From contig CALWUJ010000013.1 of NCBI GenBank assembly GCA_944384725.1, positions 1 to 49,868 on the forward strand: a DNA stretch of 49,868 bases. Reading direction: 5' to 3'. The position numbers were made by a program, and so were the translations under genes. Below are positions 1 to 49,868 of the stretch, piece after piece. The stretch's first letter is position 1; each line of letters starts with the position of its first letter. Origin of the DNA: an uncultured Agathobaculum sp. (GTDB lineage: Bacteria > Bacillota > Clostridia > Oscillospirales > Butyricicoccaceae). Under the pieces are notes generated by a model. The model searched no databases, was not told the origin of the DNA, and saw only the letters and a program-made list of their open reading frames with translations.

Positions 1-50
1 GTTACGGAGAATCTCTTCTTTGCACCGCTGTGCGTTTTGATCTTAGGCAT
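1..50 (-). CDS. rpmI: 50S ribosomal protein L35, 5' part only
   Basis: The first 16 codons of L35 are visible, reading MPKIKTHSGAKKRFSV, which is the conserved start of this small basic protein of the large ribosomal subunit. The rest lies beyond the left edge. It follows infC by 44 bp on the same strand with an AGAGAGGAG ribosome site. The order infC-rpmI matches the usual Firmicutes infC-rpmI-rplT operon, so rplT is expected off the window. Confidence 0.93.
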   Translation of the reverse strand, partial: MPKIKTHSGAKKRFSV

Positions 51-94
51 AAGGTTTGCTCCTCTCTGAATTTGCGCGCTAGGCGCGTTTTAGT

Positions 95-613
<519 letters not shown>

Positions 614-646
614 TGGTAAGCACCTCCAAACAATAAATGGGTTAAG

Positions 647-682
647 ACAAAAAGAAAAAGGACCGATCGAAAGCGACCGTCC
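647..682 (-). terminator. Leader terminator (attenuator) upstream of infC
   Basis: On the minus strand GGACGGTCGC-TTTC-GATCGGTCC can form a roughly 9-bp stem with one bulge, followed directly by TTTTTCTTTTT. It lies between the promoter and the infC ribosome site, so it would stop transcription before the gene. This placement matches the L20-type leader attenuation known for Bacillus infC-rpmI-rplT; the controlling ligand here is inferred. Confidence 0.75.
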
Positions 683-791
683 TCCATGCATAAAACGCAA
701 ACCCGTACCCAAACGGATTTTTTGCTTTATTGACCCGTTTGCTGAAAACGCTGCGGGTGAGGACATTGCCTTCTTCCTTGTTACTTGAAAT

Positions 792-820
792 ACTATATCA
801 GAAATGAAAGACAAAGTCAA
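792..820 (-). promoter_or_regulatory. Sigma-A promoter of infC operon
   Basis: On the minus strand TTGACT (815-820), a 17-bp spacer and TATAGT (792-797) form a near-consensus housekeeping promoter. Transcription would start near 785, leaving a long leader of about 170 nt before infC that contains the attenuator hairpin. Confidence 0.85.
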
Positions 821-901
821 GGCTTTATTTCGGTTATTTTAACTGGTATGATATTTCGCACAGGCAGCATACTATGACAGTACGGCGCTCCAGAATGGGG
901 C

Positions 902-930
902 TTTACAAAAAGGACTCGATTTGTTATGCT
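902..930 (+). promoter_or_regulatory. Probable promoter of DUF1292 gene
   Basis: TTTACA at 902-907, a 17-bp spacer and TATGCT at 925-930 give an acceptable sigma-A promoter about 60 bp ahead of the DUF1292 start. Confidence 0.55.
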
Positions 931-990
931 TAAAGCAGGAGAAGCATTCTCCGTCCAGCCTGAATTTGAACCATAAGGAGGTGCCGGATC

Positions 991-1266
991 GTGAGCGAGG
1001 AATACGGCAACGATTTTGTCACGCTGATTGATGAGGACGGCAACGAAGTTGAGTTTGAGCACATCGACACCGTGGAATATCAGGGAACAACCTATCTGGC
1101 CTTTATCCCGGCGGAGCTTTCTGTTGAGGAAGATGCAGAGGTTGTTATCATGCAGATCGTAGAGGAAGACGGCGAGGAAATGCTGGAAGCGGTTGAGGAT
1201 GACGAGATCGCGGATGCAGTGTTTAATATTGTGATGGAACGCGCTGAGGCGGAAGAGGAAGAGTAA
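991..1266 (+). CDS. DUF1292 (YrzB-like) small acidic protein
   Basis: This 91-aa, very acidic protein has the DUF1292 pattern: an N-terminal FVTLIDEDGNEVEFE strand region followed by a middle segment ending in EDDE. The start is GTG at 991, chosen because AAGGAGGT lies 9 nt upstream and no ATG fits. In many Firmicutes this family sits beside alaS/ruvX; here it stands alone between the infC operon and a probable 6S RNA. Its molecular role is not established. Confidence 0.85.
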   Translation: MSEEYGNDFVTLIDEDGNEVEFEHIDTVEYQGTTYLAFIPAELSVEEDAEVVIMQIVEEDGEEMLEAVEDDEIADAVFNIVMERAEAEEEE

Positions 1267-1300
1267 GATTACCGCCGCAGACGGCATGGATCAGTCAAAT

Positions 1301-1481
1301 CCCTGCCCTGTACGACAGCAGCCCTTTTTTAACCCACATTTTTAGTACGGGATTTCGGAAAGTTTTGGCATCGAGCAGCAGGCCTCCCGGGTATACACGG
1401 ACGTTGGAAGCGCAGACATGCCAAACAGAAAACCCACCTGCATGAGTCGTGCAGGTTACTAATTGGGCTGCATCGGCAGGG
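1301..1481 (+). ncRNA. ssrS: Probable 6S RNA
   Basis: The 377-bp gap after the DUF1292 gene holds a strongly paired region. CCCTGCC (1301-1307) pairs with GGCAGGG (1475-1481) and GCAGCCC (1318-1324) with GGGCTGC (1465-1471). Inside are a distal arm closed by TTTGGCAT/ATGCCAAA and a 7-bp hairpin ACCTGCA...TGCAGGT close to the 3' side. A long closing stem, open central region and distal arm are the architecture of 6S RNA, which binds sigma-A RNA polymerase. No clear promoter is seen, so strand and exact ends are inferred. Confidence 0.6.
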
Positions 1482-1578
1482 CGGGGTATTATTATGCCTA
1501 AAAATCGCTTGACTTTGATGGCCGCCCAAACGACTGGTAAATAATTTGTTACATTTGTGTAACTTTACAGGAATTTTA

Positions 1579-1607
1579 TTTGCTTTTTTTGCGTAAGATG
1601 ATATAAT
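1579..1607 (+). promoter_or_regulatory. Promoter of 30-codon orphan gene
   Basis: A perfect TATAAT at 1602-1607 is preceded at 17 bp by TTTGCT (1579-1584), or at 16 bp by TTGCTT. The initiation point falls just before the AAGGAGGTG ribosome site of the small ORF. Confidence 0.65.
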
Positions 1608-1643
1608 GATACAAAGAGAGTATAAAAAGGAGGTGCAGAAAGC

Positions 1644-1736
1644 ATGAGACATCTTAGAATCCCTCAGCAGCCCGACCGCCCGGATATCGATGATCTGATT
1701 TTCGGTGATGAGCATGAGACACATAGCGATAAGTAA
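1644..1736 (+). CDS. Orphan 30-aa small protein
   Basis: This ORF encodes 30 residues starting MRHLRIPQQPDRPDIDDLIF and ending in a hydrophilic tail. It has an ideal AAGGAGGTG ribosome site 6 nt before ATG, its own TATAAT promoter and a strong terminator 18 bp after the stop. The composition is proline- and aspartate-rich, with no membrane segment and no cysteine. The complete expression unit argues that it is a real small gene, or an RNA carrying a peptide. I do not recognise a family. Confidence 0.6.
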   Translation: MRHLRIPQQPDRPDIDDLIFGDEHETHSDK

Positions 1737-1753
1737 AACACTTACGGATATGT

Positions 1754-1802
1754 CCACGCAGGGCGCGCATGCTGGAAGGGAATGCGGCCGCGTGGTTTTT
1801 TT
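1754..1802 (+). terminator. Terminator of the 30-codon gene
   Basis: CCACGC (1754-1759) pairs with GCGTGG (1790-1795), extended inside by GC(GC)GCAT with ATGC(G)GC, and seven T residues follow. This is a typical intrinsic terminator. Confidence 0.85.
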
Positions 1803-1872
1803 ATATTTATTCCCCGGAAAATAAAAAGGGAGATCCATTCTAAATATGAAAAAATGTCTCGCAGAAGAGTGA

Positions 1873-1907
1873 TGCCCGAAACGGAAAAACGTTTCGGGCA
1901 TTTTTTT
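1873..1907 (+). terminator. Second plus-strand terminator
   Basis: TGCCCGAAACG-GAAAA-CGTTTCGGGCA followed by seven T residues is a strong intrinsic terminator reading rightward. Its T-run overlaps the stop codon of the convergent XRE regulator gene. It insulates the regulator from read-through from the left. Confidence 0.8.
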
Positions 1908-3000
1908 ATGCGTCAGGCGTCAGATAGGCGTGCAGTCGATCAAGCGCGGTTTGAAAGCGAGGATCGTTACGCAAGGATTCATATTGTGGATCTTCCTCCA
2001 GTGAGCGTAGGGTAAGACGGTTAGCCTCGATTACTTCATTTTTGGTTGGCACATGAGTCTGAACACCGGCGAAAAACGGATTTTTTCGATAATCCAGTGT
2101 GTAGGCCAGCCGCGCGTCGATGTATTGCGCAAGCAGGTCAAGAGCACAGTCGATGTCACCCTCGTCCTGTGCCAGCATCAGACCGATCAGCAGACCATTG
2201 GAGCGGTCAAGATAGAACAGTTCGTCTATGGAGCGGTAGGCGTCGAGATAATGATGCGCGGCGGGGAAATTTTTTTGTCGTCGTGCGGCAGTCGTTAGGT
2301 TCATTAGTGCGCCTAATGCCTCATGGACATGTATCATCAGCCGCTTGCGGGCGAGCTGTTCGGCTTCGTCCAGCCGGTTCTGTGCCAGCCGTAGGTTGAG
2401 CCGCAGCGTATCTGCGTCGACCGGATGCTGGTTTGGCAGGGTGTCGATCAAGACTTCGGCTTCGTCGTATCGGCCAAGCATGGTCAGTGCATTGATGCGT
2501 AGCAAACGTGCTCCCAACTTCTCGTTTTCGGTTTCGCTTTGAGCTTCGCCTTGCTCAAACAGCGCAAGGCAGCGCGCAATCAGCGTTTCACTCTCTTGCT
2601 TGGGGTTTTCCGCGTGCAACAGGGCGGAGGACAGAAAGTGAAAATACATTCCGCCGAGTATGACTTTGAGTTGGCCGCTGGATGGGTACTCGCGCAGCAC
2701 AGACTCAGCCGCCTGCTGTCCGGCAGAAAAACCCTGCTCGTCGAATATAGTGCGTAACTGTTCGCTAATGGTGTGCAGTTCTTCGTTGGAGGGCGCAGCG
2801 TGAAAGTCGAGCAGCGTATCGACCGTTATGCCAAGTGCACGGGCGATTGGTGGTAACAGCGTGATGTCAGGATAGCTTGCTCCAGTCTCCCATTTGCTGA
2901 CTGCGGCGGAGGATACGCCGACCAAGTTGGCTAACGACTCCTGTGTCAAACCCTTGGTACGGCGTGCGGCAAGGATTGTGGTTCCGATACAAAGTTCCAT
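1906..3000 (-). CDS. XRE-family regulator with TPR-like C-terminus
   Basis: Residues 1-65 form a classic XRE/Cro helix-turn-helix (LAARRTKGLTQESLANLVGV, then SAAVSKWETG). The remaining ~300 residues are helical with repeated A/L/E-rich pairs resembling tetratricopeptide repeats, the usual layout of peptide- or partner-sensing regulators. The start is placed at the ATG at 3000 because AAGG lies 9 nt before it; an ATG at 3009 abuts that site. It is divergent from a MATE exporter, and the shared gap contains dyads, so it probably controls the exporter and itself (inference). Confidence 0.88.
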   Translation of the reverse strand: MELCIGTTILAARRTKGLTQESLANLVGVSSAAVSKWETGASYPDITLLPPIARALGITVDTLLDFHAAPSNEELHTISEQLRTIFDEQGFSAGQQAAESVLREYPSSGQLKVILGGMYFHFLSSALLHAENPKQESETLIARCLALFEQGEAQSETENEKLGARLLRINALTMLGRYDEAEVLIDTLPNQHPVDADTLRLNLRLAQNRLDEAEQLARKRLMIHVHEALGALMNLTTAARRQKNFPAAHHYLDAYRSIDELFYLDRSNGLLIGLMLAQDEGDIDCALDLLAQYIDARLAYTLDYRKNPFFAGVQTHVPTKNEVIEANRLTLRSLEEDPQYESLRNDPRFQTALDRLHAYLTPDA

Positions 3001-3025
3001 GTCGTTCATCCTTATATAACAAATT

Positions 3026-3040
3026 CAAAAGGGCCTTTTG
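3026..3040. promoter_or_regulatory. 15-bp dyad upstream of XRE gene
   Basis: CAAAAGG-G-CCTTTTG is a perfect 7-bp inverted repeat around one base, about 25 bp before the regulator start. It could be an autoregulatory site of the XRE protein or of another regulator. Confidence 0.45.
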
Positions 3041-3090
3041 TACTTTTATCTTATCATGCCGTTATGCGCCAGACAATGGAGGCGTGGTTT

Positions 3091-3121
3091 AACCGACGGT
3101 TGTTTTTTCCAACCGATGGTT
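3091..3121. promoter_or_regulatory. Paired 11-bp operators between divergent genes
   Basis: Two near-identical palindromes, AACCGACGGTT (3091-3101) and AACCGATGGTT (3111-3121), start exactly 20 bp apart, two helical turns. They lie just upstream of the -35 of the MATE promoter. This is the spacing expected for a dimeric regulator binding cooperatively on one DNA face. Confidence 0.55.
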
Positions 3122-3139
3122 GAGCGGTATATTGAATGG

Positions 3140-3168
3140 TTGACGCTTCGGCTTGATTCTGTTAGGAT
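3140..3168 (+). promoter_or_regulatory. Promoter of the MATE gene
   Basis: TTGACG (3140-3145), a 17-bp spacer and TAGGAT (3163-3168) form a sigma-A promoter about 30 bp ahead of the GTG start. Confidence 0.65.
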
Positions 3169-3197
3169 AATCGAGGTGAAAAAGGGGGAATGGTGCG

Positions 3198-4541
3198 GTG
3201 TCGCTGGATTTGACCAAAGGAAGCATCACCCGGCGGCTTTTGCTGTTTGCGCTGCCGCTGATGATCGGTAATCTGTTGCAGCAGTTATATAATGTAGCGG
3301 ATACATTGATCGTAGGGCGGTTTCTGGGGGCAGACGCATTGGCGGCGGTTGGCTCCGCTTATACGCTGATGGTGTTTCTGACTTCGATCCTGCTGGGGCT
3401 ATGTATGGGCAGCAGCGCATTTTTTGCCATGCAGTTTGGAAAACGGGATATGGAGCGGCTGAAAAACAGTTTATTCCTGTCATTCCTGTTGGTTGGTGCT
3501 GTTGCACTTGTCATGAATGCGCTGGTATTTGTCAGATTGGATTGGATCGTCCGGGTATTACAGGCGCCAGATACGGTTGCACCGCTCATGCGTCAATACT
3601 TGTTCTATATCTTCTTTGGCATATTGGCAACGTTTCTTTATAATTTCTTTGCGAACCTGCTGCGTGCGGTCGGCAATTCGGTTGTGCCGCTGGTATTCCT
3701 TGCGGCGTCTGCGGTGCTCAATATAGTGCTGGATCTGTTGTTTGTGCTGGTGTTTCGCTGGGGAGTAACAGGCGCGGCGGTTGCGACGGTGATCGCGCAG
3801 TTTGTTTCCGGCATTGGTATTGCGGTGTATTGCTTGCTGCGGTTCCCGGAACTGCGGGTGGAACGGCGGCACATGCGTTGGGATCGTCAGATCATTCGAG
3901 AAATCGCCGGTTTGTCCGTTCTGACCTGCGTGCAGCAGTCAGTGATGAATTTTGGTATTCTGATGGTGCAGGGGCTGGTCAATAGCTTTGGGAAAACCGT
4001 CATGGCGGCGTTTGCCGCAGCGGTTAAAATTGATTCCTTTGCCTATATGCCGGTGCAGGATTTTGGCAATGCATTTTCCACTTTTATTGCGCAGAATTAC
4101 GGGGCAAGGGACGAGGAACGCATCCGTCGCGGTATCAAAAGCGCCGTGGGAACGGCGTTTGTGTTCTGTGTGGTCATCAGTGTCACAGTGTGCATGCTGG
4201 CGCGGCCACTGATGGGGCTGTTCGTCCAGCCGGAAGAGACGGCAATTATAGCGGTTGGCGTTGGTTATCTGCGGATCGAGGCATCGTGCTATTTTGGAAT
4301 CGGTTTGCTGTTCCTGCTGTATGGCTTTTACCGCGCGATCAATCGACCGGGGATGTCGGTGGTGCTGACGGTAATCTCACTGGGTACGCGTGTGCTGCTC
4401 GCCTATGTGTTGTCCGCAGTTCCCTCTATTGGAGTGACCGGAATTTGGGTTGCTGTGCCGATTGGCTGGGCGCTGGCGGATTTGACGGGTGCAGCTTATT
4501 ACGGGAAGAACAAAGTGCGTTTGCTGCATATGAAAGCATGA
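3198..4541 (+). CDS. MATE family multidrug/Na+ antiporter
   Basis: This 447-aa inner-membrane protein has about 12 hydrophobic segments in two similar halves, and the MATE-type N-terminus (ITRRLLLFALPLMIGNLLQQ, then YNVADTLIVGRFLG) typical of the NorM/DinF-like clostridial branch. Members exchange Na+ or H+ for cationic drugs or metabolites. The start is GTG at 3198, with GGGGGA 8 nt upstream. It is divergent from the XRE/TPR regulator, with two operator-like palindromes between them, so regulated export is likely. The substrate cannot be inferred. Confidence 0.9.
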   Translation: MSLDLTKGSITRRLLLFALPLMIGNLLQQLYNVADTLIVGRFLGADALAAVGSAYTLMVFLTSILLGLCMGSSAFFAMQFGKRDMERLKNSLFLSFLLVGAVALVMNALVFVRLDWIVRVLQAPDTVAPLMRQYLFYIFFGILATFLYNFFANLLRAVGNSVVPLVFLAASAVLNIVLDLLFVLVFRWGVTGAAVATVIAQFVSGIGIAVYCLLRFPELRVERRHMRWDRQIIREIAGLSVLTCVQQSVMNFGILMVQGLVNSFGKTVMAAFAAAVKIDSFAYMPVQDFGNAFSTFIAQNYGARDEERIRRGIKSAVGTAFVFCVVISVTVCMLARPLMGLFVQPEETAIIAVGVGYLRIEASCYFGIGLLFLLYGFYRAINRPGMSVVLTVISLGTRVLLAYVLSAVPSIGVTGIWVAVPIGWALADLTGAAYYGKNKVRLLHMKA

Positions 4542-4573
4542 AAAAGGTCCTGCCAAGCTGGCAGGACCTTTTT
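4541..4573. terminator. Bidirectional terminator
   Basis: AAAAAGGTCCTGCC-AAGC-TGGCAGGACCTTTTT is a near-perfect hairpin with A- and T-runs on either side. It serves both the MATE gene and the convergent SLH/peptidase gene. Confidence 0.9.
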
Positions 4574-4578
4574 GGTTG

Positions 4579-5775
4579 TCAGGTGCCGAAATAGCTGAAA
4601 TGCATATAGTCGCGTTTGCTGCGCCATGCGTTGCCGCCCCACAGGAATCCGTGGTTGATGAACGCGTTATACACATCGCCGCCTTCGGGGATGGAGTAGG
4701 GGTCTTCACCCGGCAGCCAGTAGGAACCGGTGGTCGGGGTCAGAGAGCCGTCCTCATTGATGGTTGCCTCCATGTTCTCATTCCAGTTGATATCCACTGC
4801 GGTGCCCTGCGAGTGTTCGCCCGTGCGCCAGGAGTAGCAGCCGACATCCTTGATCGGGAATTGCTCATCGCCGTTATAAATCTCCTCAAAGACTGCCTCG
4901 TAGATCGGGGCAAGGTTGCGGTTGACCTGTAAATAAGCAGTGCCCGAAGTTTTGGTACCGTCTTCCTGCAAGCGCCAGACCGGAACCGAGATTTCGACCA
5001 TATTGGCCTCGGCTTCTTCGGCGGTTTGGTATTTCTCGCCGCCTACGCCATAGACCAGCTCCATCTTTTCCTCGTCGGTTTGCGGCAGCGCCATATCCGG
5101 ATCATCCCACGGATCTTCGGGCGTGACGGTTGGCTCGGTTACAGCATCTTCGAAGGCAGAGCAGAAGCGGGTCGCCATAATAAGAGCCTGCTCGCGGGTC
5201 GCGGTTCCGCTGGGAGCAAGTGCGGTGGTTTCTCCGGCGGTAGAAATGCCGTTGACTACGGTGTGATCGACCATAGTAATCACGGCGTCGACTGCATAGG
5301 GTTCGATTTCGGGAACATCAGGGTAATCTTCGATGCAAGCATCTCCTGCAATCACGGGAGCTTCAATGCCGGATGCCTCCAGAATATTGTACAGCATCAC
5401 ACAAAGGTCTTGCCGTTCGATTTCAGCGTCCGGATCGAAGATGCCGTCGCCGCGTCCGTTGACCAGGCCGAGTTCGTAAGCTGCGACCACATTCGGATCA
5501 TCGCAATCGCGGAAAGGCTTTTTGCCGGAAGCAAAAACCGCTTTGCCGCTGACCGCCTTATAAGCGTTGACGGCAATGCCGCAAAATTCGGCGCGGGTGA
5601 TGGCGCCGGTTGCGCTGCGCGTTTCCAGTGCGCTGGGGATCAATCCGGCTTCTTGTGCAGCGGCAACGCCTTCCTGCGCCCAAGTGGAAACACCGGACAG
5701 AGCGCCGGCTTGTGGAGTCAGCAGCGCGCCGAGCAATGCGAGTGTGCCGGCACGGCGGAAAAACGGGTGTGTCAT
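4579..5775 (-). CDS. Secreted SLH-domain D-Ala-D-Ala carboxypeptidase (VanY-like)
   Basis: The 398-aa product starts with a signal peptide (FFRRAGTLALLGALLTPQAG). Two or three S-layer-homology modules follow (about residues 25-210; WAQEGVAAAQEAGLIP, TRAEFC, FDPDAEIERQDLC), which usually anchor proteins to the cell wall. The C-terminal ~120 residues match M15/VanY peptidases: the HSQGTAVDIN zinc motif and the final DYMHF histidine are present. It probably trims D-Ala-D-Ala from peptidoglycan at the surface. An AAGGAGG site precedes the ATG. Confidence 0.88.
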   Translation of the reverse strand: MTHPFFRRAGTLALLGALLTPQAGALSGVSTWAQEGVAAAQEAGLIPSALETRSATGAITRAEFCGIAVNAYKAVSGKAVFASGKKPFRDCDDPNVVAAYELGLVNGRGDGIFDPDAEIERQDLCVMLYNILEASGIEAPVIAGDACIEDYPDVPEIEPYAVDAVITMVDHTVVNGISTAGETTALAPSGTATREQALIMATRFCSAFEDAVTEPTVTPEDPWDDPDMALPQTDEEKMELVYGVGGEKYQTAEEAEANMVEISVPVWRLQEDGTKTSGTAYLQVNRNLAPIYEAVFEEIYNGDEQFPIKDVGCYSWRTGEHSQGTAVDINWNENMEATINEDGSLTPTTGSYWLPGEDPYSIPEGGDVYNAFINHGFLWGGNAWRSKRDYMHFSYFGT

Positions 5776-5871
5776 AACAAATGGGGCCTCCTTGGGGAAT
5801 GAATGTAGATATAACGTATTTTAATCAGAATGTCTGAATTGCATTTTGTAAAAATTAAGTAAAAAAGAAAC

Positions 5872-5915
5872 TTATTCACAATATCCACAGTCTTTTCCAC
5901 AGAACCTGTGGATAG
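5872..5915. promoter_or_regulatory. Cluster of four DnaA boxes
   Basis: Four sequences matching TTATNCACA with at most one mismatch lie in 44 bp: TTATTCACA (5872-5880, perfect), ATATCCACA (5881-5889), TTTTCCACA (5893-5901) and, on the minus strand, CTATCCACA (complement of 5907-5915). The flanking 5811-5871 is very A+T rich. The site lies between the SLH peptidase gene and comM. It may titrate DnaA, re-activate it or regulate a neighbour. No dnaA gene is near, so it is probably not the main origin. Confidence 0.6.
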
Positions 5916-7439
5916 TTAACCGCCGACTGCGCGGTCAAGCGTGCGATATTGCAACGCTTCGGCAAGATGCTCCGGGCAGATGGCGGCACTGTTTGCCAGA
6001 TCGGCAATGGTGCGCGCCATGCGCAGCACACGGTCGTGCGCGCGTGCGGTCAGTCCCAGACGCTCAAAGGCGGCGCGGAACATGCTGGACGCTTCTTCGG
6101 TCAGCGGACAGCAGTCTGATAAGCGGGCAGGGGAGAGGTTTGCGTTGCAAACATTCACGCCTTGCCGCTGATATTGTATCTCACGCGCTGCCATGACGCG
6201 GGCGCGGATCGCTTCCGAAGGTTCTTCTGCAGCTTGTCCGCGGGCGGCAAGTGCGGCATATTCGACGGGCTGAACTGCAATTTGCAGGTCGATGCGGTCC
6301 AGCAGCGGGCCGGACAAGCGGCGCAGATATTGCTGCACGGATGCTTTGGAGCAGGTGCAGCGGTCGGTGCCATACCAGCCGCAGCGGCAGGGGTTCATGG
6401 CTGCGATGAGCTGAAAGCGCGCGGGATAGGTGACCTGTCCCGCAACCCGCGAAATCGTGACTGTCCCATCCTCGAGCGGCTGGCGCAGCGCCTCGAGTAC
6501 ATCACGGTGAAACTCCGGCAGTTCGTCCAGAAACAAAACACCGCGATGCGCCAGCGAAATTTCGCCCGGCGTGGGCAGACGGTTTCCCGTGCCTGCACCG
6601 CCCGCCAAAGCGGCAGCGGAAGTGGTATGATGCGGTGCGCGGAAAGGGCGGGAAGCACGTCCGACGGCTTCCTGTCCGCGGCCGACGGCCGACCAGACGC
6701 GGATGACTTCCAGACGCTCGGTGTCGGATAGCGGCGGCAGAATGGTGGCAAAGCGCTTGGCCATCATGCTCTTGCCCGAACCGGGAGGTCCGGAAAGCAG
6801 AATATTATGTCCGCCGGCTGCGGCAATTTCCAGCGCGCGCTTGACAGCATGCTGCCCCATTACATGGGAAAAGTCCAGCGCATCGTCCGGCGGCGGAGGT
6901 GGCTCGGGTGGCGGGCAAGGTACCAGCGGCGCGCGGCCGGATAGGTGCGCGATTAATGTTGGCAGGCTTTCGACCGGAAGAACCGTGATGCCCGTGGCAT
7001 AAGAGGCTTCCTGCGCGTTCTGCATCGGTACATATACCGTCCGGAAACCGGCGTCCCGTGCAGCCAACGCCATGGAAAGCGCGCCGCAGACCGGACGCAG
7101 CAGACCGGACAACGAAAGTTCACCCAGAAATATCGCGTCCTGCGGCAGCGGGTCGATTTGACCGGTTGCCGCGAGAATGGATAACAATATAGGAAGGTCA
7201 TAAGCCGTACCCGCTTTGCGGGTGTCCGCCGGGGCAAGGTTGACGGTGATGCGGGAAACCGGCCAGTCAAACGAGCAGGCTTTCACGGCGGCGCGCACCC
7301 GTTCCCCGGCTTCCGAGACTGCACCGGTCGGCAGGCCGACGACATCCAGACGAGGCAGGCCGTTCGAGGGCAGGCATTCGACGGTCACAATATAACCATC
7401 GATTCCGCTCAGACCGGCGGAAAAAACGCGTGCAACCAT
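5916..7439 (-). CDS. comM: YifB/ComM-family Mg-chelatase-like AAA+ ATPase
   Basis: This 507-aa protein has the three-part layout of the family. It has an N-terminal Lon-substrate-like domain (GLSGIDGYIVTVE...GLPTGAVSEA), then an AAA+ core with Walker A GPPGSGKSMMAKR and Walker B LFLDELPEF, and a C-terminal Mg-chelatase-type domain with the cysteine cluster NPCRCGW...DRCTC. ComM is a hexameric helicase that helps branch migration during natural transformation in Gammaproteobacteria; the role in Clostridia is assumed similar. It is an isolated gene, with the DnaA-box cluster directly after its stop codon. Confidence 0.92.
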   Translation of the reverse strand: MVARVFSAGLSGIDGYIVTVECLPSNGLPRLDVVGLPTGAVSEAGERVRAAVKACSFDWPVSRITVNLAPADTRKAGTAYDLPILLSILAATGQIDPLPQDAIFLGELSLSGLLRPVCGALSMALAARDAGFRTVYVPMQNAQEASYATGITVLPVESLPTLIAHLSGRAPLVPCPPPEPPPPPDDALDFSHVMGQHAVKRALEIAAAGGHNILLSGPPGSGKSMMAKRFATILPPLSDTERLEVIRVWSAVGRGQEAVGRASRPFRAPHHTTSAAALAGGAGTGNRLPTPGEISLAHRGVLFLDELPEFHRDVLEALRQPLEDGTVTISRVAGQVTYPARFQLIAAMNPCRCGWYGTDRCTCSKASVQQYLRRLSGPLLDRIDLQIAVQPVEYAALAARGQAAEEPSEAIRARVMAAREIQYQRQGVNVCNANLSPARLSDCCPLTEEASSMFRAAFERLGLTARAHDRVLRMARTIADLANSAAICPEHLAEALQYRTLDRAVGG

Positions 7440-7624
7440 CGAACTCCCTCCTATGTTGCTGAAAGACTTGCTATATTAATATACTACATTTCTGTCGATT
7501 CCGCAATGCAAAACGACAACTGCAAAGGAATTGTAACATTTTGGAACAGTATGAGATTATTGTTTCATAATGCGAAATTATTATTAATAATCGGGGAATT
7601 GTTACGAATTTGTCATATTTGGTG

Positions 7625-7653
7625 TTTACATTTTTGGTAAGGAGTGATAGAAT
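7625..7653 (+). promoter_or_regulatory. PFOR promoter and long 5' leader
   Basis: TTTACA (7625-7630), a 17-bp spacer and TAGAAT (7648-7653) give a good sigma-A promoter about 100 bp before the start codon. The rest of the 313-bp gap is A+T rich. It holds a direct repeat, GGAATTGT(A/T)AC, at 7527 and 7595, and the palindrome TTATTAATAA. No established operator is recognised. Confidence 0.75.
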
Positions 7654-7752
7654 AAAAACGGCCGGTGGAGACGGCTTTTTCCCGTGTCAAAAAGCGGGCG
7701 AAAAGGCTTTTCACCCCTTCAGCATGTTATAACTGAATAGGAGGATATAAAC

Positions 7753-10700
7753 ATGGCAAGAAAGATGAAGTCCATGGACGGTAACACCGCTGCGGCACAC
7801 GTGTCGTATGCGTTTACCGAGGTCGCGGGTATCTATCCGATCACCCCGTCCAGCCCCATGGCAGACAGCGTAGACCAGTGGGCAGCCGCAGGTCAGAAGA
7901 ACATTTTCGGTACTACCGTTAAGGTGATCGAAATGCAGTCCGAGGCGGGCGCCGCAGGTACGGTTCACGGCTCTCTGGCAGCCGGCGCGCTGACCACGAC
8001 CTACACCGCATCTCAGGGTCTGCTGCTGATGATCCCGAATATGTACAAGATCGCGGGCGAATTGCTTCCCTGCGTGTTCCATGTTTCCGCGCGTACGGTT
8101 GCATCCCATGCGCTGAACATCTTCGGTGACCATTCTGACGTTATGGCTTGCCGTCAGACCGGTTTCGCTATGCTGGCTGAGACCAATCCGCAGGAAGTAA
8201 TGGATCTGGGTGCTGTTGCGCATCTGGCAACCATTAAGTCCCGCGTTCCGTTCATCAACTTCTTCGATGGCTTCCGCACCTCTCACGAGATCCAGAAGAT
8301 CGAGGTTTGGGACTACGAGGATCTGAAGGACATGTGCGACATGGACGCTGTTGAAGCGTTCCGCAAGCGCGCTCTGAATCCGGAGCATGCTATGATGCGC
8401 GGTTCTCACGAGAACGGCGACGTATTCTTCCAGCACCGCGAGGCTTGCAATAAGTTCTATGACGCGGTTCCGGAAGTGGTAGAGGAGTACATGGGCAAGG
8501 TTAACGCTAAGCTCGGCACCAACTACCAGCTGTTCAACTACTACGGCGCTGCCGACGCTGACCGCGTGATCATCGCGATGGGCTCGATCTGCGACGTAGC
8601 AGAAGAAGTTATCGACTACCTCAACGCACACGGCGAGAAGGTCGGCCTTGTCAAGGTTCGCCTGTACCGTCCATGGCGTGCGGACAAGCTGCTTGCTGCT
8701 ATCCCAGAGACTGCCAAGAAGATCGCGGTTCTCGACCGCACCAAGGAGCCGGGCGCACAGGGCGAGCCGCTTTATCTGGACGTTGTTACCGCGCTGGCTA
8801 ACGCTGGCATCACCGATAAGACCGTCATCGGCGGCCGTTACGGTCTGGGTTCCAAGGATACCCCGCCGTCCTCTGTCTTTGCGGTATATGAAGAGCTGAA
8901 CCAGGCTGAGCCGAAGCGTCAGTTCACCATCGGCATCAACGACGACGTGACCTACCTGTCCCTCGAGGAGAAGCCGGCGCCGAACACTGCGGCGGAAGGC
9001 ACCACCGAGTGCAAGTTCTGGGGTCTCGGCGGCGACGGTACCGTTGGCGCAAACAAGAACTCCATCAAGATCATCGGCGACCACACCGATAAGTTCGTTC
9101 AGGCGTACTTCCAGTACGACTCCAAGAAGACCGGCGGCGTAACCGTATCGCACCTGCGTTTTGGCGACAAGCCGATCAAGAGCCCGTACTACATCAATAA
9201 GGCTGACTTTGTTGCTTGCCATAACCCGTCCTACATCACCAAGCACTTCCCGATCGTGCGTGACGTTAAGCCGGGCGGCGTGTTCCTGATCAACTGCCAG
9301 TGGACGCCCGAAGAGCTCGAGCATCATCTGGCGGCTTCTGAGAAGCGCTACATTGCGAAGAACAACATCCAGCTCTACACCATCAACGCGATCGACCTCG
9401 CGATTGAGATCGGTATGGGCAAGCGCACCAACACCATCCTGCAGTCCGCTTTCTTCACGCTGGCTAAGGTTATGCCGCAGGAAGAAGCAATCGGCTACAT
9501 GAAGGATGCTGCGACCAAGTCCTACCTGAAGAAGGGCCAGGATATCGTTGATATGAACCACAAGGCGATCGACGCCGGCGCTACCGCGTTCGTCAAGATC
9601 GACGTTCCGGCTGCTTGGGCTGACGCTGTTGATCCGGAAGATACCCGCGATCTGCAGGGCCGTCCGGAAGTCGTTAAGATGGTCAAGGACGTTATGGAGC
9701 CGATCGGCCGCATGGACGGCGACTCCCTGCCGGTATCCGCTTTCGCTGGCGAGCATGTTGACGGCTCCTTCGAGCACGGCGCTGCCGCTTACGAGAAGCG
9801 CGGCGTAGCCGTTACCGTTCCGTCTTGGAATCAGGATACCTGTGTACAGTGTAACCAGTGTGCTTATGTCTGCCCGCACGCGACCATCCGTCCGTTCGCG
9901 CTGACCGAGGAAGAGGCTGCTGCTGCTCCGGCATCGACCAAGATCGTCGACATCAAGGCTGGCAAGGGCAAGGGCGTCTACAAGTACACGATGGTCGTTT
10001 CTCCGCTCGACTGCATGGGCTGCGGCGTGTGCGTTGGCGTGTGCCCGACCAAGTCCCTCACCATGGTTCCGCAGGATCAGGAAGCTGCTCAGCAGGATGC
10101 ATTCGATTACTGCGTAGCCAAGGTTTCCGAGAAGGCCGACATGATCTCGACTGCTTCCGTCAAGGACAGCCAGTTCAAGAAGCCGCTGCTTGAGTTCTCC
10201 GGTTCTTGCGCAGGCTGCGCTGAGACCTCTTACGCTCGCCTGATCACTCAGGTTTGCGGCGACCGTATGTATATCTCCAACGCTACCGGCTGTTCGTCCA
10301 TCTGGGGCGGCCCGGCTGCTACCAGCCCGTACACTGTTGACGCGAATGGCCACGGCCCGGCTTGGGCAAACAGCCTGTTCGAGGACAACGCAGAGCACGG
10401 CCTCGGTATGTACTATGGCCAGCTGGCAATCCGTGAGCGCCTGATCTCCAAGCTGGAAGAGATGGCTGCTGCGGACGCTACCCCGGCTGAGACCAAGGAT
10501 GCGATCGCGAAGTTCATGGAGACCAAGGACAACGGCGCTGCGAACGCTGAGCCGGCTAAGGCTCTGGTTGCCGAGCTCGAAAAGGGCGCTGCTGCTGGCT
10601 GCGACGCTTGTAAGGAAGTTCTTGCGCATAAGGAATACCTCGCTAAGAAGTCCGTCTGGATCTTCGGCGGCGACGGCTGGGCTTATGATATCGGCTTCGG

Positions 10701-11313
10701 CGGCTTGGATCACGTCCTCGCATCCGGCCAGGATGTAAACGTTATGGTATTTGATACCGAAGTTTACTCCAACACCGGCGGTCAGGCTTCCAAGGCTACC
10801 AACATCGGTGCAGTTGCTCAGTTCGCTGCTTCCGGTAAGACCACCAAGAAGAAGAGCCTTGCTGAGATCGCTATGAGCTACGGCTACGTTTACGTTGCTC
10901 AGATTGCTATGGGCGCGAACATGAACCAGACCCTGAAGGCAATCGCTGAGGCGGAAGCTTATCCGGGCCCGTCCCTCATCATCGGCTATGCTCCGTGCGA
11001 AATGCACTCCATCAAGGGCGGCATGACCAACTGCCAGGCTGAGATGAAGAAGGCTGTTGATTGCGGTTACTGGAACCTGTTCCGCTTCAATCCGCAGCTG
11101 GCTGAGGAAGGCAAGAATCCGTTCATCCTCGAGTCCAAGGAGCCCAAGACGGAGGATTACCGCAAGTTCATGATGAACGAAGCACGTTACTCTGCTCTGA
11201 CTCGTTCCTTCCCGGATCGTGCGGAGAAGCTGTTCAGCGAATCCGAGGCAGAGTCCACCAAGCGCTATGCACATCTGCAGCGCCTGCAGGCTCTGTACGC
11301 TCCGGAAGCGTAA
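7753..11313 (+). CDS. nifJ: Pyruvate:ferredoxin (flavodoxin) oxidoreductase
   Basis: The 1186-aa homodimer-type PFOR oxidises pyruvate and CoA to acetyl-CoA and CO2 and reduces ferredoxin, the central energy step of clostridial fermentation. The domain order is complete: pyrimidine-binding N-domain (GIYPITPSSPMADSVDQW), gamma domain, a 2[4Fe-4S] ferredoxin insert (CVQCNQCAYVCPHA and CMGCGVCVGVCPTKS), and a C-terminal TPP domain with the proximal cluster cysteines (CAGCAET) and GDGWAYDIGFGG. Lysine is almost always AAG and codon use is strongly biased, as in very highly expressed genes. AGGAGG precedes the ATG. It supplies acetyl-CoA for the pta product at 15-16 kb. Confidence 0.97.
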   Translation: MARKMKSMDGNTAAAHVSYAFTEVAGIYPITPSSPMADSVDQWAAAGQKNIFGTTVKVIEMQSEAGAAGTVHGSLAAGALTTTYTASQGLLLMIPNMYKIAGELLPCVFHVSARTVASHALNIFGDHSDVMACRQTGFAMLAETNPQEVMDLGAVAHLATIKSRVPFINFFDGFRTSHEIQKIEVWDYEDLKDMCDMDAVEAFRKRALNPEHAMMRGSHENGDVFFQHREACNKFYDAVPEVVEEYMGKVNAKLGTNYQLFNYYGAADADRVIIAMGSICDVAEEVIDYLNAHGEKVGLVKVRLYRPWRADKLLAAIPETAKKIAVLDRTKEPGAQGEPLYLDVVTALANAGITDKTVIGGRYGLGSKDTPPSSVFAVYEELNQAEPKRQFTIGINDDVTYLSLEEKPAPNTAAEGTTECKFWGLGGDGTVGANKNSIKIIGDHTDKFVQAYFQYDSKKTGGVTVSHLRFGDKPIKSPYYINKADFVACHNPSYITKHFPIVRDVKPGGVFLINCQWTPEELEHHLAASEKRYIAKNNIQLYTINAIDLAIEIGMGKRTNTILQSAFFTLAKVMPQEEAIGYMKDAATKSYLKKGQDIVDMNHKAIDAGATAFVKIDVPAAWADAVDPEDTRDLQGRPEVVKMVKDVMEPIGRMDGDSLPVSAFAGEHVDGSFEHGAAAYEKRGVAVTVPSWNQDTCVQCNQCAYVCPHATIRPFALTEEEAAAAPASTKIVDIKAGKGKGVYKYTMVVSPLDCMGCGVCVGVCPTKSLTMVPQDQEAAQQDAFDYCVAKVSEKADMISTASVKDSQFKKPLLEFSGSCAGCAETSYARLITQVCGDRMYISNATGCSSIWGGPAATSPYTVDANGHGPAWANSLFEDNAEHGLGMYYGQLAIRERLISKLEEMAAADATPAETKDAIAKFMETKDNGAANAEPAKALVAELEKGAAAGCDACKEVLAHKEYLAKKSVWIFGGDGWAYDIGFGGLDHVLASGQDVNVMVFDTEVYSNTGGQASKATNIGAVAQFAASGKTTKKKSLAEIAMSYGYVYVAQIAMGANMNQTLKAIAEAEAYPGPSLIIGYAPCEMHSIKGGMTNCQAEMKKAVDCGYWNLFRFNPQLAEEGKNPFILESKEPKTEDYRKFMMNEARYSALTRSFPDRAEKLFSESEAESTKRYAHLQRLQALYAPEA

Positions 11314-11355
11314 GATCGGCTGATTGCTTACAAAGCGATTTACTGAATAATGAAG

Positions 11356-11389
11356 AACCGCCCGCGGAACATTCCGCGGGCGGTTTTTT
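11356..11389 (+). terminator. Terminator of PFOR gene
   Basis: AACCGCCCGCGGAA-CAT-TCCGCGGGCGGTTTTTT is a very stable G+C-rich hairpin followed by a T-run. Confidence 0.93.
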
Positions 11390-11475
11390 GTGGACTGATA
11401 GATGGTTTCAGCAGATAGAGCGATGCAATCGCCACAACATTTTGCGTTTTTGCGGCGTGAAACAGCAAAATACTG

Positions 11476-11504
11476 TTGCGCAAACAGGGAAAACGCGGTA
11501 CAAT
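11476..11504 (+). promoter_or_regulatory. Promoter of DUF2461 operon
   Basis: TTGCGC (11476-11481), 17 bp and TACAAT (11499-11504). The -10 overlaps the upstream ATG at 11503, which supports the later ATG at 11533 as the real start of the next gene. Confidence 0.65.
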
Positions 11505-11532
11505 GATAAACAGAAAGGTGGTGCCCGTTTTC

Positions 11533-12234
11533 ATGGCATTCACAGGCTTTAATGCTGCGGGGATTGATCTTCTGCAGCTGAACCGCCTGCAAAACAGCAA
11601 GGAATTTTACGAAGAACATAAAGAAGAAATCAAGCGGCAGGTCATTCAGCCGTTTCATGAGTTGATCGCAGAGATGACGCCCGCGATGCTGGAGATCGAT
11701 GCGCAGTTTGTTGTCACGCCATCGCGTATGGTGTCTCGTGTGCGTCGTGATACCCGCTATACTAAGGATAAAACGCTGTATCGTTCCAACATGTGGATGT
11801 TTTTCCGTCGCAAGCGGCAGGAACGTGAGTCGGTACCCTGTTATTATTTTGAGATTCATCCTGAGTTCTGGGGCTTTGGCTGCTGGGGCGCGTGGGGCAG
11901 AGGAGAAATGGAGTCTCTGCGTGAAATGATTTTGCACGAGGATAAGTTGTTTCTCGAAGCCTATGATGCTGTACAAGCCTGTCCGCAGATGCATCTGGAT
12001 GGAGAGCAATACAAACGGCCGAAGTTCCCGGATGCAAAGCAGGAATATCAGAATTGGCTCAACCGCAAGGAAATCGGCGTGGATTTCCGTGAAACCGCGG
12101 ATTTTACACCTGTGCTGGACGGCTCGTTTGTCCAGCCGATGGTGAAAACCATGCAGCGCTTGGCACCGTTTTACCGTTTGCTTTTGGCAGCAAAAGAACG
12201 TGCAGAGGCAGCGCGGCGGGAGGCAGTCCAATGA
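11533..12234 (+). CDS. DUF2461 family protein
   Basis: The 233-aa protein matches DUF2461 (TIGR02453-like). It begins with FTGFNAAGIDLLQLNRLQNSK, followed by a VSRVRRDTRYTKDKTLYRSN region and an aromatic FWGFGCWG segment. The function of the family is unknown. The start at 11533 was chosen because AAAGGTGG lies about 12 nt upstream and the earlier ATG overlaps the promoter -10. Its stop overlaps the exonuclease start by ATGA, so the two are translationally coupled. Confidence 0.85.
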   Translation: MAFTGFNAAGIDLLQLNRLQNSKEFYEEHKEEIKRQVIQPFHELIAEMTPAMLEIDAQFVVTPSRMVSRVRRDTRYTKDKTLYRSNMWMFFRRKRQERESVPCYYFEIHPEFWGFGCWGAWGRGEMESLREMILHEDKLFLEAYDAVQACPQMHLDGEQYKRPKFPDAKQEYQNWLNRKEIGVDFRETADFTPVLDGSFVQPMVKTMQRLAPFYRLLLAAKERAEAARREAVQ

Positions 12235-12872
12235 GATATTTGGCGCTGGATTTTGAAACCGGCAATGCGTCGCGGCTGAGCGCATGCGCGCTTGGCGTGA
12301 GTATTTTTGAGGATAATACGCTGGTTGCTGAACAAACGACCTTGATTAAACCGCCTGCACAGGTGGGAAAGTTCCATTGGGGCAATGTTCGTGTCAATCA
12401 TATCAAAGAATCCATGGTGGTCGACGCACCCACGTTTGACGAAGTCTGGCAGGGTGCCATAGCGGAATTGGCTGAGGGCAGTGTTCTGGTCTGCCATAAC
12501 GCTATGTTTGATACCGCAGTGCTGTGTGCATGTCTTGCGCATTATCATCTGCCTGTGCCGGAATGCCGTTATGTATGCACGGTAAAAGTGGCGCAGCGGG
12601 TGTGGCCGCAGCTGCAAAATCACAAGCTGGATACAGTTTCGCAGACGTTGGGCATCGAGTTGAACCATCATGAGGCGGGTTCGGATGCTCGCGCAGCTGG
12701 CTTAATCTTGCAGGCCGCCCTGCGGGAGACCGCAAGCGCAGATGCAGATGAGCTGGCGCAGAAAATCGGAATGCGCCTTGGACGGATATCCTGCATGGGA
12801 ACCGTGCCATGCAGCATTGCAAAAGAATTTCAGGGCGGGAAAGCCGTCCGTTTCACTCAAAGCCATGTATAA
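12231..12872 (+). CDS. DnaQ-like 3'-5' exonuclease
   Basis: The 213-aa product contains all three DEDDh exonuclease motifs: ExoI LALDFETGN (residues 4-12), ExoII CHNAMFDTA and ExoIII HHEAGSDA. It lacks polymerase or other domains, like stand-alone proofreading or RNase T-type nucleases. It overlaps the DUF2461 stop by 4 nt and is followed 14 bp later by a small membrane protein gene. It may take part in DNA repair or nucleotide salvage; the exact substrate is not evident. Confidence 0.88.
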   Translation: MRYLALDFETGNASRLSACALGVSIFEDNTLVAEQTTLIKPPAQVGKFHWGNVRVNHIKESMVVDAPTFDEVWQGAIAELAEGSVLVCHNAMFDTAVLCACLAHYHLPVPECRYVCTVKVAQRVWPQLQNHKLDTVSQTLGIELNHHEAGSDARAAGLILQAALRETASADADELAQKIGMRLGRISCMGTVPCSIAKEFQGGKAVRFTQSHV

Positions 12873-12886
12873 AGGAGAGAGTAGCT

Positions 12887-13192
12887 ATGAAAAATTATCT
12901 GGAAAACATTGATCGGGAAGCCCTCCGTGCACGTGCCGAGCAGATGCTGCGCTATGCAGATGATGCACGCAATCAGGCAGGCCGCTGGACGGATTATGCC
13001 GTATCCAAAGCACAGGGTTTTTCTGTTTTTGATTTTGCGATTTTTAAGGTATGCCTGCTGTCTCTGGGACTTTGGCTGGGTACCTGCTTTTCGCGCTTTT
13101 TTAAGAAATTCCGTGGTGTTTTGTTCGTTGCGTTTACGGCAAGCTGGCTGTACCTGTTCTGGCGCATTTTCTTCAATTGCGACGACGAATAA
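12887..13192 (+). CDS. Small membrane protein
   Basis: This 101-aa protein has a charged, helical N-terminal half (residues 1-45). Two hydrophobic segments follow, about 46-64 (FAIFKVCLLSLGLWLGTCF) and 74-94 (VLFVAFTASWLYLFWRIFF). The start is the ATG at 12887 behind AAAGGAGAG. It sits between the exonuclease and the AI-2E-type transporter with short gaps, so it is probably in the same operon. No family is recognised with certainty. Confidence 0.75.
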   Translation: MKNYLENIDREALRARAEQMLRYADDARNQAGRWTDYAVSKAQGFSVFDFAIFKVCLLSLGLWLGTCFSRFFKKFRGVLFVAFTASWLYLFWRIFFNCDDE

Positions 13193-13237
13193 ATTGGCTG
13201 CTTGATGGCATAGAGCAAAACCCTGTAGGAGAGGAGT

Positions 13238-14602
13238 ATGTCTGTGGAGGAGCCAACACAGCAAAGTAAATCAAAGTTTTCTACGCATCCACATTATTTT
13301 CAATGGGGCTTGACCGCATTTTGCGTCATTGTTTCCAGCTCAATCGTTGTATTTTTATTGCAATGGCTGCCGGGCATCTGGACAATGTTCCAAAAGCTGC
13401 TGGGCATTCTCAGTCCGTTTATTTACGGTTTTGTCATGGCATATTTGCTGATGCCTGTTTTTAATGGACTGTATAAGCGGATTCAGCCGCCGCTGTCCCG
13501 AAGACTGAAAAACGGAACGCGCATTGCCAAGGGATTGTGCAGCATTCTGACGTTGCTCATCGGCATTGCCGTAGTAGGCATTCTGCTTTGGATGGTGCTG
13601 CCGCAGCTGGTGGTGAGTATTTTCTCGCTGCTGGAATCTATGGACACTTATCTTAATGAGATATCCAGTTGGGTGGCGGCGCTGCTCAAGGATAATCCAG
13701 TGATCGAGCGCAATTTCCTCCAGCTTTATGAGGAATTTTCGCAGCAGATCGTCAACTGGGTGCAGAATATTGCGCTGCCGCAGCTCGTTGAGCTGATGAC
13801 CGGCGTCGTAACGACGGTTTCTGTGTTGTTCGATATTTTTATCGGCATCATCATTGCCCTCTATATTCTCAACAGCAAGGACACGTTCTGCGCGCAGGCC
13901 AAAAAGATGACATACAGCATGTTCTCCATTGACCGGGCGAACCGTATTATGGGACGTGTTGCTTATGTGCATCGCGTTTTTGGCGGTTTCATCACGGGTA
14001 AGCTGATTGACTCGCTGATTATCGGCGTGCTGTGCTTTATTGGTCTGCGAATGCTGATCGGTTTCGGACTGATGACAATGGATCAGTCGTTTGCGCTTCT
14101 GATTTCGGTTATCATTGGCGTGACCAATATCATCCCGTTTTTTGGTCCGTTTATCGGCGCCATCCCCAGCACGATTTTGATTATGGTCATCAGCCCAATT
14201 CAGGCAGTATATTTTGTGCTGTTTGTTCTGGCATTGCAGCAGTTTGACGGCAACATCCTCGGCCCGAAGATTCTGGGTAATTCGACCGGACTATCGAGCT
14301 TCTGGGTCATGTTCGCCATTCTGCTGTTTGGCGGTGTATTTGGGTTTGTCGGAATGGCAGTCGGCGTGCCGCTGTTTGCCGTTTTGTACAGTGCAGTGAC
14401 CGAGGTGATTTGCAGCCTGCTGAAAAAACGCGGCTTGTCTGTGGATACCAATGATTATCGTGGTCCGCGCCGCTTGGACCCGGTAAGCGGAGAGTTCGTT
14501 GCGGTGCAAGAGGAGCGCCCACCGGTTTCGGCAAAGGAGCGCCGCCGCGCGGCGGAGAAAGCGCGTGCGCAGAAACAACAGGAAGAACAAAAAAAGGACT
14601 GA
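13238..14602 (+). CDS. AI-2E family transporter
   Basis: The 454-aa membrane protein has the AI-2E/TqsA/PerM layout: two N-terminal helices, an extended middle region (about residues 100-210) and a conserved core with a KLIDSLIIG...IGVTNIIPFFGPFIGAIP signature. The C-terminus is a charged cytoplasmic tail rich in R/K/E/Q (EKARAQKQQEEQKKD). Family members export AI-2, sodium or other small solutes; substrate assignment by homology is unreliable. It is the last gene before a terminator. Confidence 0.9.
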   Translation: MSVEEPTQQSKSKFSTHPHYFQWGLTAFCVIVSSSIVVFLLQWLPGIWTMFQKLLGILSPFIYGFVMAYLLMPVFNGLYKRIQPPLSRRLKNGTRIAKGLCSILTLLIGIAVVGILLWMVLPQLVVSIFSLLESMDTYLNEISSWVAALLKDNPVIERNFLQLYEEFSQQIVNWVQNIALPQLVELMTGVVTTVSVLFDIFIGIIIALYILNSKDTFCAQAKKMTYSMFSIDRANRIMGRVAYVHRVFGGFITGKLIDSLIIGVLCFIGLRMLIGFGLMTMDQSFALLISVIIGVTNIIPFFGPFIGAIPSTILIMVISPIQAVYFVLFVLALQQFDGNILGPKILGNSTGLSSFWVMFAILLFGGVFGFVGMAVGVPLFAVLYSAVTEVICSLLKKRGLSVDTNDYRGPRRLDPVSGEFVAVQEERPPVSAKERRRAAEKARAQKQQEEQKKD

Positions 14603-14621
14603 CAGAAGTCAGTCCTTTTTC
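14590..14621. terminator. Bidirectional terminator
   Basis: AAAAAAGGACTGAC-AGAA-GTCAGTCCTTTTT lies between the AI-2E-type gene and the convergent hypothetical gene and can terminate both. Confidence 0.88.
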
Positions 14622-15026
14622 TTATGTCGGCAACATAGTGTCCAGTGCATCGATGAGCGACTGTGCATTATGCAGACGGTGAACCCATGGCGTGCTTTCG
14701 TAGACGAAGTTGTTCTTGCCCAGCACAAAATGCAGCGGTTCTTCCTTGTAATATGCGTCGATTTCGTATTGCACGGTATCGAGCGAATAACTTTGTTGAT
14801 AAAACGGTAGGCGGGATGCCTCACAGTTTGCAAGTAATTCGGTGAGCTGATGCAAGTCGATCTGATCGGTCATATCTTCAAATTCTGCATTACCGATCAT
14901 GCGCTGCATACGCCAAATCTCGAGCTGTTCTGATTCCGGTGCAACGGAATAGGGTGTCAGCGCAAAGGTCAGTGCGCCGCACAAGATAATGATGCAAAAC
15001 AAAACGATAATTGGTTTTCGATTCAT
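14622..15026 (-). CDS. Hypothetical secreted or membrane-anchored protein
   Basis: This 134-aa protein starts with a signal-anchor segment (MNRKPIIVLFCIIILCGALT), followed by a soluble ~110-residue part with no cysteines in a catalytic pattern. The ATG at 15026 is preceded by AAGGAGT at a good distance; an earlier in-frame start would lack the hydrophobic N-terminal position. No family is recognised. It is alone between two convergent units and expressed on the same strand as pta. Confidence 0.7.
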   Translation of the reverse strand: MNRKPIIVLFCIIILCGALTFALTPYSVAPESEQLEIWRMQRMIGNAEFEDMTDQIDLHQLTELLANCEASRLPFYQQSYSLDTVQYEIDAYYKEEPLHFVLGKNNFVYESTPWVHRLHNAQSLIDALDTMLPT

Positions 15027-15071
15027 ACAAGGCACACTCCTTTGCTGCTTGAATGCATCTCTAAAGAGCAT

Positions 15072-15104
15072 ACAAGGACCGAAACAAATGGTTTCGGCCC
15101 TTGT
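15072..15104 (-). terminator. Hairpin downstream of pta
   Basis: ACAAGGGCCGAAACC-ATT-TGTTTCGGTCCTTGT (minus strand) is a long hairpin about 35 nt after the pta stop. The U-run is weak, so it could also stabilise the transcript end. Confidence 0.6.
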
Positions 15105-15138
15105 AAATTCTGTGTTTTGGGAATACGCCGGGGAGAAA

Positions 15139-16113
15139 TTACTTCAGGCCCGCGGTGATAATTGCCATCTGGTAAACCTCGTCCGCATTGCAGCCGCGGG
15201 ACAGGTCATTGATCGGCGCGTTCAGACCCTGCAGGATCGGGCCATAAGCTTCGAAGCCGCCCAGACGCTGCGCGATCTTATAGCCGATGTTGCCGGCGTT
15301 GATGTCCGGGAAGATGAAGGTGTTAGCCTGACCGGCAACCGGGGAGCCCTTGCACTTGGTAGCTGCAACGACCGGAGAGAATGCAGCGTCAAACTGCAGT
15401 TCACCATCGACAGCAAGATCCGGTGCAGCAGCCTTGGTCTTTTCGGTTGCATTGCGCATCATATCAACTGTGTCGCCCTTGCCGGAGCCCTTGGTCGAGT
15501 AGGACAGCATGGCAACCTTGGGATCGATGCCAAAAGCCTTTGCGGTCTTGGCGGTCTCGATTGCGATTTCGACCAGATCATCCTCACCCGGATTGATGTT
15601 GATGGCGCAGTCGCCCATTGCGTACATCTCGTCGCCGCCGTCCTTTGCGTCGCGGCGCAGAATGAAGCAGGAGCTTACGATCTTGTTGCCCGGCTTGGTC
15701 TTGATGATCTGGAGCGCCGGACGAACGGTGTCGGCCGTGGAGTAAGTAGCGCCGCCGAGCAGAGCGTCCGCCTTGCCCATCTTGACCAGCATCGTGCCAA
15801 AATAATTGCCCTTTGCGAGCGCAGCGCGGCACTGCTCCTCAGTCATCTTGCCCTTGCGCAGTTCAACCATCTTGGCAACCATTGCGTCCATTTCCGGATA
15901 GGTTGCGGGGTCGATGATTTCCATTCCCTCAATGTCGAAGCCGCCAGCCTGAGCCGCTGCCTTTACTTCGTCCACATTACCGACCAGAATGGAATCCAGC
16001 AGGCCGTCCTTCTTCAGACGGGAAGCAGCCTCAAGGATACGGGGATCGGGGCCTTCGGTGAATACGATTTTGCGCTTGTCAGCTTTCAGCGTGGCAATCA
16101 AATTTTCAAACAT
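15139..16113 (-). CDS. pta: Phosphate acetyltransferase
   Basis: The 324-aa single-domain enzyme converts acetyl-CoA and phosphate to acetyl phosphate and CoA. Family segments are clear: IVFTEGPDPRILEAA at the N-terminus, GGATYSTADTVRPALQIIKT in the middle and VAGQANTFIFPDINAGNIGYK near the C-terminus. Length is normal for the short Pta class. GGAGGAGAG precedes the ATG. Acetate kinase, often next to pta, is not in the window, so the pathway partner must be elsewhere. Confidence 0.95.
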   Translation of the reverse strand: MFENLIATLKADKRKIVFTEGPDPRILEAASRLKKDGLLDSILVGNVDEVKAAAQAGGFDIEGMEIIDPATYPEMDAMVAKMVELRKGKMTEEQCRAALAKGNYFGTMLVKMGKADALLGGATYSTADTVRPALQIIKTKPGNKIVSSCFILRRDAKDGGDEMYAMGDCAININPGEDDLVEIAIETAKTAKAFGIDPKVAMLSYSTKGSGKGDTVDMMRNATEKTKAAAPDLAVDGELQFDAAFSPVVAATKCKGSPVAGQANTFIFPDINAGNIGYKIAQRLGGFEAYGPILQGLNAPINDLSRGCNADEVYQMAIITAGLK

Positions 16114-16184
16114 GGTGCACTCTCCTCCATTTTAATGGGTTTGTCCGGCACAGAAAGTGGCCGCGGACAAACTATTGTACCCAC

Positions 16185-16214
16185 ATTATACACCCTGTTG
16201 CTATCACTTCACAA
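16185..16214 (-). promoter_or_regulatory. Promoter of pta
   Basis: On the minus strand TTGTGA (16209-16214), 18 bp and TATAAT (16185-16190) form a strong promoter about 70 bp before the pta start. Confidence 0.78.
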
Positions 16215-16315
16215 GTATTATTTTGAGTAGATTCTGAGTAATTCTTGTATCATTCTTTGGAGGGGTTGCTTTATCAAAAATCTGGGCAAAATAGGAGCAG
16301 AAAGGGTGTGATAAG

Positions 16316-16504
16316 ATGCAGGTGATACGGTATTTGAACGGCAGACGCCTGCACGGCGTAATGCCGCCGCTGCTGCTGGATCAGGAGGGAATCGGGGCGC
16401 TGCTCAGTGCAGCGCGCAGCAGGCAGCAGCTTCCATTGCCCGATACCGCCCCCTCTGCTATACTGGAGGCGGAGGGATGCAGTCTCGGAAGGGATGAGTT
16501 ATGA
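16316..16504 (+). CDS. 62-aa small protein coupled to recombinase 1
   Basis: The ORF encodes 62 residues beginning MQVIRYLNGRRLHGVMPPLL. Its stop overlaps the start of the recombinase gene by ATGA, a sign of translational coupling. An AAAGGGTG site precedes the ATG. No known family is recognised. A short protein in this position could be an accessory or directionality factor for the recombinase, by analogy with SprB of phage SP-beta (58 aa). That is inference from size and position only. Confidence 0.65.
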   Translation: MQVIRYLNGRRLHGVMPPLLLDQEGIGALLSAARSRQQLPLPDTAPSAILEAEGCSLGRDEL

Positions 16505-17877
16505 AGCATACAGCGCTTTATTTGCGCGTTTCAACCGAGGCACAGGCGGATGAGGGCTATTCGCTGGCAGCGCAGGCGGAAAAGCTGGAGGCCTATTGCC
16601 GGATGAAAGGCATTATGCAGTTTCAGCGCTATGTAGACGGCGGTTTTTCCGGGTCGAATCTGACGCGTCCGGCCATCACGGAGCTTGTGGAGGCCATCCG
16701 CAACGGCAATGTGGAGCGTGTGGTGGTTTACAAGCTGGACCGCCTGAGCCGCAGCCAGAAAGATACGCTCTATCTCATTGAGGATGTTTTTTTGCCGCAT
16801 GGTGTGGACTTTGTGTCCATCAATGAAAATATCGACACCGGCAGCCCATACGGACGCGCAATGATCGGTATTTTGTCCGCTTTTGCGCAGCTGGAACGTG
16901 AAAACATTTTTTTGCGTACGCGTATGGGCATGGTGGAACGCGTCAAACAAGGGTTTTGGCCGGGCGGCGGTAAAATTCCGTTCGGGTATGACTATGATGC
17001 GGACAAGGGCATTCTGGTGCCGAACAGCGACGCGGATACCGTGCGCGAAATCTATGCACGCTATCTGGAAGGGCAGTCGACAGGACGGATCGCCCGCGAA
17101 TTAGGGCTAAAGTATGAGCATCTGGTGCGGCAGATTCTGCTGCGGGAAAGCAACACGGGTGTCATCGTATACCGTGGCGAGACCTATCGCGGACGGCACG
17201 AGCCGTTGGTCGATCCGGATACGTTTGCGCGTGCTGCGCGTCGTTTGCAGCGGTCGGATAAGCCGCGTGCTGCGGCTTCAAATAAGCTGCTCACTGGGCT
17301 TCTGGTTTGCGGCCATTGCGGAGCGAAAATGAGGTACCAGAAATGGGGCAGTGCAGGCGATAAGCTGGTGTGCTATTCAAGGGACAAGTCCAAGCCACAT
17401 TTGGTGCATGATGCGAACTGCCCCAATCGTGGGGTGATGGCGCGGCAGGTGGAAGAGGTCGTCATTCGTGACCTGTCCCGACTGGCTGCTGAGCCCGTTT
17501 CACTACGCAGAAGCAAAAAGGAGCCGGCAGAATGTCGCCGTGCACTGGAACGTGCGCAGCGCAAGCTGCGGCGGCTGTATGAGCTGTTTGCGGAGGGGGA
17601 GGATGACACTCTGCGGGATGCGATCACGCGCGCCAGACAAGAATGCAGCCGTGCGGAGCAGGCATTGGAGTGTGCCCAGCAGGCGGAGCAGCAGGAAGAA
17701 CAGAATGACGTGCAACAGGCGCTGCAAACGATCGGCTCTTGCTGGGACAAGCTAAGCGATGCGGAAAAGCAGGGGCTGGTGCGTGCCTGTGTGCAAAAGA
17801 TCGTGCTACAAAACGATAAAATCGAGATATTTTATGTTATGGAAGGCGCTGAGATGTGCCAATCCTCTGCGGGATAA
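16501..17877 (+). CDS. Large serine recombinase 1 (at the 5' break of sigG)
   Basis: The 458-aa protein is a complete large serine recombinase. The resolvase domain (residues 1-150) has catalytic Ser in LYLRVSTEAQ and the KLDRLSRSQKDTL and FAQLERENIFLRTR segments. Then come a Recombinase domain (about 155-260), a zinc ribbon (CGHCGAKM ... C) and a coiled-coil C-terminus. SpoIVCA, which excises skin from sigK, is of this class. The stop lies about 25 bp before the point where recognisable sigG sequence starts, so it is placed like a recombinase at the right end of an element inserted in sigG. No other element genes are seen to its left. Confidence 0.92.
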   Translation: MKHTALYLRVSTEAQADEGYSLAAQAEKLEAYCRMKGIMQFQRYVDGGFSGSNLTRPAITELVEAIRNGNVERVVVYKLDRLSRSQKDTLYLIEDVFLPHGVDFVSINENIDTGSPYGRAMIGILSAFAQLERENIFLRTRMGMVERVKQGFWPGGGKIPFGYDYDADKGILVPNSDADTVREIYARYLEGQSTGRIARELGLKYEHLVRQILLRESNTGVIVYRGETYRGRHEPLVDPDTFARAARRLQRSDKPRAAASNKLLTGLLVCGHCGAKMRYQKWGSAGDKLVCYSRDKSKPHLVHDANCPNRGVMARQVEEVVIRDLSRLAAEPVSLRRSKKEPAECRRALERAQRKLRRLYELFAEGEDDTLRDAITRARQECSRAEQALECAQQAEQQEEQNDVQQALQTIGSCWDKLSDAEKQGLVRACVQKIVLQNDKIEIFYVMEGAEMCQSSAG

Positions 17878-17902
17878 CTGTTTTCGACTTTGTATGTTCA
17901 TG
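17878..17902 (+). other. Inferred attachment-site half at 5' break of sigG
   Basis: Sigma-G homology stops abruptly here. From 17903 onward the frame reads PMIIGEIRRYLRD as in SigG, but the codons before it read CMFM instead of the conserved STYAV. The bases CTGTTTTCGACTTTG after the recombinase stop would be one arm of the site. The partner half-site is not in the window. Confidence 0.5.
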
Positions 17903-18460
17903 CCGATGATTATTGGGGAAATCCGACGGTATCTGCGTGATAATAGTGCGCTGCGGGTATCGCGCAGTCTCCGGGATACAGCTTACAAAGCGTTGCAAGC
18001 CAAAGAAGCGTTTGTGCGCGAGCACCAGCGCGAGCCGGATATTGTGGAACTGGCAAAGCTGATGGATATGCCGAAAGAAGAAGTGGTATTGGCGCTCGAT
18101 GCCATCCTTGACCCGGTATCGCTGTTTGAGCCGGTGTTTCACGATGGGACAGATACGGTCTGTGTGATGGATCAGGTGGGGGATAATAAAAATACAGATG
18201 ATCAGTGGCTCGCCAGCATTGCGCTGCGCGAAGCCATCGACAGCCTGAACGAGCGGGAGAAGCGTATTATCCGAATGCGCTTTTTCGAGGGGCGCACCCA
18301 GATGGAGGTGGCCGACGAAATCCACATTTCGCAAAACGAAAGGACGCAAATTTCACAGCCACAGAGCAGTATAGAGAAAATGCACTTTTCAAGGCCGCTA
18401 TCTGCATATCGAGGGGAATATGAGGTGGTTTACTACATAAACTGGCGGTTTCAAATATAA
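17900..18460 (+). CDS. sigG: Sporulation sigma factor SigG, internal segment with foreign tail
   Basis: Codons 17900-18330 encode the PMIIGEIRRYLRDN region, SRSLRDTAYKALQAKE, DPVSLFEPVFHDG, MDQVGDNKN and FFEGRTQMEVADEIHISQ. These are SigG-specific (SigF differs at each), covering regions 2.4 to the start of 4.2. Sigma-G directs late forespore transcription. The N-terminal ~95 residues are missing upstream. At 18331 homology ends inside the 4.2 helix-turn-helix, and the frame continues 42 codons of element sequence to a stop at 18460. The true C-terminus is at 27587-27647. As it stands the product could not bind core polymerase or a -35 element. SigG is a firm call; function requires rearrangement. 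Confidence 0.9.
   Translation: MPMIIGEIRRYLRDNSALRVSRSLRDTAYKALQAKEAFVREHQREPDIVELAKLMDMPKEEVVLALDAILDPVSLFEPVFHDGTDTVCVMDQVGDNKNTDDQWLASIALREAIDSLNEREKRIIRMRFFEGRTQMEVADEIHISQNERTQISQPQSSIEKMHFSRPLSAYRGEYEVVYYINWRFQI
18317..18330 (+). repeat. Left copy of 14-bp core direct repeat
   Basis: GAAATCCACATTTC is identical to 27573-27586 and lies at the exact point where SigG homology is lost. It is itself a short dyad, GAAAT-CCAC-ATTTC, and acts as the inferred crossover core. The following bases, GCAAAACGAAAGGA, form the left arm of the element end. Confidence 0.85.
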
Positions 18461-18506
18461 CGAGGGAAGTGCGGTGAAATGGAACGCTCTGCAATCCGAG
18501 AAAAGG

Positions 18507-18546
18507 AAAATGTGCCCATTGGCAAGCAGCCAATGGGCACATTTTG
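18507..18546. terminator. Strong hairpin near the left end of the element
   Basis: AAAATGTGCCCATTGG-CAAGCAG-CCAATGGGCACATTTTG is a perfect long hairpin with A/T flanks. It can terminate transcription coming from sigG or, in the circle, from the recombinase gene, and also the toxin-antitoxin operon from the other side. Confidence 0.85.
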
Positions 18547-18609
18547 TTGTCTTATGGATTGCCGGAGAACCGTATTACAGCTGAGCGCTTTTTTGTATGG
18601 CGAGATGCC

Positions 18610-18915
18610 TTAAAACAACAGCGCCATGTAATCCTGCCGGCCATCCAGCACGCGCGTGACCTCGATATGATCATCCTCCACCACACGGTAAAAGACGAGC
18701 TGCTTTGCCACCACCAAAAAACGCAGATCGGTTTCCACGGCAAATTTACGGCAGAGTTCCGTCCCCATATAAGGGTTATCCGTCAGCAGCATAATCGCGT
18801 CATATACACGCCGGGTCAGTTTTTTCGCAGCCGCCCCATTGCTGAGCGTTTCCGAAATATAGCGTTCCGTCGCCTGCATATCGTCCAGCGCGGTTTTCTT
18901 AAATAACACCTTCAT
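18610..18915 (-). CDS. RelE/ParE-family toxin
   Basis: The 101-aa basic protein has the RelE/ParE fold pattern: VLFKKTALDDMQATERYISE, then YMGTELCRKFAVETDLRFLV, and a C-terminal VFYRVVEDDHIEVTRVLDGR strand pair. Members are mRNA interferases or gyrase poisons. It overlaps the antitoxin gene by 4 nt (ATGA), the normal order antitoxin-toxin. In this context it may select against loss of the element (inference). Confidence 0.9.
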   Translation of the reverse strand: MKVLFKKTALDDMQATERYISETLSNGAAAKKLTRRVYDAIMLLTDNPYMGTELCRKFAVETDLRFLVVAKQLVFYRVVEDDHIEVTRVLDGRQDYMALLF

Positions 18916-19214
18916 TCAGACAGCCCCAGCAGCTTGCGCGCGTCGTCGGCATCATATACTTCGGCGCACTCGTCGCCTTTTTGCAGCTCTTTCATCAACC
19001 GCGATAGCGCCTTTGCCTTGATGATCTCGGCATTATCCGCGTTTACCGCGAACGGGAAACCGCCCGCATTGATCGACTGCTGGAAAAACACGTTGACCGC
19101 GTCCGTCAGCGTCAGACCGTTTTTCGCATAAATCTGTTCCAGCTCTTCCCGGATTTCCGGGTTCATGCGGATACGGAACATATCCGTTTTGGCAGAAGAA
19201 ACTACATTTCCCAT
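18912..19214 (-). CDS. RelB/DinJ-family antitoxin
   Basis: The 100-aa protein has a ribbon-helix-helix N-terminus (TDMFRIRMNPEIREELEQIY, then NGLTLTDAVNVFFQQS) typical of RelB/DinJ, and an acidic C-terminal half that would wrap the toxin. AAAGGAGG precedes ATG. It is the first gene of the operon and is expected to repress it by binding the upstream dyad. Confidence 0.9.
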   Translation of the reverse strand: MGNVVSSAKTDMFRIRMNPEIREELEQIYAKNGLTLTDAVNVFFQQSINAGGFPFAVNADNAEIIKAKALSRLMKELQKGDECAEVYDADDARKLLGLSE

Positions 19215-19236
19215 ACGTCATTCCTCCTTTGGATTT

Positions 19237-19265
19237 AGTATAACAAAAGATTGCCTATTTGTCAA
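19237..19265 (-). promoter_or_regulatory. Promoter of the toxin-antitoxin operon
   Basis: On the minus strand TTGACA (19260-19265), 17 bp and TATACT (19237-19242) give a near-consensus promoter. Confidence 0.85.
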
Positions 19266-19278
19266 AACTGTAGATACG

Positions 19279-19290
19279 TTGTAGCTACAA
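19279..19290. promoter_or_regulatory. 12-bp palindrome upstream of the TA promoter
   Basis: TTGTAGCTACAA is a perfect palindrome 14 bp upstream of the -35. It is a plausible operator for the RelB-type protein, or part of the divergent control region for the helicase. The rest of the 303-bp gap up to 19517 shows only weak promoter-like sequence (TTGACC at 19309). Confidence 0.45.
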
Positions 19291-19517
19291 AAATGCGTGC
19301 AATTGTTTTTGACCGCCTTATCTATTTGCACATATTTACACTTTTCAAAACCTGATTGAGCAAAACCATGCCTCAACTATGCAATACAGTGGTTTTCTCA
19401 ACCAATTTTCTATTCATCGATTTGCAGAAAAATTTCGCATTTTCGCAACGATCAGCCATTATCTTTTTACCATCCTCCAACATGAGATTAAATCTATTCT
19501 CTGAGGAGGACTTTTTT

Positions 19518-20786
19518 ATGGATATCAAACGGGAAATCAAATGCGCATTGCATGATCTGGGCTTTGACAAGCCGCGCAAGCATCAGGTTGCACCGATCAA
19601 GTCATTGACCGACAAACAGGATACCATTGTCATCGCCGGGACATCCTCCGGCAAGACAGCCATCTACCAGACCGCCGGACTGGTGCTGCAAGGGCTGACT
19701 GTGGTGGTGGAACCGCTGCTGGCGTTGATCTACAACCAAGTGCAGGAATTGCAGCAGAAAAGTATTCCTGCTGATTACATCGATTCCACACGCTCCAAAA
19801 CAGATGTGGACAAGATTCTCCGCAAGGCGCAAAAAGGCAAGCTGGCCTTTCTGTATGTGACCCCGGAACGGCTGCAAAACGAAGCCTTTATCTCTGCGAT
19901 GCAGCAGGCCGACCTTGCCCTGCTCGTGGTGGACGAGTGCCACTGCATCACCGAATGGGGCTACACTTTCCGGGACGCTTATTTGCACATTGGGACATTC
20001 GTTGCATGTCTGCCGCACAAGCCGGTGCTCTGCGCGTGTTCGGCAACGATTCTGGAGGACAATGTCGACGCGATCGTCCAGTCGCTGCACATGAAGTATC
20101 CTGTCCTTTTCCGCAGCGACCTCAAGCGGAATAACCTGATCTTGATGAAGAAGGACGTCACCAGCTCGAAAAGAAATTTGGAAAAGCGTCTGGAACATCG
20201 TCTCAAGGTTCTGAAACGCTGCATCGGGAAATATCATGGCACAGGCTCGGTCATGGTCTATGCGCTGACGACCGGCTATGTCGACGCCATCTCGAATTAT
20301 CTGGAGGAAACCTATCCCGGACAGGTGGCGCGCTGTCATGCCAAAATCCAGCCGGAAAAGCCGAAACGGCAGATGGAGCTGGATTTCCTGCAAGGGAACA
20401 AGAAGATCATGGTGGCGACTTCGGCGTTCGGCATGGGCATCGATGTGCCGGACATCGAGCTTGTCATTCACTTCAACACGCCGCTCAGCACGACCGACTA
20501 CATCCAGCAGATCGGCCGCGCCGGACGCGACGGCCGGAAAGCGCGTTGTATCCTGTTCTATGACCAAAACGGTGACGATGAGAAAATCGTCCGCAGCCTG
20601 CGCAAAAAAGCCGCGCAGACCTCCAAGCAAGCCGCGGATACGATCAAAGCGCGTTATGAACAAATGCAGGACTTCCTGTCCGACACCGGCTGCATGCGCA
20701 ATGCAGTCCTGCGCTATCAGGGACAGGACGAGCAGATCATCTGCAAATGCTGCACCAATTGCGCCAGAGAGAGAAAGGGGCGCTGA
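19518..20786 (+). CDS. RecQ-like SF2 helicase of the element
   Basis: The 422-aa protein carries SF2/RecQ motifs: motif I AGTSSGKTAIYQ, motif II VVDECHCITEWG, the C-lobe GTGSVMVYALTTGYVDAI and motif VI QQIGRAGRDGR. It ends with a cysteine cluster (CMRN...CKCCTNC) like the RecQ zinc module, but has no HRDC domain. The ATG at 19518 follows GAGGAGGA. The next gene starts 3 bp after the stop, so helicase and Rep-like protein form one unit, suggesting it unwinds element DNA during replication or mobilisation (inference). Confidence 0.88.
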   Translation: MDIKREIKCALHDLGFDKPRKHQVAPIKSLTDKQDTIVIAGTSSGKTAIYQTAGLVLQGLTVVVEPLLALIYNQVQELQQKSIPADYIDSTRSKTDVDKILRKAQKGKLAFLYVTPERLQNEAFISAMQQADLALLVVDECHCITEWGYTFRDAYLHIGTFVACLPHKPVLCACSATILEDNVDAIVQSLHMKYPVLFRSDLKRNNLILMKKDVTSSKRNLEKRLEHRLKVLKRCIGKYHGTGSVMVYALTTGYVDAISNYLEETYPGQVARCHAKIQPEKPKRQMELDFLQGNKKIMVATSAFGMGIDVPDIELVIHFNTPLSTTDYIQQIGRAGRDGRKARCILFYDQNGDDEKIVRSLRKKAAQTSKQAADTIKARYEQMQDFLSDTGCMRNAVLRYQGQDEQIICKCCTNCARERKGR

Positions 20787-20788
20787 AC

Positions 20789-21766
20789 ATGAAACGCAAC
20801 GACGGGATACATACTTTTTCGCTGAAAGCCCGCAGCAGCTATTCGGAAATCCAGAATATCCGCGCGCAGAATACCTGCATCCGCGGCAAGCGAGGCCGTT
20901 TTTCGCTCAATCAGAATTTCTGCATCGCAGACTATAAGGACAAGGGCGTCGAGATCTTATTGCACCAATCGCTGGTTCACCCCAGCTGGGTCACACTGAT
21001 CGTCAATCCGTCCTCGCTCTTAGTGGACAAATACCAACCAACCGGGTTGTTTTGCCCAACGGAACAGTTGATGACACAGTTGAAAGCGCGTCTGCGCATC
21101 ATTCTGGACGAAATCGGGCTGGATACACGTCTCAAGGCGTTCCGGCTGTCGCGCTGCGACCAGACGCGAGATCGATATTACAGCAGCGCGGACGAAGTTG
21201 CGAGTTGGCTTGGAATCTTCAAAAAATCGTGGCTTATGCCGCGCTATACGGCGGTTCCGTTCCCAAAAGATTCGGAATTCGATGAAAAGTGGAAGGGTGC
21301 GAATCAACATGCGTGGACGATTGCAAACAAAAGCTGCGCCTTTTCGGTGTATGACAAGACCTACGAACTGAAAAAGCGCCACGGCATCAAAATCCAGACG
21401 CACATCCTGCGGCTCGAGCTGCGGCTGTCCCGCAAACGTATCGTCCAGCTGTGCCGCGCGACCGCGTGGGACAATCAGCTGCTGGAATTGTTTGATAAGC
21501 AGGACACCCAACTGGACAAATTCCTGCACCGGCTCCATCTGCCGGAAAATATGCAGCTTGTCACGCGGGAGAAGGCGCTGGAAACCATCAATGCCTCTCG
21601 CTTTCGGGAAAAGACCCAAAAGAAGCTGCGCCGGATCGTGAAAAAAGCGAACGGCTGCGAAACGCTCGCAGCCGTCCAAAGGGAAACCCGGATCAAAAAG
21701 AAAGACTTTATGAAAATGTTGGGGAAATTTGAGGCGTTGGGGATTTGTCCCGTTGTCCTCCGTTGA
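20789..21766 (+). CDS. Putative replication-initiation (rolling-circle Rep-like) protein
   Basis: The 325-aa basic protein resembles plasmid/phage gpII- or Rep_trans-type initiators in layout. It has LKAFRLSRCDQTRD in the middle, then a CAFSVYDKTYELKKRHG segment and ILRLELRLSRKRI. The last two are the usual 'YDK...E' and 'R-E-x-R-L' patterns of that group. The C-terminal ~100 residues are helical and basic. No unambiguous catalytic tyrosine motif can be assigned by eye. It directly follows the helicase gene. The alternative is an unrelated DNA-binding protein. Confidence 0.45.
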   Translation: MKRNDGIHTFSLKARSSYSEIQNIRAQNTCIRGKRGRFSLNQNFCIADYKDKGVEILLHQSLVHPSWVTLIVNPSSLLVDKYQPTGLFCPTEQLMTQLKARLRIILDEIGLDTRLKAFRLSRCDQTRDRYYSSADEVASWLGIFKKSWLMPRYTAVPFPKDSEFDEKWKGANQHAWTIANKSCAFSVYDKTYELKKRHGIKIQTHILRLELRLSRKRIVQLCRATAWDNQLLELFDKQDTQLDKFLHRLHLPENMQLVTREKALETINASRFREKTQKKLRRIVKKANGCETLAAVQRETRIKKKDFMKMLGKFEALGICPVVLR

Positions 21767-21798
21767 TGGTACCGGCACGGAAACCCGTCTATCAAAAG

Positions 21799-21827
21799 AC
21801 AAGAGCCGGAGATACTCCGGCCCTTGT
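21799..21827. terminator. Terminator between Rep-like gene and SLH fragment
   Basis: ACAAG-A-GCCGGAG-ATA-CTCCGGC-C-CTTGT is a stable hairpin with one mismatch, followed by T-rich sequence on both sides. It can end both convergent units. Confidence 0.8.
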
Positions 21828-21834
21828 GTGTTTC

Positions 21835-22053
21835 TTATGTGTAGTTTTCGCAGAAGCGCATCAGCATGGTCGCTGCTTCGGCGCGGGTCGCCTGCCCCTG
21901 CGGGTTCAGATTCGCACCGTCGCCCTCGATAACGCCATCGCCGCACGCCCACTGCATCGCGGGCACGGCGTACTCGGAAACATCAAGCGCATCGGCGTAT
22001 TTCCATTCGCATCCATAACTGTAACATCGACCGGGCAACGAATCGTGATGACC
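21835..22053 (-). pseudogene. C-terminal fragment of an SLH-domain protein
   Basis: The last ~50 codons match the end of an S-layer-homology module (DALDVSEYAVPAMQWACGDG, then NPQGQATRAEAATMLMRF). The 5' part is missing: the homology ends where the IS30 fragment starts at 22054. It is a remnant of a larger surface-protein gene cut by the IS or by a later deletion. Confidence 0.75.
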
Positions 22054-22230
22054 TTATTCTGATGAACAGATTCTCCTATTTGCTGACGAGATCAACGCCA
22101 CTCCCAGAAAACGTCTGGGCTACCGCACGCCTGAGGAACTGTTTGAGCTACAGCTGGATAGTATCTACGCCACCAGCTGACAGTGCGCCTTATTCTGTTC
22201 AAGTGTTCAATTTGTTATTGCAATTTTCGA
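22054..22230 (+). mobile_element. IS30-family fragment A (3' end)
   Basis: It encodes only the last ~42 residues of an IS30-type transposase (SDEQILLFADEINATPRKRL, then TPEELFELQLDSIYATS, stop at 22180) and the IS right end TTGTTATTGCAATTTTCGA. The same sequence occurs inverted at 24394-24862. The 5' side is cut at 22054. Confidence 0.85.
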
Positions 22231-22233
22231 ATC

Positions 22234-22629
22234 GTGATAGAAACAATGCTGGAAGAAAAGCTTAGTTACAGTGAAACAGCACGTCGATTTGAGGTAAGCA
22301 ATCACCACCGTAGGATTGTTATATTGATTATTTACACAGAAAACATGATACTCATACTGATTGAGTTTTTTCAAAAAGAACTGGAGCGATATATCCGCAT
22401 GACAATTGTCTCGAGAGACAAAACCGGAAAATCTGCGCCGTACTTGCGCAGCGGGAAATTTTCAGGACAACAATTTTGCTTTGATGCTGGCTTGCACTAT
22501 GTGGACGGTACTCAGTGGCGCAACAAAAAGTATCCATTTGAAGTTACCTGCATGCTGCTATTGATAAGCGCCTATCTGTTAAATCATCGGTGCTATTGTT
22601 TTGTACGTTTCGGTTGTTATGGAATATAG
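22234..22629 (+). pseudogene. Degraded IS3-like OrfA remnant and junk
   Basis: The start of this stretch reads VIETMLEEKLSYSETARRFE, similar to the N-terminal helix-turn-helix of IS3/IS150 OrfA transposases. After about 30 codons the frame loses resemblance and becomes hydrophobic low-quality sequence. No intact transposase is present. The call is weak. Confidence 0.35.
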
Positions 22630-23522
22630 ATATTTCCAAACCCGTTTTCCTCATCCATATCGCTGGAATACCGTTCCCATGCGAAGACATCGTCGACGCG
22701 GTTCATCTCACGCCAAGTGATAGGGTTTAGGAAATCGGCCAATCCTTTGCCGAGCGGAAAGCCGGTGCCCCAATAGCTGCCCGTCCGTTCGCCCGCCCGG
22801 TCGACGGCATATGCCTCAAAAGGAACATGGCGCATACACGCGTCGTAGAACGCGAGCGGGTCGTCCTTCGGGAACACCATCAGTTCGTCGATGACTGCCT
22901 GCTCGGCGGGTGTGATCTCGTCGCCGGGGTAATAGACCGCCACAAAGCGTTCCTCTGCCCGGTGCGCGTAGGCCGCCGAGAGTTTGAAAAAGGCGAAATC
23001 CGTGCAGGCCGGGGCGACCTTACACAGACGCCGGTGTAGCAGCTGCTCGTCCGTGTCGAACAGGTAGGTGTGCCGATAGGTTGGGACAGCATCAGCCGGG
23101 AAGCCGATGTACAGATATTTGGCGTCTGCAGGCGGCGTCCAGCGCGTCATAACTCGAGGCCGCTCGCGCATTTGGTTGGTCTTAGTTTGCAGCCATAGGA
23201 TCTGGTTGCCCGTGGTGATGCCGAAATAGTCCTCCTTGCGGCATTTGCGCCGCGCACGTCGGAAGTTTTGATGGTTGTACAGGCCGTCGTAAACCGACCG
23301 CTGCGGCGCATCGAAACAGGCTTGCTCCAGCGAGTCGCGGCAGACTTGCCGCAGTGAATCGTCCGGCGCGCATCCGCGATGCAGGATCAGCTTGCAGGCT
23401 GGAAAAGTCACGTCCGGCCAAGGCTTGTCCAAGACGGGTTCCGGGCAGTCCGGTCCGGGCAGTTCCAAAACAAACGGACCGCCCGCGCCTTGATTGGAAT
23501 AGAAGGTGATCGTCAGTGACAT
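22617..23522 (-). CDS. Hypothetical 301-aa protein of the element cargo operon
   Basis: The product starts MSLTITFYSNQGAGGPFVLE and is soluble, rich in aromatic residues and prolines, with several cysteines (C68, C72, C103 region) but no recognisable motif. It has an AAAGGAGAG ribosome site. It is the third gene of a minus-strand operon after two helix-turn-helix proteins, with a 15-bp gap. The composition looks like a structured single protein. No family is recognised. Confidence 0.65.
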   Translation of the reverse strand: MSLTITFYSNQGAGGPFVLELPGPDCPEPVLDKPWPDVTFPACKLILHRGCAPDDSLRQVCRDSLEQACFDAPQRSVYDGLYNHQNFRRARRKCRKEDYFGITTGNQILWLQTKTNQMRERPRVMTRWTPPADAKYLYIGFPADAVPTYRHTYLFDTDEQLLHRRLCKVAPACTDFAFFKLSAAYAHRAEERFVAVYYPGDEITPAEQAVIDELMVFPKDDPLAFYDACMRHVPFEAYAVDRAGERTGSYWGTGFPLGKGLADFLNPITWREMNRVDDVFAWERYSSDMDEENGFGNIYIP

Positions 23523-23537
23523 GTGCTCTCCTTTCTC

Positions 23538-23708
23538 TCACAGGTTTTCTTTCAAAAACAATCGAATGCTTTCCAGCGGAATTCTCCACTCCCGGCCAAC
23601 CTTGACGGCCGGGAGTTCTCCGTTTGCAATCATTTTGCGGATCTGTTGGCGGGTGGTCTTGAGCTGTGCGGCGGCTTCCTTGACCGTCAGGATCTCGCTC
23701 ATGCCCAT
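23538..23708 (-). CDS. Excisionase-like helix-turn-helix protein
   Basis: The 56-aa protein is a complete HTH_17/excisionase-type DNA-binding domain: LTVKEAAAQLKTTRQQIRKM, then ANGELPAVKVGREWRIPLES. Such Xis-like proteins bend DNA or regulate mobile elements. The start is ATG at 23708, with AAAGGAAG upstream. It overlaps the end of the previous gene by 10 bp. It may regulate the cargo or assist excision. A tyrosine-integrase partner is absent, so a regulator is the simpler view. Confidence 0.85.
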   Translation of the reverse strand: MGMSEILTVKEAAAQLKTTRQQIRKMIANGELPAVKVGREWRIPLESIRLFLKENL

Positions 23709-24034
23709 GGGCGGGACTTCCTTTCCGATCGATTGCCCCAAGGGGAACTGCTGGTCTTATTGCCCCAAGGGGATTTGTCTGGCTTGTATGGCTTGCTGCC
23801 CCAAGGGGCGTCCTTGTCTCCGTGCGGTCTGTTGCGCTGCTCCTTGTAGATGTGGTTGTGCAGCTTGCGCACCAGTACCTTGCGGAAGCCCCAGTTTCCG
23901 TACTGGTCCTCCTGCGGACGGATGTCGTACTTCTCGGCATAATGCCGAAGTGCGGCCTTGTCCATCTCGAATAGACGGCAGACCTCGTCGATCGTGTAAA
24001 AGTCTTTCATTTCGTTGTAATTGATGTATTTCAT
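23699..24034 (-). CDS. HTH protein with PWG repeats
   Basis: The 111-aa product has a MerR/HTH_17-like N-terminus (FYTIDEVCRLFEMDKAALRH) and a basic middle. The low-complexity tail holds PWG repeats (APWGSK, SPWGNK, SPWGNR, RPWA). Three of the repeats are encoded by the same 10-bp palindrome. An AAGGAG site sits before the ATG at 24034. It is the first gene of the three-gene operon and is probably DNA-binding. Function unknown. Confidence 0.7.
   Translation of the reverse strand: MKYINYNEMKDFYTIDEVCRLFEMDKAALRHYAEKYDIRPQEDQYGNWGFRKVLVRKLHNHIYKEQRNRPHGDKDAPWGSKPYKPDKSPWGNKTSSSPWGNRSERKSRPWA
23736..23808. repeat. Three CCCCAAGGGG palindromes
   Basis: The perfect 10-bp palindrome CCCCAAGGGG occurs at 23736-23745, 23763-23772 and 23799-23808 inside the PWG-repeat coding sequence. 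The copies encode the PWG tripeptide in each case, and the spacing is 27 and 36 bp. Confidence 0.8.
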
Positions 24035-24050
24035 GAAATACCGCTCCTTA

Positions 24051-24133
24051 CAGTGAATTGGGATTTGGCAGGTGGGTGAGACGCAACTCACGACATTTCA
24101 CGCTGCCTTATTTTTATGTTAGTCAATTCACTG
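24051..24133. repeat. Inverted repeat upstream of cargo operon
   Basis: CAGTGAATTG (24051-24060) and CAATTCACTG (24124-24133) are perfect inverted copies, with a smaller GTGAG...CTCAC hairpin between them, directly upstream of the HTH/PWG operon. It may be an operator region or long leader hairpin. The remaining ~260 bp to the IS fragment at 24394 shows no gene. Confidence 0.55.
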
Positions 24134-24393
24134 CAAAATGTGCTGTATTTCATGTGGGTTCGGCGATCAAAAGACGGTTTATTTCCATTTTCCACAGTAC
24201 AGATCCACAAGGATTGTGTTGCTTTCAACCGCCTGCAGGATCTCGGATAGGCTGGGCATGCGCTTTGCAGGCCGAAATTATTTATTATTATTGGGGTTTG
24301 ATTCTTGTGTAAGAAGTGAGGCATTCTGTCTAAATTTCTTATGATAATCTTGACGCATTGTTGAATTGCTTATTATACTTTACTATTTTAAAA

Positions 24394-24862
24394 TCGAAAA
24401 TTGCAATAACAAATTGAACACTTGAGCAGAATAAAGCGCGCTGTCAGCTGGTGGCGTAGATACTATTCAGCTGTAGCTCAAACAGTTCCTCAGGCGTGCG
24501 GTAGCCCAGACGTTTTCTGGGAGTGGCGTTGATCTCGTCAGCAAATAGGAGAATCTGTTCATCAGAATAATCGCGAATGGAACGTCCCTTGGGTAGGAAT
24601 CTACGTAGAATACGGTTGGTTCTCTCGTTGACAGGCCGCTCCCAAACAGAGTAGGGATGAGCAAAATAGATCTTCGTACCAAGATTTTCAAAAGCGGAGA
24701 AGGCCGCAAACTCACTCCCGTTGTCGGTGGTAATGCTGCGGAATACCTGAGAGAATTTCTCCCCATACTGCTCTTTGAGCTGCTCCATGGCAGAGGCAAC
24801 ACCATCCGTTGTTTTGCTGTCAATCCAAATAGAAAAATAACATCCGGTTAGTCGCTCTACAA
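24394..24862 (-). mobile_element. IS30-family fragment B (transposase C-terminal half)
   Basis: The minus strand encodes the catalytic C-terminal ~140 residues of an IS30 transposase: IVERLTGCYFSIWIDSKTTD, ITTDNGSEF (DDE motif), WERPVNERTNRILRRFLPKG and the same tail as fragment A, stop at 24444. The right end at 24394 matches that of fragment A but faces the opposite way. The 5' half is missing where truncated recQ begins. Confidence 0.85.
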
Positions 24863-25678
24863 TACCTGCGCATCGCAGACTTTGTAAAGTCGCTGCGCGA
24901 GAGACCGGTAATCGGCGCGTTTACAGCCACAGCAACGAGATCGACAGAGAAGCAGATCATCAACAGGCTTAGCATGGATGATCCGTTTATCTATCGTGGC
25001 AGCGTAACCCGTGAAAATATTCGACTTTCAGCAATCGAAGTCGGGCATGGACTGAAGGGGCGGAAAAATGCTGCTGTAATCGAGCAGCGCAAGCGGGAAG
25101 AAATCTGTAAATTGCTGAAAAGAAAATCACAAAAGGGAAATTGTGTCATATATTGTAACACGGTCAAGCGCGTGAAGCAAATGAAACGATTCCTGAAAAA
25201 AGAGGGGTTTCCCGTAGAAAGCTTTTATGGTGCGTGCCAAAACAAGGAAGAGAGGCTTCGGCGATTTGTATCTGGAGAGGTTCGTATCATGGTGGCGACG
25301 AACGCTTTTGGCCTTGGTGTGAACATTCCGAATGTGCGCCTTGTGATTCACCATTCTCCTTCGATCGGGCTGGATGCGTATGTGCAGGAGGCAGGACGCG
25401 CAGGCCGTAACGGTAAGCAGGCCGAGGCGGTTTTGCTATGGCACCCATACGATTTTACAATCAACCAAGGACTGCTCGAGAAGGCTAAAATGGATTTGAC
25501 CGGCCGAGAGCGCAAAGATCGTTTGGATGCGCTGGAGGCCCTGAAAAGGTATGCGCAGGATAAGGAACGCTGCCGATGGCGTATCATTCGAAAGTTTTTC
25601 GGGGAGAAAAAAGGGGATCGGTGTGAAGATCAATGTGACAACTGCTATCATGCTGAAAACAAGATCGGGAAATTGTAA
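24863..25678 (+). pseudogene. 5'-truncated RecQ helicase
   Basis: An open frame of 271 codons begins mid-domain with YLRIADFVKSLRERPVIGAF. It continues through the RecQ C-lobe (NCVIYCNTVKRVKQM, RIMVATNAFGLGVNIPNVRL, EAGRAGRNGKQ) and the zinc site CRWRIIRKFFGE...CEDQCDNC. Motifs I and II are absent: the break coincides with the end of the IS30 fragment, so one deletion removed both 5' ends. The remnant cannot be an active helicase. Confidence 0.85.
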
Positions 25679-25745
25679 GCCCAGCGGAAAGAGGTTTGCG
25701 TGTACCGCCAGATGTGCATACTAAACGAAAGAAGGAGGACACATC

Positions 25746-25925
25746 ATGAGGGAAGAGATTCGACGCGGTCAGATTTATCAAATTCTGGCGCTGAATGAAG
25801 AAATGTACAGAAATGGGTATGTTTCTCGCGAGGAACACGATTATGTGCGCCGTTTGCAGGCGAAAAAGTTGACGAATCTCCATGGACGCGATACAATAGG
25901 AGCACTAAAAAACGATTTGACGTAA
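25746..25925 (+). CDS. 59-aa SHOCT-like small protein before recombinase 2
   Basis: The ORF encodes 59 residues: MREEIRRGQIYQILALNEEM, then YRNGYVSREEHDYVRRLQAKK. The 'L-x-G-x-[VI]-[ST]-x-EE' pattern resembles SHOCT-type short C-terminal modules. GAAGGAGGAC precedes the ATG. The recombinase gene starts 15 bp after its stop with its own GAGGAGG. Its place is the same as that of the 62-aa ORF before recombinase 1, so it may be an accessory or directionality factor (inference). Confidence 0.7.
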   Translation: MREEIRRGQIYQILALNEEMYRNGYVSREEHDYVRRLQAKKLTNLHGRDTIGALKNDLT

Positions 25926-25940
25926 ACCGAGGAGGTAGAG

Positions 25941-27647
25941 ATGGACGTCCGCAAACTGGACGACCTGTTGGCGCAGGGCCGCAGCATTTTTGAAATGAAG
26001 ATTGCTGTGGCCTACTACGCCCGCGTGTCGACCGACAAAGACGAGCAGCTGAACAGTTTGGAAAATCAGCAGCGCTTCTATGAAGAATATATCCGCAGCA
26101 ACCCGAATTGGACGTTTGCAGGTGGTTATGTAGACGAGGGTATTTCCGGTACTTCGGTTGCCAAACGTGAGCAATTTTTGCAGATGATCGAAGATGCGGA
26201 GACCGGACAGTTTGATTTGATTGTCACTAAGGAGATCAGTCGATTTGCCCGTAATACACTGGACAGCATTCGGTATACCCGCGAACTGCTTCGTCACGGC
26301 GTCGGCGTGTTTTTCCAAAATGACAATATCAATACCTTTGATAAAGATGCTGAACTGCGGCTGACCATCATGTCCTCCATTGCGCAGGATGAGGTGCGCA
26401 AGCTGTCCGAACGCACCCGGTTTGGTTTCAAACGGGCGCAGGAAAACAGCGTGCTGCTGGGGCAGAACAATTTATTCGGCTATAATAAGGTGGATGGCAG
26501 ACTCGAGATCGTAGAGACTGAAGCGGAAATCGTTCGTGAGGTGTTTGAACGGTATGTTGCCGGCGAACTGGGGTTGCGTGCAATTGCCAACGATCTGGAC
26601 CGCCGGGGCATCACGGGAAAGCAGGGGAAGGCGATCACATATTCCACCCTATACGGAATGATCCGCAATCCCAAATACAAAGGATTTTATGCGGGACGCC
26701 GATATGCAACCCGCGATTATCGCGATGGCCGCAGCTATCGGCTGGACGCGGATAAGTGGATTGTACACGAGGACGAAAAGGTGCCTGCAATTGTTCCAGA
26801 ACCTCTTTGGGAAGAAGCAAATCGTCTGCTGGCAGAACGTGGGAAGACGATGAAGCAGCATGCGCAGGCATCGCAGAACCGCTATGCATACAGCGGCAAG
26901 CTGATCTGTGCCAAGCACGGCACCACCTTTCACCGCCATGTCTACAAGAGCAAACGTAGGGGCGAGGTCGAGTGCTGGAACTGCAAATTATACCGGCTCA
27001 AGGGCAAGCAGGGTGGATGCAGTTCCCCAACAATTTATAGCAGTGAGTTAGATCGGGTGCTGTCACGCGTATTCGAGCGGGTGATTGATGAAAAATCCGA
27101 AGCCATGCAGGAATATATACAGAACCTGAAAGATTTTGCAGCGCAGCAGGATCACGGTGCGGAACTGGAACGGCTGGCGCAGCAGATTGATGCGCTGACG
27201 GCGAAAAAGGAAAAATTGCTTGAGCTTGTGCTGGACGGCGCGCTTTCCAACGAGGAGTTCAAGCGGCGCAATGAGCAGTATAACGAGCAGTTGGAGGAAC
27301 TGGAGCAGCGGCGCAGCACGCTACAGAACGCCGGTCAGGATTTGGCGGCGCGCATCAAGCGGGTGGAGTCACTGTCCAAAACCATTGAACGGCAATGGGC
27401 CGCAAACTGCGGTTTTCCCCGCGAAATGGCCAAGGCGTTGGTCGACCATATTGTCGTTGACGCCGATGAAACCAACACCAAAATTTATCTGAATATTTGC
27501 CTGACGATGGACAAGGAATATCATGCGGAATATGTCAAACCCCAAGCCCGCAATTCCATCCTTTCGTTTGAGGAAATCCACATTTCACAGGCGCAAGTGT
27601 CCCGGCTGGAAAAGGGGGCGCTGGAGCATATTCGAAAGCGCATATGA
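25941..27647 (+). CDS. Large serine recombinase 2, ending in SigG C-terminus
   Basis: The 568-aa protein has the resolvase domain with catalytic Ser in YYARVSTDKDEQ, then EISRFARNTLDSIRY. A Recombinase domain, a zinc-binding segment (C...C around CAKHGTTF and CWNC) and a coiled-coil (about residues 410-480) follow. It is the right-end gene of the 9.3-kb element and surely its integrase/excisionase. The frame crosses the core repeat, so here its last 20 residues are those of SigG. In the excised circle the frame would instead continue at 18331 and end at 18460, giving 591 aa. Confidence 0.93.
   Translation: MDVRKLDDLLAQGRSIFEMKIAVAYYARVSTDKDEQLNSLENQQRFYEEYIRSNPNWTFAGGYVDEGISGTSVAKREQFLQMIEDAETGQFDLIVTKEISRFARNTLDSIRYTRELLRHGVGVFFQNDNINTFDKDAELRLTIMSSIAQDEVRKLSERTRFGFKRAQENSVLLGQNNLFGYNKVDGRLEIVETEAEIVREVFERYVAGELGLRAIANDLDRRGITGKQGKAITYSTLYGMIRNPKYKGFYAGRRYATRDYRDGRSYRLDADKWIVHEDEKVPAIVPEPLWEEANRLLAERGKTMKQHAQASQNRYAYSGKLICAKHGTTFHRHVYKSKRRGEVECWNCKLYRLKGKQGGCSSPTIYSSELDRVLSRVFERVIDEKSEAMQEYIQNLKDFAAQQDHGAELERLAQQIDALTAKKEKLLELVLDGALSNEEFKRRNEQYNEQLEELEQRRSTLQNAGQDLAARIKRVESLSKTIERQWAANCGFPREMAKALVDHIVVDADETNTKIYLNICLTMDKEYHAEYVKPQARNSILSFEEIHISQAQVSRLEKGALEHIRKRI
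27573..27586 (+). repeat. Right copy of 14-bp core direct repeat
   Basis: GAAATCCACATTTC, identical to 18317-18330. To its left is the element arm TCCTTTCGTTTG (27559-27570). To its right the sequence ACAGGCGCAAGTG resumes sigG codons. Confidence 0.85.
27587..27647 (+). CDS. sigG: SigG C-terminal segment
   Basis: These bases complete the split Ser codon and add QAQVSRLEKGALEHIRKRI and a TGA stop, the recognition helix of region 4.2 and end of SigG. Joined to 17900-18330 the frame is exactly in phase and reads ...MEVADEIHISQAQVSRLEKG. As it stands it is translated as the tail of recombinase 2. Confidence 0.9.
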
Positions 27648-27654
27648 ACACAAG

Positions 27655-27685
27655 AAAAAGCAGGCCGCATGCGGCCTGCTTTTTT
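27655..27685 (+). terminator. sigG/recombinase terminator
   Basis: AAAAAGCAGGCCGCATGCGGCCTGCTTTTTT is a perfect hairpin just after the sigG stop. It also serves the convergent gene from the right. Confidence 0.92.
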
Positions 27686-27696
27686 GCATATTTCGT

Positions 27697-28881
27697 TTAC
27701 CGGGTATCAGAAGCGCCATTGATGGGCGTGGTGCCGTAGGTGATACGTGAGGAGGGAATGCCCTGACGGGACATATAGCCAGACAGTAGCTGCACGGTTT
27801 GAGCTGTATTGCGGCTGTGATGCAGCTTCACGATCACGGTTGCCGTGGTCTGCGTAAACTGCTGCGCCGTGGTTGCATAGGCGCGGGCTGCGGACTGTGT
27901 ATCATCTCCGCAATAGAGGGTGGCATCCCATAGCCGGTATCCAGCTCCTGTCAATGCATCGCGCTGCGCCTGTGTCAGCTTTCCAATGCTGTTTTCATTG
28001 GAGACAATGCGGGTGGATAGGCCGGTCAAAAAGTTCAGCCGATCGTTGGCAGCGGATAGGGCAGTCAGCATATCCTCTGAGGAGGTTTGGTCGGTTGCGT
28101 CCAGCAAAAGTGCGATTGTGTGCCCTTCAGCCGCCATGCGGCGGATCACATCGTCCGGCCAGACAGACGTATCAGTGGGTAGGAAAAAGGTTGCCAGCCG
28201 TCCGGCACTTTGCAATGCATCCAAGGTGGCCGGTGTTGTGGCGGTTGTTGGTGCGCCATAAAAGGTTAAGTACACGCGGGAAGGCTTTTGGGTGGGCTTC
28301 TCTTCCACCTCGGGGATGGGTGGCTCCGCCGGCTGCGTTGGAGGCTCTACGGGATTCGTAGGCTCGGAAGGTGTTATACCCTTATATGCATTGATTGTGC
28401 TTTCAATGGTGCTGCCCTGATTGGAAGCGAATGAGGAATCACTGGAAGCCGAGCCGTCCATGATGCGCAGTACTGTTTCGCCATAGACAGACAAGGTGGA
28501 ATAGCCCAGACCAAACTTGCCGCAACAAAGTTTGACGGGCACATACACCGTGCCGTTCATATCATAAGCCGGAGGGGAGTAGCTGTTCAGGTTTTGATCA
28601 TATACATACCCCTCTGCGGTGGAGAAGCTGAGTGTTTCCCCGCCATAGGATAGGTTGAGCACATTGTCTTCGCTGGAAGCAGATACGCCCAGAGAAGAGA
28701 ACACGCTGTAAGGGACATAAAGCTCGCCACCCAGTCGCGCCGGCATGGTGCTGTCGGACAAGGGGAGCAGCGTGTCGTTGACCGCGGTTAAGGTCAGTGC
28801 GCGGGCAGGTTCGGGAAGAATGATAAGGAAAAGTGCTGCACAAAGCACAAGACTGAGCAGCTTTTTCAGCTTGCGTGGGAT
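27697..28881 (-). CDS. Secreted polysaccharide deacetylase-like protein, possible AUC start
   Basis: An N-terminal signal peptide precedes a copper-amine-oxidase-N-type stalk domain (ARLGGELYVPYSVFSSLGVS, YDMNGTVYVPVKLC) at about residues 40-150. After a proline-rich linker comes a NodB-like deacetylase domain (RVYLTFYGAP, MAAEGHTIALLLDA). The usual catalytic HSxxHP is not evident, so activity may be lost or altered. The first standard start (GTG 28848) would drop the basic part of the signal peptide. An in-frame ATC at 28881, 9 nt after AAGGAG, gives PRKLKKLLSLVLCAALFLII, a full signal sequence. The start is therefore uncertain. Confidence 0.75.
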   Translation of the reverse strand: MPRKLKKLLSLVLCAALFLIILPEPARALTLTAVNDTLLPLSDSTMPARLGGELYVPYSVFSSLGVSASSEDNVLNLSYGGETLSFSTAEGYVYDQNLNSYSPPAYDMNGTVYVPVKLCCGKFGLGYSTLSVYGETVLRIMDGSASSDSSFASNQGSTIESTINAYKGITPSEPTNPVEPPTQPAEPPIPEVEEKPTQKPSRVYLTFYGAPTTATTPATLDALQSAGRLATFFLPTDTSVWPDDVIRRMAAEGHTIALLLDATDQTSSEDMLTALSAANDRLNFLTGLSTRIVSNENSIGKLTQAQRDALTGAGYRLWDATLYCGDDTQSAARAYATTAQQFTQTTATVIVKLHHSRNTAQTVQLLSGYMSRQGIPSSRITYGTTPINGASDTR

Positions 28882-28965
28882 ACGCGGTCACTCCTTTCAG
28901 CAAACTATACGAACATATTATATCAAAAAGCAGATGGTTTGTCATCCTTCTTGTAAAAAAACGCC

Positions 28966-28993
28966 TTGCTTTATCTTGGCAAAGTGCTATAAT
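28966..28993 (+). promoter_or_regulatory. Promoter of ilvE
   Basis: TTGCTT (28966-28971), 16 bp and perfect TATAAT (28988-28993), about 40 bp before the ilvE start. Confidence 0.75.
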
Positions 28994-29033
28994 GAAAGGG
29001 TACAAAACCTATAACAGAAAGAGTGAATCCACC

Positions 29034-30101
29034 ATGCTGCAGATCAGAACACAGCTCACAGACCACAAAAAGCCCAAGCCGGATGAGAATAATCTGGGTT
29101 TCGGCATCTATTATACCGATCATATGCTGGTTATTGACCATGATGAGGAGCAGGGTTGGCATGACGCCCGTATCGTGCCCTATGCGCCGTTGTCGCTTGA
29201 TCCTGCGGCGATGGTGCTGCACTATGCCATGGAGTCCTTCGAGGGCATGAAAGCATACCGCACACCGGACGGCTCGATCCAGCTGTTCCGCCCGGATAAG
29301 AATGCCGAGCGTATGATCAACACCAATCACCGCATGTGCCTGCCCAGCCTGCCGGTTGAGGATTTCGTGCAGGCGGTCAAGGCGTTGGTATCGGTCGAGC
29401 AGGACTGGGTGCCGCATCAGCCGGGCACCAGCCTGTATATCCGTCCGTTTGTTATTGCCACCGAGCCGCACCTTGGCGTGCGCCCGTCCAAGACCCATCA
29501 GTTCATTATCATCTGCTCGCCGGTCGGCGCATATTACTCCACCGGCATCAACCCGGTCAAGATCTTTGTCGAGGATGAGTATACCCGTGCTTGCCCGGGC
29601 GGCACCGGCTTTACCAAGTGCGGCGGCAACTACGCGGCCAGCCTGATTTCGCAGGTTAAGGCGCACGATCTCGGCTATGAGCAGACGCTTTGGCTGGACG
29701 GCGTTGAGCATAAATATGTCGAAGAAGTCGGCTCGATGAACTGCTTCTTCAAGATTGACGGCACGGTTTATACTGCGCCTTGTGTGGGCACGGTTCTGCC
29801 GGGTGTGACCCGTATGAGCTGCATCGACCTGCTCAAGCACTGGGGCATCCCGGTATCCGAGGAGCGCCTGCCGATCGTGGATGTCATGCAGGCATCCAAG
29901 GAAGGCAAGTTGGAAGAGGTGTTCGGTACGGGTACAGCCGCGGTTATCTCTCCGGTTGGCGAGCTGCGCTACGAAGGCGATGTAGCCTACATCAACAACG
30001 GTGAGATTGGCGAGATCACGCACAAGCTGTATGACACGCTGACCGGTATCCAGTGGGGCACGCTGCCGGATGAGCTGGGCTGGACGGTCAAGGTAGACTG
30101 A
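29034..30101 (+). CDS. ilvE: Branched-chain amino acid aminotransferase
   Basis: The 355-aa PLP enzyme of fold type IV transfers amino groups between glutamate and the keto acids of Leu, Ile and Val. Family landmarks: MVLHYAMESFEGMKAYR near residue 70, SLYIRPFVIATEPHLGVRPS, the PLP lysine region GGTGFTKCGGNYAAS, and the C-terminal FGTGTAAVISPVGELRY. Start at the ATG at 29034. It is monocistronic, with its own promoter and terminator. Confidence 0.95.
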   Translation: MLQIRTQLTDHKKPKPDENNLGFGIYYTDHMLVIDHDEEQGWHDARIVPYAPLSLDPAAMVLHYAMESFEGMKAYRTPDGSIQLFRPDKNAERMINTNHRMCLPSLPVEDFVQAVKALVSVEQDWVPHQPGTSLYIRPFVIATEPHLGVRPSKTHQFIIICSPVGAYYSTGINPVKIFVEDEYTRACPGGTGFTKCGGNYAASLISQVKAHDLGYEQTLWLDGVEHKYVEEVGSMNCFFKIDGTVYTAPCVGTVLPGVTRMSCIDLLKHWGIPVSEERLPIVDVMQASKEGKLEEVFGTGTAAVISPVGELRYEGDVAYINNGEIGEITHKLYDTLTGIQWGTLPDELGWTVKVD

Positions 30102-30122
30102 TAAAGCGTTTTCAGGAAAAGC

Positions 30123-30159
30123 AAACTCCCTTCGACGTTATGTGTCGGAGGGAGTTTTT
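30123..30159 (+). terminator. Terminator of ilvE
   Basis: AACTCCCTTCGAC-GTTATGT-GTCGGAGGGAGTTTTTG forms a stem with one mismatch followed by T residues. Confidence 0.85.
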
Positions 30160-30168
30160 GCGTTTTGA

Positions 30169-30681
30169 TTAAAAGAGCTGTAACTGTTCGTCTGCCAGAT
30201 TGACGATGCGCAGACCGTTTTGTTTGGCCATACGGACGGTTTGCGCCGTGCCGCCCGGCTTGCCGTCAAAGTAGCAGATGAGCAGGGAAGAGGCATCCAC
30301 CATAAAGCGGTTGCGCGCGGTATAGCATCCGGCATAGTAATCGCGGGAAAGTGCGAATACACGGTCGGCTGCAAGCAGACAATGATTAAAGCGGCGCTTC
30401 CATTCAGTTGGGTAGCGGTCAGCTTGATGGTCGAATGGAATCGCGCAAAACAGTTGTATCGGCAGGGTTTCCTGTGCGCGCAGTACGGCTTCGGCTGCCC
30501 AGAGGTCAAAGCCGGTGGACATGCCGGAAAAGAAACCGGTATAGCCTTGTGCTGCGGCATCTGCGATGGCGTCGTCAAGTGCAGCAGTCAATGCATCGAC
30601 GCGAGGATCGTTCGCCGCAAAAGGCATTTTCTCGACGCGGTAGCCAGAAAAACAGCAGGTTGTGGCACGGTCTGTCTGCAT
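30169..30681 (-). CDS. YpsA/DUF1273 SLOG-family protein
   Basis: The 170-aa protein has the SLOG-type pattern of DUF1273: TTCCFSGYRVEKMPF at the start, GFFSGMSTGFDLWAAEAVL in the middle, and YYAGCYTARNRFMVDASSLL later. YpsA-type proteins probably bind nucleotide-derived ligands; YpsA affects cell division in Bacillus. The start at 30681 is chosen because GGAGG lies 7 nt upstream; the ATG at 30687 is too close. Confidence 0.85.
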   Translation of the reverse strand: MQTDRATTCCFSGYRVEKMPFAANDPRVDALTAALDDAIADAAAQGYTGFFSGMSTGFDLWAAEAVLRAQETLPIQLFCAIPFDHQADRYPTEWKRRFNHCLLAADRVFALSRDYYAGCYTARNRFMVDASSLLICYFDGKPGGTAQTVRMAKQNGLRIVNLADEQLQLF

Positions 30682-30811
30682 TTCCATCCCTCCGATCAGA
30701 ACAAATGTTCTATCATAAACAGTATACCTCACAAAGACGGAAAACGCAAGTTGTAAAGAAGAAAAAAAGCTGGTACAATAATAAAAACTGTGCTGGAAAG
30801 AGGAGGATGCC

Positions 30812-31663
30812 ATGAACGGACAAAACCGCTTTTTCTATTTGGTCAAGCGCATGGTTTACCGGTACTTTTCGGATGGCATTCCACAGGCGGCGGCAGAATT
30901 GTCTTATTTCCTGCTGTTTTCCCTGTTTCCGCTGCTCATTTTTCTCAACGCAGTGCTGGCACGGCTCAATCTTTCGATGGAGGGGATCGAGCCGGTGCTG
31001 GATATGCTTCCGAAGAGCTTGCAACAGTTGATTGTTTCCTATCTCGACCAGCTTGCGGCAACGCCGCCGGTCAGCCCTATGCTGATCGGCATTGGATTGA
31101 CGCTGTATTTTCTATCGCGTGCAGTGCGTTCCATGATGCGCACGGTCAACGATATTTACCATGTCGAGGTAGCACGCGGCATGGTCTGGGATGTGCTGAT
31201 TTCGTTCGGCATCACGGCGGGATTTCTGGTGTCAGTTGTGTGTAGCTTCATTTTGGTGGTTGCAGGCAAGGCCCTCATCCGGTTGCTGCCGCGCGTGGCG
31301 CCGATTCCGCAGCCTGTGCTCGATATGACGCATGATGCCGGCTTTTGGGTGATGATTCCGTTTATTTTTGTATTTTTGATGTTGTTCAACCGCGTTGTTC
31401 CCAATCTGCACCTGAAGTTCCGGGAGGTATGGCCGGGGGCATTGTTTTCACTGGTGGCATGGCTGTTGGTGTCCTGGGGATTTTCGTTCTATGTGGACAA
31501 TATGGCAAGCTATTCCGTGCTGTATGGTTCACTGGGTGCGATTATTGTGCTGATGCTGTGGCTGTATATCGTCAGCATGATCCTGCTGATGGGACCGCAG
31601 CTCAATCACACGTTGGTGGTTATGCGCCTGTATCGGCTGGAAAACCAAAGACATATGGATTAA
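30812..31663 (+). CDS. YihY/BrkB-family membrane protein
   Basis: The 283-aa inner-membrane protein has six hydrophobic segments and the family signature IPQAAAELSYFLLFSLFPLLIF near residue 25, then YGSLGAIIVLMLWLYI near the C-terminus. The family is often misannotated as RNase BN; its function is unproven. A GAGGAGG site precedes ATG 30812. The next gene follows by 46 bp, without an obvious terminator. Confidence 0.92.
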   Translation: MNGQNRFFYLVKRMVYRYFSDGIPQAAAELSYFLLFSLFPLLIFLNAVLARLNLSMEGIEPVLDMLPKSLQQLIVSYLDQLAATPPVSPMLIGIGLTLYFLSRAVRSMMRTVNDIYHVEVARGMVWDVLISFGITAGFLVSVVCSFILVVAGKALIRLLPRVAPIPQPVLDMTHDAGFWVMIPFIFVFLMLFNRVVPNLHLKFREVWPGALFSLVAWLLVSWGFSFYVDNMASYSVLYGSLGAIIVLMLWLYIVSMILLMGPQLNHTLVVMRLYRLENQRHMD

Positions 31664-31709
31664 ACCGCTTTTTGCGGTTTGCGGATAAAAACAAAGGAGG
31701 ACAAGAAAG

Positions 31710-32336
31710 ATGAAAGTAGTAGCAATCAATGGATCGCCGCGCAAGGGCGGCAACTGCGCGCAAATGCTCGAGGTGCTCGGCGGTGTGCTGGCGCAGGAGG
31801 GCATCGAGTTTGAAGTGTGCCAGCCCGGCGCAAAGGTACATCCGTGCATGGCGTGCTATCACTGCCTGGATAATAACACGCTGCGCTGCGTGCAGGCAGA
31901 TGACGGTGTCAATGAGATCATCGAAAAATGTATCGCAGCGGATGCGATCGTGCTGGCTTCGCCTGTGTATCACGGCGGCATTGCGGGCAGCATGAAGTGC
32001 GTGATGGATCGCATTATGCTGGCAGCATGCTGTGGCGAGAATCAGTTCCACCATAAGGTGGGCGCGGCCCTGTGCACGCTGCGCCGTTCGGGCGGCATGG
32101 AAACCTATCAGCAGCTGCTCGGTCTGATGGACGCAATGGAGATGGTGCTGGTCACCTCGGATTACTGGAATGCCGTGCATGGCGCGAATATTGGTGAGTG
32201 CAAGCAGGATGTCGAGGGCGTAGAAGTGATTGAAAAGCTCGGCCGCAATATCGCATGGATGCTCAAGGTGATCGACAAGGCGGGTATCGAGCCGCCTGAA
32301 ACCCATCACCGCACCATGTTCAACTATATCCGTTGA
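31710..32336 (+). CDS. Flavodoxin-like NAD(P)H-dependent FMN reductase
   Basis: The 208-aa protein begins with the FMN-binding loop VVAINGSPRKGGNCAQML, and has the CMACYHCLDNNTLRC cysteine pair region and the second flavin loop LASPVYHGGIAGSMKCVMDR. It belongs to the NADPH-dependent FMN reductase/iron-sulfur flavoprotein-like group, but lacks the complete tight Cys motif of iron-sulfur flavoproteins. It probably acts in redox balance or detoxification. AAAGGAGG precedes the start. Confidence 0.88.
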   Translation: MKVVAINGSPRKGGNCAQMLEVLGGVLAQEGIEFEVCQPGAKVHPCMACYHCLDNNTLRCVQADDGVNEIIEKCIAADAIVLASPVYHGGIAGSMKCVMDRIMLAACCGENQFHHKVGAALCTLRRSGGMETYQQLLGLMDAMEMVLVTSDYWNAVHGANIGECKQDVEGVEVIEKLGRNIAWMLKVIDKAGIEPPETHHRTMFNYIR

Positions 32337-32339
32337 CAG

Positions 32340-32370
32340 AAAAAGGGAAGGCAAGATGCTTTCCCTTTTT
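32340..32370 (+). terminator. Terminator of the flavoprotein gene
   Basis: AAAAAGGGAAGGCAAGATGCTTTCCCTTTTT is a hairpin with T-run right after the stop codon. Confidence 0.85.
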
Positions 32371-32466
32371 ATTTGCCCGTAAGGAATGAAAAACCAATAT
32401 CTGAAAGAAAACAGTTCTTTTTGGCGAAAGTTCACAGAAATTTCACAGCCTGTAACCGATTTGACA

Positions 32467-32495
32467 TTGCAGGCTTGCAGTTTTCCCGATACAAT
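32467..32495 (+). promoter_or_regulatory. Promoter of citrate synthase operon
   Basis: TTGCAG (32467-32472), 17 bp and TACAAT (32490-32495). Confidence 0.65.
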
Positions 32496-32516
32496 ATATA
32501 CATGGGATAGTATATA
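32495..32516. promoter_or_regulatory. TATATAC-N8-GTATATA dyad at transcription start
   Basis: TATATAC (32495-32501) and GTATATA (32510-32516) are inverted copies 8 bp apart, placed where transcription would start. This is a typical repressor location; the regulator is unknown. Confidence 0.5.
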
Positions 32517-32537
32517 CTGGAAAGGGATGGATACTAT

Positions 32538-33905
32538 ATGACGGTTGAACACGATATCTTGCAGGTTACATCGCGGATCGAAGGGTTGGCTGCGCTTTGC
32601 GCAAGGCATGACCGGATAGATGCGTCGCTGTATAAAGAGTATGACGTTAAGCGCGGCTTGCGCGACCTCAACGGTGAAGGTGTGCTTGCAGGACTGACCA
32701 ATATATCGGATATCATCTCGAAAAAAGAGGAGAATGGAGAACTGGTTCCCTGTGACGGTGAGCTATATTACCGCGGCATCAAGATCAACGATCTGGTGCA
32801 AGGCTTCATAAGGGACGGCCGCAAGGGTTACGAAGAGGTCACATATCTGCTGCTATTCGGTGAACTGCCGGATGCAAAGCGGCTGAGCGATTTCAAAAAC
32901 CTGCTGGCGCAGGGACGCACGCTGCCGACGAATTTCACGCGAGACGTCATTATGAAAGCGCCGACGCACGATATGATGAACAGCCTTTCCCGCAGCGTGC
33001 TGACGCTGGCATCGTATGATAGCAATGCGGACGAGATCACGCTGCCCAATGTGCTGCGGCAGTGCCTGATGCTGATTTCGGTATTCCCCATGCTTGCGGT
33101 GTATTCCTATCATGCGTATAATTATTATGAGCGTGGCGAAAGCATGTATATCCATTATCCGTCGGATAGCTTATCCACGGCATCCAATTTCCTGCGTATG
33201 CTGCGGCCGGATATGCAGTATACCCCGCTGGAGGCCAGCGTGCTGGATTTGGCGCTCGTGCTGCACATGGAGCATGGCGGCGGCAACAACTCGTCGTTTA
33301 CTACACATGTGGTCACTTCCTCGGGCACGGACACCTATTCCGCGATCTCAGCGGCGCTTGGCTCGCTCAAAGGGCCAAAGCACGGCGGAGCAAACTACAA
33401 GGTTGTACAGATGTTTGAGGATCTCAAGAAAAATGTCACGGATACGACCGATGAAGAAGCAGTTGCGGACTATCTGAGCCGTTTGCTGCGCCGGGAGGCC
33501 TTCGATCGCAAGGGATTGATCTATGGCTTGGGTCACGCGGTTTATTCCATTTCCGACCCCCGTGCCGAGGTGTTCAAGTCTTTCGTAGGACAGTTGGCAC
33601 ATGAAAAGGGCAGGGACGCGGATTTTGCGCTCTATTCTCTGGTTGCGCGTCTCGCGCCTGAGGTCATTGCGCATGAGCGTCATATTTACAAGGGCGTTTC
33701 GGCAAATGTTGATTTTTATTCGGGCTTTGTGTATTCCATGCTTGGTTTGCCGCCTGAATTGTATACGCCGGTGTTTGCAATCGCCCGTATTGTAGGCTGG
33801 AGCGCGCACCGATTGGAGGAATTGGTCAACACGGATAAGATCATTCGTCCGGCATATCGCTGTGTGCAGCCGCCAACCGGCTATGTGTCGTTAAAAGATC
33901 GTTAA
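32538..33905 (+). CDS. gltA: Citrate synthase
   Basis: The 455-aa enzyme condenses acetyl-CoA and oxaloacetate, likely to supply 2-oxoglutarate for glutamate. Conserved segments: GELYYRGIKINDLV, MEHGGGNNSSFTTHVVTSSG (active-site His), LKGPKHGGAN and GLGHAVYSISDPRA with the third catalytic region. The long N-terminal extension with IDASLYKEYDVKRGLRDLNG is typical of clostridial enzymes. It is followed 28 bp later by a hydroxyacid dehydrogenase gene on the same strand, probably an operon. Confidence 0.94.
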   Translation: MTVEHDILQVTSRIEGLAALCARHDRIDASLYKEYDVKRGLRDLNGEGVLAGLTNISDIISKKEENGELVPCDGELYYRGIKINDLVQGFIRDGRKGYEEVTYLLLFGELPDAKRLSDFKNLLAQGRTLPTNFTRDVIMKAPTHDMMNSLSRSVLTLASYDSNADEITLPNVLRQCLMLISVFPMLAVYSYHAYNYYERGESMYIHYPSDSLSTASNFLRMLRPDMQYTPLEASVLDLALVLHMEHGGGNNSSFTTHVVTSSGTDTYSAISAALGSLKGPKHGGANYKVVQMFEDLKKNVTDTTDEEAVADYLSRLLRREAFDRKGLIYGLGHAVYSISDPRAEVFKSFVGQLAHEKGRDADFALYSLVARLAPEVIAHERHIYKGVSANVDFYSGFVYSMLGLPPELYTPVFAIARIVGWSAHRLEELVNTDKIIRPAYRCVQPPTGYVSLKDR

Positions 33906-33933
33906 TGACAAAATTATAAATGGGAGGAAAAAA

Positions 33934-34800
33934 ATGAAATCAATCGGATTCATTGGCGTTGGTGTGATGGGGCGCTCCATGGTGAAAAATCTGCTTAAGG
34001 CAGGATATGAAGTGGCGATTTACTCGCGCACCAAATCCAAGCTGGAGGATTTTCTTCAGGAGAACAACGTCACATGGTGCGATTCTGCGGCTCAGTGTGC
34101 GTCTGGCAGAGATGCTGTTATCACGATGGTGGGATACCCGAAGGATGTTGAGCAGGTTTATTTCGGACAGGAGGGTATCCTTGCGGCTGCACAGCCGGGT
34201 ACATACTTGATCGACATGACGACGACTGACCCCAAGCTGTCCGTTCGGATTTACGAAGAAGGTACAGCGAGCGGTCTGCACACGTTGGATGCGCCGGTTT
34301 CGGGCGGCGACACGGGCGCGAAAAACGGTACGCTGTCCATCATGGTCGGCGGTGATGAGGCGGATTTTGAAGCCTGCCTGCCCCTCTTTGAGGCGATGGG
34401 CAAGCAAATCGTTTATGAAGGCCCTGCGGGCGCGGGACAGCATACCAAGATGGCAAATCAGATTGCGATCGCCGGTACAATCGCGGGTGTCAGCGAAGCG
34501 CTGACCTATGCCGAGCGGGCGGGATTGGACACCCAGAAGATGCTGGACAGCATTTCCAAGGGTGCTGCCGGTTCGTGGCAGATGGAAAACCTGATGCCCA
34601 AGATGATGCGGGAGGATTATGCGCCCGGCTTCTTCCTCAAGCACTTTATCAAGGATATGAAGATCGCGCAGGGGCAGGGCTTTGGCTCGCTGCCCGTGCT
34701 GGAGCGTGTCTGCACGATGTATGGCGATCTGGAAGCTGAGGGCTTGGGCGATTTGGGCACACAGGCACTCATCCGCTATTATCGGGGAAATAACGAGTAA
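33934..34800 (+). CDS. Beta-hydroxyacid dehydrogenase (3-hydroxyisobutyrate dehydrogenase family)
   Basis: The 288-aa protein starts with the Rossmann loop IGFIGVGVMGRSMVKNLLKAG. It has the substrate-binding signature DAPVSGGDTGAKNGTLSIMVGG and the catalytic lysine segment GAGQHTKMANQ. Family enzymes reduce tartronate semialdehyde, succinate semialdehyde or 3-hydroxyisobutyrate; the exact substrate cannot be told. A GGGAGG site lies before the ATG. It ends the citrate synthase operon. Confidence 0.9.
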   Translation: MKSIGFIGVGVMGRSMVKNLLKAGYEVAIYSRTKSKLEDFLQENNVTWCDSAAQCASGRDAVITMVGYPKDVEQVYFGQEGILAAAQPGTYLIDMTTTDPKLSVRIYEEGTASGLHTLDAPVSGGDTGAKNGTLSIMVGGDEADFEACLPLFEAMGKQIVYEGPAGAGQHTKMANQIAIAGTIAGVSEALTYAERAGLDTQKMLDSISKGAAGSWQMENLMPKMMREDYAPGFFLKHFIKDMKIAQGQGFGSLPVLERVCTMYGDLEAEGLGDLGTQALIRYYRGNNE

Positions 34801-34818
34801 TCGCAAAAGAAAACGATC

Positions 34819-34850
34819 AAAGGCTCGGAACCGAATGGTTCCGAGCCTTT
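34819..34850. terminator. Bidirectional terminator
   Basis: AAAGGCTCGGAACC-GAAT-GGTTCCGAGCCTTT is a perfect hairpin between the convergent hydroxyacid dehydrogenase and dnaJ genes. Confidence 0.92.
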
Positions 34851-34867
34851 GCCTTATGTTGCGGTGC

Positions 34868-36016
34868 TCAGTCAATATCGAGTGCGTCTTTGACTTTATC
34901 CCAAAAGCCTTTGCGTTTGCTCTGGTTGTCATCGGTAGAGGAGTCCTCAAACTCCCGCAGCAGCTTTTTCTGCTTTTCGGACAGGTTTTTCGGCACTTCA
35001 ATGCTGACGCGGACATACTGATCGCCACGGCCGCGGCCGCTCACATTCTGGATGCCCTTGCCCTTCATGCGGAATACCGTGCCGGTCTGTGTGCCTTCCG
35101 GTACTTTATATTCTACGCGGCCGTCAATGGTCGGCACTTGCAAAGTGTCGCCCAGTGCTGCCTGCGTAAACGAGATCGGGATATCCACGTAAACGTCCTG
35201 ACCCTCGCGCGTGAAGATTGGATGCGGACGGATGGAGATCGTCACAAACAGATCGCCGGCCGGGCCGCCGTTGACGCCAGCGTTGCCCTGACCGCGCTGC
35301 TGGATAGACTGACCCTCGTCGATGCCAGCCGGAATATTGACCTTGAACTTGCGCGTCTTGCGCACACGGCCTGCACCGTTACACTTGCTGCACGGCTTTT
35401 TGATGATCTTGCCGGTACCGCGGCAGTTCGGGCACGCGCCCTGCGTCTGGAACATGCCCAGCGGCGTGCGCTGCGTCTGCGTCACTGTGCCGGTACCGCG
35501 GCAATTCGGACAGGTCTCTGCGCTCGTGCCTTTTGCTGCGCCCGTGCCGCCGCACTCGTCACAGGACTCGATGCGGTTGACGGAAATCTCCTTTTCGCAG
35601 CCAAAGGCAGCTTCCTCAAACGAGAGAATAATGTTTTGCCGGATGGATTCGCCGCGCTGGGGGGCGTTGCGGCGCGAACTGCGTCCGCCGCCAAAGCCGC
35701 CGCCGAAGAAGGAGCCGAACAGGTCGCCCAGATCGCCCATGTCAAAGCCACCGAAGCCGCCCGCACCTGCGCCGCCGCCATAGCTCGGGTCGACGCCGGC
35801 AAAGCCAAACTGGTCATATTTGGCGCGCTTATCCGCATCAGAAAGCACCTCATATGCCTCGTTGACTTCTTTGAATTTATCGGCAGCCTCCGGATTGTCT
35901 TTATTCAGGTCGGGGTGGTACTTACGGGCAAGGCGGCGGTAGGCCTTTTTCAGCTCATCCTCGCTTGCGCTTTTCTGTACGCCGAGCACCTCATAATAGT
36001 CTCTTTTATCAGCCAT
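34868..36016 (-). CDS. dnaJ: Chaperone DnaJ
   Basis: The 382-aa co-chaperone has the J-domain with HPD ([15 protein letters not shown]), a Gly/Phe-rich linker, and four zinc motifs CxxCxGxG ([16 protein letters not shown] twice, CSKCNGAG). The C-terminal substrate-binding domains follow. It stimulates DnaK ATPase. It is the last gene of the hrcA-grpE-dnaK-dnaJ operon, 77 bp after dnaK with a hairpin between. Confidence 0.97.
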
Positions 36017-36043
36017 TGTGATCCCTCAAATAATGGAAAATAG

Positions 36044-36088
36044 CATGCCGCAGGGCGGAACGGAAACCGTTCCGCCCCACGCGGCATG
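36044..36088 (-). terminator. Intercistronic hairpin between dnaK and dnaJ
   Basis: CATGCCGC pairs with GCGGCATG, enclosing GGGCGGAACGG-AAA-CCGTTCCGCCC: a very stable two-stage hairpin. With a weak T-run on the minus strand it may lower dnaJ expression relative to dnaK or mark an RNA-processing end. Confidence 0.7.
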
Positions 36089-36093
36089 GATAA

Positions 36094-37983
<1,890 letters not shown>

Positions 37984-38532
37984 TTAGTTGGCCACCTTGA
38001 CCATCGCATGACGGATGACCTTGTCACCGATCTGGAAGCCCTGCTGGAACACTTCGGCAATCTGGTTTTCGCCAAATGCTTCGTCCTCCACATGCATCAC
38101 TGCGTTGTGGAAGTTCGGGTCGAAAGTCGTGCCTGCGGAGGATTCAATAATCGTGACATTAATGCTCTTGAGGCTTTCGACCAACTGGCTCATGGTCAGT
38201 TCCACGCCCTTTTTGTACTCCGCGTCCGCGGTTTCGGCTTTGATCGCTCGTTCGAGGTTGTCATAGGTCGGCAGCAACGCCTTTACCGCGTGGCTGACTG
38301 CGTCGTTGTACGACTGCTCACGCTCACGCTGGCTGCGCTTACGGAAATTGTCATATTCCGCAGCCATGCGCAGAAAGCGGTCGTTGAGGTCGTCGAATTT
38401 GGCTTTCCAGTCCTCAGCGGGCTGTGCAGCCGTCTGTTCGCTGACGTTGTTTTCAGCAGCGGTCTCCGCTTCCTGTTCCGCAGCTGCCGTCTGTTCAGCT
38501 TCGGCAGCTGCGGGCTGTTTCTTTTTGCTCAT
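37984..38532 (-). CDS. grpE: Nucleotide exchange factor GrpE
   Basis: The 182-aa protein has an acidic, Ala/Glu-rich N-terminal coil, then FLRMAAEYDNFRKRSQRERE and a C-terminal beta domain ending KVIRHAMVKVAN. It releases ADP from DnaK. It lies between hrcA and dnaK with short gaps and a good GGAGGC site. Confidence 0.96.
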   Translation of the reverse strand: MSKKKQPAAAEAEQTAAAEQEAETAAENNVSEQTAAQPAEDWKAKFDDLNDRFLRMAAEYDNFRKRSQREREQSYNDAVSHAVKALLPTYDNLERAIKAETADAEYKKGVELTMSQLVESLKSINVTIIESSAGTTFDPNFHNAVMHVEDEAFGENQIAEVFQQGFQIGDKVIRHAMVKVAN

Positions 38533-38562
38533 ATTGATTTGATGCCTCCATTTGCAGGGAAC

Positions 38563-39606
38563 TCAGGAATTCCCGTCTTTTTCATCCAAAAAGGTTTCCG
38601 CAATCAGCTTATTCAGCCCTTTAGCGAAGCGGCTGAGCTGCGCGGACAACTTGGCATAATCCATGCGGGTCGGTCCAACGATGCCGATCGCACCTTGTCC
38701 GATGTGGCCGATATCATATTTTGCGTAGATCGCAGAAGTCTCACGCAGGGGATTGGCCCCGTTTTCCGGTCCGATAAAGAACTGGATTCCGTCGATCTTG
38801 CGGGTCGCCGGCAGCAGATGCTTCCGGTCGTCCTCCATGTAATCGAGCAGTGCCTGCGCTTTATGCAGATCACGATACTCAGGGAAACGCAGCAGCTTGT
38901 TGGTACCTTCCAGAAAAACTTTTTGGTCGCTCAGCTCTTCGATCAGCTCTGCAATGTATTCGGCAACCGACGCCAGCAGCGCGGAAAGACCAGCGGCGCG
39001 GCGCACAATGTCGAAACGCTCTGCGGTGATATGGCTGAGCGGCAGGCCGGTCAACGTTTGGTTGAGCACATAGGTGAGTAACTCGGTTTCGTCCTTGGAA
39101 ACATCGGCCATTGTGCGCACCATTTTGTTTTTGACCGTGCCGGAATCCGTAACCACCACGATGACAAAGTTCATTTTGTCCACCGGGATGATCTCAAATT
39201 GTCGAATGGAAATTTGAGTCAGTGCCGGAGTGATAGCAACAGATGCATAATTTGTTAGGCTGGAAATTAGCTTGCCGGCCTCTTGAATGAGGCGGTCAAG
39301 CTCCCGCACCTTGGTCTGCATCATGGTTTGCAGCGGTGCGTCATCCTCACCGGTGTCTGTCGGCAGTTCCATCAGTTCATCCACATACAGCCGATAGCCT
39401 TGCGGAGAAGGAATGCGTCCGGCAGAGGTATGCGGTTTTTCGAGATATCCCATTTCCTCCAGCTCACTCATTTCATTGCGAATGGTGGCGGAAGAAAAGG
39501 GGAGGGAATGCCCTTCGGTCAATGCCTTGGAGCCAACCGGCTCGGCAGTGCGGATATAGTCACCGATGATTGCCTTTAGGATTTGCTTTTTTCGCTCGGA
39601 CAATTC
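38563..39606 (-). CDS. hrcA: Heat-shock repressor HrcA
   Basis: The 347-aa repressor of class I heat-shock genes has the winged helix (SERKKQILKAIIGDYIRTAE, SSATIRNEMSELEEMGYLEK) and a GAF-like core with a final PTRMDYAKLSAQL segment. The start is a GTG at 39606, chosen because AAAGGAGT lies 9 nt before it and the product then begins MELSERKKQI like other HrcA proteins. It binds the CIRCE site just upstream and so autoregulates the operon. Confidence 0.96.
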   Translation of the reverse strand, partial: ELSERKKQILKAIIGDYIRTAEPVGSKALTEGHSLPFSSATIRNEMSELEEMGYLEKPHTSAGRIPSPQGYRLYVDELMELPTDTGEDDAPLQTMMQTKVRELDRLIQEAGKLISSLTNYASVAITPALTQISIRQFEIIPVDKMNFVIVVVTDSGTVKNKMVRTMADVSKDETELLTYVLNQTLTGLPLSHITAERFDIVRRAAGLSALLASVAEYIAELIEELSDQKVFLEGTNKLLRFPEYRDLHKAQALLDYMEDDRKHLLPATRKIDGIQFFIGPENGANPLRETSAIYAKYDIGHIGQGAIGIVGPTRMDYAKLSAQLSRFAKGLNKLIAETFLDEKDGNS

Positions 39607-39635
39607 CACCGAACCTGACTCCTTTCTCTTGAGGT

Positions 39636-39662
39636 TTAGCACTCATCGTTCCTGAGTGCTAA
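39636..39662. promoter_or_regulatory. CIRCE operator (HrcA site)
   Basis: TTAGCACTC-N9-GAGTGCTAA is a perfect match to the CIRCE inverted repeat, placed at the start of the hrcA operon transcript. Confidence 0.98.
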
Positions 39663-39666
39663 ACTT

Positions 39667-39695
39667 AATTTACCACCCTGCGGCAGCAAAGTCAA
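39667..39695 (-). promoter_or_regulatory. Promoter of hrcA-grpE-dnaK-dnaJ
   Basis: On the minus strand TTGACT (39690-39695), 17 bp and TAAATT (39667-39672), immediately upstream of CIRCE. Confidence 0.85.
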
Positions 39696-39798
39696 GTGCC
39701 GTTTATGAATATTTTGTTAAATGATGCACCTGTTTTTGTCACATGGCGGAGGGGAGTGCCAATGCCGGAAAGCAGATGGAGGAATCCGGCGTCTAATG

Positions 39799-39828
39799 TT
39801 TGATTTTCGAACAGCAAAATGATATGAT
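39799..39828 (+). promoter_or_regulatory. Promoter of first Gfo/Idh gene
   Basis: TTTGAT (39799-39804), 18 bp and TATGAT (39823-39828), about 70 bp before the coding start. Confidence 0.55.
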
Positions 39829-39903
39829 AATGCATGGAGAAAATCGGCAATTGGCCGTGAGAGAGAGAAATATAATTCTCAGTGAAGAAGGAGACAAAAT
39901 TCC

Positions 39904-40923
39904 ATGAAACAAGTGAAAACCGGTATTGTTGGCTTGGGCCGTCTGGGGGCGGTGCATGCAGAAAATCTGGCCTTTAAGATTCCGGGATGCCGACTGGTTG
40001 CCGCATGTTCGCTGGAGCAGAAAGAACTGGACTGGGCAAAGGATTATTTGAAGGTTGATTTTGTAACAACCGATTACAAAAAGATGGTGGATGAAGCGGA
40101 TATTGAAGCTGTGGTGATCGTATCTTCCTCGCCGGAGCATTGCTGGATGATTGAGTATGCGCTGGATGCGGGCAAGCATGTATTTTGCGATAAGCCGCTC
40201 GGCTGCTCGCTGGAAGAATGCAAGCGCGCGGAGGCTGCGGTAGAGCGTCATCCGGATAAGCTGTTCTTCTTAGGATTTATGCGCCGTTATGATCCGTCTT
40301 ATGCAGATGCAAAGGCGAAGATTGATGCCGGTAAAATCGGCAAACCTTATCTGGTAAAAGCCACCGGCCTTGACCCGGAAGCCGCAGTGGAAAGCTGCAT
40401 CAAGTTCTCTAAGACTTCGGGCGGTATTTTCATTGATGCAGCGTCGCATGACATTGACCTGATGCGCTGGTTCCTCGGCGGAGAGGTCACGGAAGTGTAT
40501 GCGGCGGGCACGACGTTCAAGCATCCCGAATTCGCTGAGAACGGCGATACCGAGAGTGGTATGGCGATGCTCAAGTTCGATAATGGTACGGTGGCGTTTT
40601 TGCATGTCGGCCGTACAGCGCCGCATGGTTATCACACCGAAACGGAAATCGTTGCGACAGATGGTCATATCCGCGTAGCTGGCGTGCCGTGGAAGGATCG
40701 CGTCATGGTATACGACCAGTACGGCGCACGGCAGGAGATCATCGAAAACTTCCCGCAGCGCTTCGCAGAAGCGTATCTGTTGGAAATGGTAGATTTTATT
40801 GACTGCATTCAGAAGGATCGTAAGCCGGAACTGACCGTATATGACGGCACCAAGGCAACGGTTGTCACCTATGCCATCACGGATTCGTTCCACAGCGGCA
40901 AGGCTGTCAAAGTGGAATATTGA
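39904..40923 (+). CDS. Gfo/Idh/MocA-family dehydrogenase (inositol dehydrogenase-like)
   Basis: The 339-aa enzyme has the Rossmann motif GIVGLGRLGAVHAENLA and the family CDKPLG (EKP-type) motif. GGIFIDAASHDIDLMRWFLG carries the catalytic Asp/His. Such enzymes oxidise inositol or related cyclitols and sugars with NAD. AAGGAG is upstream. It faces the second Gfo/Idh gene across a terminator, within a polyol-uptake locus, which supports a cyclitol/sugar substrate. Confidence 0.88.
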   Translation: MKQVKTGIVGLGRLGAVHAENLAFKIPGCRLVAACSLEQKELDWAKDYLKVDFVTTDYKKMVDEADIEAVVIVSSSPEHCWMIEYALDAGKHVFCDKPLGCSLEECKRAEAAVERHPDKLFFLGFMRRYDPSYADAKAKIDAGKIGKPYLVKATGLDPEAAVESCIKFSKTSGGIFIDAASHDIDLMRWFLGGEVTEVYAAGTTFKHPEFAENGDTESGMAMLKFDNGTVAFLHVGRTAPHGYHTETEIVATDGHIRVAGVPWKDRVMVYDQYGARQEIIENFPQRFAEAYLLEMVDFIDCIQKDRKPELTVYDGTKATVVTYAITDSFHSGKAVKVEY

Positions 40924-40940
40924 TTGGTCTATCCATATAG

Positions 40941-40977
40941 CAGCAGCCCCGCGCTTGAGCGCGGGGCTGCTTTTTTA
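40941..40977. terminator. Bidirectional terminator between the two dehydrogenases
   Basis: AGCAGCCCCGCGC-TTGA-GCGCGGGGCTGCTTTTTT is a perfect, very stable hairpin. Confidence 0.93.
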
Positions 40978-41982
40978 TCATTTGTACAAATCAGGCTTAT
41001 CCATCATTTCAATGGGCAGGAATTGACCGGTACCGCGCGAACGGTTGAGTGCATCCGCTGCAACGCAGGCAGCGTATCCGTCCCAGGCCGAGGGGCCGGT
41101 CGGGCCACCTGCAGCCAGCGCTTTCACCCATTCGGTCAACTCGATATCATAGGCTTCGATGAAGCGATCTTTCCAGTCAGTCAGAATGGGGAAGGAGCGG
41201 GTCGCGTTTGCACGCTTGACAACAGCATACGGATCAGGGAGATTGACCGTGCCTTTTTCGCATACAACCTGACACTGAATATCATAGCCGTAAGCATCGG
41301 CAACCTGCACTTCTACGTCAATACGTGCGCCCGACTGGGTTTCGAGCAGCACGATCTGCGGATTATCGTAGCCCTTGGTTGAGCAGGCAGACTGCCGTAC
41401 CTTGAGCACTTGTCCGTTTGCATATTCATCGGAAAGCAGCCAGCGGCAGATATCCAGCTCATGAATGGCAACATTGGATACGCCCATTTCGGTCTGGAAG
41501 CCGTCCGGCTGGGATACGTTGCGATGGCAAGCATGGATCATCAGCGGTGCGCCAAGTTCGCTGGAGTCAATGATCCGCTTCATTTCGGCATAGCCACGGT
41601 CATAGCGACGCATAAAACCGACCTGTACCAGGCGCTTGCCGTGAGCCACTTCTGCTTGGATGATTTTTTCGCAGTCAGCTGCGTTTTGTGCAAGCGGCTT
41701 TTCGCAGAACACATATTTACCGTGCTTGAGACATTCTAGAACATAACCAGCGTGACTGGGATCAGAAGAAGCGATAAGGACGGCATGTACTTCGGGAGCG
41801 GCAATCAGTTCTTCGCCGGTTGCATAAGCACGCAAGCCTTCGTACTGGGCAGCTGTTTTGCGGGCAGCTTCTTCCAAATAATCGGCACAGGCGATAACCT
41901 GACAGCCGGGAACCAGATCGTGCAGGCGGCGGATATGATCGCGGCCAATGGCGCCGCAGCCAATCACACCAATATTCAACAT
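40978..41982 (-). CDS. Second Gfo/Idh/MocA-family dehydrogenase
   Basis: The 334-aa protein has GVIGCGAIGRDHIRRLHDLV at the N-terminus, FCEKPLAQN, VGFMRRYDRGYAEM and VAIHELDICRWLLS. It is closest in appearance to myo-inositol 2-dehydrogenase-like proteins. The ATG at 41982 is preceded by AAAGGAGAGAG; an ATG at 42003 lies upstream of this site. It is transcribed from its own promoter, downstream of the ABC importer operon. Confidence 0.88.
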   Translation of the reverse strand: MLNIGVIGCGAIGRDHIRRLHDLVPGCQVIACADYLEEAARKTAAQYEGLRAYATGEELIAAPEVHAVLIASSDPSHAGYVLECLKHGKYVFCEKPLAQNAADCEKIIQAEVAHGKRLVQVGFMRRYDRGYAEMKRIIDSSELGAPLMIHACHRNVSQPDGFQTEMGVSNVAIHELDICRWLLSDEYANGQVLKVRQSACSTKGYDNPQIVLLETQSGARIDVEVQVADAYGYDIQCQVVCEKGTVNLPDPYAVVKRANATRSFPILTDWKDRFIEAYDIELTEWVKALAAGGPTGPSAWDGYAACVAADALNRSRGTGQFLPIEMMDKPDLYK

Positions 41983-42076
41983 GTAAACTCTCTCCTTTGT
42001 CATAGGTTAAAATAAGCAGCTTATGTGAAGCGTCGTTTGATCAGCATAAAACGCAGAAACCGAAGCTGTATAGCGT

Positions 42077-42104
42077 TTTATAGTTTTATTTTCGCATAGT
42101 TAAA
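42077..42104 (-). promoter_or_regulatory. Possible promoter of second dehydrogenase
   Basis: On the minus strand TTTAAC (42099-42104), 16 bp and TATAAA (42077-42082), in an A+T-rich gap. Confidence 0.4.
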
Positions 42105-42161
42105 GCAATCATTCAAGAGAAAAGTATGCATTTCTCTCAAAAGACGGAGATAGGGGAATAG

Positions 42162-42192
42162 AAAAAGGCTACCGCTTTGCGGTAGCCTTTTT
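42162..42192. terminator. Terminator of the ABC importer operon
   Basis: AAAAAGGCTACCGC-TTT-GCGGTAGCCTTTTT, a perfect hairpin just after the permease gene. Confidence 0.92.
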
Positions 42193-42212
42193 CGGTGTAT
42201 GAAAATGCGTGA

Positions 42213-43199
42213 TTACTTGGTAGCCAGACGGCGGGCCTTGGCTTCCATACGCTCACGGGTAACGTCGAGCAGTACGGCGCCGATGATAACCAAGCCGAGA
42301 GCCAGCTGCTGAACAGCAGCGGAAACGGAAAGCAGTGCGAAACCGTTACGCAGAACGGCGATGATCAGGGCGCCCAGCATGGTGCCGATCATGGTGCCCT
42401 TACCGCCCATGAACGAAGCGCCGCCGATGATGCAAGCCGCAATCGCGTCGGTATCGTACGGCTGGTTTGCGTTCGCACCATTGCAGATACCGGAACGGCC
42501 GATCGAAACGATGCCAGCCAGTGCCGCCATGAAGCCGGACAGTGCGTAGCAGAAAGTCAGTACGTTAGCAGAGTTGATACCGGACAGACGCGCCGCTTCC
42601 GGGTTGCCGCCGCAGCAGTAGATCGAGCGGCCCAGCGAGGTGCGGGTGAGCAGGATGTGCATGATCACATAGATGATCAAAACAACAATGAAGCTGATCG
42701 GGAAACCGCCAACCGTTGCAGAGCCCAGCCACATGATGCCATCAATACCGGAGAAGGAAATCATCTGGGAACCGGTGACAATCAGCGCGACGCCCCAGAG
42801 TACGTTCTTCATACCGAGGGTAGAAACGAAGGGATGGGGCAGGTGCAGGCGGGTGAGCATCATGCCGTTAACCCAGCCAACAAAGGTGCCGCCAACGATG
42901 GCGATGATCAGCAAGACAACCGAATTTTCGGTGATGCCCTTCTGCACCAACATACCGCAGAGGCAAGCGCAGAACGTAGCGTTTGCACCAACGGACAGGT
43001 CGATACCGGCAGTGATCAGGCAGAGCAGCATACCGGTCGATACCAGTGCGTTAAACGAAGTCTGCTTGAGAACAGACATCAGGTTGGAATACTTGAAAAA
43101 GTTCGGCGTTGCAATCGTCAGCACGATGCAAAGGATCAGCAGTGCACCAAACGTACCAGCATAGGTCATTAAATTACTGGATTTCTTTGTCTTAGTCAT
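42213..43199 (-). CDS. Sugar/polyol ABC transporter permease (RbsC-like)
   Basis: The 328-aa membrane protein has about ten hydrophobic segments. It has the CUT2 permease signatures LCLITAGIDLSVGANATFC and GGASFMGGKGTMIGTMLGAL. It forms the channel of a ribose/inositol-type importer with the ATPase and binding protein upstream. Its start overlaps the end of the ATPase gene by 8 bp, implying coupled translation. Confidence 0.93.
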   Translation of the reverse strand: MTKTKKSSNLMTYAGTFGALLILCIVLTIATPNFFKYSNLMSVLKQTSFNALVSTGMLLCLITAGIDLSVGANATFCACLCGMLVQKGITENSVVLLIIAIVGGTFVGWVNGMMLTRLHLPHPFVSTLGMKNVLWGVALIVTGSQMISFSGIDGIMWLGSATVGGFPISFIVVLIIYVIMHILLTRTSLGRSIYCCGGNPEAARLSGINSANVLTFCYALSGFMAALAGIVSIGRSGICNGANANQPYDTDAIAACIIGGASFMGGKGTMIGTMLGALIIAVLRNGFALLSVSAAVQQLALGLVIIGAVLLDVTRERMEAKARRLATK

Positions 43200-44697
43200 C
43201 TAATTTACCTCCCCAAGCAGCCTTCATAAGGTCTTCCTGATTGAAATATTTGCTGTCGCGGTCTACATCTGCCATGACCTCGCCGCCGCGCATTACAATA
43301 ACGCGGTCGCTCATACCGAGGATTTCCGGCATTTCGGAAGACACCATGATAACACATTTGCCTTCCTTAACCAGATTGTTCATGACGTTGTAAACCTCAA
43401 CCTTTGCGCCGACGTCGATACCACGGGTCGGCTCGTCAAAGATGAAGATATCGGCATCCGTGTTGACCCACTTACCGATAACAACCTTCTGCTGGTTGCC
43501 GCCGGAAAGCTGGCCGACGATCTCGTCGATCGACGGGGTCTTGATGCGCAGGGACGCGATATTCCCTTCACCGGTTTCGAGAATCTTCTTTTCATCCAGG
43601 AACGGGCCGTTGCTGAAGCCCTTCATGTTTGCCAGAATCAGATTGGTACGGATGGTCTGCGCCAGTACCAAGCCCTGACCCTTGCGGTCTTCCGTCAGGA
43701 ACGCGATGCCCTCGCGGATGGCTTGACGGGGAGACTTGATATGTACTTCTTTGCCCTTGATGTAAATCTTGCCGCTGTCAATCGGATCAGCACCGAAGAT
43801 AGCGCGCATGGTTTCGGTTCGGCCGGCGCCTACCAGACCGGCAAAACCGAGGATCTGGCCGCCGTATGCATCAAAGGATACATCGTGCAGCACGCCGTTT
43901 TCGACGATATGCTCCACCTTGAGCATCGGCTCCTTGCTCTTGGTGCCGAATTCCTTGGGGAACTGGTTATCGAGCGAACGGCCTACCATCGCGGTGATCA
44001 GCGAGTCGTTGTCCCACTCGTCGATCGGCTTGGTCGAGATATACTCGCCGTCACGGATGACCGTGACGCGGTCGCAGAGCTCGAAGAGCTCTTCCAGCTT
44101 ATGCGATACAAAGACGATGCCGATACCGCGGCTCTTCAGGTCACGGCAGGTTTTCATCAGCTGCTTAACCTCTTTTTCGCCCAAAGACGAAGTCGGCTCG
44201 TCCATAATAATCATTTTTGCGTTGATCAGAACCGCCTTTGCGATTTCGATCATCTGCTGCACGCCCATGCCGAACGTGCCAGCGGGCTTGGTCGGATCAA
44301 TATCCTGACCGAGGGAAGCCATGACTTCCTTGGCTTTCTTGTGCATGGTGGGGTAGTCAAGCAGACCGCCCTTTTTCAGCCATTTGTTGATAAAGATGTT
44401 GTCGGTTACGCTCAGCAGCTTTTCGATGTTCAGCTCCTGATAAACACAGGCGATGCCTGCTGCTGCGGATTGGTTTGGATCCTTGAAATGCTGTTCCACG
44501 CCGTCGACAAAGATCTGGCCTTCATCTGCCTGATGTACGCCGGTCAAAACCTTGATCAGCGTGGATTTGCCTGCGCCGTTCTCACCGATCAGACCCAAGA
44601 TCTCTCCGGGTTTTACGGCGAGCTGCATGTTTCTCAGAGCCACTACGCCCGGAAAACGCTTGGTTGCGTTTTTCAGCTCTACTACGTATTCACTCAT
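43192..44697 (-). CDS. Sugar/polyol ABC transporter ATP-binding protein (two ABC domains)
   Basis: The 501-aa CUT2-type ATPase has two tandem nucleotide-binding domains. The first carries Walker A GLIGENGAGKSTLIKVL and IIMDEPTSSLGEKEVKQL. The second has the degenerate Walker A GFAGLVGAGRTETMRAIFG, the signature LSGGNQQKVVIGKW and Walker B FIFDEPTRGIDVGAK. The start at 44697 is preceded by AAGGTG at 9 nt. It energises uptake with the permease below and the lipoprotein above. Confidence 0.94.
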   Translation of the reverse strand: MSEYVVELKNATKRFPGVVALRNMQLAVKPGEILGLIGENGAGKSTLIKVLTGVHQADEGQIFVDGVEQHFKDPNQSAAAGIACVYQELNIEKLLSVTDNIFINKWLKKGGLLDYPTMHKKAKEVMASLGQDIDPTKPAGTFGMGVQQMIEIAKAVLINAKMIIMDEPTSSLGEKEVKQLMKTCRDLKSRGIGIVFVSHKLEELFELCDRVTVIRDGEYISTKPIDEWDNDSLITAMVGRSLDNQFPKEFGTKSKEPMLKVEHIVENGVLHDVSFDAYGGQILGFAGLVGAGRTETMRAIFGADPIDSGKIYIKGKEVHIKSPRQAIREGIAFLTEDRKGQGLVLAQTIRTNLILANMKGFSNGPFLDEKKILETGEGNIASLRIKTPSIDEIVGQLSGGNQQKVVIGKWVNTDADIFIFDEPTRGIDVGAKVEVYNVMNNLVKEGKCVIMVSSEMPEILGMSDRVIVMRGGEVMADVDRDSKYFNQEDLMKAAWGGKLDD

Positions 44698-44828
44698 TTG
44701 CATATCACCTTTTCTTCTCCGAGATGAAGTGCGGGACGGAAGAAACTGCTCTCGGCTCAGTTTCTGTGCAGGCGCATCCGAAGCGGCGCCTGCCGGTTTC
44801 AGTCTCGCGGGGGGTCGCAAGTTGGAAA

Positions 44829-44865
44829 GAACCCCTGCATCGATTGTTCAATCCTGCAGGGGTTC
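44829..44865 (-). terminator. Hairpin between binding-protein and ATPase genes
   Basis: GAACCCCTGCA on one side and TGCAGGGGTTC on the other form an 11-bp stem with a ~15-nt loop, followed by TTTCC on the minus strand. Such partial terminators commonly keep binding-protein mRNA more abundant than that of the membrane subunits. Confidence 0.7.
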
Positions 44866-44916
44866 ATCTCCCGTTTACTTAAACTTCTTGAACTTCTTGC
44901 AAGAGTTTGCTGTCGA

Positions 44917-45924
44917 TTACTCGCCCAGGTAGCCCTTCAGAGTGTCCAGACGCTCCTGCGCATTGTCCTTGGTGACAACAGAAGCACCAGAGGAAATGAA
45001 CTCTTCCGGAGTCTCGCCGTTCAGCGCGTTAACTGCGGTCTCAACTGCCATGTAGCCCATGTCGAAAGCTTCCTGTGCAACGGACATGGTCTCTTCGCCA
45101 GCCAGGATCGCGTTGCAAGCGGACTGGATGCCGTCGAAGCCAACAAAGATGGTGTTTGCATAAGCCTCGTTGCCCTTAGCAGCGCGAGCAGCTGCCATAG
45201 CGGAGTCGTCGTTGTGGCAAACGATGATCGCAACGCCTTCCGGATGGTTCTGCATGATTGCTTCCATGCAGGTAGCAGCCTTGTCGGCTACGCCGTCAGC
45301 GTACTGGATCTCTTCAGCCAAGAAAGTGCCGCCAGCCTCTTCAACGCCCTTCTGGTAACCGGTTACACGAGCGGTAGCAGTGCCGTCGCCCTGTACGCCG
45401 GAGATAGCGATCGCTTCGATCGTCTCCCAGCCAGCAGCCTGTGCAGCCTCTACAGCAGCCTTGCCGCCTTCTGCAGCAGCGTCTTCGTTGCTGGTGCCGA
45501 CGAAGGACAGGACTTCGGGAGCGTCGATGTCGGTATCAACCGCGATGATCGGCATTTCCTTGCCGGCGATCAGGGTCTTAACCAGATCAGCCTGCAGCGG
45601 AGCGATAACGAAAGCGTCATACGCGCCGGAGTTCAGGTCGGTCTCGATCATGTTCTGCTGCTCGTCGTAAGCGGTCTCGGAGGAAGCGCCCTTAACCTCA
45701 ACCTTTACGTCCGGGTTGTCAGCCATGTACGCTTCAGCGCCAGCCTCAACGTAGCCCCAGTACTCGGAAGCCGTGGTCTTCAGGATGACGTCGATGGAGT
45801 AGCCTTCGCCGCCAGCCTCGCCGCTGGGCTCTTCCGTGCTGCCGCCGGAGGAGTTGCCGCCGCAAGCTGCAAGGCTTGCACACATAGCGCCTGCGAGTAA
45901 CATTGCCAGTAGTCTCTTCTTCAT
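44917..45924 (-). CDS. Sugar/polyol-binding lipoprotein (RbsB-like)
   Basis: The 335-aa protein has a lipoprotein signal with lipobox LAAC (MKKRLLAMLLAGAMCASLAAC) and a Gly/Ser/Glu linker. A type I periplasmic-binding fold follows (VILKTTASEYWGYVEAGAEA, YDAFVIAPLQADLVKTLIAG, FVGFDGIQSACNAIL). It captures a sugar or inositol-like ligand outside the membrane. The start is at 45924 behind AGGAGAGAGG. It is the first gene of the importer operon. Confidence 0.93.
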   Translation of the reverse strand: MKKRLLAMLLAGAMCASLAACGGNSSGGSTEEPSGEAGGEGYSIDVILKTTASEYWGYVEAGAEAYMADNPDVKVEVKGASSETAYDEQQNMIETDLNSGAYDAFVIAPLQADLVKTLIAGKEMPIIAVDTDIDAPEVLSFVGTSNEDAAAEGGKAAVEAAQAAGWETIEAIAISGVQGDGTATARVTGYQKGVEEAGGTFLAEEIQYADGVADKAATCMEAIMQNHPEGVAIIVCHNDDSAMAAARAAKGNEAYANTIFVGFDGIQSACNAILAGEETMSVAQEAFDMGYMAVETAVNALNGETPEEFISSGASVVTKDNAQERLDTLKGYLGE

Positions 45925-46065
45925 GATAAAACCTCTCTCCTTTTTTTGCGCAGGGAACAAATGCCGATTGGGAAATCCCGGCTGCTGCAAAGGAAATGAA
46001 CCTGTGCAGCAAGTCAGCGTTTGTGCTCTGCTCTTCGTGTTGTCCTGCTATAATGCAGGCCACTG

Positions 46066-46081
46066 GAACGCTCCAACGTTC
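46066..46081. promoter_or_regulatory. GAACG-N6-CGTTC operator of ABC operon
   Basis: GAACG (46066-46070) and CGTTC (46077-46081) form a dyad immediately downstream of the -10 of the importer promoter. The shape and place fit a LacI/GalR- or DeoR-like repressor; no regulator gene lies beside it in this window. Confidence 0.55.
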
Positions 46082-46088
46082 TGGTAAT

Positions 46089-46117
46089 ATTTTAATGCAT
46101 CTGTGGTACTTTGACAA
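46089..46117 (-). promoter_or_regulatory. Promoter of the ABC importer operon
   Basis: On the minus strand TTGTCA (46112-46117), 17 bp and TAAAAT (46089-46094). The remainder of the 445-bp divergent gap holds the operator, a leader of ~150 nt for the binding-protein gene and the rightward promoter at 46306. Confidence 0.75.
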
Positions 46118-46305
46118 GTGTTTGTTGTGATTTTTGTCGGTAATAGCGAGTTGCTTACGGGTGCGTTTGTGCAGGTTCACAAAGAATGGTTTTGCAAAAG
46201 GAAAAGGCAGGGTGTGCATTGTGCAAAAAATGCCTCTATGGGTATTTTTCATGAGGAAATCAGGGGAAAAGTATGTCTAATTTGGGCATGTTTTGGAGAT
46301 ATCTC

Positions 46306-46335
46306 TTGCGGGTGCAGGTTACAGTGTGGTAAAAT
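46306..46335 (+). promoter_or_regulatory. Promoter of the isomerase-like gene
   Basis: TTGCGG (46306-46311), 18 bp and TAAAAT (46330-46335), 35 bp before the ATG. Confidence 0.6.
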
Positions 46336-46369
46336 TACAGCAAATCTATGGCGAGGGAAGGAATATCGC

Positions 46370-47299
46370 ATGAAGCTGGCAATCAAGACCTGTACATTGG
46401 ACATGCCTTATGAGCAGATGCTGGATTTTTGCGTGGAGCAGCGCATTGCAGCAATTGAAATCGGAACAGGAAATTGGTCAGGCGCACCGCATTGCGATCT
46501 CGATCTGCTGGTCAGCGACCGGACGGCGCGAGAGCGTTGGTATGACGCAATGCGTGCCAGAGGGTTGGAACTGTGCGCACTCAATTGTTCAGGCAATCCA
46601 CTGGCCTATGAAAAAGAGATGGATGTGACGAAAAAGACCTTTGCACTGGCACAGATGCTGGGCGTGAAAAAAATCGTCATGATGAGCGGATTGCCGGCCG
46701 GCTGCAAAGGAGATAAAACGCCGGTTTGGATCACCACCTCATGGCCGCCGGAGACACAGGAGATTTTGGCGTACCAATGGGACGAAGTGGCTATTCCGGC
46801 ATGGAAGGAAATTGTCAAGATGGCGGCAGACTGCGGTATTGAAAAGATCGCGCTGGAAAACCACGGAATGCAGCTGGTATATAATCCGGAAACCTGCTTG
46901 CGGCTGCGTGAGGCAGTTGGCCCGATGGTCGGCATGAATCTGGACCCCTCGCATTTGTTCTGGATGGGCGGCGATCCGATCGAGGCGGCGCGCGTGCTGG
47001 GAGAGCATGGCGCAATCTATCATGTACATGGAAAGGATTCTCGGCCGGAGCGCCGCTATTGGCAGCCTAACGGCATGCTCGACACCAAGCCGATCGACGC
47101 ATTTGCAAGGCGTGCATGGAACTATGTTGCCGTGGGTGCAGGACATGATGCTAAGTGGTGGAAGGAATTTTTCTCGGTTGTGCGCATGTCGGGGTATGAC
47201 GACGAGATATCTCTGGAAATGGAGGATCTAACGCTGTCCATGCTGGACGGGCACTTAACCAGTCTGCATGTATTGCGGGAGGCGCTGAATATTGATTGA
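46370..47299 (+). CDS. Sugar phosphate isomerase/epimerase (xylose isomerase-like TIM barrel)
   Basis: The 309-aa protein matches the AP-endonuclease-2/IolE-like TIM-barrel group. Evidence is IAAIEIGTGNW near the start, the metal ligands in KIALENHGMQLV, GMNLDPSHLFWMGGDP, IYHVHGKDS and ISLEMEDLTLS. Members isomerise or dehydrate keto-sugars and inosose. An AAGGAAT site lies before the ATG at 46370. Its divergence from the importer and the nearby dehydrogenases suggests a shared polyol or sugar catabolic route (inference). Confidence 0.87.
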   Translation: MKLAIKTCTLDMPYEQMLDFCVEQRIAAIEIGTGNWSGAPHCDLDLLVSDRTARERWYDAMRARGLELCALNCSGNPLAYEKEMDVTKKTFALAQMLGVKKIVMMSGLPAGCKGDKTPVWITTSWPPETQEILAYQWDEVAIPAWKEIVKMAADCGIEKIALENHGMQLVYNPETCLRLREAVGPMVGMNLDPSHLFWMGGDPIEAARVLGEHGAIYHVHGKDSRPERRYWQPNGMLDTKPIDAFARRAWNYVAVGAGHDAKWWKEFFSVVRMSGYDDEISLEMEDLTLSMLDGHLTSLHVLREALNID

Positions 47300-47356
47300 C
47301 AGTGCGGCGTGTTAGCGTGATTTCGTCCTGTCTTACAGGGAATACGTGGATAAAAT

Positions 47357-47390
47357 AAAAGTGCTGCCGGACAAACGGCAGCACTTTTTT
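47357..47390. terminator. Bidirectional terminator
   Basis: AAAAGTGCTGCCG-GACAAA-CGGCAGCACTTTTTT; its right edge overlaps the stop codon of the convergent 57-codon gene. Confidence 0.9.
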
Positions 47391-47562
47391 AATCGTTCTG
47401 GTGCATCAACTGTTCGGCATAGCCTTGCAGCTCTGCTTGGGAATGGACGTAGTCGCCGCGTTCAATAATCATGCGGCGGACATGAGCAGGCAGCTGGGAA
47501 AAGTAGGCGTGTGCGGAACGGTTGATGGCCAGCATTTCGGTCAGATTATGATACCGATTCAT
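47389..47562 (-). CDS. 57-aa small protein
   Basis: The ORF encodes MNRYHNLTEMLAINRSAHAY, then FSQLPAHVRRMIIERGDYVH, and a short helical tail of 17 residues. AGAGGTGA sits 8 nt before the ATG, and the stop lies in the terminator. The protein is amphipathic with no membrane segment. Family not recognised with certainty; it has the look of a small conserved clostridial protein. Confidence 0.65.
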   Translation of the reverse strand: MNRYHNLTEMLAINRSAHAYFSQLPAHVRRMIIERGDYVHSQAELQGYAEQLMHQND

Positions 47563-47591
47563 GTAGATTCACCTCTGGTGTAGTATGCCCA

Positions 47592-49538
47592 TCAGCATGT
47601 GAGAATATTCTCCAGAATATTGAGAATTTTTACGCCGTAATCTGCGCCGGCTGCCCAGCCGTATCCTTGCGGGTTTTCCTGTATGCCGAGATACTGCACC
47701 GTGGGAGCAGCACCACGTGTGACGAGAGAAAAGCGCGGGTCGATCACTGGATTATTCAGCGGGGATTTGTTGGCATATGCCTTGAGATGCTGCACCTGAG
47801 CGCGGATACCCAGCTGCGGCGTATCAAAGGACGCGCCCAGCATACCGTTATCCAGTACGCCAAGTCCGCAGAAATTATTTTGCTCCAGCTTAACGGCGCT
47901 GTCCTTAAAGGTAAAATTGCCTGTTTCCAGACAGGACTGCGCAAAGGCAATATCACCACGGATGCCTTCCGCCTTTCCTTCGGATAGATAATAGGGGATC
48001 ATATCAATGACCGATTGCGGTACGTTGGGATTAACTTTCTTAATATAGGTCTGCATTTGTTGCGCAGTAGCCTGCGCAGTGCCGGCGATGTTGGTATAGG
48101 TGAAATATTTGTCGACAGTTGCGGTGCGCAGATTATAATAAGAAGCACCGGGACGCATGACCTGTGTCAACAATAAGGTAGAGCCGGGATTCAAGTCGAT
48201 CAGGCGGTACTCGTCGAGCGAGCGAAGTGTGCTGCCTTTGGTGAAATCAAAAACCGCCCATTGTCCATTGACATAGACAACGTTCCATGCAGTAGACCAG
48301 CTGCGTGCCAAAAATGATGGAATACCCGCTTCGGAGAACATCCAATCGGCTGCAGCAGCCAGCGAACGCGTGCTGACACTGCCGTTTTTATTGTAGGCCT
48401 TGACCCAAGAGGCGCTGCCGCCGGTACGGAATTCACGTTGCAGCAGATTATAAATACAAGCAACGCGTTCTTCGTCGGAATGCAGGGAGGACAGCTTGGA
48501 CATATCGGAAGAGAAATACCGCTTGGCTGCGGTGTAGTCGGATGCGGTTGCACCGTCGGTCAGCGTATAGGTATCGGTCAGGGAGGGGCGGCTGCGCGCA
48601 TCACGGGAATATCCATTGGAAACCGTAACACCGCTTAAGGATGCTGGTTTTGCACCGAGATAGGCGGTTGCCATCGTCTGAAAATCGGCTTGCAGCAAAT
48701 TCTTATCGGGATTATCAAATAAGTCGGAATCGGCAAGGGTGATAAGGCTGCCGGAATATTGCGGCGTTGCTGCGGAATTGGTGTTTGTGAAAGCGGCAGT
48801 GAGCTTGTCCGCCCAGTAAAGGTTGCTGCGGTACAGTGCGTTGCTGGATGAAGCATATAGGGGAGCGTTTTTGACGGCACGGAGTTGGCTGATCAAATCG
48901 GGCCAGTCTGCGCTTGCTTCACCGGTTATGATGGGAGCATATCGTCTTGCTGTATCAGAAAACGACGAAGTTGGCAGAACACGCAGGTTGTTTACCAAAT
49001 CGTTCATAGCCGCGGACCAGCTGCTTTCTTCTGCATAAGGGTAAGCAGAATAAGCAGTAATGCGTCGATTATCGTAGTTATAGGAAACGCCGAAATCAAC
49101 AAGCTGCCCTAGTGTACGCAAACCAATATAGTTGTTTCCCTTAATATTATATACGGTAGGAGAAATCAGCGAACCGTTCAAATAAAGGGTTTGGCGTGTA
49201 ACAACAGCAGAAGCCGGTGCGGTAGCAGTGTTCTGAATCGTGCCGCTTTCTCCGGAAGAAGGGACATAGGCGGCATCGGGATCAATGTGGACAGCGTTTG
49301 TGGCCTTGTCATATGTAACGCCAAAATCCAACAAGCGTCCGAGATCACGCAATTTGAAATAAGTATTTCCTCCTATATTATATATAGTGGGGTCAGCAGG
49401 CTTACCAACCGAATCAGACAGGGAGGTGCTGACATAAAACGTCTGTCCGCCGGAAGCGGCAGGAAGCGCATTGGCCGCAGATGCCGAATAAGTGAGGGCG
49501 GCAATGCTCAGAGCAGTAAAAAATAGGCGTTTAAGCAT
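47592..49538 (-). CDS. Secreted cell-wall protein: stalk repeats, transglutaminase-like and glucosaminidase domains
   Basis: The 648-aa protein has a signal peptide (MLKRLFFTALSIAALTYSAS) and two copper-amine-oxidase-N-type stalk repeats (TIYNIGGNTYFKLRDLGRLL, then TVYNIKGNNYIGLRTLGQLV). In the middle is a transglutaminase-like region with a probable catalytic-triad remnant around SLAAAADWMFSEAGIPSFLA and WNVVYVNGQWAVFD. The C-terminal LytG-type glucosaminidase has GDIAFAQSCLETGNFTF and QNNFCGLG. It probably cleaves peptidoglycan at the cell surface. The ATG at 49538 is preceded by GGAGGATT; upstream codons are not plausible. Confidence 0.88.
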   Translation of the reverse strand: MLKRLFFTALSIAALTYSASAANALPAASGGQTFYVSTSLSDSVGKPADPTIYNIGGNTYFKLRDLGRLLDFGVTYDKATNAVHIDPDAAYVPSSGESGTIQNTATAPASAVVTRQTLYLNGSLISPTVYNIKGNNYIGLRTLGQLVDFGVSYNYDNRRITAYSAYPYAEESSWSAAMNDLVNNLRVLPTSSFSDTARRYAPIITGEASADWPDLISQLRAVKNAPLYASSSNALYRSNLYWADKLTAAFTNTNSAATPQYSGSLITLADSDLFDNPDKNLLQADFQTMATAYLGAKPASLSGVTVSNGYSRDARSRPSLTDTYTLTDGATASDYTAAKRYFSSDMSKLSSLHSDEERVACIYNLLQREFRTGGSASWVKAYNKNGSVSTRSLAAAADWMFSEAGIPSFLARSWSTAWNVVYVNGQWAVFDFTKGSTLRSLDEYRLIDLNPGSTLLLTQVMRPGASYYNLRTATVDKYFTYTNIAGTAQATAQQMQTYIKKVNPNVPQSVIDMIPYYLSEGKAEGIRGDIAFAQSCLETGNFTFKDSAVKLEQNNFCGLGVLDNGMLGASFDTPQLGIRAQVQHLKAYANKSPLNNPVIDPRFSLVTRGAAPTVQYLGIQENPQGYGWAAGADYGVKILNILENILTC

Positions 49539-49707
49539 AGAATCCTCCAAAACGGGAAAAGTATCAGTGCTAGAACCACCAACCGACAAAACAAAAATCA
49601 ATTGGCGGGGACAGCATATAATGGCTGCATTATAGCATGAAACAGACAAGGGTTCAAATGCAGTATATGGGGGGATAGGGAAAAAGCAAAAAAATTAGAA
49701 AAAAGTG

Positions 49708-49737
49708 TTGACAAAGGTCGGATAGGTGTAGTATACT
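49708..49737 (+). promoter_or_regulatory. Upstream rRNA-type promoter (P1)
   Basis: TTGACA (49708-49713), 18 bp and TATACT (49732-49737), preceded by an A-rich UP-like tract (49660-49705). Confidence 0.75.
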
Positions 49738-49801
49738 GATCGAGCTGCTCCGGTGAGAGGCGGCCAAGCCGGAAAAGCTTTGAAAGAAATGAAAAAAGTT
49801 C

Positions 49802-49830
49802 TTGACAAACGCTTCTCGGTTTGATATACT
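49802..49830 (+). promoter_or_regulatory. Downstream rRNA-type promoter (P2)
   Basis: TTGACA (49802-49807), 17 bp and TATACT (49825-49830), 94 bp after P1, again with an A-rich upstream tract. Both promoters are followed by similar GCTGCT...GAGAGGCGGC or GAGAAGAGGCGGC sequence. Tandem strong promoters of this kind usually drive an rRNA operon, expected just beyond the right edge. Confidence 0.75.
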
Positions 49831-49868
49831 AAATAAGCTGCTTCTGAGAAGAGGCGGCGCGGGTCGAA

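What the first reader, a model, noticed from the sequence alone, without database searches (positions are those of the whole stretch)
17900..27647. sigG is split by a 9.3-kb serine-recombinase element with exact in-phase halves
SigG homology stops at 18330 inside the region 4.2 recognition helix and resumes at 27587 with QAQVSRLEKGALEHIRKRI and a stop. A 14-bp direct repeat GAAATCCACATTTC marks both junctions. Deleting 18331-27586 rejoins the frame without gain or loss of a base. The layout matches the sigK skin element, but in the sigma factor of the late forespore. I do not know of a described sigG-interrupting element.
Basis: partly seen in the sequence, partly recalled or inferred. Interest (0 to 1): 0.97.

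Follow-up and report, generated by a model that had tools for sequence, protein, structure and literature searches.

The report
Spore sigma-G gene in three pieces
In these gut bacteria the gene for sigma-G, a switch protein needed inside the developing spore, is cut into two or three pieces, each cut flanked by a site-specific DNA recombinase, so the cell probably has to rearrange its own chromosome to build the gene before it can make a spore.

Summary
The split at 18331/27586 is real but only part of the story. The window holds the middle (17903-18330) and the last 20 codons (27587-27647) of sigG; the first ~96 codons lie on another contig, downstream of sigE. So sigG is in three pieces, with two different large serine recombinases, one per cut. 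The genus is Agathobaculum. Cut 1 is found in 23 of 25 genomes, with recombinase, a small ORF and non-coding attachment arms conserved; the pieces are 112 kb apart in one genome and 757 kb, on opposite strands, in another. The same cut recurs in other Clostridia as 2.5-17 kb skin-like elements, inverted halves or dispersed halves. Cut 2 comes with a rec2 orthologue in 8 of 8 genomes. Element-side arms show attP/attB geometry, and the rebuilt attP resembles a natural attP beside a rec1 homologue in a 114-kb viral contig. The pieces are under purifying selection; one species nested among split ones has a scarless joined gene. Best reading: sigG is assembled by DNA recombination. No recombined form was seen (0 of 25); timing is unknown. 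Unlike skin, the target is a forespore gene.

The parts
15139..16113 (-). pta (phosphotransacetylase), left neighbour of the recombinase-1 unit
   Evidence: PF01515 E 1.8e-120; same neighbour in other species
16264..16293 (+). possible sigma-F-type promoter of the recombinase-1 unit: GGTTG-N15-GGGCAAAATA (consensus recalled)
   Evidence: -10 GGNNANAHTR 31-35 bp before the small ORF in 21 of 22 loci; the -35 is weak and the two-box score is hardly above shuffles
16316..16504 (+). small conserved ORF (62 aa) overlapping the recombinase-1 start (ATGA); candidate directionality factor, by position only
   Evidence: 22 of 22 rec1 loci, 63-100% identity; no Pfam or PHROGs hit
16501..17877 (+). large serine recombinase 1 (rec1), belongs to cut 1
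   Evidence: Resolvase, Recombinase, Zn_ribbon_recom domains; orthologue directly before the sigG middle piece in 22 of 22 loci
17882..17924 (+). attR1: element-side arm (TTTC at 17882) + core TGCCGATGA 17901-17909 + sigG-side arm
17903..18330 (+). sigG middle piece, in frame (profile positions ~95 to 243)
   Evidence: NF006071 95-246 E 5.8e-70, TIGR02850 91-243
18317..18330 (+). cut-2 core repeat, left copy; followed by arm CAAAACGAAAGG 18332-18343
18331..27586 (+). element 2 (9,256 bp)
18610..19214 (-). ParE-type toxin and RelB-type antitoxin genes, cargo of element 2
   Evidence: PF05016, PF04221
19356..21766 (+). RecQ-like helicase and Rep-like protein, cargo of element 2
   Evidence: PF00270, PF00271; PF02486 below its cut-off
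23538..23741 (-). HTH_17 / excisionase-like protein, candidate directionality factor of element 2
   Evidence: PF12728 E 2.8e-14; several PHROGs excisionase families
24974..25678 (+). second RecQ-like helicase piece, cargo of element 2
   Evidence: PF00271, PF16124
25941..27647 (+). large serine recombinase 2 (rec2); its open frame runs in frame into the sigG C-terminus
   Evidence: orthologue running into the sigG tail in 8 of 8 genomes with cut 2
27560..27586 (+). attR2: arm CCTTTCGTTTG (27560-27570) and core GAAATCCACATTTC (27573-27586)
27587..27647 (+). sigG C-terminal piece with stop codon

Best explanation
sigG is stored as three fragments; each cut is an attL/attR pair of its own large serine recombinase. 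rec1 (with its small partner ORF) is proposed to recombine the site behind the N piece (behind sigE, on another contig) with the site before the middle piece; rec2 recombines 18317-18330 with 27573-27586. Together these would give one intact, in-frame sigG. Shown: the anatomy, in-frame junctions, conservation of both recombinases and of the non-coding att arms, attP/attB geometry, likeness of the rebuilt attP to a natural viral attP, purifying selection on the pieces, and a scarless joined sigG in a species nested among split ones. Inferred: that recombination takes place in living cells, that it is tied to sporulation (possibly started by sigma-F), that it is reversed later because the forespore genome is inherited, and that the small ORF and the HTH protein are directionality factors. 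Where the pieces are dispersed, the reaction must be a large inversion (757 kb in G010) or must split the chromosome into two circles (pieces 112 kb apart on one strand in G012).
For: Pieces and neighbours. rec1 before the middle piece 22 of 22, small ORF 22 of 22. Element-side arms match sigG-side arms only at an offset of +4 bp (right 0.86, left 0.73; every other offset 0.57 or less; 20 pairs). In the 60 non-Agathobaculum loci, GAAA at the fixed place after the N piece in 9 of 11 and TTTC before the middle piece in 19 of 21 ends that my patterns could read. 42 of those 60 recombinase loci have a sigG piece in the stretch. Rebuilt attP of 7 species (of 20 with both pieces) matches the attP of viral locus L348 at 31-36 of 44 positions; attB of G020 in the same register 10 of 44; the spaced attP pattern hits one stretch in the viral collection, on the contig that carries the recombinase. 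dN/dS 0.071 (N) and 0.039 (M), no stops in 23 of 23 sequences each. Shine-Dalgarno match before the middle piece 2-3 of 6 (22 loci), before the N piece 5-6 of 6 (24 sequences). G020 has a scarless join inside a 100/100-supported clade whose other five members are split; G007+G020 as one group rejected, p-AU 0.00037. rec2 orthologue running into the sigG tail in 8 of 8 genomes with cut 2. gpr present in 25 of 25.
Against: No recombined product was seen: the attP-joined form of cut 1 is absent in 25 of 25 assemblies. Halves on opposite strands or far apart demand chromosome-scale rearrangement. Excision in the forespore would be inherited, which the documented cases are said to avoid. The promoter assignment is weak. 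Spore formation by the genus was not established here: two searches with three terms gave 0 papers, 23 papers hold 'Agathobaculum' and 'spore' (12 listed), and the passages seen in two of them say nothing on spores of the genus. The joined genes of G007 and G020 sit beside pta, not behind sigE-GNAT as a plain attL x attR product would, so further rearrangement or transfer is needed. 18 of 60 related recombinase loci show no sigG piece.
Confidence: 0.72

Rival explanations
1. Split protein: the pieces are translated separately and assemble into a working sigma factor, as the two-part SigO/RsoA factor of Bacillus does (recalled).
For: The N and middle pieces are conserved and under strong purifying selection and stay apart in the assemblies.
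Against: No good ribosome-binding site before the middle piece (2-3 of 6 in 22 loci); residues after the N-piece junction are not conserved as protein, frames and stops differ, whereas the DNA arm is; the C piece is about 20 codons at the end of a recombinase frame; recombinase and att arms would have no reason to persist.
Confidence: 0.08
2. Decay: mobile elements broke sigG and the genus is losing sporulation.
For: No joined form seen; sigK is also interrupted in this genome; sporulation of the genus not documented in what I read.
Against: dN/dS 0.04-0.07 and no stops in 23 of 23 sequences per piece; conserved non-coding att arms; gpr in 25 of 25; an exact in-frame joined gene in G020.
Confidence: 0.1
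3. Unregulated selfish insertions: recombinases use sigG as a conserved attB and the gene is joined only by rare spontaneous recombination, with no developmental control.
For: Related recombinases with a palindromic attP-like site lie on large viral contigs; promoter evidence for sporulation control is weak.
Against: The rec1 unit is kept with the split in 22 of 22 readable loci of the genus although nothing else but the small ORF lies between pta and rec1.
Confidence: 0.09
4. Assembly or binning artefact.
For: The window's assembly is a 78%-complete draft of 47 contigs.
Confidence: 0.01

Closest known systems
skin element in sigK (Bacillus subtilis, Clostridioides difficile)
   Same: A sporulation sigma-factor gene interrupted in frame by an element with a large serine recombinase at its edge, a short shared core and a small directionality factor (from passages of PMC6957869 and PMC10747680 and recall).
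   Different: sigK is a mother-cell gene and its excision is lost with that cell; sigG belongs to the forespore line. Here there are two independent cuts, and in Agathobaculum the halves of cut 1 lie at separate loci.
gin in gerE, vfbin in spoVFB, SPbeta in spsM, yin in yabG
   Same: Sporulation genes interrupted by recombinase-bearing elements and reconstituted (passages seen in PMC5595907, PMC10747680, PMC8270828, PMC6957869).
   Different: PMC6957869 says almost all such elements sit in mother-cell genes; sigG was not named as a target in the passages seen.
Phages with large serine integrases (SPbeta type)
   Same: attP/attB geometry with motifs displaced outwards in attP; viral loci L346-L348 carry rec1 homologues with palindromic attP-like sites behind the gene.
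   Different: In Agathobaculum only the recombinase unit and att arms are next to the sigG pieces of cut 1; no phage genes were found there (looked for named genes only).
DNA inversion switches (recalled)
   Same: Where halves are in opposite orientation (L238, L254; 757 kb in G010) one recombination would be an inversion that joins the gene.
   Different: Here inversion would join two parts of one coding sequence rather than flip a promoter or swap C-termini.

Membership tests
Skin-type sporulation gene-intervening element | Interrupts a sporulation gene so that exact rejoining restores the frame | tested here: met
   Both cuts in frame; scarless joined gene in G020
Skin-type sporulation gene-intervening element | Encodes its own site-specific recombinase next to the junction | tested here: met
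   rec1 and rec2
Skin-type sporulation gene-intervening element | Compact element between the two halves on one strand | tested here: not met
   Met for cut 2 in the window and for cut 1 in 11 of 13 non-Agathobaculum loci that hold both pieces; not met for cut 1 in Agathobaculum
Skin-type sporulation gene-intervening element | Excision during sporulation, circular form | not testable with these tools
   No reads or cultures; joined attP form 0 of 25 assemblies
Skin-type sporulation gene-intervening element | Target gene acts in the mother cell | tested here: not met
   Target is SigG by family models; that SigG acts in the forespore is established knowledge, also in passages of PMC6957869
Large serine recombinase / integrase | Resolvase + Recombinase + zinc-ribbon domains | tested here: met
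Large serine recombinase / integrase | attP motifs displaced outwards relative to attB | tested here: met
   Displaced by 4 bp on both sides; the usual 5 bp is recalled
Two-subunit sigma factor (SigO/RsoA-like) | Separate, independently translated subunits | tested here: inconclusive
   No good ribosome-binding site before the middle piece, judged by sequence only

The most novel reading that the evidence does not exclude
A germ-line developmental sigma factor is assembled in every sporulation cycle by reversible site-specific recombination between distant chromosomal loci (large inversions or temporary splitting of the chromosome), set off in the forespore by sigma-F and undone after germination. 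Phages or elements using sigG as their attB founded this repeatedly across Clostridia, and in Agathobaculum the recombination unit was kept as a host developmental device.
Probability: 0.3. Interest if true: 0.97.

Novelty: new variant of a known kind. Interest (0 to 1): 0.92.

Why it matters
Sporulation gene rearrangements are explained as harmless because they happen in the mother cell, which dies (passage of PMC6957869). Interruption of sigG, the forespore factor, breaks that rule and forces a choice among reversible DNA rearrangement, recombination before the cells divide, a split protein, or loss of sporulation, each testable in culturable gut commensals. It also points to sigG codons ~86-104 as a recurrent attB across Clostridia, may mislead annotation into calling such species sigG-less, and offers a family of large serine integrases with predicted att sites and a candidate small partner.

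Tried and rejected
A second intact sigG in the window's assembly: none among the matches listed. Reading G007 and G020 as the ancestral unsplit state: weakened, because G020 lies inside a supported split clade; the root of the genus is not secure, so G007 could be either. The recombined form: pattern of the joined attP in 25 genomes, none. A first attP scan had one base too many in the spacer, so its zero says nothing; the corrected scans are (one stretch). A shorter core pattern hit two stretches, the second (L412) with no recombinase or sigG match, i.e. probably chance. Promoter scoring: the sigma-F assignment for rec1 rests on the -10 alone; the two-box score averages 9.55 against 8.92 in shuffles, and a -10 match also occurs elsewhere in 8 of the 22 upstream stretches; G005 lacks the -10 although the place is covered. 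The gpr upstream alignment mixed true and false starts and was not used. Two phage-collection records similar to the recombinases: MT839977 is a bacterial fragment with recombinase plus sigG middle piece; MT837325 showed no sigG-like end. A strict motif search for the small ORF outside Agathobaculum found a candidate in 16 of 60 loci, some doubtful (L227, L237), so its generality is only suggested. 18 of those 60 loci had no sigG piece; what they join was not worked out. In the order survey nine genomes with only weak matches were not followed. Of the 34 followed, 17 were counted as split; G085, G229, G143, G208 and G173 were not, because a piece ends at a contig end or the other piece is missing; G387 has a full-length match; 11 had no SigG-grade match. 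Whether G007 or G020 carry rec1 elsewhere was not tested.
Full report
OBSERVATION. SigG models fit the two pieces (TIGR02850 positions 91-243 and 229-254). But the window contains no sigG start. Before the middle piece lies a large serine recombinase (rec1, 16501-17877), 25 bases away. The missing 5' part is on contig C6 of the same assembly (window = contig C13; 1.94 Mb, 47 contigs, 78% complete): promoter, ribosome-binding site and codons 1-96 at C6:23812-24099, behind sigE and an acetyltransferase gene and before an amidohydrolase gene. So sigG is in three pieces.

CUT 1 ACROSS THE GENUS. All 25 held genomes of the genus were searched. The cut at codon ~96 is present in 23: 20 with both pieces found, G008 and G009 with the middle piece only, G015 with the N piece only (these three are 76-83% complete). 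G007 and G020 are unsplit at this place. In 22 of 22 middle-piece loci rec1 (76-100% identity) stands directly before the piece; in 21 of 21 N-piece loci the amidohydrolase gene follows, and sigE precedes in 18 of 21. In 22 of 22 rec1 loci a small ORF (62 aa in the window) precedes rec1. The pieces are far apart: same strand, 112 kb, in G012 (two contigs); opposite strands, 757 kb, in the single-contig genome G010.

ATTACHMENT SITES. In 20 of 21 genus N pieces the end reads GTGCCGATG (G017 has one base different) and runs into a non-coding arm of the form AACgtacTTtGGGGAAAtCC; the middle piece is preceded by an arm of the form TTTCgACtTtgtatgTTCAT before CCGATGAT. The element-side arms repeat the motifs of the sigG-side arms, displaced outwards: over 20 species pairs the identity of the compared 10-base stretch peaks at an offset of 4 bp on both sides (0.86 right, 0.73 left), 0.57 or less at any other. 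That is the attP/attB relation of large serine integrases (usual offset of 5 bp recalled). The residues after the N-piece junction differ in frame and stop between species, so it is DNA, not protein, that is conserved there. Joining the two element-side halves gives a 44-bp near-palindrome. A scan of viral contigs with the rec1 alignment gave 66 loci, one of which (L345) holds a sigG N piece at its end. Locus L348, from a 114-kb contig, has directly behind its recombinase gene a 44-bp site (42 of 44 palindromic) that matches the rebuilt attP of the seven Agathobaculum species I tried (of 20) at 31-36 of 44 positions, while the sigG attB of G020 in the same register matches at 10 of 44. A spaced pattern of this attP finds one stretch in the viral collection, on that contig. 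L346 and L347 (147.6 and 114.9 kb) have similar sites. Of ten large proteins scanned from these three loci, L347 gave a DNA polymerase and a tail-fibre match, L348 two families of unknown function, L346 nothing; that they are phages with an unintegrated attP is my inference.

THE SAME CUT ELSEWHERE. In 395 genomes of the order (at least 90% complete) I re-examined 34 with weak best scores: 17 have a C-terminal SigG match starting at profile position 89-93, in families f1 (another genus), f2, f13, f16 and f20; five more have single pieces or pieces at contig ends, one is full length, 11 have no SigG-grade match. Of the 60, 27 recombinases stand before a middle piece on the same strand (22 of them within 90 bases), 13 stand tail to tail with an N piece, i.e. 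at the other end of the element, 2 are otherwise near a piece, and 18 have no sigG piece in the fetched stretch. Thirteen hold both pieces: 11 on one strand, as compact skin-like insertions (L215, L217, L219-L222, L224, L228, mostly named Flavonifractor, 3.1-6.4 kb; L225 2.5 kb; Ruminococcus L270 9 kb and L272 6.7 kb), and 2 in opposite orientation (L238; L254, Pseudoflavonifractor phocaeensis An507), where one recombination would invert about 3.7 kb and join the gene. G157 has the halves 17 kb apart on one strand. Fixed GAAA follows the N piece in 9 of 11, and TTTC precedes the middle piece in 19 of 21 ends that my patterns could read. Flavonifractor and the two Ruminococcus N pieces were not read by that pattern; they end STYGVP or STYAVP at the same place.

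CUT 2. Eight genomes have a middle piece ending at codon ~237-243: G000, G005, G006, G007, G021, G024 (genus) and G373, G157. All 8 have a rec2 orthologue (50-100% identity, 69% or more in the family) whose frame runs into the sigG tail. G010 and G012, searched without this cut, have only relatives of 37% identity or less; further relatives of up to 45% exist in genomes with the cut too. The arms around the core in the window are inverted repeats (CCTTTCGTTTG ... CAAAACGAAAGG). Middle and tail lie on one contig in G000 (9.3 kb), G005 (~23 kb) and G157 (opposite strands, ~86 kb); in the other five on different contigs. Element 2 of the window carries a toxin-antitoxin pair, RecQ-like helicases, a weakly Rep-like gene and an excisionase-like HTH protein.

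ARE THE PIECES FUNCTIONAL? Median dN/dS (Nei-Gojobori, my script; pairs with dS outside 0.05-2 dropped for N and M, from 2 up for rec1) is 0.071 for the N piece (206 of 210 pairs), 0.039 for the middle piece (144 of 210) and 0.113 for rec1 (158 of 190 pairs of 20 sequences); no stop codon in 23 of 23 N and 23 of 23 M sequences, the unsplit G007 and G020 included. gpr, a forespore gene and sigma-G target (recalled), is present in 25 of 25 genomes. The N piece has a GTATA-N15-GGGGAAAAT promoter in 23 of 23 genus sequences, G007 and G020 included, and a good ribosome-binding site; the middle piece has none. On a tree of pta, ilvE, sigE and the amidohydrolase gene (25 genomes, 4,091 columns, two to four genes per genome), G020 is sister to G004 (98/95) within a 100/100 clade whose other five members are split, and holding G007 with G020 is rejected (p-AU 0.00037). 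G020's sigG is joined at the core without scar. So an exact join has arisen and been kept, or, less likely, a joined copy was transferred within the genus. The joined genes lie beside pta (and ilvE in G020), not behind sigE, so more than one rearrangement was involved.

MECHANISM. The best-supported model is reassembly at the DNA level by the two recombinases. For cut 1 in Agathobaculum this must be an inversion or a splitting of the chromosome, since the halves are at separate loci. That may solve a problem: sigma-G acts in the forespore, whose genome is inherited, so loss of an element would be permanent; inversion, or re-integration after germination, is reversible. This part is inference. 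rec1 may be under sigma-F: a GGNNANAHTR -10 (recalled consensus) stands 31-35 bp before the small ORF in 21 of 22 loci, but the -35 is poor and the joint score is hardly above shuffles.

AGAINST. No assembly contains the joined attP (0 of 25), and no reads were available. Whether the genus forms spores I could not establish: 0 papers hold all three terms; 23 hold 'Agathobaculum' and 'spore' (12 listed) and 5 'Butyricicoccus faecihominis' and 'spore'; passages of PMC8140505 and PMC9723785 say nothing on spores of the genus.

LITERATURE. Passages of PMC6957869, PMC5595907, PMC10747680 and PMC8270828 were seen. They name sigK, spsM, spoVFB, spoVR, gerE, yabG and kamA as interrupted genes; [quoted passage not shown] Searches meant to find an interrupted sigG listed no paper that, by title or start of abstract, reports one; most subscription papers and all bioRxiv preprints are outside the library. 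I therefore class it as a new variant of a known kind.

Noticed in passing
Genome G000, contig C9 ~55250-56000 (L002): sigK of this organism also looks interrupted: homology begins mid-gene (..KYYASSAEQDDLISIGTIG) behind a stretch with what look like ParA- and Rep-like genes; in G001, G013, G015 and G018 the SigK match stops at profile position 212-213.
   Followed up: partly
L346, L347, L348 (viral contigs of 114-148 kb): Large viral contigs carry rec1 homologues with a palindromic attP-like site behind the gene, so phages that use sigG as attB probably exist.
   Followed up: partly
L214, L216, L218, L230-L232, L234-L236, L241, L245, L249, L253, L255, L259, L262, L268, L271: 18 relatives of rec1 have no sigG piece in the fetched stretch; some have a small RYxNG-type ORF before them. 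Their targets are unknown.
   Followed up: no
window 27697-30101 and L071-L073: The ilvE / stalk-domain gene pair to the right of sigG occurs in both orders and orientations among species, as if repeatedly inverted.
   Followed up: no
window 22062-24788 and L130: Inside element 2, transposase-like fragments appear in opposite orientation around genes that are inverted relative to the same element in G005.
   Followed up: no
L338 (MT839977): A record filed as a bacteriophage from human stool is a bacterial fragment with a rec1 relative before a sigG middle piece.
   Followed up: yes
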